Of a DNA stretch of 38,661 bases, positions 1 to 38,661 are shown piece by piece. The notes under the pieces are model-generated. The model was not told the DNA's origin, did no database searches, and saw only the letters and a list, made by a program, of their open reading frames with translations. Position numbers and translations under genes: made by a program. Origin of the DNA: Eubacteriales bacterium (GTDB taxonomy: Bacteria > Bacillota > Clostridia > Lachnospirales > Lachnospiraceae); NCBI GenBank assembly GCA_030536755.1, contig JAUNPJ010000034.1, forward strand, positions 1 to 38,661. The letters are read 5' to 3'. The stretch's first letter is position 1. The number at the start of each line of letters is the position of its first letter.

Positions 1-171
1 GAAAATCGACATGCCTGTGCGGTGGTATCCCTCCCGGGCGAGTGGCGGTCATGTGAAAAACTCCGGAAGTACGCGACCCAAAAACCTTGCCGTTGGGAAG
101 TGTACCGTTGACCGGGAAAGCGGTGCACATACGACCACCCCAAACAGGAAATTGTAAAAGAAAAAGTATGA
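1..171 (+). pseudogene. C-terminal remnant of an unrecognised protein, cut by the window edge
   Basis: Read from base 3, this stretch encodes a tail containing LPLGSVPLTGKAVHI (87-131). The same peptide, with few changes, ends the reverse-strand gene at the other end of the window (38497-38661). DNA differences between the two copies are mostly synonymous (TTG/CTG, GTA/GTT), so this was coding sequence. It is broken here: an in-frame TGA lies at 54-56, and a C run at 137-141 shifts the frame, after which KQEIVKEKV and a TGA (169-171) parallel the KQELM ending of the other copy. The family is not recognised. Only the last ~55 codons are visible, so the full gene may lie outside the window. Confidence 0.5.
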
Positions 172-183
172 CTTTGAATGACA

Positions 184-203
184 GAAAAATGGAGCAGCGC
201 TCC
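184..203 (-). terminator. Intrinsic terminator of the rib operon
   Basis: On the minus strand, GGAGC-GCT-GCTCC (203 to 191) forms a short GC-rich stem followed by ATTTTTC. It lies 12 bases past the ribH stop, where the operon should end. The stem is only 5 bp, so termination may be partial. Confidence 0.6.
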
Positions 204-214
204 CTTCAGGAGTC

Positions 215-682
215 TTATGCTTCGATTTGTCGAATCAGATTTACCATTTCAATGGCACCGAGTGCACAGTCATAGCCTTTGTTGCCTGCTTTTGTGCCGG
301 AGCGCTCGATGGCCTGCTCAATGTTTTCGGTTGTCAGTACGCCGAACATCACCGGGATATCACTGGAGAGTGAGACAGAAGCGATGCCCTTGGATACTTC
401 GCTGCATACATAGTCGTAGTGGCTTGTGCTTCCGCGGATGACAGCGCCAAGACAGATGACAGCGTCATATTTTCCGCTTTTTGCCATCTTTGAGGCGATC
501 AACGGGATTTCAAATGCACCCGGAACCCAGGCTACATCAATGTCTTCTTCCTTTACATCGTGGCGCACCAGTCCGTCGATGGCACCGGATAACAGCTTGG
601 AAGTGATGAATTCGTTGAAACGTGCGGCAACGATGCCGACTTTGATCTGTTCAGGGATGAGTTTTCCTTCAAATGTGTTCAT
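215..682 (-). CDS. ribH: 6,7-dimethyl-8-ribityllumazine synthase
   Basis: The 155-residue product matches lumazine synthase in length and motifs. It condenses 5-amino-6-ribitylamino-uracil with 3,4-dihydroxy-2-butanone 4-phosphate to give the riboflavin precursor; the enzyme is cytosolic and usually a large icosahedral or pentameric assembly. Visible hallmarks are ARFNEFIT near the N-terminus, WVPGAFEIP in the middle, [16 protein letters not shown] (substrate and phosphate binding, with the catalytic His in the SHYDYV part) and FGVLTTEN near the C-terminus. It is the last gene of ribD-ribE-ribBA-ribH, 16 bases after ribBA, with a good AAGGAG site before the ATG. FMN riboswitch control of the whole operon is expected. 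The assignment is secure. Confidence 0.97.
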
Positions 683-698
683 AATGAGAGTCTCCTTT

Positions 699-1898
699 TT
701 AGTAGTTTAAGATATGTCCCATGCGGGTCTGTTTTGTTTTCAGATAAAATAAATCGTGAGCAGTCGCACGCATCTGGATTGGAACGCGCTTGGTGATGTC
801 CATACCGAACTCGGATAACTGGTAAACCTTGTCCGGATTGTTGGTGAGCAGGCGAAGTGTCTTTACGCCGAGATCGCGAAGAATCTGTGCACCGATGTAG
901 TATTCACGCTGGTCTCCTTCAAATCCCAGTGCAAGGTTTGCCTCCAGGGTATCCATGCCCTGCTCCTGCAATTCGTAGGCGCGAAGCTTGTTGATGAGTC
1001 CGATGCCGCGTCCTTCCTGGCGCATATAGAGCAGAATTCCGCGTCCTTCCTTTTCAATCTGGGTCATGGCAGCGGCAAACTGCTGGCCGCAGTCACAGCG
1101 GAGAGAACCAAAGGTATCACCGGTGAGGCATTCGGAATGTACACGGCAGAGAACGTTTTCACCGTCGCCGATCTCGCCTTTTACGAGTGCGATGTGATGT
1201 TCGCCGTTTAGCTGGTTGACATAACCGTAAGCCCGAAATTCCCCATATTTGGTCGGCATTTTTGTTACAGTTACACGCTCTACCAGCTTTTCGTGCTGCT
1301 TGCGGTAGTTCTGCAGATCCTTAATGGTGATAAATTTGATACCCCATTTCTGTGCGAGTTCAATTAATTCCGGGGTGCGCATCATGGTGCCGTCCTCGCG
1401 CATGATCTCACAGCACAGTCCGCATTCTTTTAAGCCTGCCAGGCGCATCAGATCTACGGTTGCTTCGGTGTGGCCTTCACGCTCCAGCACGCCGTTTTTG
1501 CGGGCGAGGAGCGGGAACATATGGCCCGGGCGGCGGAAATCTTCCGGTTTTGCATCTTCCTCCACACATTTCATCGCGGTGATGGAACGCTCTGCGGCAG
1601 AGATTCCTGTCGTGGTGCTGACGTGGTCGATGGAAACCGTAAAGGCTGTTTCATGATTGTCTGTGTTTTGTGTGACCATCTGAGGAAATTGCAGCTTCTG
1701 CACATACGCTTTTGACATCGGCATGCAGATGAGTCCCTTTCCGTGGGTGGCCATAAAGTTGATGTTTTCGGTTGTGGCAAATTCTGCGGCACAGATGAAG
1801 TCGCCTTCGTTTTCACGTTCTGGATCATCTGTGGCAAGAATAATTTTGCCGTTTCTCAAATCTTCTAAGGCTTCTTCGATGGTGTTAAATTGAAACAT
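699..1898 (-). CDS. ribBA: Bifunctional 3,4-dihydroxy-2-butanone-4-phosphate synthase / GTP cyclohydrolase II
   Basis: The 399-residue two-domain protein supplies both starting branches of riboflavin synthesis. Residues ~1-200 are the RibB domain, which makes dihydroxybutanone phosphate from ribulose 5-phosphate: acidic metal-site motif [10 protein letters not shown], then RPGHMFPL and REGHTEA. Residues ~205-399 are the RibA domain, which opens [21 protein letters not shown] holds the three zinc-binding Cys, followed by RQEGRGIGL and the C-terminal LTNNPDK. Length and domain order are those of the usual fusion in Gram-positive bacteria. AGGAGG lies just before the ATG, and the gene sits 12 bases after ribE. 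All key motifs appear intact. Confidence 0.97.
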
Positions 1899-1910
1899 AT
1901 GGAAATCCTC

Positions 1911-2558
1911 CTAAAATCCGTATTTTAATAAAAAATCTCGTGTCAGCCCGCTGCCCTGTGCAGGTGTGTCGGCAGGCTGGAGCAGTTTTTCTACATATTT
2001 TCCGATGATATCGGTCTCAAGATTGACCAGATCCCCCGTTTTGCGTTTGCCGAGGATGGTTACCCGGGCAGTATGAGGAATGATGGAAACAGAGAAGGAT
2101 GTTTTGTCTGTTTTGGCTACGGTCAGGCTGATGCCGTCGATGGTAATCGAACCCTTTTCCACGACATAGCGCAGGACGGAAGGGGAAGCTGCAATGGTAT
2201 ACCAGACTGCGTTGTCATCCTTTTGAATGTTTGTAATGGTCCCCGTGCCGTCCACATGACCGGCTACGATGTGTCCGCCAAATCGTCCGTTTGCAGGCAT
2301 TGCACGTTCCAGATTGACGGAACTGCCTGGTTTTAATGTAGATAAAGCGGTGCGGTTGAGGGTTTCGTGCATGACATCAGCAGAAAAACTACGGGAGTCG
2401 AATCCTACAACAGTCAGACAGACACCATTGACGGCGATGCTGTCACCGAGTTTTACGTCCTCCAGAACTTTTGCAGTCTGAATCTGCAAAACTGCGGAGT
2501 GTGTGCCTTTCTGGATTCCTTTGAGCGTTCCCATTTCTTCAACAATTCCGGTAAACAT
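1911..2558 (-). CDS. ribE: Riboflavin synthase, alpha chain
   Basis: The 215-residue product dismutates two 6,7-dimethyl-8-ribityllumazine molecules to riboflavin. It begins with the family hallmark MFTGIVEEMG and shows two internally similar lumazine-binding halves: GDSIAVNGVCLTV in the first and KGSITIDGISLTV in the second. This is the normal length for the trimeric enzyme. The ATG lies inside the end of ribD (20-base overlap) and is preceded by GAGGTGA, so translation is probably coupled. It is the second gene of the riboswitch-controlled rib operon. No abnormal feature is seen. Confidence 0.96.
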   Translation of the reverse strand: MFTGIVEEMGTLKGIQKGTHSAVLQIQTAKVLEDVKLGDSIAVNGVCLTVVGFDSRSFSADVMHETLNRTALSTLKPGSSVNLERAMPANGRFGGHIVAGHVDGTGTITNIQKDDNAVWYTIAASPSVLRYVVEKGSITIDGISLTVAKTDKTSFSVSIIPHTARVTILGKRKTGDLVNLETDIIGKYVEKLLQPADTPAQGSGLTRDFLLKYGF

Positions 2559-3651
2559 GAGGAGTCACCTCGCTTTCTATCAAAAAATCGTCACCAAGCT
2601 GCGTGATTTTGCTGTTTGAGAGCAAAACTGCCTCGGCCGGGGATGCAAAGCCCTGTCCGCTGACCGGGGTTTTGGCTGTCGCTCCGCCAAATAGCTTGGG
2701 GGCGATATATGCCTGGACTTTTTTTACAATGCCGCTCTCCAGAGCTGCCCAGTTCAGGGTGGCGCCTCCTTCCAAAAGTATGGAATCGATCTCATACTTT
2801 CTGCCCAACACATCCATCAAATCAGAAAGATCGATGTGACCGTCTTTTGATTTCGAAACGGTCAATACACGACAATCCTTGTCTTCATAGACTTTTTTGC
2901 GTCCGTCATCCGCGCACAGTGTGGCAAGAATGGTCGGAACCTTTGACGCTGTCTGTACGATCTGGGAAGTAATCGGCGTGCGCAGGTGGCTGTCGCAGAT
3001 GATCCGAATGGGATTTTTGCCATGTTCGATTCGGCATGTCAGAAGGGGATCGTCTGTCAGCACGGTGTTGACACCTACCATGATCGCCGTGTATTTGTGG
3101 CGCTGCCAATGGACATGTTGGCGTGCCTGCTCTCCGGTTATCCACTTGGATGCTCCAGTGTAGGCAGCAATTTTCCCATCCATCGTCATGGCATATTTCA
3201 TGACTACAAAAGGGTGTTTTGTCTGTATGTAATGAAAAAATACCTCGTTGAGCTGTCGGCATTCATCTTCCAGAACGTGTTCGACTACTTCGATTCCGTG
3301 TCGGCGCAGAATCTCGATTCCTTTCCCTGCAACAGCCGGGTTTGGATCACTGGAACCAACGACGACCCGTGTGATGCCTGATTCCAGAATGGCATCTGTG
3401 CAGGGAGGTTGTTTTCCGTAATGGCAGCATGGTTCCAGGGTGACATAAATGGTAGCACCCGCAGGTGATTCTGTGCAGGAAGCCAGTGCGTTTCGCTCTG
3501 CGTGAAGATCGCCGTAGCGTTCATGATAGCCCTGCCCGATGATATGGCCGTTTTTTACAATGATGGCTCCTACCATGGGGTTGGGGGCGGTATAACCGCA
3601 CCCTTTTTGGGCAAGCTCCAGAGCTGTTTTCATATAGGTCAAATCATTCAT
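2539..3651 (-). CDS. ribD: Bifunctional diaminohydroxyphosphoribosylaminopyrimidine deaminase / 5-amino-6-(5-phosphoribosylamino)uracil reductase
   Basis: The 370-residue product catalyses the deamination and side-chain reduction that follow GTP ring opening. The N-terminal cytidine-deaminase-like domain (~1-145) shows the zinc site HAERNA with PCCHYGKQPPC. The C-terminal reductase domain (~147-365) shows VVMKYAMTMDGKIA, SKWITGEQAR and the nucleotide-binding LLEGGATLNWA. It is the first gene of the operon: GGAGG lies 9 bases before the ATG and the FMN riboswitch ~150 bases upstream. The terminator that decides expression sits between aptamer and start codon. Family, length and context agree. 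Confidence 0.97.
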   Translation of the reverse strand: MNDLTYMKTALELAQKGCGYTAPNPMVGAIIVKNGHIIGQGYHERYGDLHAERNALASCTESPAGATIYVTLEPCCHYGKQPPCTDAILESGITRVVVGSSDPNPAVAGKGIEILRRHGIEVVEHVLEDECRQLNEVFFHYIQTKHPFVVMKYAMTMDGKIAAYTGASKWITGEQARQHVHWQRHKYTAIMVGVNTVLTDDPLLTCRIEHGKNPIRIICDSHLRTPITSQIVQTASKVPTILATLCADDGRKKVYEDKDCRVLTVSKSKDGHIDLSDLMDVLGRKYEIDSILLEGGATLNWAALESGIVKKVQAYIAPKLFGGATAKTPVSGQGFASPAEAVLLSNSKITQLGDDFLIESEVTPHVYRNC

Positions 3652-3684
3652 TTGATTAAGCCTCCAAAGTTTTATCGGTAAAAT

Positions 3685-3716
3685 GAAAAATACCCCGAAC
3701 GAAAAGGTTCAGGGTA
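3685..3716 (-). terminator. Riboswitch-controlled terminator upstream of ribD
   Basis: On the minus strand, arms 3716-3707 and 3700-3691 (TACCCTGAAC with GTTCGGGGTA, one G-U pair) enclose a 6-base loop and are followed by TTTTTC. It lies ~90 bases after the aptamer and 40 bases before ribD, the place of an FMN-dependent transcription terminator. Confidence 0.88.
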
Positions 3717-3804
3717 TTTTGATTATGGAGATATTCATGCAAAAATAAAAATCTGGAACAATCAATATTCCAGAGCATTGCCGCTACAATAAAAAAGTAG
3801 TTTT

Positions 3805-3912
3805 CTCTTCTTTCATCCAGACTGTACTGTCGGCTTCGGAGTTTCACCGAATCATGCCTTGCGGCTCGTGGGCTATTACCACCGGTGGGGAATTGCACCC
3901 CGCCCTGAAGAT
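3805..3912 (-). promoter_or_regulatory. FMN riboswitch (RFN element)
   Basis: The minus-strand RNA contains the conserved RFN blocks in order: CTTCAGGGCGGGGTG, AATTCCCCACCGGTGGTAA, GCCCACGAGC, GATTCGGTGAAACTCCG, AAGCCGACAGTACAGTCTGG and ATGAAAGAAGAG. Bound FMN is expected to let the downstream terminator (3685-3716) form and shut off ribDE-BA-H. Aptamer, terminator and a strong promoter (3932-3960) are all in the correct order. Confidence 0.97.
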
Positions 3913-3931
3913 TTCGTCTTTAATTGACTAA

Positions 3932-3960
3932 AGTATACAAAGAATTTGTTTGATTGTCAA
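3932..3960 (-). promoter_or_regulatory. Promoter of the rib operon
   Basis: On the minus strand, TTGACA (3960-3955), a 17-base spacer and TATACT (3937-3932) make a near-consensus sigma-A promoter. Transcription would start near 3925, just before the FMN aptamer. Confidence 0.85.
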
Positions 3961-3999
3961 GAGAAATCATCATTTTTTACAATTTTTTTCGTAGATAAA

Positions 4000-4142
4000 G
4001 TTACTGTTCACACGGCACTATCCCGCGAGGTGTTTTGGCATGAATATGCCAAAATCCCGAGACATACAAGCCAAAATTCCATTGCCGAAGGCAATCTGGA
4101 ATGAATTTTGGCTAAGTTACTGTGAACGGAGTGAATAGTAAC
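4000..4142. repeat. Palindromic intergenic element (MITE/REP-like)
   Basis: The ends are inverted copies: GTTACTGTTCAC at 4000-4011 and GTGAATAGTAAC at 4131-4142, differing by one transition. Inside are two strong hairpins. The first is TTTTGGCAT-GAAT-ATGCCAAAA (4033-4054). The second is 4069-4113, with arms AGCCAAAATTCC and GGAATGAATTTTGGCT and an inner ATTGCC-GAA-GGCAAT. A further copy of the end, GTTACTGTGAAC, is at 4116-4127. The same end sequences recur at 29952-29969 and, more decayed, at 12510-12547. It encodes nothing and lies between divergent rib and thi promoters. A miniature inverted-repeat element is the best guess; no transposase is seen. Confidence 0.7.
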
Positions 4143-4162
4143 TAGATAAAAATAAAAAAACG

Positions 4163-4171
4163 TGCTATGAT
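4163..4171 (+). promoter_or_regulatory. Extended -10 promoter of thiWM
   Basis: TGCTATGAT is an extended -10 (TG at 4163-4164, TATGAT at 4166-4171) 34 bases before the thiW start. No good -35 is present. No TPP riboswitch motif is seen in the short leader, unlike many thi operons. Confidence 0.5.
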
Positions 4172-4204
4172 AAGAAATTAGTAATAAGGAAGGAGGAGAT
4201 TATT

Positions 4205-4759
4205 TTGGAAAAGGAAAGAATGAACACGTTTCGCATGGTGATGTTGGCAACGATGGTAGCCATTGGTGTTGTAATCTCGCCGATTCTGCGAATTGAGGGA
4301 ATGTGTCCTACGGCTCATCTGATTAATATTGTGTGCTCGGTTCTGATGGGACCGTGGTATTCTCTGCTTTGTGCAACGATGATCGGAATTATTCGTATGA
4401 TGTTTATGGGAATTCCGCCACTGGCGCTTACAGGTGCTGTGTTTGGCGCATTTTTATCCGGCGTGCTTTATCAGGCATCCAAGGGTCGTATTATCTGCGC
4501 CGTGATCGGAGAGGTCATCGGCACGGGGATTATCGGCTCGCTGGTTTCCTATCCTGTTATGGCATTTTTGATGGGAAGAGAAGGATTGACTGCATTTTTC
4601 TATACTCCGATGTTTATCGGAGCGACACTGATGGGCGGAACCGTTGCCTATATTTTCCTGAAAGCGTTAAGCAGAGCAGGATTATTGGTGAAGTTCCAAC
4701 AGAGTCTGGGAGCAAAAGTTTATGATAAAGGATATGTTAGAACTGCGAAAGAAAATTAA
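4205..4759 (+). CDS. thiW: ThiW-type ECF transporter substrate-binding subunit (thiazole uptake)
   Basis: The 184-residue, very hydrophobic product has about five membrane segments and resembles the ThiW S-component of energy-coupling factor transporters, which take up hydroxyethylthiazole. Supporting features are the motif GMCPTAHLINIVCSVLMGPWYS, the glycine-rich GAVFGAFLSG and GEVIGTGIIGSL segments, and the immediate downstream thiM, the usual partner of thiW. The shared energising module (EcfAAT) must come from elsewhere, as in group II ECF systems. The likely start is a TTG at 4205 spaced 6-7 bases from GGAGGAG; the next ATG (4220) is too far from that site. It overlaps thiM by 38 bases. 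Confidence 0.85.
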   Translation: MEKERMNTFRMVMLATMVAIGVVISPILRIEGMCPTAHLINIVCSVLMGPWYSLLCATMIGIIRMMFMGIPPLALTGAVFGAFLSGVLYQASKGRIICAVIGEVIGTGIIGSLVSYPVMAFLMGREGLTAFFYTPMFIGATLMGGTVAYIFLKALSRAGLLVKFQQSLGAKVYDKGYVRTAKEN

Positions 4760-5537
4760 GACAGAGCAGCCGCTGATTCACTGCATTACGAATCCCATTT
4801 CCATTCATGCATGTGCCAATGTGGTGCTCGCCCTTGGTGCAAGGCCGATTATGGCAGAGCATCCGGCAGAGGTGGCGCAGATTACAGCCACAGCGGGTGC
4901 CTTGATGCTGAACCTTGGAAATATTACAGATGTTCGTATGAAATCCATGGAAATCTCCCTGAGAACAGCGAAGGAAAACGAGATACCGGTGCTTCTTGAC
5001 CTGGTAGGAACGGCCTGCAGTGATTTGCGCTTTCATTACGCAAAACATTTGATGGAGATTGGCGGTATTGCTGTGCTGAAAGGAAATATGTCAGAACTTC
5101 TTGCGATGGCAGGTTGTCCTTCCCACAGTATCGGTGTGGATGCGGGCGAGAAAGATGCCGTGACAAATCAGAACCAGAAGGAAATGGCAGCTATTTTAGG
5201 GCAGCTGGCCAAAGAAACTGGATCTGTGATTCTGGCAAGCGGGAAAAAAGATATGGTTGTCAGTGAATCGTCAGCATATGTTTTATCAAATGGTGATCCC
5301 ATGCTGTCATGTATTACGGGAACCGGCTGTATGCAGGGCGCTGCCTGCGCCACGTATCTTGCGTGTGAAGACCCGCTTCTGGCAGGGCTTCTGGCAGCGG
5401 CGACTATGGGAATCGCGGGAGAGCTTGCGGCGGAAAAATGTCACGGACCGGGCAGCTTTCAGGCAGAATTTTTGGATCAGCTTTATGGTATGAGTGATCT
5501 TGAATTGCAAAACAGAATACAGATGGAACAGATTTAA
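4722..5537 (+). CDS. thiM: Hydroxyethylthiazole kinase
   Basis: The 271-residue product phosphorylates 4-methyl-5-(2-hydroxyethyl)thiazole, salvaging the thiazole half of thiamine. Family features in order are PLIHCITNPISIHACANVVLALGARPIMA at the N-terminus, LMLNLGN, LLDLVGTA (here Leu replaces the usual Pro in the DPVG-type motif), LKGNMSELLAMAG, the ATP/catalytic GTGCMQGAA near residue 205 and the C-terminal GPGSFQAEFLDQL. It is translated from inside the end of thiW, with GGGAG 9 bases before the ATG; an ATG at 4734 is an alternative start. Together with thiW it forms an uptake-and-trap pair. Confidence 0.95.
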   Translation: MIKDMLELRKKIKTEQPLIHCITNPISIHACANVVLALGARPIMAEHPAEVAQITATAGALMLNLGNITDVRMKSMEISLRTAKENEIPVLLDLVGTACSDLRFHYAKHLMEIGGIAVLKGNMSELLAMAGCPSHSIGVDAGEKDAVTNQNQKEMAAILGQLAKETGSVILASGKKDMVVSESSAYVLSNGDPMLSCITGTGCMQGAACATYLACEDPLLAGLLAAATMGIAGELAAEKCHGPGSFQAEFLDQLYGMSDLELQNRIQMEQI

Positions 5538-5580
5538 AAACAGGTCTGCTGTACCAGAGGTGGTGCAGCAGGCCTGTTTT
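5537..5580. terminator. Bidirectional terminator between thiM and pyrC
   Basis: Arms 5540-5556 and 5561-5577 pair over 17 bp (G-U pairs only as exceptions) around a 4-base loop. There is an A run on one side and a T run on the other, so it can end both thiM (+) and pyrC (-). Confidence 0.88.
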
Positions 5581-5618
5581 GGCGTCAGGTATCTGGCGAA
5601 ATATCAGATGACTATTCT

Positions 5619-6881
5619 TTAGCAGCAGGAATAAACAATCTTTCCGTCACAGATGGTATAATGAATTTTTCCGTATAAAGACATTCCCTTGAATGGACTG
5701 TTGGAAGATTTGGACGCAAAGGAATCTACGGTCCACTCTTCATCTGGGTTAAAAATTACAAAATCTGCAGGTGCACCGGTTTCGATGGAACCGCCCGGAA
5801 GGTGATACAGAGCAGCAGGGTTGGAGGTCATTTTCTCCAGAAGCTGTATAAGGGTCAAGTGTCCCGGTTTTACAAGGGAAGTGATTCCCAGTCCCAGAGC
5901 AGTCTCCAGTCCTGTGATGCCGCTTGGCGCCTCTGTCAGCGGTCTTGACTTTTCTTCCTGACTGTGCGGCGCATGGTCTGTGGCAATCAGATCAATGGTG
6001 CCATCTTTGAGTCCCCGGATGATAGCCTGGCGATCCTTTTCGGTGCGAAGAGGCGGATTCATTTTTGCAAGAGTTCCATATTGCAGAATCGCATCCTCCG
6101 TCAGTGTGAAATGATGCGGTGTTGCCTCGGCGTGAATGTTGGCTCCCAGTTCTTTGGCATTGCGCACAAGTGCTACGGAATTGCCGGAGCTGATGTGCTG
6201 AATGACAGTGTTTGCTTTTGTGTGAAGTGCAAGCATGCAGTCTCTTGCGACGAGAACATCCTCGGCAATGGACGGGGAAGCGGAAATTCCCAGTGCTTCG
6301 GATATGATTCCTTCGTTGATTCCGTTGTTTGTAATAAAGGATTTGTCTTCTTCATGAAGACTGATGGGGAGATCAAGTGCAGCTGCACGTTCCATTGCCT
6401 CGTGGCAGAGCACTGCGCTCATCAGAGGAATTCCATCGTCTGTGAAACCACAGGCACCGGCCTGAGCCAGAGCCTCCATATCGTTTAAGTTCTGACCTTT
6501 TAAGCCCTCAGAAACGGCGGCGGCCTGATAAATATGGATATCTTCCTCTTTTGCACGTGTTAAGATATCTGTCAAAGTCTCCACGGAATCTACAGCAGGA
6601 GAAGTGTTTGCCATGCAAATGACAGAAGTAAAACCTCCTTTTGCGGCAGCCAGAGAACCTGTGTGAAGCGTTTCTTTGTAGGTAAATCCCGGATCGCGAA
6701 AATGTACATGGGTATCAATCAGTCCCGGAGCAATGGTAAGACCGGTGATGTCCAGAATTTCTTCCTGCTCCCCGGAAAGGTTGGTGCCGATTTCTTCAAT
6801 GATGCCGTTGCTGATGCGAATATCGGCAGGCTCGGATGTGTTTGTGCGGGGGTTGATGAGAAAACCATTTTTTAAAATCAT
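5619..6881 (-). CDS. pyrC: Dihydroorotase
   Basis: The 420-residue amidohydrolase closes carbamoyl-aspartate to dihydroorotate, the third step of pyrimidine synthesis. It has the class I metal-site motif DTHVHFRDPG (His58 and His60), FTDDGIPL, a His-containing PISLHEED segment, EATPHHFTLT and the late metal/catalytic motif ATDHAPHS. Length fits the Gram-positive class I enzyme. The chosen ATG (6881) follows AAGGAG by 9 bases; an in-frame ATG at 6920 has no site and would add 13 unrelated residues. It is transcribed alone from a near-consensus promoter (6922-6951). The other pyr genes, except carB further on, are not here. Confidence 0.95.
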   Translation of the reverse strand: MILKNGFLINPRTNTSEPADIRISNGIIEEIGTNLSGEQEEILDITGLTIAPGLIDTHVHFRDPGFTYKETLHTGSLAAAKGGFTSVICMANTSPAVDSVETLTDILTRAKEEDIHIYQAAAVSEGLKGQNLNDMEALAQAGACGFTDDGIPLMSAVLCHEAMERAAALDLPISLHEEDKSFITNNGINEGIISEALGISASPSIAEDVLVARDCMLALHTKANTVIQHISSGNSVALVRNAKELGANIHAEATPHHFTLTEDAILQYGTLAKMNPPLRTEKDRQAIIRGLKDGTIDLIATDHAPHSQEEKSRPLTEAPSGITGLETALGLGITSLVKPGHLTLIQLLEKMTSNPAALYHLPGGSIETGAPADFVIFNPDEEWTVDSFASKSSNSPFKGMSLYGKIHYTICDGKIVYSCC

Positions 6882-6921
6882 AGTTTCACACTCCTTATTT
6901 CGTCTCATTTGATTTATCATA

Positions 6922-6951
6922 AGTATAGAAGAAGGGCAAAGCGGATGTCAA
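6922..6951 (-). promoter_or_regulatory. Promoter of pyrC
   Basis: On the minus strand, TTGACA (6951-6946), an 18-base spacer and TATACT (6927-6922) sit ~40 bases before the chosen pyrC start. No PyrR-type leader or attenuator is evident in the short leader. Confidence 0.75.
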
Positions 6952-6952
6952 G

Positions 6953-6980
6953 TTGGAATATTGTTTGTAAAGAATATAAC
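6953..6980 (+). promoter_or_regulatory. Possible promoter for the ArsC-like gene
   Basis: TTGGAA (6953-6958), a 16-base spacer and TATAAC (6975-6980) lie back to back with the pyrC promoter. The leader that follows holds an imperfect hairpin (GCAGTTG at 7037 with CAGCTGC at 7062-7068) before the ribosome binding site. Confidence 0.4.
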
Positions 6981-7094
6981 AATCCTTCCTTTTATAGTAG
7001 AAAAACAGGAGATTAAGTGGTAAAATAAAGAAAATTGCAGTTGTCCGGTGAGGAAGCTGAGCAGCTGCAAAAAATTTATTTAGGAGGAATCCAG

Positions 7095-7457
7095 GTGTTA
7101 TTTATTGAATATCCAAAATGTACAACCTGTAAGAAAGCAAAAAAGTGGTTGGATGAGCAGGGCATTGAGTATATAGACCGCCATATCAAAGAGGAAAACC
7201 CAACAGCGGAAGAATTGAAAAAGTGGCATGAGATCAGTGGATTTCCGTTAAAAAGATTTTTTAATACAAGCGGGATGCTTTATCGGGAGCTGGGACTGAA
7301 GGACAAGCTTCCCGGCATGAGTGAGCAAGAGCAGTATGCGCTTCTGGCATCCGATGGTATGTTGGTAAAAAGGCCGCTTTTGATTGGAGAGGATTTTGTA
7401 CTGACTGGATTTAAAGAGGAACAATGGAAAGAGGCTGTTGGAACTGAAAAAGAGTAG
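7095..7457 (+). CDS. ArsC/Spx-family thioredoxin-fold protein
   Basis: The 120-residue product has the ArsC/Spx/YffB fold. It opens with a beta-strand leading to CTTCKKAKKWL, a CxxC redox pair at Cys9 and Cys12, and ends with the family's conserved KRPLLIGEDFVLTGFKEEQW segment. Related proteins are either glutaredoxin-like reductases or Spx-type RNA polymerase-binding regulators. The sequence alone does not decide which; the lack of the arsenate-reductase catalytic context and of nearby ars genes argues against a dedicated arsenate reductase. The GTG at 7095 is chosen because AGGAGG lies 7 bases upstream; reading from 7035 would add 20 residues without a good site. It is co-directional with the Hpt gene 24 bases on. 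Confidence 0.8.
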   Translation: MLFIEYPKCTTCKKAKKWLDEQGIEYIDRHIKEENPTAEELKKWHEISGFPLKRFFNTSGMLYRELGLKDKLPGMSEQEQYALLASDGMLVKRPLLIGEDFVLTGFKEEQWKEAVGTEKE

Positions 7458-7481
7458 AGAAAGGAATTTAAGGAGAGTAAG

Positions 7482-7856
7482 ATGAATTTACAGGAATGTT
7501 ATCAGGCATTTGGGGGAGATTATGAAGACACGATGAAGCGGATGGGAATGGAACGCCTGCTTCAGAAATTTATGCTGAAATTTCTGGATGATAAGAGTTT
7601 TGAAGAATTGTGCAGCAGCATGGAACAGAAAAAATACGAAGAGGCATTTCGTGCTGCCCATACATTAAAAGGACTCTGTTTGAACCTTGGCTTTAAGCCT
7701 CTGGCAGAGTCCAGCAGCAATCTGACAGAGGCACTTCGTCCTCAGCAGTTTGAAGAAAGCGACATGGTGGAAATCATGAAAATGCTGGAACAGGTAAAAC
7801 GTGATTATGAAATGACAGTTTCTGTAATCATGGAATTTAAGGAAGGTCTGGCATAA
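7482..7856 (+). CDS. Stand-alone histidine-phosphotransfer (Hpt) domain protein
   Basis: The 124-residue, mostly helical protein matches a single Hpt domain. The signature AAHTLKGLCLNLGFKPL places the phosphoacceptor at His60 within a four-helix bundle, with Lys63 and Gly64 conserved. Hpt proteins relay phosphoryl groups between receiver domains of hybrid kinases and response regulators. No hybrid kinase or receiver is encoded next to it, so its partners are unknown. It follows the ArsC-like gene closely and probably shares its transcript; a GGAGAG site precedes the ATG. It is followed by a strong bidirectional terminator. Confidence 0.85.
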   Translation: MNLQECYQAFGGDYEDTMKRMGMERLLQKFMLKFLDDKSFEELCSSMEQKKYEEAFRAAHTLKGLCLNLGFKPLAESSSNLTEALRPQQFEESDMVEIMKMLEQVKRDYEMTVSVIMEFKEGLA

Positions 7857-7879
7857 GCAGAAAAAGACAGTAAAAAATA

Positions 7880-7920
7880 TCCGGCACGGAGTTTCGTCCT
7901 GAGACGAAACACGTGCCGGA
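7880..7920. terminator. Bidirectional terminator between the Hpt gene and carB
   Basis: Outer arms TCCGGCACG/CGTGCCGGA (7880-7888, 7912-7920) and inner arms GTTTCGTC/GACGAAAC (7891-7898, 7903-7910) form a long hairpin flanked by A-rich and T-rich tracts. It serves both convergent units. Confidence 0.9.
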
Positions 7921-7932
7921 TTTGTTTATCCA

Positions 7933-10900
7933 TTATTTATCATGAATTTCGCTGTGCAGTTCCTGCAGAGACTTGATAGATTCATTTCCATGAGCTTTGA
8001 TATATGCAATACCTTTGGCAGTTGCCTTGGAGGCTGCAATGGTCGTCATGTACGGAATCTTTGCTTTGATGGCTGCCTTGCGCAGATAGCTGTCATCGTG
8101 GATGCTGTCTTTTCCAACCGGAGAGTTTACGATGAGGTCAATCTTGCCGTTGGTGATCATATCCAGGATGTTTGGACGACCTTCGTACAGCTTTTTCACT
8201 TTTTCGGCAGGAATGCCTGCTTCTGTGATCAGGTCATACGTGGTTCCTGTGGCAACGATGTGGAAACCGTTGTCTGCAAAAATCTGAGCAACTTCCACTA
8301 CCTCAGCCTTGTCCTTACGGTTTACAGAAATCAGTACGGTACCTTCCAGAGGGAGTTTTAACTGTGCTGCCTCCTGCGCTTTGTAGAATGCCTCGCCGTA
8401 GGAGTGGGACAGACCGAGAACCTCGCCGGTAGAACGCATTTCCGGTCCGAGAATCGGGTCAACCTCCTGGAACATGTTGAACGGGAAGACTGCCTCTTTT
8501 ACTCCGTAGTTCGGAATCACCTGCTCTTTCAGCCCCGGAACCGGTGACGGGCGTCCCGTCAGCTCGGAGGTGATGATATCGGTAGCCAGCGGTACCATGC
8601 GGATGTTGCAGACTTTGGATACCAGAGGAACAGTACGGGATGCTCTCGGGTTCGCCTCCAGAACATAGACTTTTCCGTTTTCGATGGCGTACTGCATATT
8701 CATCAGACCCTGTACATGCATTTCCTCTGCGATTTTTCTTGTATATTCCTTGATGGTCTGTACATTTTCCTCAGAAATATGTGCGGAAGGAATGATGCAT
8801 GCGGAGTCACCGGAATGTACACCGGCAAGCTCGATGTGTTCCATGACGGCCGGAACGAATGCGTGGGTTCCGTCACTGATTGCATCTGCCTCGCACTCCA
8901 ACGCATGATTCAGGAAACGGTCGATCAAAATCGGACGATCCGGTGTTACGCCTACGGCAGCGTTCATATATCCGGTCATGCTTTCCTCGTCGTAAACAAC
9001 TTCCATACCACGTCCGCCAAGTACATAGGAAGGGCGAACCATAACCGGGTAGCCGATTTTTTCAGCAATGGCAATGGCTTCTTCGACGGTCGTAGCCATT
9101 CCGGATTCCGGCATTGGAATTTCCAGTTTTTCCATCATAGCGCGGAACAGGTCGCGGTCCTCCGCCAGATCAATGACAGATGGAGAAGTTCCAAGAATCT
9201 TGACACCGTTTTTCTCCAGCTCTGCCGCAAGATTCAGCGGTGTCTGTCCTCCGAACTGTGCGATGACGCCCAGAGGCTTCTCTTTGTTGTAGATGCTTAA
9301 GACATCTTCCAGAGTCAGAGGCTCGAAATACAGTTTGTCGGAAGTATCGTAGTCGGTGGATACCGTTTCCGGGTTACAGTTTACAATAATCGTCTCAAAT
9401 CCAAGCTTTTTCAGGGCCAGAGAAGCGTGTACGCAGCAGTAGTCAAATTCGATACCCTGTCCGATTCGGTTTGGACCGCCGCCGAGGATCATAATCTTCG
9501 GTTTGTCTGTGGATACCGGGTTTTTGTCCGGTGCGTTGTAGGTGGAGTAATAGTAAGCGCTGTCCTGTGTGCCGCTTACGTGGACACCTTCCCAGGCTTC
9601 CTCCACACCGAGAGAGATACGGTGATTGCGGATATCTTCTTCCGGAATCTCCAGAATCTGGCTCAGGTATTTATCGGAGAAACCGTCTTTTTTCGCTGCG
9701 ATGAGCATTTCGTCAGACGGCATGCTTCCTTTGTGTTTGAGAAGCGCCTCTTCCTCCTCAACCAGTTCTTTCATCTGTTCAATAAAGTAAGTTTTTACTT
9801 TGGTAAGCTCGAAGATTTCTTCTACCGTAGCGCCCTTTCTCAGTGCTTCGTACATGATAAAGTGACGCTCGCTGGAAGGTGTGATCAGCATCTGGAGAAG
9901 CTGTTCTTTTGTTTTGGAGTCAAAATCTTTGGCATGGCCAAGACCGTAACGTCCTGTCTCCAGACTGCGGATAGCTTTCTGGAACGCTTCTTTGTAAGTT
10001 TTTCCGATGCTCATCACTTCGCCTACGGCGCGCATCTGTGTGCCGAGCTTGTCTTCTACGCCTTTGAATTTTTCAAATGCCCAGCGTGCAAATTTGATTA
10101 CGACATAGTCTCCGTCTGGCACGTATTTATCCAGCGTACCGTATTTTCCGCATGGAATATCCTTTAAGGTCAGCCCGGTTGCCAGCATCGCAGATACCAG
10201 TGCAATCGGGAATCCGGTCGCCTTGGAAGCAAGGGCGGAAGAGCGTGAGGTACGCGGGTTGATTTCAATAACAATGACGCGGTCTGTTACAGGGTCATGC
10301 GCAAACTGTACGTTTGTACCTCCGATGACCTGTACGGACTCTACGATCTTGTAAGCCTGTTCCTGAAGACGTTTCTGGCATTCTTCGGAAATGGTCAGCA
10401 TTGGTGCGGAACAGAAAGAATCTCCTGTGTGGACACCAAGAGGGTCAATATTTTCAATAAAGCAAACGGTAATCATGTTGTTGTCTGCGTCGCGGACAAC
10501 CTCAAGCTCAAGTTCTTCCCAGCCGAGAATCGATTCTTCTACGAGAACCTGACCTACCAGGCTGGCCTGCAGACCTCTTGCACAGACGGTTTTCAGTTCT
10601 TCGCGGTTGTAGACAAGTCCGCCCCCGGCTCCTCCCATGGTGTAGGCCGGACGAAGAACGACTGGATAACCCAGTTCGTCTGCAATTCTGAGTCCATCTT
10701 CTACACTGTATGCAACTTCGCTGCGTGCCATTTCAATTCCCAGGGCATTCATCGTCTTTTTAAATTCAATACGGTCTTCTCCGCGTTCGATGGCATCTAC
10801 CTGAACACCGATTACCTTTACGTTATATTTGTCAAGAATGCCGGCTTTGTTCAGTTCTGCACAGAGATTCAGTCCCGACTGACCGCCAAGATTTGGCAGA

Positions 10901-11157
10901 AGTGCGTCAGGACGTTCTTTGGCAATGATCTGCTCCAGTCGTTCTACATTGAGCGGTTCAATGTAAGTGACATCAGCGGTTTCCGGGTCGGTCATAATTG
11001 TGGCCGGATTGGAATTGACCAGAACGATCTCGTAGCCCAGTTTGCGAAGTGCCTTGCAGGCCTGGGTACCGGAATAGTCAAATTCGCAGGCCTGACCGAT
11101 GACAATCGGACCGGAACCTATGATGAGTACTTTGTGAATATCCGTTCTTTGTGGCAT
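7933..11157 (-). CDS. carB: Carbamoyl-phosphate synthase, large subunit
   Basis: The 1074-residue product makes carbamoyl phosphate from bicarbonate, ATP and ammonia delivered by the small subunit, feeding pyrimidine and arginine synthesis. It has the duplicated ATP-grasp architecture: first half with IIGSGPIVIGQACEFDYSG, NSNPATIMTD and EINPRTSRSSALASKATG; second half with GGGPNRIGQGIEFDYCC, NCNPETVSTD and EANPRASRTVPLVSK. A C-terminal regulatory methylglyoxal-synthase-like domain follows (ISVNRKDK onward). Length equals the usual ~1070. The ATG at 11157 follows AAGGAGG; an upstream in-frame ATG (11190) is poorly supported. Unusually, no carA lies beside it within the window. Confidence 0.97.
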   Translation of the reverse strand: MPQRTDIHKVLIIGSGPIVIGQACEFDYSGTQACKALRKLGYEIVLVNSNPATIMTDPETADVTYIEPLNVERLEQIIAKERPDALLPNLGGQSGLNLCAELNKAGILDKYNVKVIGVQVDAIERGEDRIEFKKTMNALGIEMARSEVAYSVEDGLRIADELGYPVVLRPAYTMGGAGGGLVYNREELKTVCARGLQASLVGQVLVEESILGWEELELEVVRDADNNMITVCFIENIDPLGVHTGDSFCSAPMLTISEECQKRLQEQAYKIVESVQVIGGTNVQFAHDPVTDRVIVIEINPRTSRSSALASKATGFPIALVSAMLATGLTLKDIPCGKYGTLDKYVPDGDYVVIKFARWAFEKFKGVEDKLGTQMRAVGEVMSIGKTYKEAFQKAIRSLETGRYGLGHAKDFDSKTKEQLLQMLITPSSERHFIMYEALRKGATVEEIFELTKVKTYFIEQMKELVEEEEALLKHKGSMPSDEMLIAAKKDGFSDKYLSQILEIPEEDIRNHRISLGVEEAWEGVHVSGTQDSAYYYSTYNAPDKNPVSTDKPKIMILGGGPNRIGQGIEFDYCCVHASLALKKLGFETIIVNCNPETVSTDYDTSDKLYFEPLTLEDVLSIYNKEKPLGVIAQFGGQTPLNLAAELEKNGVKILGTSPSVIDLAEDRDLFRAMMEKLEIPMPESGMATTVEEAIAIAEKIGYPVMVRPSYVLGGRGMEVVYDEESMTGYMNAAVGVTPDRPILIDRFLNHALECEADAISDGTHAFVPAVMEHIELAGVHSGDSACIIPSAHISEENVQTIKEYTRKIAEEMHVQGLMNMQYAIENGKVYVLEANPRASRTVPLVSKVCNIRMVPLATDIITSELTGRPSPVPGLKEQVIPNYGVKEAVFPFNMFQEVDPILGPEMRSTGEVLGLSHSYGEAFYKAQEAAQLKLPLEGTVLISVNRKDKAEVVEVAQIFADNGFHIVATGTTYDLITEAGIPAEKVKKLYEGRPNILDMITNGKIDLIVNSPVGKDSIHDDSYLRKAAIKAKIPYMTTIAASKATAKGIAYIKAHGNESIKSLQELHSEIHDK

Positions 11158-11690
11158 TGTAAAATCCTCCTTATCATTCGATTTACCCACATAAATCTTG
11201 GAACTGCTAAATAGTTCTCTTTAATATAGTAATGGAAAACGGTAGAAATCACAAGTGTTTTAAGCTTTTCGTACGTGCCAAAATCAAATCTCTACGTTCT
11301 ACGAAGGATTTTATATAGTATATTTGCAGGAGATATTTTATGATTCGGGTGTCAAAACACCCACTTTATAGTGACTCATTCACTTGCGTCTGTTCCTTTA
11401 AAACACGGACGAGCAACTGATATTCAGAGCTTTCATCGCAGGCTCCTTTGCATACTGCAAGAAGTTTATCGTGGGAAAGGCAATGCTGTACACAGTTGGG
11501 CGGATGAGAAGAGAAAATGTGATAGATGTACTGAAGCAGGAGAATTTCTGAAAAGAAAAGGGGATGTTGCCGCGGAGCCAAATATCATGGCATTCTCTGA
11601 ACGCATTGCGCCCTGCAAACTTGATGCCCCGCCGATTTGCTGCAGGGTATTTGATTTTGGGCACAAGTTGCAGAAAAGCATGCCATAGTG
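11158..11690. other. 533-base gap: carB leader and unassigned, possibly decayed DNA
   Basis: The part nearest carB holds a weak minus-strand promoter candidate (TTGTGA, 17-base spacer, TACTAT, about 11229-11257) and the carB ribosome binding site. From ~11340 to 11690 several frames stay open on both strands: one plus frame runs ~105 codons to 11688 and two minus frames run 70-88 codons. None has a good ribosome binding site combined with a recognisable domain. A 26-codon ORF at 11340 follows GGAG but resembles nothing known. No RNA gene or strong terminator was seen. It may be the remains of a gene. Confidence 0.45.
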
Positions 11691-12416
11691 TTATTTTGAC
11701 GCTATATACAGATTCCGCGCCAGTGTCTCAATGATATAGATGACAGGGAGCTGAGTCGTTATATTCACGTTATTTATGATTAATTCCGGTACATGGTATG
11801 TGATATTGCAGTCGGCCATTTTAGCGAGGGTGGAGTTTGAGGTATTTGTAATGGCGATTAATTTGCACCCCCGTTCTTTGAGCTGGTGAGCGATATCTAT
11901 CGTCTGCATAGTGGTGCCGGATTCCGAGAGCGCGATAGCAACTGTCTTTTCAGACAGATTTTGCAGAACCGGCTGCCAGGGATCCTCGACATAAAGACTG
12001 AAGCGTCCTATGTTGGAAAAGAACCTGGCTCCATATTTCCCCAATGTTCCAGAGGAACCAATGCCTACAAATATAATTTGTCTGGAGGTATTTAAGATGC
12101 CTGACGCTTCAGCAATGGTCTTCCGGAAATCATCGGATTCCGTGCGGTAAATAAAATTTTTCAACACAACATCATCGGCATCCTTGAGCATGATGTTTTC
12201 TTGCTGCAAAGACTCCTTGTAGCGCAGCTTAAAGTGGGTGTATCCTTCGAATCCCATTTTTTTGCAGAAGCGCAAAACGGTGCTGGTAGAAACATGGGCA
12301 GCCTCCGCCAGGTCCTTGATGGTCATGTACGAGATATTCTCTTTATTCTTCAGAATGCAGTTATAGATGGATAATTCTAATTCGTTGAAATCTGCCAGTA
12401 CTTCATTTGTGAACAT
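11691..12416 (-). CDS. RpiR/MurR-family transcriptional regulator
   Basis: The 241-residue product has an N-terminal RpiR-type helix-turn-helix (~1-75; IKDLAEAAHVSTSTVLRFCKKMGFEGY) and a C-terminal SIS sugar-isomerase-like domain (~100-235; FVGIGSSGTLGKYGARFF, ALSESGTTMQT, AITNTSNSTLAKMA), which usually senses a phosphosugar. The ATG at 12416 follows GAGGGGCG; an upstream ATG at 12446 lacks a site. It is divergent from a second, paralogous regulator at 12618 and has its own strong promoter. Its target is not certain; the beta-glucoside PTS operon across the divergent region is the obvious candidate. Confidence 0.9.
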   Translation of the reverse strand: MFTNEVLADFNELELSIYNCILKNKENISYMTIKDLAEAAHVSTSTVLRFCKKMGFEGYTHFKLRYKESLQQENIMLKDADDVVLKNFIYRTESDDFRKTIAEASGILNTSRQIIFVGIGSSGTLGKYGARFFSNIGRFSLYVEDPWQPVLQNLSEKTVAIALSESGTTMQTIDIAHQLKERGCKLIAITNTSNSTLAKMADCNITYHVPELIINNVNITTQLPVIYIIETLARNLYIASK

Positions 12417-12466
12417 GTATTCGCCCCTCTTTCCTGTAAAAAACAATTCAGAATGGTTTTACCTAG

Positions 12467-12495
12467 ATTATACAGATTTCCTGAAACCTTGTAAA
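12467..12495 (-). promoter_or_regulatory. Promoter of the reverse-strand RpiR regulator
   Basis: On the minus strand, TTTACA (12495-12490), a 17-base spacer and a perfect TATAAT (12472-12467) lie ~50 bases before the gene. Confidence 0.8.
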
Positions 12496-12509
12496 GTATT
12501 GTGGGACGC

Positions 12510-12547
12510 AATTTTGGCTTCGCGGGAGGTGCTGTCTGAATTGTTAC
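12510..12547 (-). repeat. Decayed, internally deleted copy of the 4000-4142 element
   Basis: AATTTTGGCTT followed by CGCGGGAGGTGCTGTCTGAA and a GTTAC end matches, in order, two separated blocks of the reverse complement of the element at 4000-4142 (AATTTTGGCTT, then CGCGGGATAGTGCCGTGTGAA and an AGTAAC end). The hairpin part between them is missing. The match is imperfect and judged by eye. Confidence 0.4.
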
Positions 12548-12578
12548 TATCTTTCATGTGGTCTTTAAGGGCATAGTC

Positions 12579-12587
12579 TGGTATACT
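12579..12587 (+). promoter_or_regulatory. Extended -10 promoter of the forward RpiR gene
   Basis: TGGTATACT is an extended -10 (TG at 12579-12580, TATACT at 12582-12587) ~30 bases before the start codon. The -35 is weak (TGGTCT). Confidence 0.55.
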
Positions 12588-12617
12588 GTACAAAAAGGAA
12601 TAGGTAGGTGGAGAGGC

Positions 12618-13415
12618 ATGGAATTATTTCAGCAGGAACAATTGCGTAGCCTGAATGAAGGCGAGTTTGCCGTTTACAATTATGTGTCCGGGCATATATA
12701 TGAAGTGGTAAAGATGAATATAAGGGAACTGTCTGCGGCAACAGGGGTATCTACCACTACGATTCTGCGTTTTTGCAGCAAAACAGGCTGTGACGGATAT
12801 AAAGACTTCAAATACAGGCTCAGCAAGGCTCTGGAAAAACAAAAAGAGCCAAAGTTGTATTTTCCGTCTATACTGCCTGCGATACAGTATTTGGAACATA
12901 TGAGGGATAATCATGAATTTGAGACGCAGGCGGATGTATGCACTGATTTGTGCATGCAGGCCAGGCAGGTATTATTCGTAGGAATCGGAACCAGCGGAAA
13001 ACTGGGCGAATACGGTGCCCGTCTTCTGTCGGGAGTGGGGATAATGGCTTTTGCCGTCACGGATCCCTATTACTCCCTGGAAATGAACAGAGCGAATATG
13101 AAGGATACCGTGGTCATTGTCCTATCGGTTTCAGGAGAGACCCCCCAGGTAATTTCCCTGGTGGATGAATTTAGGAAAAGGCAGGCAAAAGTGATCAGTA
13201 TCACAAATACGAACCAGTGTACCATTGCGAAAATGTCGGAAATAAACTTTCCATACTACATGCCCGTCGCCTATGTCTGCCAGGAAAACAGGTCTGTCAA
13301 TTTGACGACACAAATTCCTGTATTGCATTTACTGGAAACACTAATGTATAAAATATATCTGATAAAGCAGACAGATTGCGGTTCAAAACAGGATATTCGG
13401 ACAAAGAAGCGGTAA
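12618..13415 (+). CDS. RpiR/MurR-family transcriptional regulator of the PTS operon
   Basis: The 265-residue product has an N-terminal helix-turn-helix (IRELSAATGVSTTTILRFCSKTGCDGYKDFK, ~30-60) and a C-terminal SIS domain (FVGIGTSGKLGEYGARLL, VLSVSGETPQ, SITNTNQCTIAKMSE), so it probably binds a phosphorylated sugar. It is clearly paralogous to the divergent regulator at 11691. Because it lies directly upstream and co-directional with the 6-phospho-beta-glucosidase/PTS operon, control of that operon is likely. The ATG at 12618 follows GGTGGAGAGGC. A terminator whose stem begins inside the last codons separates it from the operon, which has its own promoter. Confidence 0.9.
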   Translation: MELFQQEQLRSLNEGEFAVYNYVSGHIYEVVKMNIRELSAATGVSTTTILRFCSKTGCDGYKDFKYRLSKALEKQKEPKLYFPSILPAIQYLEHMRDNHEFETQADVCTDLCMQARQVLFVGIGTSGKLGEYGARLLSGVGIMAFAVTDPYYSLEMNRANMKDTVVIVLSVSGETPQVISLVDEFRKRQAKVISITNTNQCTIAKMSEINFPYYMPVAYVCQENRSVNLTTQIPVLHLLETLMYKIYLIKQTDCGSKQDIRTKKR

Positions 13416-13439
13416 GTAAGGCTGCTTCTTTGTTTTTTT
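13403..13439 (+). terminator. Terminator after the RpiR gene
   Basis: AAAGAAGC (13403-13410) pairs with GCTTCTTT (13424-13431) and is followed by a run of eight T after a G. The upstream arm overlaps the end of the coding region. Confidence 0.75.
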
Positions 13440-13450
13440 TATGTAACAAA

Positions 13451-13545
13451 TATCAAACGTAAGGCATTATTGTCAAAACGCTTCAAAATGCTTGAAATTT
13501 TGTGGGATACATAGTTTAATATTACTATCGAACGTAAGCGCGCTT
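13451..13545 (+). promoter_or_regulatory. Promoter and candidate operators of the beta-glucoside PTS operon
   Basis: TTGAAA (13492-13497), a 17-base spacer and TTTAAT (13515-13520) form a plausible sigma-A promoter. It is bracketed by two near-identical direct repeats, TATCAAACGTAAGG at 13451 and TATCGAACGTAAGC at 13526, 75 bases apart. A perfect 10-base palindrome AAGCGCGCTT (13536-13545) overlaps the second. Repeats around the promoter suggest regulator binding, most simply by the adjacent RpiR proteins. This is inference from position. Confidence 0.5.
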
Positions 13546-13585
13546 TCTCGACAGAATAAATTAATATCTAAAGTTGGAGAAATAA

Positions 13586-15028
<1,443 letters not shown>

Positions 15029-15071
15029 AATGTATTTAAAATTGAAAATAAAATCTCAGGAGGAATAAAAA

Positions 15072-15380
15072 ATGATTATTCGTTTATTTTGTGCGGCAGG
15101 TATGTCAACGAGTTTATTGGTTTCCAAAATGCAGGAGGCGGCAAAGGAAAAGGGAAAGGACGCAGATATTGCGGCATATCCGATTACGGAACTGGAGCGT
15201 ATGGTAGACCAGATCGATGTGGCACTGTTGGGGCCTCAGGTAGGCTTTCAGCTGGGAAAAGCAAAAGCCATCTGCGAGCCGAAAGGTGTTCCGGTTGATG
15301 TAATCCCCATGGCCGATTATGGAATGTGCAATGGGATGAATGTGCTGAAGTTTGCATATAAGCTGGCAAAAAATAAGTAA
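15072..15380 (+). CDS. PTS lactose/cellobiose-family EIIB
   Basis: The 102-residue soluble domain begins MIIRLFCAAGMSTSLLV, the EIIB phosphate-loop motif with the phosphocysteine at Cys7. It accepts phosphate from EIIA and passes it to the sugar during transport by EIIC. Length is standard for a free EIIB of the cellobiose type. AGGAGGA precedes the ATG. It lies between the glycosidase and EIIC genes, and together with EIIA at 16768 it completes the permease. Confidence 0.95.
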   Translation: MIIRLFCAAGMSTSLLVSKMQEAAKEKGKDADIAAYPITELERMVDQIDVALLGPQVGFQLGKAKAICEPKGVPVDVIPMADYGMCNGMNVLKFAYKLAKNK

Positions 15381-15407
15381 GGATCTATTTTGGGAGGACG
15401 AGTGAAA

Positions 15408-16721
15408 ATGAATAAGTTCATAAATGAAAAAATAATCCCGAAAGTGATGGCGTTTATCAATACCAAAGGGATAATGGCTTTGAAAGATGGCATGGTCTAT
15501 TCGATGCCGTTGCTGATTATCGGTTCAATTTTTCTGATTCTGGCAAATTTTCCGGTGCAGGCGGTTGCGAATGTGCTGTCTGCCAGCGGAATTACGGGTC
15601 TGCTGAACCAGGCCTATGGCGCGACGTTCAATATAAGCGCCATGATTGCGGTTATGGGCATCGCTTACAATTATGCAAAACTGGAAAATCAGGAACCCAT
15701 GAGCGGCGGTATCATCGCTTTGGCAGTCTTTTTGATTTTTCAACCCTCTACCATTGAAACGGCAGGCGGTGATGTAGTTGGGAACATCATCAACAAAGAC
15801 TGGACAGCAGGAAAGGGGATGATTGGTGCGATCATCGTTGGACTGCTTGTGGGATTTGCCTATTCATGGTTCTTAAAGAAAAATATCCGTATTAAGTTGC
15901 CGGCAGGTGTTCCCGCAGGTGTGGCAAATGCGTTTTCCGCTTTGATTCCCGCCGCCGTAATTGTGAGTGTGGCAACGATTGTCCAGGGGATATTTACACT
16001 GGGGCTTCATACCACCGTAATAGAAACAATATATAAAGTCATCCAGACGCCGATGCAGGGAATGACCGATTCTTTGCCGGGCGCAATATTAATGTGTTTT
16101 ATGTTTCCGTTTTTGTGGCTTTTCGGCGTGCATGGCTCCACGGTCGTGGGCGGAATCATGCAGGGGCTTTTACAGGCGAATAGCTTAGAGAATCAGGCCA
16201 TTCTTGACGCAGGAAAAGCATTGACCGTTGCCAACGGCGGACATATCGTGACAGTGCAGTTTGTGGATCAGTTTATCAATGTGACAGGTGCGGGGCTTAC
16301 GATTGGATTGGTTTTCTATATGGTTGTATTTGCGAAATCAAAGCAGTTAAGGACGCTTGGACGGTTGGAAGCAGTACCGGCGCTGTTCAATATCAATGAG
16401 CCACTTTTGTTCGGTATTCCGGTTGTAATGAATCCCATGCTTGCGATTCCGTTTATTGCGACCCCGGTTGTGGCCTGCATCATACAGTATTTTGCATTGG
16501 CAACAGGTCTTTGCCCGTTATATGGGGCGACTCAGGTTCCGTGGACCTGTCCGCCCATTATATCAGGATTTCTGGTTGGAGGTTGGAGAAGCGCACTGCT
16601 TCAGGTCATTATTTTCACGGTTTCGTTTTTTATCTATCTTCCCTTTATCAAAAGAGTGGATAAAGCAAACCTGAAAGCAGAATCAGAGGCAACCCAGGAA
16701 GAGGACGATGAAGATTGGTAG
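15408..16721 (+). CDS. PTS lactose/cellobiose-family EIIC permease
   Basis: The 437-residue, highly hydrophobic protein has about ten membrane segments and is the sugar-translocating subunit. Family motifs are seen: MALKDGMVYSMPLLIIGS near the start, the substrate-site region LFGVHGSTVVGGIMQ, and FNINEPLLFGIPVVMNP towards the C-terminus, with its conserved NEP containing the active Glu. The tail is acidic (EEDDEDW). GGGAGGA lies ~11 bases before the ATG at 15408. EIIC of this family usually serves beta-glucosides or chitobiose; the linked GH1 enzyme favours beta-glucosides. Confidence 0.95.
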   Translation: MNKFINEKIIPKVMAFINTKGIMALKDGMVYSMPLLIIGSIFLILANFPVQAVANVLSASGITGLLNQAYGATFNISAMIAVMGIAYNYAKLENQEPMSGGIIALAVFLIFQPSTIETAGGDVVGNIINKDWTAGKGMIGAIIVGLLVGFAYSWFLKKNIRIKLPAGVPAGVANAFSALIPAAVIVSVATIVQGIFTLGLHTTVIETIYKVIQTPMQGMTDSLPGAILMCFMFPFLWLFGVHGSTVVGGIMQGLLQANSLENQAILDAGKALTVANGGHIVTVQFVDQFINVTGAGLTIGLVFYMVVFAKSKQLRTLGRLEAVPALFNINEPLLFGIPVVMNPMLAIPFIATPVVACIIQYFALATGLCPLYGATQVPWTCPPIISGFLVGGWRSALLQVIIFTVSFFIYLPFIKRVDKANLKAESEATQEEDDEDW

Positions 16722-16767
16722 GACTATGAAAGACAAAGAGAATGGATAGATGTGAAAGGAGACAAAA

Positions 16768-17088
16768 ATGAGTGAAGAAATGATCACAGCATGTTTTCAG
16801 TTGATTACATATGTAGGGACAGCCAGATCATGCTATATCAATGCAATTCAGTGTGCAAAGGAAGGAAAATTTGACGAAGCTGCAGAGTCCTTGAAGATGG
16901 GGGACGAGGCATTTGCTCAGGGACACGACGGACATTCCGATCTGCTGGCGAAAGAGGCAAACGGAGAATTGTCAGAGACGGGCATTTTATTGATCCATGC
17001 AGAGGATCAATTGATGAGTGCAGAGGGATTCCGGATTATTGCAGAAGAGTTTATCGCCGTATACAAAACACTCTCTGAAGGAAGATAA
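16768..17088 (+). CDS. PTS lactose/cellobiose-family EIIA
   Basis: The 106-residue helical protein fits the EIIA of the lactose/cellobiose family, which works as a trimer and takes phosphate from HPr. The phosphoacceptor is His77 in LLIHAEDQLMSAE, and the family's Asp (Asp80 here, in HAED) is kept. Helix motifs such as SCYINAIQCAKEGKFDEA match the family pattern. It has a good GGAGAC-type site and lies 46 bases after EIIC. With the EIIB and EIIC genes it completes the transporter. Confidence 0.94.
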   Translation: MSEEMITACFQLITYVGTARSCYINAIQCAKEGKFDEAAESLKMGDEAFAQGHDGHSDLLAKEANGELSETGILLIHAEDQLMSAEGFRIIAEEFIAVYKTLSEGR

Positions 17089-17133
17089 GAAGAGAAGTAG
17101 AATATAAGACTTGGAATTTAGGAGGATAGTCAG

Positions 17134-17391
17134 ATGAAGACATTCGAATACACGATTCAGGATTCGCTGGGAATTCATGCCAGACCGGCAGGTGCGCTGG
17201 CGAAAGAGGCAAAGAAATATGAGAGTAAGATTGTGATAGGAAAAGAAGGAAAAACAGCAGAAGCCACAAAATTGATGGCGCTTATGGGACTTGGTGTAAA
17301 ATGCGGCCAGAAAGTGGAGATTGAGATTTCCGGTTCGGACGAGGAAGCGGCATTCCAGGGGATAAAGGCTTTTTTTGAGGCGAATTTATAG
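17134..17391 (+). CDS. HPr phosphocarrier with catalytic His15 but Lys at position 46
   Basis: The 85-residue product is an HPr that carries phosphate from EI to EIIA. The active-site motif GIHARPAG (His15, Arg17) is intact. The regulatory site is not: aligning GKTAEATKLMALMGLGV with the Bacillus HPr region ending KSIMGVMSLG puts Lys46 where HPr kinase would phosphorylate Ser46. So this HPr should do transport but should not be switched off by HprK or act as a CcpA co-repressor. AGGAGG precedes the ATG. The symbol ptsH is withheld because a housekeeping HPr probably exists elsewhere. Confidence 0.93.
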   Translation: MKTFEYTIQDSLGIHARPAGALAKEAKKYESKIVIGKEGKTAEATKLMALMGLGVKCGQKVEIEISGSDEEAAFQGIKAFFEANL

Positions 17392-17402
17392 AAATGACAG
17401 CT

Positions 17403-17427
17403 ATGACCAGGTGTATTGCCTGGTCAT
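17403..17427 (+). other. Intercistronic hairpin between the HPr and pyrophosphatase genes
   Basis: ATGACCAGG (17403-17411) and CCTGGTCAT (17419-17427) form a perfect 9-bp stem with a 7-base loop. No T run follows, so it is more likely an mRNA processing, stability or translation-control element than a terminator. Confidence 0.6.
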
Positions 17428-17449
17428 ATCCAAATATGGAGGTAATGTT

Positions 17450-17986
17450 ATGAATATATGGCATGATATCAGTGCGGACAGGATATACCCCACGGATTTT
17501 GTCTCTGTCATTGAAATAGCAAAAGGGAGCAATAAGAAATATGAATTGGACAAAGAGACGGGGATGCTGCTCTTAGATAGGATTTTATTTACAGCCACGC
17601 ATTATCCGATGAATTACGGGTTCATCCCAAGAACCTATGGGGATGATAAAGATCCGTTAGATGTACTGGTGCTTTGCTCTGAGGCAATTGAGCCAATGAC
17701 GCTTGTAAGGAGCTACCCAATCGGGGTAATGAAAATGGAGGACGGCGGCATGGGTGATGAGAAAATTATTGCCATCCCATACGGGGATCCTACATATATG
17801 GGGTATACGGATATCAGTGAGCTGCCGAAGCATATTTTTGATGAATTGAAGCACTTTTTTTCCATATATAAGCATCTGGAAGGAAAGGATACTAAAGTAA
17901 ATGAATTTGGCAGTGCGATTGAGGCGGTGGGTATCATAGAGAAGTGCATGGAAAATTATGAGAGTAAGTTTGGGAAAGGAGCATGA
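17450..17986 (+). CDS. Inorganic pyrophosphatase, family I
   Basis: The 178-residue product matches soluble family I pyrophosphatases, which hydrolyse PPi to two phosphates with Mg2+. The signature YGDDKDPLDVLVL holds the catalytic acidic cluster (Asp66, Asp68, Asp71), and upstream PMNYGFIPRTYG gives the conserved Tyr/Gly segment. Further acidic residues lie in MGDEKIIAIP. Length is typical (~175). The ATG at 17450 follows TGGAGG by 8 bases. It is embedded between HPr and EI, 3 bases before EI, which is an unusual place for this housekeeping enzyme. A link to PEP supply through PPi-forming pyruvate phosphate dikinase is possible but not shown. Confidence 0.92.
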   Translation: MNIWHDISADRIYPTDFVSVIEIAKGSNKKYELDKETGMLLLDRILFTATHYPMNYGFIPRTYGDDKDPLDVLVLCSEAIEPMTLVRSYPIGVMKMEDGGMGDEKIIAIPYGDPTYMGYTDISELPKHIFDELKHFFSIYKHLEGKDTKVNEFGSAIEAVGIIEKCMENYESKFGKGA

Positions 17987-17989
17987 ATC

Positions 17990-19672
17990 ATGTTAAGGCT
18001 GTCAGGAAAATCAGTATATAAGGGTATCGCCCTCGGGCCGGTGGTGGTATTAAAGCCGCATGACCAGCAGATAAAAAGGGAAACGGTGGAGGATGCCGAT
18101 GGAGAGATTTTCAGGCTTGGGAGGGCAGGGGCACAGGCTCGAAGCCAGCTTCAGGAGTTATATGATAAGGCAGTGAAAGAGGTGGGAAAGGCAGGGGCGG
18201 CAATTTTTGAAGTTCACCAGATGTTGCTGGAAGATGAAGACTATCTGGAAGCAATCCATAATATGATTCGCACGGAACTGGTAAATGCCGAATACGCCGT
18301 GGCTGTTACAGGTGACAACTTTGCGGAAATGTTTGGCAATATGGATGACGACTATATGAAAGCAAGGGCTGCAGACATAAAGGATATTTCCAATCGGTTA
18401 GTCAGAAATCTGACCGGGGATGAGGAGATAGATTTTGCATCCATGGAACCGGCAATTATCGTAGCCAACGATTTGAGTCCAAGCGAAACGGTACAGATGG
18501 ATAAGGAAAAAATCCTTGGCTTTGTGACCGTACACGGCTCAACCAATTCGCATACGGCCATTCTTGCACGGATGATGAATATTCCCGCTCTGATAGGTGT
18601 TCCTATGGAACTGGATAAGATCCATACAGGAATGACGGCCATTGTAGATGGTTTCAATGGAAAAGCTGTTTTTGAACCTACAGAGGAACTTTGCCGTGAA
18701 GCGCAAATGCGTATGCGGGAGGAAGAAGAAAAGCGGCAGTTGCTGAAGAACTTAAAGGGGAAAAAGAATGTAACTCTGGATGGACGGGAAATCAATATTT
18801 ACGCAAATATCGGGAATGTGGGAGATATTGGGTACGCGCTAGAGAATGATGCGGGCGGCATCGGATTGTTCCGCAGTGAATTTCTGTATATTGGAAAAAT
18901 AGATTTTCCCACGGAAGAAGAACAGTTCCAGGCATATAAAAAAGTCGTGCAGAATATGGCGGGAAAGAAAGTGATCATCCGCACTCTGGATATAGGTGCG
19001 GATAAGCAGGCAGATTATTTTGACCTGGGAAAAGAAGAGAATCCGGCACTTGGCTACCGCGCGATCCGCATCTGCCTGAAGCAGAAAAGTATTTTTAAGA
19101 CACAGTTGCGGGCTTTGTTTCGCGCCGCAGTGTTTGGTGACATGTCCATTATGTATCCTATGATTATATCTACACAGGAGGTTTTGCAGATATACAGGAT
19201 TGTGGATGAAGTGGAAGCCGAACTTGCAAAGGAAGGGGTTCCTTATAAGGTTCCGGAGCAGGGAATCATGATTGAAACCCCGGCGGCGGTCATGATCAGT
19301 GAGGAACTGGCGCAGATGGTGGATTTCTTCAGCATTGGAACCAACGACCTCACGCAATACACACTGGCAATAGACCGCCAGAACGCAAAGCTGGATGATT
19401 TTTATAATCCCCATCACACCGCCATATTGAGGATGATTCAGATTGTAGTCGACAGCGCACACAAATATGGAAAATGGGCAGGCATTTGCGGTGAACTGGG
19501 GGCGGATCCGGAGCTGACAGAAAAATTCGTCCGTATGGGCGTGGATGAATTGTCGGTTTCTCCCTCTATGATACTTAAGCTGCGGAAAATTGTCAGAGAG
19601 ATGTATGTTTCCTCGGATAAAGGGCAGATGGGGAAAGGGCAGACAATAAATAAGGAAACAGAGGAGGATTGA
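17990..19672 (+). CDS. ptsI: PTS enzyme I (phosphoenolpyruvate-protein phosphotransferase)
   Basis: The 560-residue enzyme takes phosphate from PEP and passes it to HPr. The N-terminal HPr-binding and phosphohistidine domains contain GSTNSHTAILARMMNIPA with the active His188. The C-terminal PEP-binding TIM barrel contains GIGLFRSEFLYIG, RTLDIGADKQ, GTNDLTQYTLAIDRQN and the catalytic Cys500 in AGICGELG. Length and spacing match E. coli EI (His189, Cys502). It starts 3 bases after the pyrophosphatase stop with AAAGGAG at good distance. Finding EI in a sugar-specific operon rather than only with the general ptsHI genes is uncommon. Confidence 0.95.
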   Translation: MLRLSGKSVYKGIALGPVVVLKPHDQQIKRETVEDADGEIFRLGRAGAQARSQLQELYDKAVKEVGKAGAAIFEVHQMLLEDEDYLEAIHNMIRTELVNAEYAVAVTGDNFAEMFGNMDDDYMKARAADIKDISNRLVRNLTGDEEIDFASMEPAIIVANDLSPSETVQMDKEKILGFVTVHGSTNSHTAILARMMNIPALIGVPMELDKIHTGMTAIVDGFNGKAVFEPTEELCREAQMRMREEEEKRQLLKNLKGKKNVTLDGREINIYANIGNVGDIGYALENDAGGIGLFRSEFLYIGKIDFPTEEEQFQAYKKVVQNMAGKKVIIRTLDIGADKQADYFDLGKEENPALGYRAIRICLKQKSIFKTQLRALFRAAVFGDMSIMYPMIISTQEVLQIYRIVDEVEAELAKEGVPYKVPEQGIMIETPAAVMISEELAQMVDFFSIGTNDLTQYTLAIDRQNAKLDDFYNPHHTAILRMIQIVVDSAHKYGKWAGICGELGADPELTEKFVRMGVDELSVSPSMILKLRKIVREMYVSSDKGQMGKGQTINKETEED

Positions 19673-19674
19673 CT

Positions 19675-19902
19675 GTGAAAATAATGAATATTTACCTTCA
19701 TTCTGTTAAGGATGTCACAGAATTTGTAAATGAAATAAGTAAAGTCGAAGGAGCTGCAACTATCTATGCAGGACGGTATATTATTAATGCCAAATCGATT
19801 ATGGGTATCTTTAGTTTGGATTTGTCAGAACCTTTGAAGCTGGAGATTGAGAACTGGAAGGAAGAATATGCACCAAGGCTTGAGAAATACCTGGCTGAAT
19901 AA
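19675..19902 (+). CDS. HPr-like (Crh-like) protein with the Ser46 motif but no catalytic His
   Basis: The 75-residue product has an HPr-like C-terminal half, INAKSIMGIFSLDLSEPLKLEI, in which Ser41 aligns with the HprK-phosphorylated Ser46 of HPr. The HARPA motif is absent: Ser10 aligns with His15 and Lys12 with Arg17. It therefore cannot be an ordinary phosphocarrier and resembles Bacillus Crh in logic, a Ser-only regulatory form. Proteins of this general type, annotated as HPr family, are known in Clostridia. The GTG at 19675 sits 7 bases after AGGAGG. It is the last gene of the operon and overlaps nothing; a strong terminator follows ~120 bases on. Confidence 0.85.
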   Translation: MKIMNIYLHSVKDVTEFVNEISKVEGAATIYAGRYIINAKSIMGIFSLDLSEPLKLEIENWKEEYAPRLEKYLAE

Positions 19903-20025
19903 AATATCGGCTAAGCGTTTACTGCAAATCAGCGAAAAAAATCTTAGACTACAAAAGAGTACCTTATACCCATGAATATACACTATATTGCGTGTTAAAT
20001 ACGCACAATAACACATATAATGCAA

Positions 20026-20085
20026 GACGAAACAAAAACGCCAGAAAGCAGGTAAAGCTGTCTGGCGTTTTTGTTTCGTCGATTT
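20026..20085 (+). terminator. Terminator of the PTS operon (20-bp perfect stem)
   Basis: Arms 20026-20045 and 20061-20080 are perfect inverted repeats of 20 bases around a 15-base loop, followed by GATTTTT. The upper stem contains its own A/T tract (CAAAAACG/CGTTTTTG). Confidence 0.85.
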
Positions 20086-20378
20086 TTCGTAAATATTGAC
20101 GACTGGCGTCTGAATATGAACTGTATCTTCTAATGGCAGCTTTAAAAACAGATCTTGTAATGCAAAAAAATCTGCGTTGCAAGGTCTTATTTTTAATAAA
20201 ATGACAAATATTGTACAATGAGAAATACAAAAATATATATGAATTGACGAAAAATACCAAAAAATACAATTTTTGTTTATGAAAAAATACGCTGTTTTGC
20301 CACGCGATATGATATACTTATGGTACATTACGCCAAATTATGGCGAAAAAAAGGAAAAAGGAAAGAAAGGAGAAGGCA
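20086..20378 (+). other. Leader region before the Mrp/Mbh operon, with a second hairpin
   Basis: This gap holds a hairpin at 20150-20187 (AGATCTTGTAATGC with GCGTTGCAAGGTCT, G-U pairs included) followed by TATTTTTAAT, which looks like an intrinsic terminator and may be an attenuator or a back-up terminator. Further on are -10-like TATACT (20313-20318) without a clear -35, a small palindrome CGCCA-AATTA-TGGCG (20331-20345) and the AAAGGAG site of the first antiporter gene. No convincing gene is seen. Confidence 0.5.
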
Positions 20379-20843
20379 ATGTATCTGTTATATTTTTTGC
20401 TCTGGGTTATTTTTAACGGGAATTTCACGCTGGAAATCTGTCTTTTGGGCATTGTGATTGCAGGGGGGATTTTTGCATTTACATGTAAGTTTATGGATTA
20501 CAGTGTGGAAAAAGAAAAGCAGAATATCCGAAGGATATTAAAATTTATCCGGTATTGCTGCGTACTGGTCAAAGAAATCGTCAAAGCAAATTTTGCAGTC
20601 ATGCACATGATTCTCTCAGAAAAAGAAGAAGTGGAGCCGGCTCTCGTGAGTTTCCATTCTGATATGGAGACTGCTGTGGGGAAGGCTATGGTGGCCAATG
20701 CGATCACTCTGACCCCGGGAACGATTACCGTATCTTTGGAGGATTCTGAGTATGTGGTGCACTGTCTGGATGATGATCTGGCAGTAGGAATGGCTGATTC
20801 CATATTTGTGAAGCTGATTTCGGATATGGAAAAAAGCAAATGA
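20379..20843 (+). CDS. mnhE: Mrp/Mbh antiporter subunit E (MnhE/MbhA type)
   Basis: The 154-residue protein has two N-terminal membrane segments (MYLLYFLLWVIFNGNFTLE and the following IVIAGGIFAF) and a C-terminal cytoplasmic part with the family motif ANAITLTPGTITVSLEDSEYVVHCLDD. This is the MnhE family, the small accessory subunit of multisubunit Na+/H+ antiporters and of the antiporter module of Mbh hydrogenases. AAAGGAG lies 6-7 bases before the ATG at 20379; an upstream in-frame ATG (20340) has no site. It opens a ten-gene operon in the order E-F-G-D'-E'B-C followed by four large subunits. Confidence 0.93.
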   Translation: MYLLYFLLWVIFNGNFTLEICLLGIVIAGGIFAFTCKFMDYSVEKEKQNIRRILKFIRYCCVLVKEIVKANFAVMHMILSEKEEVEPALVSFHSDMETAVGKAMVANAITLTPGTITVSLEDSEYVVHCLDDDLAVGMADSIFVKLISDMEKSK

Positions 20844-20881
20844 TGATAGTAGAAACTATATGGTAGAAAGGAAAAACAGCT

Positions 20882-21220
20882 ATGGAAAATATCTCAACTG
20901 CTCTTGAAAAACCTTATCATGTGCTTTTTGCTGCAGCATTGATTTTTCTGGCTATTATGGTTGTACTGTGCCTGGTTCGTGCAATCATCGGACCGAAAGT
21001 TGCAGACCGCATTGTTGCCACCAATATGATGGGAACAATGATCATGGTCATGATCGCTATTCTGGCATTGATGCTTGAGGAGGGATATCTCGTGGATATC
21101 TGTCTGATCTATGCCATGATCAGTTTTCTGGCAGTGGTCTGTCTGACGAAGGTTTACATGGGGGTATATCAGGAACGGAAAATGAAAAAAAAGGAGAAGG
21201 AAAGAAATGATATGGATTGA
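20882..21220 (+). CDS. mnhF: Mrp/Mbh antiporter subunit F (MnhF/MbhB type)
   Basis: The 112-residue protein has three membrane helices. The motif CLVRAIIGPKVADRIVATNMMGT in and after the first helix is the MnhF hallmark (RxxxGPxxxDRxxAxN). EEGYLVDICLIYAMISFLA marks the third helix. It is a structural subunit of the cation/proton antiporter complex. The C-terminus is strongly basic and charged (KMKKKEKERN) and overlaps mnhG by 14 bases, indicating translational coupling. Confidence 0.92.
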   Translation: MENISTALEKPYHVLFAAALIFLAIMVVLCLVRAIIGPKVADRIVATNMMGTMIMVMIAILALMLEEGYLVDICLIYAMISFLAVVCLTKVYMGVYQERKMKKKEKERNDMD

Positions 21221-21590
21221 ATGGGGGCGCTTTCTCATCGGAGCAGCATGTCTGCTGTTTGGATTGGGGATTTTTGCGATTGAAATGGCAGGCGTTTTCC
21301 GGTTTCGCTATGTGCTCAACCGGATGCATGCGGCTGCTATGGGGGATACACTTGGAATCGGCTTTTCACTTTTGGGGCTGATGATCATGAGTGGATGGAA
21401 TTTTACGACTTTGAAGCTTTTTCTGGTTATTTTATTTTTGTGGTTTTCTTCACCAGTGTCTTCACATCTGATTGCGCGTCTGGAAGTGACGACCAATGAA
21501 GACAAAGAAAAACAGTATCGCGTGATAAAGCTGGATGAACTGGAGAAAGAAAAACAGGAAGCAGTTTTGGAAAAGGAGGATGTGTCGTAG
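21207..21590 (+). CDS. mnhG: Mrp/Mbh antiporter subunit G (MnhG/MbhC type)
   Basis: The 127-residue protein has three membrane helices with the MnhG motifs GIFAIEMAGVFRFRYVLNRMHAAAMGDTLGIGF (pattern GxxRxxDxxxRxHAxxxxxTLG, varied) and FLWFSSPVSSHLIAR. It is a small subunit of the antiporter complex. The C-terminal ~40 residues are charged and probably cytoplasmic. AAGGAG in the end of mnhF serves as the ribosome binding site. The next gene starts one base after its stop. Confidence 0.92.
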   Translation: MIWIEWGRFLIGAACLLFGLGIFAIEMAGVFRFRYVLNRMHAAAMGDTLGIGFSLLGLMIMSGWNFTTLKLFLVILFLWFSSPVSSHLIARLEVTTNEDKEKQYRVIKLDELEKEKQEAVLEKEDVS

Positions 21591-21591
21591 T

Positions 21592-21855
21592 ATGCAGGTG
21601 TTTACATATATTTTGTTGGGCTTTCTCGTAATCTGCGCAATTTCTGTAAGCTTTTCCAGAAATCTTCTGAATTCAATTTTAATTTTTATGTCTTACAGCC
21701 TTGTGATGTCTGTAATCTGGATTCTTCTGGAATCCCCTGATCTGGCAATTACAGAGGCGGCGGTAGGCGCAGGAGTCACGAGTATTTTATTTTTTATTAC
21801 ACTGAAAAAGATTCATGCCATCATGAAAACGGAAGAGGAGGAAGAACATGAGTAA
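21592..21855 (+). CDS. MbhD-type subunit (DUF4040; free equivalent of part of the MrpA C-terminus)
   Basis: The 87-residue protein has three predicted membrane helices and the signature LESPDLAITEAAVGAGVTSILF, characteristic of MbhD/DUF4040. In classical Mrp antiporters this domain is fused to the C-terminal end of MrpA; here, as in Mbh hydrogenases, it is a separate protein. The ATG at 21592 follows the mnhG stop directly, with AAGGAGG ~13 bases upstream. The end is acidic (KTEEEEEHE) and overlaps the next gene by 8 bases. Confidence 0.88.
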   Translation: MQVFTYILLGFLVICAISVSFSRNLLNSILIFMSYSLVMSVIWILLESPDLAITEAAVGAGVTSILFFITLKKIHAIMKTEEEEEHE

Positions 21856-22822
21856 AAAAGTACCGCAAAAAGATTATGAACGTACTCTTTCTTATCACCT
21901 CAAACAATGGCTGGATGGATCAAAGGAACTTCTTCTGGACAATGTGGAAATGAAACCTCAGAAACCATTCGAGGAGGACAGAGAAATTCTCATTGAGAGA
22001 AAAAAAGAGGAACAGCAGCGTTTGGAAAAAGTGTATGATTTCGGGCGCAATCGGGAAGTGCGCCTTTTCAGAAAAGCGTATCGGGTATTCAGCGTGCTGT
22101 TCTGCCTGTTTCTGGTCACGATGCTTCTGGTTGCGGTGTCAAATTTGCCGAGTTTTGGAAACCCTTCCAATCCGGTAAATAATGAGGTATCAGAGCGCTA
22201 CATTGAAAACGGTCTGCAGGAGACGGGGGCTGTAAACATTGTAACGGGAATGATTCTGGATTACAGAGCGTTTGATACTCTGGGGGAATCGCATGTGCTT
22301 TTTATCGCAACGTGTACCGTTTTGATTCTCCTTCGTATTGACGGTGACAAAAAAGGACGCAGCGGCATGGGCTATGAAAAGGAGGAAGACCGTATTTATG
22401 AGCCGAAAAATGATGTCATTCTGCAGACGGCTGCCAGATTTTTGGTGCCGCCGATTTTTATTTTCGGTATTTATGTTGTGCTGTGCGGACATCTGGGGCC
22501 GGGCGGCGGCTTTTCGGGCGGAGCGATCATAGGGGCAGGACTCATTCTGTATCTGAATGCCTTCGGCTTTGAGAAGACAGAACGTTTCTTTACCCAGAAA
22601 ACGTATCAGCGTTCCAGCTTTTGTGCCCTGGCATGTTATGCTCTGGCGAAAAGCTACTCTTTTTTTACCGGTGCCAATCACATCGAAAGCGTGATTCCCA
22701 AAGGAACACCGGGAGCGGTTTTGAGCAGCGGTCTGATTCTGATTCTCAATATCTGTGTAGGAATCGTGGTAGCAGGAACGATGTATACGTTTTATGTTAT
22801 GTTCCGGAAAGGAGACTATTGA
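21848..22822 (+). CDS. Fused MbhE-MnhB antiporter subunit
   Basis: The 324-residue protein joins two normally separate parts. Residues ~1-75 form a charged cytoplasmic extension of no known family. Residues ~75-165 contain an MbhE-type domain (GAVNIVTGMILDYRAFDTLGE). Residues ~190-320 are an MnhB/MbhF domain with the signature GHLGPGGGFSGGAIIGAGLILYLN. In Mrp systems the MbhE part ends MrpA and MrpB follows, so the fusion keeps the natural order. About six membrane helices are visible. The start overlaps the previous gene by 8 bases. The long charged N-terminus is the odd feature. Confidence 0.87.
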   Translation: MSKKVPQKDYERTLSYHLKQWLDGSKELLLDNVEMKPQKPFEEDREILIERKKEEQQRLEKVYDFGRNREVRLFRKAYRVFSVLFCLFLVTMLLVAVSNLPSFGNPSNPVNNEVSERYIENGLQETGAVNIVTGMILDYRAFDTLGESHVLFIATCTVLILLRIDGDKKGRSGMGYEKEEDRIYEPKNDVILQTAARFLVPPIFIFGIYVVLCGHLGPGGGFSGGAIIGAGLILYLNAFGFEKTERFFTQKTYQRSSFCALACYALAKSYSFFTGANHIESVIPKGTPGAVLSSGLILILNICVGIVVAGTMYTFYVMFRKGDY

Positions 22823-22823
22823 T

Positions 22824-23201
22824 ATGAATCTTGCAAATCTTTTCAACAATTATGGGGAAGCGGTTGCAATGATCCTTTTTGGAATCGGTTTTTCCAATCT
22901 GCTTTTGCAGAAAAATCTGATTAAGAAAATCATCGGTCTGAATATTATGGATACGGCCATGTACCTGTTTCTGGCATTAAAAGGATATGTGGAGGGGCGC
23001 AAAGCGCCAATTGTGACAAATGGCGTGCAAACGATGGAGGCGTATATCAATCCGATTCCCAGTGGTCTGGTGCTGACGGGAATTGTTGTTTCTGTATCTG
23101 TAACAGCGCTGATGCTTGCGCTGACCATTCGCCTTTACCGGAGATATCATACGCTGAATCTTGATGAGATTTCTACATTGCTGAAGAAGGAGGGATTGTG
23201 A
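22824..23201 (+). CDS. mnhC: Mrp/Mbh antiporter subunit C (MnhC/MbhG, NuoK-like)
   Basis: The 125-residue protein has three membrane helices and the NuoK/MnhC pattern: GFSNLLLQKNLIKKIIGLNIMDTAMYLF with a conserved Asn, then INPIPSGLVLTGIVVSVSVTALMLAL (the DPLPQALVLTAIVI-type motif). NuoK-like subunits line the ion path next to the antiporter-like subunits. The ATG at 22824 follows GAAAGGAGA and starts one base after the previous stop; its own stop overlaps the next ATG by one base. Confidence 0.93.
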   Translation: MNLANLFNNYGEAVAMILFGIGFSNLLLQKNLIKKIIGLNIMDTAMYLFLALKGYVEGRKAPIVTNGVQTMEAYINPIPSGLVLTGIVVSVSVTALMLALTIRLYRRYHTLNLDEISTLLKKEGL

Positions 23202-24709
23202 TGCAGTTTGTACAGAATTTTCCGTTTATCACGATTATCCTGTCGCTGTTTTCCGGACCGCTTTGTGCCATTTTAGATGGGAAAAAAGCAAAACGAATTC
23301 ATCAGGCAGTGATTTGTATAATCATGGTGATGTCCTGCGCGGTGCTGGCGTTTGTGATGCAGTCCGGGACTTCCTATGTATATATGATGGGGCATTTTCC
23401 TGCACCCTGGGGAAATGAAATCCGTGTGGGTGTACTGGAAGCGTTTATGGCTGTCTTTTTCTGTATCATTATGCTTCTGTGCATGATGGGCGGCGTGTAT
23501 GAAAGAGAGCAGAAGCTTGAAGATACGAAGCAGAATCTTTACTATGTTCTGGTGAATCTGCTTTTATCTTCTCTGCTGGCATTGATCTATACCAATGACC
23601 TTTTTAACGCATATGTTTTTGTGGAAATTAACACGATTTCCGCATGTGGTTTGATTATGATCAAACAGAATGGGCGCACGCTTGAGGCTGCGACCAGATA
23701 TATGATTATGAGTTTGATGGGTTCTGGTCTTTTGCTCCTGGGTATCTGTTTTATCTATGATCTGACAGGGCATCTTTTGATGAGCAATATCAAAGAACAG
23801 GTACAGATTCTTCATCAGACAGGCATGTATCATATTCCGCTTCTGGTTGCTCTGGGATTGATGGCGGTGGGACTGGCTATCAAAAGTGCACTGTTTCCGT
23901 TCCATTCCTGGCTTCCGGATGCTTACGGATATTCCACCGTGTCTTCTGCGGCAATCTTGTCTTCGCTGGTTTCCAAAGGATACGTTTTTCTGCTGGTAAA
24001 AATTTTCTTCCGTGTCATTGGATTTGACATTGTCCGTGACAGTAAAATCATTAACGTTTTATTTGTTTTTGGTATTGCCGGTATGATTATGGGCTCTGTC
24101 AGCGCGATACAGGAAAACAATATCAGGAGAATGATTGCCTATTCTTCTGTTGCACAGATCGGATATATTTATATGGGCTTCGGACTTGGAAATACGGCGG
24201 GCGTGATTGCGAGCCTTTACCATATTCTGTCCCATGCGGCGACAAAAGCTTTGTTATTTGTGGCGGCTTCCGGAATTACGGATGCTTCTGACAATCACAC
24301 AGACTTTTTTAAACTGACAGGTGCAGGTTATCGGAATAAACTGGCAGGGATTGCTTTTACGGCAGGTTCTCTGTCTATGATTGGCATTCCCATGTTTTGC
24401 GGCTTTATCTCCAAACTTTTGTTTGCGCAGGCCGGTATGGACAATACATACAAAATGTTTCCGACGCTGATTGCATTGGCGATCAGTACGATTTTGAACG
24501 CTGTTTATTTCATGAAAACGGTCATTCGTATTTATACTCCGGTTTCCAGGAAAGAAATTCAGAAAAATGGATATCGAAATATTTCCATGAAGGAGCAGCC
24601 GGTTAAGTCCGTGGCATTGGTGTTCTTTATCCTTTTGAATCTGATTTTGGGACTTTGTTCCGAACCGATCGTTGCGGCACTGCAAAACGGCCTTGGAATG
24701 TTTGCTTAA
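23201..24709 (+). CDS. mnhD: Antiporter-like proton/cation pump subunit 1 (MnhD/MbhH type)
   Basis: The 502-residue protein with ~14 membrane helices belongs to the NuoL/M/N-MrpA/D family. Functionally key residues are present: Glu142 in FVEIN (helix 5), Lys in AIKSALFPFHSWLPDAY (helix 7), Lys in SKGYVFLLVK (helix 8) and Lys in FISKLLFAQAG (helix 12). Its position right after mnhC is that of canonical MnhD. It is the first of four such large subunits. Start ATG 23201, with AAGGAGGG upstream. Confidence 0.92.
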   Translation: MQFVQNFPFITIILSLFSGPLCAILDGKKAKRIHQAVICIIMVMSCAVLAFVMQSGTSYVYMMGHFPAPWGNEIRVGVLEAFMAVFFCIIMLLCMMGGVYEREQKLEDTKQNLYYVLVNLLLSSLLALIYTNDLFNAYVFVEINTISACGLIMIKQNGRTLEAATRYMIMSLMGSGLLLLGICFIYDLTGHLLMSNIKEQVQILHQTGMYHIPLLVALGLMAVGLAIKSALFPFHSWLPDAYGYSTVSSAAILSSLVSKGYVFLLVKIFFRVIGFDIVRDSKIINVLFVFGIAGMIMGSVSAIQENNIRRMIAYSSVAQIGYIYMGFGLGNTAGVIASLYHILSHAATKALLFVAASGITDASDNHTDFFKLTGAGYRNKLAGIAFTAGSLSMIGIPMFCGFISKLLFAQAGMDNTYKMFPTLIALAISTILNAVYFMKTVIRIYTPVSRKEIQKNGYRNISMKEQPVKSVALVFFILLNLILGLCSEPIVAALQNGLGMFA

Positions 24710-24734
24710 GATGTTTACATAGGAGGAAAAGAAC

Positions 24735-26246
24735 GTGAATAGTTGGATTTTAGTGCCGGTGTTTCTGCCGGTGATAGCCGGGATTTTTCTGCTGGTGGCT
24801 GCATTTCGCAAGCATCCGGAAAATGTGCAGATCAGTCCCGGGGAACGTCATCGCCTTCATCTGATTGCAGGGAGCGTGCTGCTGATATCGGCAGTTCTCG
24901 CGGTGGCGGCAGTCTGGACAGGCGAAAAAAGTTTGACCTTGTTTTATCTTATGGAAGAAATTCCTATTTATTTTCATATTGACGGCATAAGCAGGATTTT
25001 TGTGACATTTACAAGTATCGTCTGGTTGTGCGCGGGCAGTTACGCTTTTATTTATATTCAGCATGAGGGAAAAGAAACCGGCTTTTTTGGTTTTTATCTT
25101 TTAGTATATGGTGTCGTGCTGGCACTGGATTTTTCCGGAAATCTTGTGACCATGTATTTCTTTTATGAACTGATGACGCTGACTTCTGCGCCGATGGTGC
25201 TGCATCATGGTTCCAAAGGAGCGATGATCGGAACTTTGAAATACCTGTTTTATTCGCTTTGCGGTGCATATATGGGACTGTTTGGAATATTCTTCCTGTA
25301 TCGCTATTGTGATACACTCACCTTTACATCGGGTGGAACTTTGAATCTTACTGCAGCCCAGGATCATCGAACCATTCTTCTGATTGCAGTATTTGTGATG
25401 CTTGTGGGATTCGGGGCAAAGGCCGGTATGTTTCCGCTGCATTCCTGGCTTCCGGCTGCCCATCCGGTGGCACCGTCCCCCATATCAGCCGTGTTTTCGG
25501 GCATTCTTGTAAAAGGCGGTGTTCTTGCGGTAATCCGTACGGTTTACTATATTGTGGGACCGGACTTTATCAGGGGGACATGGGTACAGACGGCTTGGAT
25601 CGTGCTGACGCTTCTTACGGTTTTTATGGGTTCCATGATGGCCTACCGGGAACAGGTGCTCAAAAGGAGACTGGCCTATTCGACCGTGAGCCAGGTTTCC
25701 TATATTTTGTTCGGATTAGCACTGCTGACCCCGACCGGAATGACGGGCGCGCTTTTGCACACCGTCTTTCATGCATTTATCAAAGCGACGCTGTTTCTCA
25801 GTGCTGGTGTGTTCATTCTGGAAGAAAACAAATCAAGAGTTGATCAGTTGGCGGGTATTGGAAAATGTATGCCGAAAACGCTGATGTGTTATACCTTTGC
25901 ATCGCTGGCGCTGATCGGAATTCCACCGGCCAGCGGTTTTATCAGCAAATGGTATCTGGCGCAGGGCGCAATGCAGGCAGAAGTGGGCGTATTTCGATGG
26001 CTTGGCCCGGTTGTACTTTTGATCAGTGCGCTTTTGACGGCAGGATATTTGCTGCCTGTCACGATGAGAGGATTTTTCCCGGGTAAGAATGCAGGAGAAG
26101 AGCAGCAGGAAACGGTTGTAAATGAGGAGCCGCCGGGATTCATGCTGGTTCCGATGATCATCCTTGCCGCTTTGACCATCATCCTTGGGGTTTTGCCGAA
26201 TCCGCTGACGAAGTATATCGTTCAGTTGGTTTCCGGATTGATGTAG
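24735..26246 (+). CDS. Antiporter-like proton/cation pump subunit 2 (NuoL/M/N family)
   Basis: The 503-residue membrane protein again has ~14 helices and intact ion-path residues: Glu145 in YFFYELMTL, Lys in FGAKAGMFPLHSWLPAAHP, Lys in GILVKGGVLAVIR and Lys in GFISKWYLAQGA. The HPVAPSPISA segment is the classic broken-helix motif of the family. It starts with GTG after AGGAGG, 25 bases after subunit 1. It is a diverged paralogue, not a recent copy. Whether it corresponds to MrpA, to a second MrpD, or to NuoM/N cannot be told from the sequence alone. Confidence 0.92.
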   Translation: MNSWILVPVFLPVIAGIFLLVAAFRKHPENVQISPGERHRLHLIAGSVLLISAVLAVAAVWTGEKSLTLFYLMEEIPIYFHIDGISRIFVTFTSIVWLCAGSYAFIYIQHEGKETGFFGFYLLVYGVVLALDFSGNLVTMYFFYELMTLTSAPMVLHHGSKGAMIGTLKYLFYSLCGAYMGLFGIFFLYRYCDTLTFTSGGTLNLTAAQDHRTILLIAVFVMLVGFGAKAGMFPLHSWLPAAHPVAPSPISAVFSGILVKGGVLAVIRTVYYIVGPDFIRGTWVQTAWIVLTLLTVFMGSMMAYREQVLKRRLAYSTVSQVSYILFGLALLTPTGMTGALLHTVFHAFIKATLFLSAGVFILEENKSRVDQLAGIGKCMPKTLMCYTFASLALIGIPPASGFISKWYLAQGAMQAEVGVFRWLGPVVLLISALLTAGYLLPVTMRGFFPGKNAGEEQQETVVNEEPPGFMLVPMIILAALTIILGVLPNPLTKYIVQLVSGLM

Positions 26247-26262
26247 AAAGGGGGAAGTAAAA

Positions 26263-27738
26263 ATGAATTCTGTGATTATGGTTGTTGTCGTTTTGCTCCC
26301 CATTCTCCTGGGAATGCCGATTCCGCTGCTTCCTTTTAAAAATCGAAACCAAATGGCGGTTTATGTGGAGAGTGTGACGCTGGTTACTTCTGTGCTGGTG
26401 TGGATGATGCTTTTTGCTCAACCACAGGAGGCGTTTGTTCTGTTTCGTTTTACGGGAAATTTAAGTGTCAGCTTCCGACTCGATGGACTTGGGACTGTGT
26501 TTGCCGGAATCGTATCAGCGCTGTGGCCGCTTGCCACGCTGTATTCGTTTGAATATATGAAACATGAAAAGCATGAAACGTATTTCTTTATGTTTTATGT
26601 GGTTACGTACGGAGTGACGCTTGGAATTGCACTGGCGGAGGATCTTGTGGCGATGTATTTCTTCTATGAAATGCTCAGTCTGGTGACGCTGCCGCTGATT
26701 ATGCATACGCTGACGAGAGAGGCGATTTTGGCCAGCCGAACTTACCTTTATTATTCTCTGGGCGGTGCGGCCTTTGCTTTTATCGGAATGGTTGCGATTT
26801 TGACATTCGGCACAACTTCCGTGTTTGTGCCGGGCGGTGTGATCGATCTTGCAAAGGTTGGAGATAAACAGAACTTTTTGCTGTTGATCTATGTGTTGTG
26901 TTTCTGTGGTTTCAGCGTGAAGGCGGCCATGTTCCCGTTTTCTGCATGGCTGCCGAAAGCCGGTGTGGCACCTACTCCCGTCACCGCACTGCTTCACGCC
27001 GTAGCCGTGGTAAAAGCGGGTGCTTTTACGGTCATCCGTGTGACGTACTACAGCTTTGGTACAGAATTTCTGCGGGGAACGTGGGCACAGACGATCGTGC
27101 TGGGACTGACGATTTTTACGATTGTATATGGATGCAGCAGAGCATTGAAGGAAACGCATTTGAAGCGGAGACTTGCCTGGTCTACCGTCAGCAATCTTTC
27201 TTATATTCTGTTTGGTGCAGCTCTGATGACACCGCTTGGGCTGGTGGGCGGTCTGAGTCATATGATTTTCCATGCAGTGATGAAAATCTGCGCGTTCTTC
27301 TGCGCCGGTGCTGTGATTTATAAGACCGGAAGGAACTACATTCATGAATTGAATGGATTCGGGCGCAAAATGCCGAAGGTATTTTTGATTTTCACCATTT
27401 CCGGATTGGCACTGATGGGTGTTCCGGGGCTTTGCGGTTTTATCAGCAAATGGAATCTTGCCAAAGCGGCGATCGAAAGTGAGAATCCTCTGGCTTATGT
27501 GGGAATTGTGTTCCTTTTGATCTCTGCGATTCTGACGGCAATTTATATGATGACCATTTCCATCCGGGCATTTTTCCCTGGCAAAGAGTTTGACTACAGC
27601 ACGATTTCCGATGTGGAAGACCCGAATTGGATGATGATTCTCCCTCTGGTGATTTTTGTGATTGCCATGTTTGTGTTTGGGTTATACTCAGAACCGGTAA
27701 TCGCAATGCTGGAATCCATCGCAGCGGTAATGAATTAG
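26263..27738 (+). CDS. Antiporter-like proton/cation pump subunit 3 (NuoL/M/N family)
   Basis: The 491-residue protein shares the same fold. Glu136 in YFFYEMLSL, Lys in FSVKAAMFPFSAWLPKAG, Lys in AVVKAGAFTVIR and Lys in GFISKWNLAKAA are kept, so it should be competent for ion translocation. The helix-7 motif reads PFSAWLP instead of PLHSWLP, so the conserved His there is replaced by Ser. It lies 16 bases after subunit 2, with AAAGGGGG before the ATG, and belongs to the same operon. Confidence 0.92.
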   Translation: MNSVIMVVVVLLPILLGMPIPLLPFKNRNQMAVYVESVTLVTSVLVWMMLFAQPQEAFVLFRFTGNLSVSFRLDGLGTVFAGIVSALWPLATLYSFEYMKHEKHETYFFMFYVVTYGVTLGIALAEDLVAMYFFYEMLSLVTLPLIMHTLTREAILASRTYLYYSLGGAAFAFIGMVAILTFGTTSVFVPGGVIDLAKVGDKQNFLLLIYVLCFCGFSVKAAMFPFSAWLPKAGVAPTPVTALLHAVAVVKAGAFTVIRVTYYSFGTEFLRGTWAQTIVLGLTIFTIVYGCSRALKETHLKRRLAWSTVSNLSYILFGAALMTPLGLVGGLSHMIFHAVMKICAFFCAGAVIYKTGRNYIHELNGFGRKMPKVFLIFTISGLALMGVPGLCGFISKWNLAKAAIESENPLAYVGIVFLLISAILTAIYMMTISIRAFFPGKEFDYSTISDVEDPNWMMILPLVIFVIAMFVFGLYSEPVIAMLESIAAVMN

Positions 27739-27754
27739 GAGAGGAGTTGAGAAA

Positions 27755-29827
27755 ATGAATATCATGTTAGTAAGTCTTGTATTTTATCCATTTTTCGGTG
27801 GAATTCTTTCCTATTTCGTTGGAAAATACCGGGAAGATTATCGTGATGCGCTGGCGGAATTTGTGGCGGTCAGTGAGTTTGTCTTAGCGGTGATTGTGGC
27901 AGTGATCGGTTTTAGAGGTCTCGGTGCAGCAGGTGGGGAAAGCATTGCACAGGTATCGATCCCGGAGATCTGTGGATTCGGTCTGAATTTTACTCTGGAT
28001 GGATTTCGGGTGATTTACAGTCTGGTGGCGGCGTTGATGTGGATGATGACGACGCTTCTTTCCAGGGAGTATTTTCAGCATCACGGGAATCGAAACCGGT
28101 TTTATCTGTTTTTGCTTTTGACGCTTGGAGCAACGATGGGAGTATTTTTGTCGGCGGATTTGTATACCACCTTTATTTTCTTTGAAGTGATGTCTTTTAC
28201 TTCGTATGTCTGGGTGGCGCAGGAAGAAAATGAGGCATCGCTGCGGGCGGCAGCTACGTATCTGGCAGTTGCGGTTATCGGCGGACTGGTCATGCTGATG
28301 GGACTGTTTTTGTTGTATCGGGAGCTTGGAACGATGACAATCTCCGAACTTTTGCCGGCATCCCGCGCGTGTGAGGAAAAAGAAATTCTCTATACGGCAG
28401 GTGTCTGCATGCTGGTGGGATTCGGGGCAAAGGCAGGCGCGTTTCCGCTTCACATCTGGCTGCCGAAAGCACATCCCGTGGCACCGGCACCGGCGTCCGC
28501 TCTGCTGTCTGGTATTCTTACAAAAACTGGTGTGTTTGGAATTCTTGTTATCAGCAGCAATCTGTTTCTTCATGATGCGGTCTGGGGCAGGCTGATTCTT
28601 GGGATCGGGGTGCTGACGATGTTTGGCGGTGCTTTGCTGGCAGTATTTTCTATCGATTTAAAGCGGACGCTGGCGTGTTCGTCCATGTCCCAGATTGGAT
28701 TTATTCTTGTCGGTGTGGGAATGCAGGGACTGCTCGGTGAAGAGAATGCTCTGGCAGTACACGGAACACTCCTTCACATGGTCAACCATTCTATGATTAA
28801 GCTTGTTCTGTTTATGGCCGCAGGCGTCATCTTTATGAATACACACGCTCTGAATCTCAATGACATTCGGGGATTTGGAAGAAAGAAACCGCTGCTGAAA
28901 GTAATCTTTCTGGTGGGGGCGCTGGCAATCGGAGGCATCCCCTTCTTTGGCGGCTATATCAGTAAGACGCTCATTCATGAAAGTATTGTAGAATACGCGG
29001 GTGGTTGGGTAATGCATGCAGTGGAATATATCTTCCTGTTCAGTGGCGGTCTTACGATAGGATATATGACGAAACTCTATGTTGCTATTTTTGTGGAAAG
29101 CAACGAGAGTACACAGGTGCAGAGTAAGTTCGACCATATGAAATCATACATGAATACTCGAAGCGGTATGGCACTTGGAATCAGTGCGGCTTTGCTGTTG
29201 ATCTGGGGGCTGTTCCGACATACGATTATGGGCCGTGCAGCAGTTATTGCTCAGAGATTTATGCATCTTGAGGAAGAAGGACATGCGGTTGCGTATTTCA
29301 GTCTGAAAAATCTTTCCGGTGCGGCAATCTCCATTGCGATTGGCGCTGTGGTTTATCTGCTGGTGATTCGTCGATATCTGATGAAAGAGACGGGAGGAAG
29401 AGTCCGCAGCTATGTGGATGTCTGGCCCAAGTGGCTGGATCTGGAAAATCTGATTTACCGTCCGATTCTTCTTCAGTTTCTGCCGCTGATGTGCGGTGTG
29501 GCCAGCAGGATTATGGACAGCTTTCTTGATTTGACGGTATTGGTTTTAAGAAAAACTGTTTATTGCGACAGCACGCTTCCGTACGAACGTCCGGAAGGCA
29601 ATGCATTCACAGAGCACACAGGAAATTTCCTAAACAGACTGCAGAAGCTTGGCAATCATTTATGGAACCGTAAGAGTCCTGAGAATAAGAATTATGTTCA
29701 TATTCTGGCTGTGAAAAATGAGGAAGTGAAAGAAACCAATAAGATCATTCAGAGAAGTTTGTCGTTTGGATTGATGTTAGTTGGAATTGGACTTTGCCTT
29801 ACTATGGTTTATATCATCTGGTGGTAG
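27755..29827 (+). CDS. Antiporter-like pump subunit 4, long form with C-terminal extension
   Basis: The 690-residue protein has the NuoL/MrpA-like core (residues ~1-460) with Glu144 in FIFFEVMSF, Lys in FGAKAGAFPLHIWLPKAHP, Lys in GILTKTGVFGI and Lys in GGYISKTLIHES. A C-terminal extension (~460-690) adds several more membrane helices (around 475-495, 525-550, 665-688) and a hydrophilic part between ~590 and 655. In complex I, NuoL carries a long C-terminal lateral helix that straps the pump subunits together; an analogous role is possible but inferred. It is the last gene of the operon; a strong terminator follows. Confidence 0.9.
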   Translation: MNIMLVSLVFYPFFGGILSYFVGKYREDYRDALAEFVAVSEFVLAVIVAVIGFRGLGAAGGESIAQVSIPEICGFGLNFTLDGFRVIYSLVAALMWMMTTLLSREYFQHHGNRNRFYLFLLLTLGATMGVFLSADLYTTFIFFEVMSFTSYVWVAQEENEASLRAAATYLAVAVIGGLVMLMGLFLLYRELGTMTISELLPASRACEEKEILYTAGVCMLVGFGAKAGAFPLHIWLPKAHPVAPAPASALLSGILTKTGVFGILVISSNLFLHDAVWGRLILGIGVLTMFGGALLAVFSIDLKRTLACSSMSQIGFILVGVGMQGLLGEENALAVHGTLLHMVNHSMIKLVLFMAAGVIFMNTHALNLNDIRGFGRKKPLLKVIFLVGALAIGGIPFFGGYISKTLIHESIVEYAGGWVMHAVEYIFLFSGGLTIGYMTKLYVAIFVESNESTQVQSKFDHMKSYMNTRSGMALGISAALLLIWGLFRHTIMGRAAVIAQRFMHLEEEGHAVAYFSLKNLSGAAISIAIGAVVYLLVIRRYLMKETGGRVRSYVDVWPKWLDLENLIYRPILLQFLPLMCGVASRIMDSFLDLTVLVLRKTVYCDSTLPYERPEGNAFTEHTGNFLNRLQKLGNHLWNRKSPENKNYVHILAVKNEEVKETNKIIQRSLSFGLMLVGIGLCLTMVYIIWW

Positions 29828-29871
29828 ATGGTATGTGAGAGTCAGTATTTTGAATGAAATATGAAAAGAAT

Positions 29872-29924
29872 AGAGACTGCTGTGCGTATTTAGAAATCAA
29901 TGCGCAGCAGTCTCTGCTTTTTAT
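29872..29924 (+). terminator. Terminator of the Mrp/Mbh operon
   Basis: AGAGACTGCTGTGCG (29872-29886) pairs with TGCGCAGCAGTCTCT (29901-29915) over 15 bp with two G-U pairs. GCTTTTTATT follows. Confidence 0.88.
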
Positions 29925-29951
29925 TGAAAGATACCTCAGAGTGGGAAAACG

Positions 29952-29969
29952 GTTACTGTGAACAGTAAC
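29952..29969. repeat. Solo palindromic end of the 4000-4142 element
   Basis: GTTACTGTGAACAGTAAC is a palindrome of two 8-base arms. Its first 12 bases equal 4116-4127 and its last 12 are the exact reverse complement of 4000-4011. It looks like the two ends of the intergenic element joined without the middle. Confidence 0.55.
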
Positions 29970-30030
29970 GGAAACTGTAAAAGTAATGTAAAATATAGAG
30001 GCAAAACTATTCATCATAATTGCTTTGGTG

Positions 30031-30036
30031 TATAAT
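30031..30036 (+). promoter_or_regulatory. -10 element before the response-regulator gene
   Basis: A perfect TATAAT lies 57 bases before the start codon. The -35 position reads TATTCA, a poor match, so an activator or another element may help. Confidence 0.5.
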
Positions 30037-30092
30037 AAAAGAACATATAAAAAAATTCAGAATAACGTGAATGATATGATCAGGGAAGGTAT

Positions 30093-30800
30093 ATGAAAAT
30101 TGCAATTTGTGACGATGAAAAGCAGATTCGTGAGTTATTAAAAGAAAAGATTATACAGATATTTTTTAATAATGACGAGGCGTTTGAGATTGAATTGTTT
30201 GAGAATGGGGAAGCGTTATTAAAAGCAGATCTCAGACAGATCGACATTCTTTTTCTGGATGTGGATATGCCAGGCAGGAACGGACTTGAAATAGCAAAAG
30301 AGATCCGCAGGCAGACAGAAGATATGATTATCGTTTTTATTACAGCTTACAGCGAGTTTGTTTTTGAGAGCTTTAAAGTCGAGGCATTTCGGTACTTATT
30401 GAAACCGATTAAAGAAAACGAACTGGTAGAGACGCTGCAGTCTGTTCGTAAAAAGCTTTGTGAATCCGATGAGGAACTGAAAATCTGCTTTGAAAATGAG
30501 ACATACAACATTAAATATTCCGACATTTTTTATCTGGAAGGTATGCGAGGAAAAATATGGATTTACTGTAAAAACAATAAGATATACCGCTGGAGAGGTG
30601 TGTTGAAAAAAATAGGAGAATTCATGAAAGAAAAAGGATTTTTCCAGATTCATCAAAGCTACATCATTAATATGAATAAAATTGTAAAATATAATGCACA
30701 GACGGTAGAGTTGGAAGAGGGACATAAAGTACCGATCAGCCGCTATCGTCTGAATGCTTTCAAGGAAGAATACATCAGATTTTGGAGCAAAATTTTATGA
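30093..30800 (+). CDS. LytTR-family response regulator
   Basis: The 235-residue protein has an N-terminal receiver domain (~1-120) with the acidic pair Asp7/Asp8, phosphoacceptor Asp56 in FLDVDMPG, the switch Thr in ITAY and Lys in LLKPI. The C-terminal LytTR DNA-binding domain (~133-235) shows IFYLEGMRGKIWI, FFQIHQSYIINMNKI and VPISRYRLNAFKEEY. AgrA, ComE and VirR belong to this class, and most bind pairs of direct repeats. GGAAGG precedes the ATG. It overlaps the kinase gene by 4 bases (ATGA) and is surely its partner. No agrB or agrD peptide genes are near. Confidence 0.94.
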   Translation: MKIAICDDEKQIRELLKEKIIQIFFNNDEAFEIELFENGEALLKADLRQIDILFLDVDMPGRNGLEIAKEIRRQTEDMIIVFITAYSEFVFESFKVEAFRYLLKPIKENELVETLQSVRKKLCESDEELKICFENETYNIKYSDIFYLEGMRGKIWIYCKNNKIYRWRGVLKKIGEFMKEKGFFQIHQSYIINMNKIVKYNAQTVELEEGHKVPISRYRLNAFKEEYIRFWSKIL

Positions 30801-32074
30801 TTGAGAAAATAATCATGGCCTTTTTCCTATTTGAGATCTTATTTGGCCTTTTTATTTTTATGGGAGATGTGAAAGAACTCAAAGAACTGCCGAGGAAAAC
30901 GAAAGTTACCATCATGACCATGTTTGTTGCCGCGGCTTTTTTAGGAGTATGTGCGATTAAGAAACTGTATTTGTTTTTGATTGTTTTGCTGACGATTGAG
31001 TATATGGCAACATTATTCCGGTATAAAGAGGAAAAAGGAAGATCCTGGAGTTCGGCATTGAAGGGGATTTTCGGTATTTTGACAGCAGTGATTGTAGAGA
31101 TTGGAATCGGTGCCATATATTATGTGGAACTGGAAAAACAGGGAGCTGTCATAAAACCGTATGATAATAAAATGGTATTGAGTTGTCTGCTTGCAATTGC
31201 GATTGTACAAATGTTTGCGATTATATTTTGGGAAATGATAAAAACAAAAAATGTATATCGTAAAAGTATGATGTTGCTGCTTTTGGTTAAAACGTTGGAG
31301 GAAATTCACTGGTTCTTAAATGATTTTCTGTTTCCGATCAGTGATAGTAAATATCAGACAAAGTCTTTAATTTTTATTCCGGCACTTGTGAGTACCTATC
31401 TGTTGTTTTTCTTTTTTGTATTCCGTGTACAGGAAAATGAAGTGAGAAAAAAACGGGAGGATATCCATGTAAATGCGTATGAATACTACCTGAATATGGA
31501 AGAAGAACACAGACGCATCCGAAAGATGTATCATGATATGAAAAATCAGCTGATGATTCTGGAGGGAGACAAGGATGTTTTCAAAAAAGAATACAGCCAG
31601 GAAGTCTTAAAAAAGCTGGAGACAATGAACCAGTTCTATCATACGGGATTGCCATTTCTTGACAGTCTGCTCTTTAATGCCAAAAGAAAGGCTGAGGAGA
31701 GGGGAATTGCATTTGACGTGGTAATTTCGGAAGGCTGTTTTTCTTTTATGAAAGAAGACGATGTGAATGTAATTTTCAGCAATGCCATTCTCAACGCGAT
31801 AGAAGCATGTGAAAAAATACAGGAAAAACCGAAAAGAATACAGATCAAAGCTGGCAAAAATTTAGAAGATACGCTGCTGTATTTTAAAAATACAGTTGCG
31901 GAGGAGCGAAAAAAAGGCTCTTTTACTACAAATAAGCAGAATAAAAAGATGCATGGAATTGGATTGACCAGCATACAGGAAGTTGTGGAAAAATATAACG
32001 GGTATGTATCTATTGTGGAAGAAAACGGCTCGTTTCAGCTTGCAATATTGTTTGGGGGACAAAGCGAAAAATGA
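30797..32074 (+). CDS. GHKL-type sensor histidine kinase (AgrC-like)
   Basis: The 425-residue protein has about six N-terminal membrane helices (~1-215) and a cytoplasmic kinase region. The phosphoacceptor is His246 in MYHDMKNQLMIL (AgrC/ComD-type H-box), the N-box is NAILNAIEA (from residue 329) and the G-box is GIGLTSIQEVVEKYNG (from 387). It starts within the response-regulator stop (ATGA overlap; GGAG 9 bases upstream) and its own stop overlaps the next ATG in the same way. The membrane part may sense a signal directly or through the neighbouring propeller protein. Confidence 0.92.
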   Translation: MIEKIIMAFFLFEILFGLFIFMGDVKELKELPRKTKVTIMTMFVAAAFLGVCAIKKLYLFLIVLLTIEYMATLFRYKEEKGRSWSSALKGIFGILTAVIVEIGIGAIYYVELEKQGAVIKPYDNKMVLSCLLAIAIVQMFAIIFWEMIKTKNVYRKSMMLLLLVKTLEEIHWFLNDFLFPISDSKYQTKSLIFIPALVSTYLLFFFFVFRVQENEVRKKREDIHVNAYEYYLNMEEEHRRIRKMYHDMKNQLMILEGDKDVFKKEYSQEVLKKLETMNQFYHTGLPFLDSLLFNAKRKAEERGIAFDVVISEGCFSFMKEDDVNVIFSNAILNAIEACEKIQEKPKRIQIKAGKNLEDTLLYFKNTVAEERKKGSFTTNKQNKKMHGIGLTSIQEVVEKYNGYVSIVEENGSFQLAILFGGQSEK

Positions 32075-34917
32075 AAGTTTATCAAAAAAGCAGTGTGATG
32101 ATAGCAATCATCATGCTTTTGTTTTATTTCAACTGCGTGAATATATGGGCAGGAACACAAGAGGATTATGAACGTGACTATATGAAACAGGTGTTCAATT
32201 CAGAAAACGGTCTGGAGGGAACAGCTGTGAATTGCGTGTTGGCTGCGGAGGACGGCTTTTTGTGGATTGGAGGTTATACCGGGCTGTTTGAATACGATGG
32301 CAGTGAGTTCAAAAAACATCTGATTGATGACAGAGCGATTGCTGTCAATGATCTCATTCAGGATCAGGCAGGAAATATCTGGGTGGGTACAAATGGCGAT
32401 GGCGTTTTCTGGTATGATGGAGAGCGTTTTTCCGTCTGTGAGACAGACAGTGAGGAGAGCGGTTCCAGTACGGTGAATGAACTGATGATAGATACACAGG
32501 AACGTGTCTGGATTGGAACAAAAGCAGGACTTTTTTTGGCAGATTGCTCATCAGAGGAAAAAACAGCAAAAAGTGTGGCAGGATTTGAGAATCTTAATAT
32601 AAAAGATGTAACCGAGATATCGAAAGAAAAAATGCTTGTCATTGAAAAAGACGGAACCACCTCTTTTCTGGAAAACGGCAGAATTCAAAAACTTGATTTT
32701 TCACAGCTTGATGCCCAACATAAACCGCGTTGTTGTGGAATCGGAACGGATCATTCGATTTATATTGGCAGTGATGGCACACAGATTTTGAAAATGTCTG
32801 ATTCGGGGAAAATTACTGCTGTGATTGACACAGGGAATCTGGAGACCATCAACGGTATTTATGAATACCAGGACGGAACGTATTGGGTGTGCAGTGATAC
32901 CGGGATTGGAGTGCTTGAGAATGACACCATAACACAGATGGATTTTCCGATGAAGGATTCCATTGAAGAAGTATGCTGTGATTATCAGGGGAATTTCTGG
33001 TTTGCATCTTCAAGACAGGGCTTGCTGCAGCTTTATGAAAATTATTTTTCCGATCTTGGTGCCTATCTGGGAATCAATCAGCCGGTAAACTGCATCAAAC
33101 AATACGAAAATAAACTCTATATCGGATGCGACAATGGTCTGTTTTGCTTTAAAGATAAAGAGCCGGAACAAAATCAACTGACAAAAGCCTGTGAGGGAAT
33201 GAGAATCCGGCAATTGTATATAGACCGCGATCAGAATCTATGGGCTGCCACTTATCAGGATGGAATACAGAAAATGGATCTGAACCATAAGATTGTCTGT
33301 TTTAACAAAGACAACAGTGGGCTGCATACAAACCAGATCCGATGTATGTACCAGAAAAAGGATGGAGATATCCTGATCGGGTCAGAAGAGGGCATTTTTA
33401 TTTATCATAATGGAGAAATTCAGCATTTGAATGTGGAAGAACCGTTGAATTCCAAGAGAATCCTGGATGTCAGAGAGGCAAAGAACGGAAAAATTTATGC
33501 TGCAACAGATGGATATGGTGTGTATGCGGTAGAAGAAGGAACGATTGAAAGCGCTTATACAAAGCAGCAGGGGCTTGAGTCTAATATTGTCATGAAAGTC
33601 GTACCGTCTGAACGTTTGGACGGAGTTTGGGCCGTGACGGGAAGTGGAATTTGCCTGATCGGTGAGGATGGAACCATTCAAAAAGTAAAAAATATTCCCA
33701 TTGCGAATGCGTTGGAGATGCTGCTTTTGGATGATGGGAACGCACTTATTCTGGCAGGAAACGGACTTTTTAAGGTGAAAGAGGAAACGCTTTTAGAGGA
33801 ACATGTAAGTTCTTATGAACAGTTTGACAGGCAGGATGGGCTGCCGATCGATTTTACCGCGAATTCCTGGAGCTGTGTACAAAATGATAAACTGTACATG
33901 TGCGGAACAACCGGTCTTTCCGGTATGGATATCCATAAGAAGAGAACAGCAAAGCCCGTTTATTTGTATGTCAATGAAGTACAGGGCGATGGGAAAGCAC
34001 TAAAAAAATCCAAAGACAAAATATTTGTGCCCTCAGGAGTCAACCGCCTGACCGTGGATGTGTGTTTTATCAATTATGTATACCAGGATTTTTATATCAG
34101 TTATTTTATGGAGGGAGTCGATCAAAAACCGACAGTCGTAGAAAATCCGGATAAAATGCAGATTAGTTATACCAATCTGAATGGAGGAAATTATACCTAT
34201 GATTTCAAGCTGCTGGATTCTTATACATCGGAGTGTATTGCAGAAATATCGATTCCAATTCAGAAAAATTACAGATTTTTAGAACAACCTGTCGTAAAGG
34301 TTTTGTTTTCTTTTTTGGTTTTTTTCCTTTTCATACTTCTTTGTATTTTGTGGTCTTTGATCCGGGAAAAAAAGATAAAAAAGAAGTATCAGAAGCAATA
34401 TCTGAAAGAAAAGGAAGAAGAGATTTCCAGGCTTGCATATCGTGATCTTGCCACAGGGGTATACAATCGCAATTGCTTTGAAGAAGAAAAGAAAAAGATA
34501 GATGCGCAAGAATTGGATGCAGTCGTTTTGGCGAGTGTCAATTATTCGGAGTATTTGAAAAATAAATACGGTATTCTGCATATGGAAGACATTCTCAGAA
34601 AGGCGGTTCAGATTTTGTCTGATTGTGAAGAAAGAGAAAAAATGAAAATATACCGCATTTCGGATCGTGTATTTTGCATTTTTTTCCTGACATCTGTGCA
34701 ATTGGAAACGTATATCGGACATATAAAAAACGAGTTTAAAGAGTCAGGGGAAGCGGAAGGAATGACGTTGTCCTTTGCAGTAGGTGCTGTGTACAATAAT
34801 CGGATTGAAAAAGAAAAGATTGAAGATTTGGTGGAGCGATGTGAAAAAATGCGTCTTCTGGATGAAAAACATGAGGAAGCAAAATTCATTGAAGGAAAAC
34901 TGAAAATTCTTGACTAA
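32071..34917 (+). CDS. Membrane-anchored propeller sensor with Y_Y_Y domain and degenerate GGDEF domain
   Basis: The 948-residue protein starts with a signal or anchor helix (~8-27). Residues ~40-620 contain repeated regulator-propeller motifs (GFLWIGGYTGLFEYDG, GNIWVGTNGDGVFWYDG, ERVWIGTKAGLF, NLWAATYQDGIQ), expected to form extracytoplasmic beta-propellers. A Y_Y_Y-like domain follows (~650-730), then a membrane helix (~742-766), a charged coiled coil and a GGDEF-like domain (~788-948; RDLATGVYNRN). The active-site position reads RISDRVF (~862-868), not RGGDEF, so no cyclase activity is expected. It is translationally coupled to the kinase. It looks like the sensory half of a hybrid two-component system, split off and given a dead GGDEF output. 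Confidence 0.88.
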   Translation: MKVYQKSSVMIAIIMLLFYFNCVNIWAGTQEDYERDYMKQVFNSENGLEGTAVNCVLAAEDGFLWIGGYTGLFEYDGSEFKKHLIDDRAIAVNDLIQDQAGNIWVGTNGDGVFWYDGERFSVCETDSEESGSSTVNELMIDTQERVWIGTKAGLFLADCSSEEKTAKSVAGFENLNIKDVTEISKEKMLVIEKDGTTSFLENGRIQKLDFSQLDAQHKPRCCGIGTDHSIYIGSDGTQILKMSDSGKITAVIDTGNLETINGIYEYQDGTYWVCSDTGIGVLENDTITQMDFPMKDSIEEVCCDYQGNFWFASSRQGLLQLYENYFSDLGAYLGINQPVNCIKQYENKLYIGCDNGLFCFKDKEPEQNQLTKACEGMRIRQLYIDRDQNLWAATYQDGIQKMDLNHKIVCFNKDNSGLHTNQIRCMYQKKDGDILIGSEEGIFIYHNGEIQHLNVEEPLNSKRILDVREAKNGKIYAATDGYGVYAVEEGTIESAYTKQQGLESNIVMKVVPSERLDGVWAVTGSGICLIGEDGTIQKVKNIPIANALEMLLLDDGNALILAGNGLFKVKEETLLEEHVSSYEQFDRQDGLPIDFTANSWSCVQNDKLYMCGTTGLSGMDIHKKRTAKPVYLYVNEVQGDGKALKKSKDKIFVPSGVNRLTVDVCFINYVYQDFYISYFMEGVDQKPTVVENPDKMQISYTNLNGGNYTYDFKLLDSYTSECIAEISIPIQKNYRFLEQPVVKVLFSFLVFFLFILLCILWSLIREKKIKKKYQKQYLKEKEEEISRLAYRDLATGVYNRNCFEEEKKKIDAQELDAVVLASVNYSEYLKNKYGILHMEDILRKAVQILSDCEEREKMKIYRISDRVFCIFFLTSVQLETYIGHIKNEFKESGEAEGMTLSFAVGAVYNNRIEKEKIEDLVERCEKMRLLDEKHEEAKFIEGKLKILD

Positions 34918-34920
34918 ACG

Positions 34921-34991
34921 GTTGCTATTTGGCTTGCAAAAAGTGCTATTTCGCATGCGAAAACAGAAATAAATAAGAGTTATGGTAAAAT
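34921..34991 (+). promoter_or_regulatory. Candidate LytTR direct repeats and promoter of the diguanylate cyclase gene
   Basis: GCTATTT occurs at 34924-34930 and 34945-34951, exactly 21 bases (two helical turns) apart, within similar surroundings (GCTATTTGGCTTGCAAAA and GCTATTTCGCATGCGAAAA). TAAAAT at 34986-34991 is a plausible -10, while the -35 position (34963-34968) reads ACAGAA. Direct repeats just upstream of a poor -35 are the layout of LytTR-activated promoters. Confidence 0.5.
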
Positions 34992-35048
34992 GATTCCTAA
35001 GAAAATAGGCATTTTATATCTTCAGGTTAGAGGATCGAGGTGATACGG

Positions 35049-35579
35049 ATGGTAGACATGATTGAAAAACTTCAAAAAGAAAATGCAATTCTGATGAAGC
35101 TGTTGGAACAGGATGGGCTTACCGGGCTTTATAATCGAAAAGCAATTGAGGAGAAAGTAAATCATCTACTGTCGGTATGCCAGAATTGTGGGATGATCGT
35201 TTTGGATATCAATCAATTTAAACAGGTTAATGATGAACTGGGACATTTAATCGGTGATTATGTACTGCAAAATGTTGCAAGGACTTTGAAAGAGGGATTT
35301 CGTTTTGATGATTTTGTTGCACGCGTTGGAGGTGATGAATTTGTAATCTTTTTTACGGGCTTTATAAATGAAGAGGTCATCGCTTATCGTATGGCAAAAA
35401 TGAATGAGCAATTGTCGAAGCTGAAGCTAAAAGACGGAAGAGATTGCCCGGTACAGCTTTGTTATGGATACAGCGCTTCTCAGAAAAGAGATACGTATGA
35501 AACATTGTTTGATCGGGCAGATCAGGTACTTTTAGAGAAAAAAAGAAAAAGGAGGAAGAAAGCCGCCTGTGAAAGATAA
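35049..35579 (+). CDS. Stand-alone diguanylate cyclase (GGDEF)
   Basis: The 176-residue protein is almost only a GGDEF domain preceded by a short coiled coil (MVDMIEKLQKENAILMKLLEQ). It makes cyclic di-GMP from two GTP. The active site RVGGDEF (Gly94-Phe98) is intact, as are DGLTGLYNRKA at the start and DINQFKQVND (metal site). An inhibitory RxxD site (RFDD, 85-88) sits five residues before GGDEF, so product feedback is likely. There is no sensor domain and no membrane segment. The ATG at 35049 follows GAGG; GTG at 35040 is an alternative. It probably belongs functionally with the preceding signalling genes. Confidence 0.93.
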   Translation: MVDMIEKLQKENAILMKLLEQDGLTGLYNRKAIEEKVNHLLSVCQNCGMIVLDINQFKQVNDELGHLIGDYVLQNVARTLKEGFRFDDFVARVGGDEFVIFFTGFINEEVIAYRMAKMNEQLSKLKLKDGRDCPVQLCYGYSASQKRDTYETLFDRADQVLLEKKRKRRKKAACER

Positions 35580-35593
35580 AAAAGTGAAGTAGT

Positions 35594-35709
35594 GGGTGGA
35601 TGGTGGATGGGTTCGTAATCACTGGCATGATCCCGAGCCTGTCCCCCATCCACTCCCTCAACAAAGTGAAAGCGAACGGTTCCTGAAGACAGGAATCTGT
35701 TCGCTTTTT
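35594..35709 (+). terminator. Two hairpins after the cyclase gene, the second a clear terminator
   Basis: The first hairpin pairs GTGGATGG (35596-35603) with CCATCCAC (35646-35653) around a 42-base loop and has no T run. The second, 35671-35705, pairs AGCGAAC with GTTCGCT and, inside, TTCCTG with CAGGAA, followed by TTTT, and should end the cyclase transcript. The first could be a small structured RNA or a repeat remnant. Confidence 0.65.
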
Positions 35710-35713
35710 GGGT

Positions 35714-35843
35714 TTATAGAGCTTTTATGACTTCGTAAGCGCCGTTGGTATGAATTTGTGCCAGATAATCGCACACGGCAGCCTCAAATTCTTTGATCTT
35801 TGTAGGATATAGCGATTCAATCCTTGCGGTCTGTTGCGAGCCG
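35714..35843 (-). pseudogene. C-terminal tail of an unrecognised reverse-strand gene
   Basis: Read on the minus strand, a frame ending with TAA at 35716-35714 encodes a protein-like tail including RIESLYPTKIKEFEAAV and DYLAQIHTNGAYEVIKAL. It has no start codon: the frame runs into LacI-derived sequence of the other strand near 35843 and then a stop. The composition looks like real protein but the family is not recognised. It may be the end of a gene truncated by rearrangement. Confidence 0.4.
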
Positions 35844-35990
35844 GAGATGACCTCGATTGACAGCAAGCTGGCGGTTTTGTGCAAGACTACGATCGATCAT
35901 ATGATTCGGCTTTTGGGAAAAGGAGAAGAAATTGAGCCGTATGTATGCGTGCCCTGTAATGTCGTGAAAAGATGTACGACGGATTTTTGA
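35844..35990 (+). pseudogene. LacI-family regulator, C-terminal remnant
   Basis: The 48 codons read EMTSIDSKLAVLCKTTIDHM, then a short stretch and VPCNVVKRCTTDF before the stop. This fits the extreme C-terminus of LacI-type repressors (LTSID..., then ...VPxELVKRxTT). The helix-turn-helix and nearly all of the ligand domain are missing. Upstream, the frame joins unrelated sequence, so it is a truncated relic that no longer makes a regulator. Confidence 0.75.
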
Positions 35991-36128
35991 AAATGAACTG
36001 TATCCGAAACGACAGTAAAATTTTATCTTTTTATAAGAAAAAATCCATCGTTTGTACATATTTTTCCAGTATCATTGGCAGGTAATGTAAAGGCGGCCCA
36101 AAAAGCCGAAGAGAGGGTTAAAGCAAAG

Positions 36129-36743
36129 ATGACAAATGAACAATATCATGAGTTTATTCAGTCTTATGAAGATGCCAAACAAATCCTGCTGACGAGACTG
36201 GATGTACTGAATCATAATTTATATGGCGAATCTTCCAGCAAACCGATCCATCATATTCAGCATCGGATTAAAAAGAAGAAGAGCCTTGAGGAGAAACTGA
36301 AGAAAAAGGGAAAAGAGCCGAGTGTGATGAATGCCAAGGATTATCTGCAGGATATTGCGGGAATCCGCGTTATCTGCTATTTTGTGGATGATATTTATAA
36401 CCTGGTTGAAATTTTGAAGAGTCAGTCGGATCTGATCATGATTCGGGAGAGGGACTATATTGCAGAACCGAAACCAAACGGATACCGGAGTTATCATGTG
36501 ATTGTGGGAGTTCCCGTCTATTGTCTGGATGGCATGGAGTATTTTCCAGTGGAGATTCAATTTCGCACGATGTCAATGGATTTCTGGGCCAGCATGGAAC
36601 ACCGGATTTCTTATAAGAAGGAGATTGAGGACAGAGAACTGCTTGCGGCAGAATTAAGAGAATATGCAAATATGCTTGTGGAAATCGAGAAACGTTTTGA
36701 GCAGCACAACGAGCAGCATCGTTATAAAGGCTATCAAGAATGA
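36129..36743 (+). CDS. Small alarmone synthetase, RelA/SpoT domain (RelQ-like)
   Basis: The 204-residue protein is a stand-alone (p)ppGpp synthetase domain that transfers pyrophosphate from ATP to GDP or GTP. Motifs are DIAGIRVICYFVDDIYNLVEIL, RERDYIAEPKPNGYRSYHVIV and PVEIQFRTMSMDFWASMEHRISYKK, all typical of the RelQ/YjbM group, with the C-terminal helices used for tetramer formation (LRE..ANMLVEIEKRF). There is no hydrolase or ACT/TGS domain. ATG 36129 gives the usual ~205-residue length; a distant AGAGG is the only visible ribosome site. The 140 bases upstream show no clear promoter. Confidence 0.93.
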   Translation: MTNEQYHEFIQSYEDAKQILLTRLDVLNHNLYGESSSKPIHHIQHRIKKKKSLEEKLKKKGKEPSVMNAKDYLQDIAGIRVICYFVDDIYNLVEILKSQSDLIMIRERDYIAEPKPNGYRSYHVIVGVPVYCLDGMEYFPVEIQFRTMSMDFWASMEHRISYKKEIEDRELLAAELREYANMLVEIEKRFEQHNEQHRYKGYQE

Positions 36744-36758
36744 TTTTCGCAGAGCAGG

Positions 36759-36801
36759 AAACGGGGAAAAGTTGAAAGAACAGCTTTCTCCCTGTTTTTT
36801 T
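36759..36801 (+). terminator. Terminator of the alarmone synthetase gene
   Basis: AACGGGGAAAAG and CTTTCTCCCTGTT pair with one bulge around a 12-base loop, and a run of seven T follows. Confidence 0.7.
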
Positions 36802-36836
36802 GTTTATGAAAACTTCTGGACTTTAGTAAGTCCATC

Positions 36837-36845
36837 TGCTAGAAT
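36837..36845 (+). promoter_or_regulatory. Extended -10 promoter of the CoA-transferase gene
   Basis: TGCTAGAAT (36837-36845) is an extended -10 ~90 bases before the start codon. The -35 position reads TGGACT, a 3-of-6 match. Confidence 0.5.
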
Positions 36846-36937
36846 GGGCTACGTATGCGGACATTTTTCCTGTCAGGGGGAATGATAAGATGGGATTATG
36901 TATGCGCAAGATGTTATGTTTACGAGGAGAAAAAAGT

Positions 36938-38449
36938 ATGTATGAAATCATGAGTTCTGATGAGGCGATTCGGCTGATTCGGGATGGAGATTGCATTTGT
37001 GTGAATTCGTTTGTGGGAATCGAGAATCCGACAGAGCTGCATGAGGCTCTTTACCGCAGATATCAGAAGATGCAGTCCCCAACACATTTGACGATTGTTT
37101 CCAGTGCCGGTTTTGGCGTCTGGGATGAAGAACACAATGCGGAAGGATATATTCGCGAAGGTGCGGTTGATCGTTTGATCTGCGGACATTTCGGAGCAAT
37201 GATGAGCACAAAAAAACTTGTGCTTGAGGATCGCTTTGAGGCGTATAACCTGCCGCTTGGCTGTATTTCCCACGCGATTCGTGCGCAGGCAGGGGGATTG
37301 CCGGGAGCACTTTCCAAGGTGGGACTGGATATTTTTGTAGATCCGAGAAAAGATGGACCTGGAATTAACCGGATTTCCATTGACGATTCTCTGGTGAAGC
37401 ACGTAGAGGTAGATGGGGAAGAATTTCTTTATTACAAGCTGCCGAAGATTACGGTTGCTCTGATCAAGGGAACTGCGGCAGACCGAAAGGGAAATATTTC
37501 TTTTGATGATATGTTTATGTCCGGAGATGCACTGTCCATCTGTCAGGCAGTAAAGGCGAACCGAGGAAAAGTAATCGTTCAGGTTGACCGGCTTGTGAAT
37601 ACGCCGTCACGTCCCAGAAATGCGATTATTCCGGGATGCCTGGTGGATGCGATTGTTGTGTCGGAACCAGAAGAACGCAACGAGGCATATACGGCACTGA
37701 CCGGAAGCTTTGAGATTCCATATGAGGAGTGGAATACCTGGAGTGAGAAGCTTGACACGGTTTCTGCAAAACAGTCAAAAAACAGTGCTGTGGGAAATAT
37801 CATTGGCAGGAGAGCTGCGATGGAACTGCGCGTGGATGATATCGTCAACATTGGTATCGGCATTCCGGAGATGGTTTCGAGACACGCGAGAAAAAATGGC
37901 ATGCTGGATATGGTCACTCTTACGGTGGAATCTGGCGGCATCGGAGGTTTTCCGGTTTCAGGGGAAGCGTTTGGTGCAATGATCGGTGCGGCATCTGTGT
38001 ATGATATGGCGAACCAGTTTGACCTCTATGACAATGGAGGACTTGATATCTGCTTTATGGGTGCACTGGAAGTAGATGGACAGGGCAATGTCAATGCACA
38101 CCGCGGACCGGGTGCATTTGCCGGAATCGGGGGCTTTGCAAACATTACGGCGAAGACACCGACGGTTGTTTTCTGTATGACATTCAATGCAAAGGGATTG
38201 GAAGTTTCACAGAAAAAAGGTGTTGTCACAATCCATCAGGAAGGAAGTATTTCAAAGTTTGTAAATAAAGTAAACAGTGTCAGTTTCTCAGCGAAACGGG
38301 CAATCGAAAATGGTCAGAAGGTGCTTTATGTAACGGAGCGCTGTGTCTTTCGACTGACGCCAAAAGGACTGAAACTGATTGAGGTTTATCCGGGAATCGA
38401 TGTCCAGAAGGATATTCTGGAACAACTGCCATTTGAGGTAGAAATATAA
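36938..38449 (+). CDS. Family I acyl-CoA:carboxylate CoA-transferase (propionate CoA-transferase-like)
   Basis: The 503-residue protein holds both halves of a family I CoA-transferase in one chain. The alpha-like part (~1-270) begins with SSDEAIRLIRDGDCICVNSFVG and contains GIPDGALS-like QAGGLPGALSKVGLDIFVDPRKDGPG. The beta-like part (~285-503) has RRAAMELRVDDIVNIGIGIPEMVS and the active-site segment TLTVESGGIGGFP, with Glu331 the likely CoA-thioester-forming nucleophile. Such enzymes move CoA between acetate, propionate, butyrate, lactate or similar acids in fermenters; the substrate is not decided here. GAGGAG lies 8 bases before the ATG at 36938, preferred over an upstream in-frame ATG at 36890. 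It is monocistronic. Confidence 0.9.
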   Translation: MYEIMSSDEAIRLIRDGDCICVNSFVGIENPTELHEALYRRYQKMQSPTHLTIVSSAGFGVWDEEHNAEGYIREGAVDRLICGHFGAMMSTKKLVLEDRFEAYNLPLGCISHAIRAQAGGLPGALSKVGLDIFVDPRKDGPGINRISIDDSLVKHVEVDGEEFLYYKLPKITVALIKGTAADRKGNISFDDMFMSGDALSICQAVKANRGKVIVQVDRLVNTPSRPRNAIIPGCLVDAIVVSEPEERNEAYTALTGSFEIPYEEWNTWSEKLDTVSAKQSKNSAVGNIIGRRAAMELRVDDIVNIGIGIPEMVSRHARKNGMLDMVTLTVESGGIGGFPVSGEAFGAMIGAASVYDMANQFDLYDNGGLDICFMGALEVDGQGNVNAHRGPGAFAGIGGFANITAKTPTVVFCMTFNAKGLEVSQKKGVVTIHQEGSISKFVNKVNSVSFSAKRAIENGQKVLYVTERCVFRLTPKGLKLIEVYPGIDVQKDILEQLPFEVEI

Positions 38450-38453
38450 AAAA

Positions 38454-38498
38454 GGGAGCAGAAGCTGTCATGTTATTGGCAGTAACTGCTCTCTTTTT
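38454..38498. terminator. Bidirectional terminator at the end of the CoA-transferase gene
   Basis: GGGAGCAG (38454-38461) pairs with CTGCTCTC (38486-38493), with an inner CTGTCA/TGGCAG stem. A runs on the left and T runs on the right fit use by both convergent genes. Confidence 0.8.
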
Positions 38499-38661
38499 AC
38501 ATCAATTCCTGTTTGTAGAGTTGTATGTGCACCGCTTTCCTGGTCAGCGGAACACTTTCAAACGGCAGGGTTTGGCTTGGGATTTCCGAACAGCCATTTG
38601 CACAGCGGAGGCTTTCCACATCAAGTGCGATCTCTCCGCTTGTGCAGGCAACCTGTTGATT
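38497..38661 (-). CDS. 3' end of an unrecognised gene, cut by the window edge
   Basis: On the minus strand, 54 codons are open from the window edge to a TAA at 38499-38497. The tail contains CTSGEIALDVESLRCANGCS and LPFESVPLTRKAVHIQLYKQ, ending ELM. The last ~20 residues are closely similar to the broken tail at the window start (1-171), so both belong to one family. The family is not recognised. The stop codon overlaps the T run of the shared terminator, as expected of the convergent arrangement. Confidence 0.6.
   Translation of the reverse strand, partial: NQQVACTSGEIALDVESLRCANGCSEIPSQTLPFESVPLTRKAVHIQLYKQELM

What the first reader, a model, noticed from the sequence alone, without database searches (positions are those of the whole stretch)
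17134..19902. Complementary HPr pair in one operon: His15 without Ser46, and Ser46 without His15
The HPr at 17134-17391 keeps GIHARPAG but has Lys46 where HprK would phosphorylate Ser46. The HPr-like protein at 19675-19902 keeps KSIMGIFSLDL (Ser41 equals Ser46) but has Ser10 where the catalytic His should be. Transport and regulation, normally on one HPr, appear divided between two proteins of the same operon. In Bacillus, Crh is a Ser-only form but HPr keeps both sites. A plausible outcome is sugar uptake that escapes HprK inhibition, with a separate signal to CcpA.
Basis: partly seen in the sequence, partly recalled or inferred. Interest (0 to 1): 0.78.

Follow-up and report, generated by a model that had tools for sequence, protein, structure and literature searches.

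The report
Histidine-only and serine-only HPr proteins
A sugar-uptake operon carries one HPr protein that can pass on phosphate but lacks the usual kinase target, and a small relative that keeps only the kinase target; the split looks like a common habit of this bacterial family rather than a feature of this one operon.

Summary
The observation mostly holds. HPr (17134-17391) has GIHARPAG and Lys46; the last gene (19675-19902) keeps KSIMGIFSLDL (Ser41 = Ser46) and has no HPr histidine. Profile alignment shows the loop of residues 13-15 deleted, so Ser10 is not strictly the His15 position. The pair is one instance of a wider pattern. In 17 genomes of the family, 16 of 18 intact EI-linked HPrs lack Ser46 (2 keep it), while 40 of 40 short HPr-like proteins keep Ser. 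His15/non-Ser46 HPrs fall on one side of a branch (99/94). In 13 family genomes without detected EI no such HPr was found; in the 11 that are at least 90% complete all 13 full-length homologues lack His15 and keep Ser46, and 10 of 11 have HprK. So the two sites follow different partners. Against a strict split: the same genome has two HPrs with both residues, and four of the 17 genomes have only such His15 HPrs. The genome also has a Crh beside whiA. The window's short gene is a diverged copy; I found no other EI-linked one. HprK phosphorylation and any receiver are inferred. New variant of a known kind (HPr/Crh).

The parts
12558..13415 (+). RpiR-family regulator (HTH_6 + SIS) just upstream of the operon
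   Evidence: Pfam; start codon not settled
13589..15028 (+). GH1 glycosidase, probably 6-phospho-beta-glucosidase or similar
   Evidence: Pfam Glyco_hydro_1 431 bits; substrate inferred
15072..15380 (+). PTS IIB, lactose/cellobiose type
   Evidence: Pfam
15408..16721 (+). PTS IIC
   Evidence: Pfam PTS_EIIC 203 bits; ATG start chosen
16768..17088 (+). PTS IIA, lactose/cellobiose type
   Evidence: Pfam
17134..17391 (+). HPr with His15 and Lys46
17402..17428 (+). stable hairpin between HPr and pyrophosphatase genes, no T-run on the + strand
   Evidence: scan; RNA fold of 17385-17455 -22.1 kcal/mol, z -3.5
17450..17986 (+). inorganic pyrophosphatase
   Evidence: Pfam 197 bits on the longer frame 17375-17986; ATG start chosen behind GGAGG
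17990..19672 (+). enzyme I (PtsI) with GSTNSHTAI active-site motif
   Evidence: Pfam and NCBIfam TIGR01417 587 bits; motif
19675..19902 (+). short HPr-like protein, Ser41 (= Ser46) in NAKSIMGIFSLDL, active-site loop deleted
20026..20080 (.). perfect 20-nt inverted repeat (20026-20045 / 20061-20080), likely terminator
   Evidence: read directly from the sequence; the scan, limited to loops of 3-8, did not list it

Best explanation
The Lys46 HPr is the operon's phosphocarrier: it takes phosphate from the co-encoded EI and gives it to the lactose/cellobiose-type IIA, and HprK cannot throttle it because the seryl site is gone. It belongs to a clade of HPrs, mostly EI-linked, that lack Ser46. The short protein is a diverged copy of a small HPr relative that is common in the class; its active-site loop is deleted and its Ser46-type helix kept. 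Its most likely activity is to be a seryl-phosphorylated signal (substrate of HprK), made only when the operon is on, that reports to a regulator or back to HprK. Shown: residues, clade, conservation of the serine, co-occurrence with EI and with HprK. Inferred: immunity of the HPr to HprK (about 0.9), function as phosphocarrier (about 0.9), Ser41 as HprK substrate (about 0.6), CcpA as receiver (about 0.3).
For: 16 of 18 intact EI-linked HPrs in 17 family genomes lack Ser46; they and their kin form one side of a branch, 26 against 82, 99/94. 79 of 79 short proteins examined keep the Ser. HprK in the own genome and 16 of 16 relatives. In 13 genomes without detected EI: no His15/non-Ser46 HPr, a short protein in 13, HprK in 10 (10 of 11 at least 90% complete). 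In those at least 90% complete, 13 of 13 full-length homologues lack His15 and keep Ser46. hprK lies within 6 kb of a Crh-type gene in 16 of 27 genomes. HprK of this genome has both Pfam domains and a Walker A motif.
Against: Two HPrs of the same genome keep both sites. Four of 17 genomes (G073, G088, G102, G116) have EI but only both-site His15 HPrs, one of them EI-linked; a second Ser46 HPr is EI-linked in G121. In the class sample 4 of 6 EI-linked HPrs keep Ser46. One 90%-complete genome, G044, has a short protein but no HprK found. The window's short gene has no orthologue in two congeners, a long branch and lower G+C (0.36 against 0.42-0.47 for the other operon genes). No direct evidence of phosphorylation.
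Confidence: 0.6

Rival explanations
1. The short proteins are not phosphorylated signals but binding partners or decoys: they occupy HprK, EI or a CcpA-like regulator through the conserved KSIMGxxSL helix and so tune its activity.
For: The whole helix motif, not only the Ser, is conserved (14 invariant columns of the ten-row alignment); the segment with Arg17 is lost; a short protein occurs in G044 where no HprK was found.
Against: The Ser itself is kept in 79 of 79, which binding alone need not require.
Confidence: 0.2
2. The window's short gene is a decaying or neutral duplicate that merely lies behind ptsI; the pairing has no function.
For: No orthologue in two congeners; best identity about 55%; end branch 1.62 against a median of 0.18; G+C 0.36; no other EI-linked short gene seen when the listed places were compared.
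Against: Open frame with a good ribosome site 2 nt behind ptsI and the complete KSIMGIFSLDL motif kept despite about 50% divergence elsewhere.
Confidence: 0.2
3. One reading: within this operon alone, transport and CcpA signalling are divided between exactly these two proteins.
For: Same transcription unit, complementary residues.
Against: The genome has a Crh, three other short proteins and two both-site HPrs that could all carry the signal; the congener G121 has the sister HPr with an EI, and no short gene was seen beside them in a stretch cut by the contig end; no cre-like site above chance.
Confidence: 0.15

Closest known systems
Crh (catabolite repression HPr) of Bacillus and of clostridia
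   Same: HPr relative without the catalytic His and with the HprK-type Ser; Crh-like proteins are described in Thermoanaerobacterium saccharolyticum and Clostridium cellulolyticum, the latter said to lack an HPr orthologue (passages of PMC3526391, and PMC3656788)
   Different: The short proteins lack the loop of residues 13-15, are shorter, and do not sit behind whiA; this genome has its own Crh there. The passages do not mention EI-linked HPrs without Ser46.
PTS HPr of Firmicutes (PtsH)
   Same: Fold family, GIHARP active site, linkage to EI
   Different: Lys46 in place of Ser46. In C. difficile the homologous Ser45 is phosphorylated (passage of PMC8730811). Solventogenic clostridia are described as having ptsH and ptsI apart (passage of PMC4706839).

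Membership tests
HPr phosphocarrier (window 17134-17391) | PTS-HPr domain over the cut-off | tested here: met
   97 bits against 23; TIGR01003 87.5 against 47.9
HPr phosphocarrier (window 17134-17391) | His15 in GxHARP and a cognate EI | tested here: met
HprK-regulated HPr (window 17134-17391) | Ser46 | tested here: not met
   Lys46
HPr phosphocarrier (window 17134-17391) | EI-dependent phosphorylation | not testable with these tools
   needs purified proteins
Crh (window 19675-19902) | no catalytic His, Ser46 kept | tested here: met
Crh (window 19675-19902) | full-length HPr domain with the ARP segment; model score over cut-off | tested here: not met
   PTS-HPr 21.5 bits against 23; NF010354/PRK13782, which I recall as the Crh model, 21 bits against 123 (the genome's whiA-linked Crh itself scores 97, also under 123); loop deleted
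Crh (window 19675-19902) | position behind rapZ-whiA | tested here: not met
   The genome's Crh is there (C58); the window gene is behind ptsI
Crh (window 19675-19902) | phosphorylated by HprK and binds CcpA | not testable with these tools
   needs purified proteins
Short HPr-like family beside the MiaB-type gene | sequence similarity and the neighbour | tested here: inconclusive
   Best matches are of this type (up to 55% identity), but tree placement is unresolved and the window gene is not at that locus; the genome's C86 copy is. 48 of 55 loci that I compared have the neighbour

The most novel reading that the evidence does not exclude
In this family of clostridia the sugar PTS has, as a rule, been uncoupled from HprK: a clade of His-only HPrs does transport, and HprK speaks mainly through dedicated seryl proteins (Crh and a class-wide family of loop-deleted short HPrs), one of which has been recruited into a PTS operon as an operon-specific reporter.
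Probability: 0.33. Interest if true: 0.72.

Novelty: new variant of a known kind. Interest (0 to 1): 0.5.

Why it matters
The textbook Firmicute scheme puts uptake and repression on one HPr, so that HprK can throttle transport. If the pattern holds, a large clostridial family runs much of its transport on HPrs that HprK cannot touch, and catabolite repression needs other phosphoproteins. That bears on which sugars can be taken up together, names testable targets for repression, and gives a candidate function to a very common, unstudied small protein of Clostridia.

Tried and rejected
Rejected: that the pattern is special to this operon. Rejected: Ser10 as the exact His15 position. Rejected: an EI-linked short gene in G134:C3; the apparent neighbour is a weak match (49 bits) in a long frame that runs off the stretch, and I did not identify it. 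Led nowhere: structure prediction of the short protein, so the loop deletion rests on profile alignment. No cre-like site above chance (2 matches, one palindrome on both strands; 2.5 expected). PHROGs gave nothing. Literature: ten searches of an open-access library; in the titles and abstract starts that were listed I saw no description of EI-linked HPrs lacking Ser46 in this family or of the short family. Only passages were read, of PMC2405797, PMC3526391, PMC8730811, PMC3656788 and PMC4706839. The phylogenetic sign test for joint loss of EI and His15 has too few independent pairs to reach significance.

Rows dropped and limits: two fragments of one broken HPr gene (G121:C10, Lys46, EI-linked) are not among the 18. 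Proteins of 200 aa or more and pieces under 75 aa were left out of the tree (among them a fused 454-aa HPr, G078:C7, with Glu46, and a fused one in G140); G134_C9_16461 was also dropped. Six of 40 short proteins with scores of 60 bits or less were left out of the profile. EI linkage was scored only inside fetched stretches (flanks mostly 1.5-3 kb), so linked pairs may be missed. I chose the 16 genomes (14 of the 119 other genera, for completeness, plus two congeners) and the 55 loci. Very weak PF00381 matches were not all fetched or kept. Genomes 'without EI' means no PF05524 match at E <= 1e-8. The lists were cut ('more matches are not listed'); the comparison was made by eye.

Full report
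WHAT IS THERE. On one strand the window carries an RpiR-type regulator, then GH1 glycosidase, lactose/cellobiose-type IIB, IIC and IIA, HPr, inorganic pyrophosphatase, enzyme I and a 75-residue HPr relative, with gaps of 2 to 58 nt from GH1 on. The last gene starts at GTG 19675 behind GAGGAGG. A perfect 20-nt inverted repeat (20026-20045 / 20061-20080, read) follows, and the next gene starts 437 nt on.

CHECK OF THE RESIDUES. The HPr has H15, R17 and K46 and aligns through both sites with solved HPrs. The short protein reads K40-S41-I42-M43-G44-I45-F46-S47-L48-D49-L50 and scores 21.5 bits on PTS-HPr, under the 23-bit cut-off. A profile of 34 short proteins matches a profile of 14 Crh-type proteins with 98.5% probability over 73 columns, with a three-residue deletion over positions 13-15. 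On that alignment the histidine is not replaced by Ser10; its loop is gone.

THE GENOME. Eleven PF00381 matches were found in the 3.84-Mb assembly (the weakest, C96, at E 0.17). Four are linked to four of its five EI genes, each with His15 and none with Ser46 (K, K, K, Q). One is a Crh behind rapZ and whiA with Glu15 and Ser46. Two, C62:24362 and C24:6357, keep both residues. Four are short: the window's, C86, C57 and C96, each with the Ser. HprK is present with both Pfam domains and a Walker A motif. The assembly is listed at 5.12% contamination, but the window's HPr is sister to one of a congener (100/97), which speaks for the window belonging to the organism.

THE FAMILY. The own genome and 16 others hold 18 intact EI-linked HPrs: 8 Lys46, 3 Arg, 3 Ala, 2 Gln, 2 Ser. 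All 40 short proteins there keep the Ser; with the further genomes 79 of 79. In a tree of 109 full-length proteins the 26 His15/non-Ser46 HPrs and one odd protein lie apart from the 82 Ser46 proteins (99/95); without the odd one they are one side of a branch, 26 against 82 (99/94). The tree is unrooted and has few columns. Residue 46 in the 17 genomes is K, R, A, Q or, in one fused protein, E, so the constant feature is the absence of Ser, with a lean to basic residues. Four of the 17 (G073, G088, G102, G116) have EI but only His15 HPrs that keep Ser46, EI-linked in G088; G121 has one EI-linked Ser46 HPr beside non-Ser46 ones. So the both-site type can evidently serve a PTS.

A NATURAL EXPERIMENT. 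A match to the short protein was found in 119 of 120 genera (a few matches are weak) and EI in 107 of 120. In the 13 without detected EI no His15/non-Ser46 HPr was found, and all 13 have a short protein. HprK was found in 10 of 13, and in 10 of the 11 at least 90% complete; the exception, G044, has only a short protein. In the genomes at least 90% complete, all 13 full-length homologues lack His15 and all keep Ser46. In the two incomplete ones, 2 of 3 have a His at that column, one of them outside a GxHxRP context. In the HLRP-type branch His15 is lost in 4 of 5 rows from EI-less genomes and 0 of 21 others, with 4 changes on the tree, while all five keep Ser46 (Fisher p 0.0003, not corrected for kinship; the phylogenetic sign test has too few pairs). 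hprK lies within 6 kb of a Crh-type gene in 16 of 27 genomes. His15 thus tracks EI, and the serine persists with HprK.

THE CLASS. In 24 other genomes drawn from the class (one of the same family) short proteins were found in 17; three of the other seven have no PF00381 match. Among HPrs under 200 aa six were EI-linked there: 2 lack Ser46 (G126, G145, both Arg) and 4 keep it (G122, G134, G140, G144). So the Ser46-less state is common but not universal outside the family. The commonest short type lies near a MiaB-type gene (Pfam UPF0004 plus radical SAM) in 48 of 55 loci that I compared. The window's copy matches this type best (up to 55% identity), with a long end branch and an unresolved place in the tree (1.62 against a median of 0.18); no closer match was found in two congeners or among the 20 loci. 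Comparing by eye the places listed (a cut list) with those, I found no other short gene within 10 kb of an EI. The nearest analogue is G088:C8, where a short gene follows an HPr with both residues.

MECHANISM. The Lys46 HPr should accept phosphate from EI and be immune to HprK, since the target residue is missing. Seryl phosphorylation of HPr hinders EI-dependent phosphorylation (recalled). The short protein, with no histidine in an HPr loop, should not be a phosphocarrier; its conserved serine helix is the face that HprK and CcpA use in HPr (recalled). Its most likely job is a seryl-phosphorylated signal; the receiver is unknown. The pyrophosphatase in the operon is suggestive because HprK dephosphorylates HPr by phosphorolysis that makes pyrophosphate (recalled); not tested.

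KNOWN OR NEW. Crh as a Ser-only HPr is known, also in clostridia (passages of PMC3526391 and PMC3656788). Clostridial ptsH and ptsI are described as not contiguous and phylogenetically distinct (passage of PMC4706839, on solventogenic clostridia). C. difficile HPr is seryl-phosphorylated at the homologous site (passage of PMC8730811). In ten searches of an open-access library I saw no description, in what was listed, of the Ser46-less EI-linked clade or of the short family; subscription papers were not searchable. I rate it a new variant of a known kind.

Noticed in passing
window 17450-17986: An inorganic pyrophosphatase gene lies between HPr and EI; HprK phosphorolysis makes pyrophosphate (recalled), so the neighbourhood may be meaningful.
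   Followed up: no
window 17402-17428: Strong hairpin between the HPr and pyrophosphatase genes (z -3.5 for 17385-17455) without a T-run on the + strand; perhaps an mRNA processing or stability element that separates HPr from EI expression.
   Followed up: partly
L019 4033-5733 (G000:C86) and 48 of 55 loci compared: The commonest short HPr-like gene lies near a MiaB-type methylthiotransferase gene across the class, often with a thiI gene as well (37 of 55); the reason is unknown.
   Followed up: partly
G000 contigs C24, C47, C62, C89, C105: Five EI genes in one genome, four of them with their own HPr; the fifth (C47) is divergent (78 bits against 119-127) and lies beside an ABC-transporter gene cluster.
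   Followed up: partly
window 11691-12446 (-) and 12558-13415 (+): Two divergent RpiR-family regulators stand upstream of the operon.
   Followed up: no
L122 3358-3894: A frame beginning MCIRDRY at a contig end looks like a known adapter artefact (recalled) in the congener's assembly.
   Followed up: no
window 20340-29827: An Mrp-type multisubunit antiporter operon follows the PTS operon; assigned only by reading the translations.
   Followed up: no
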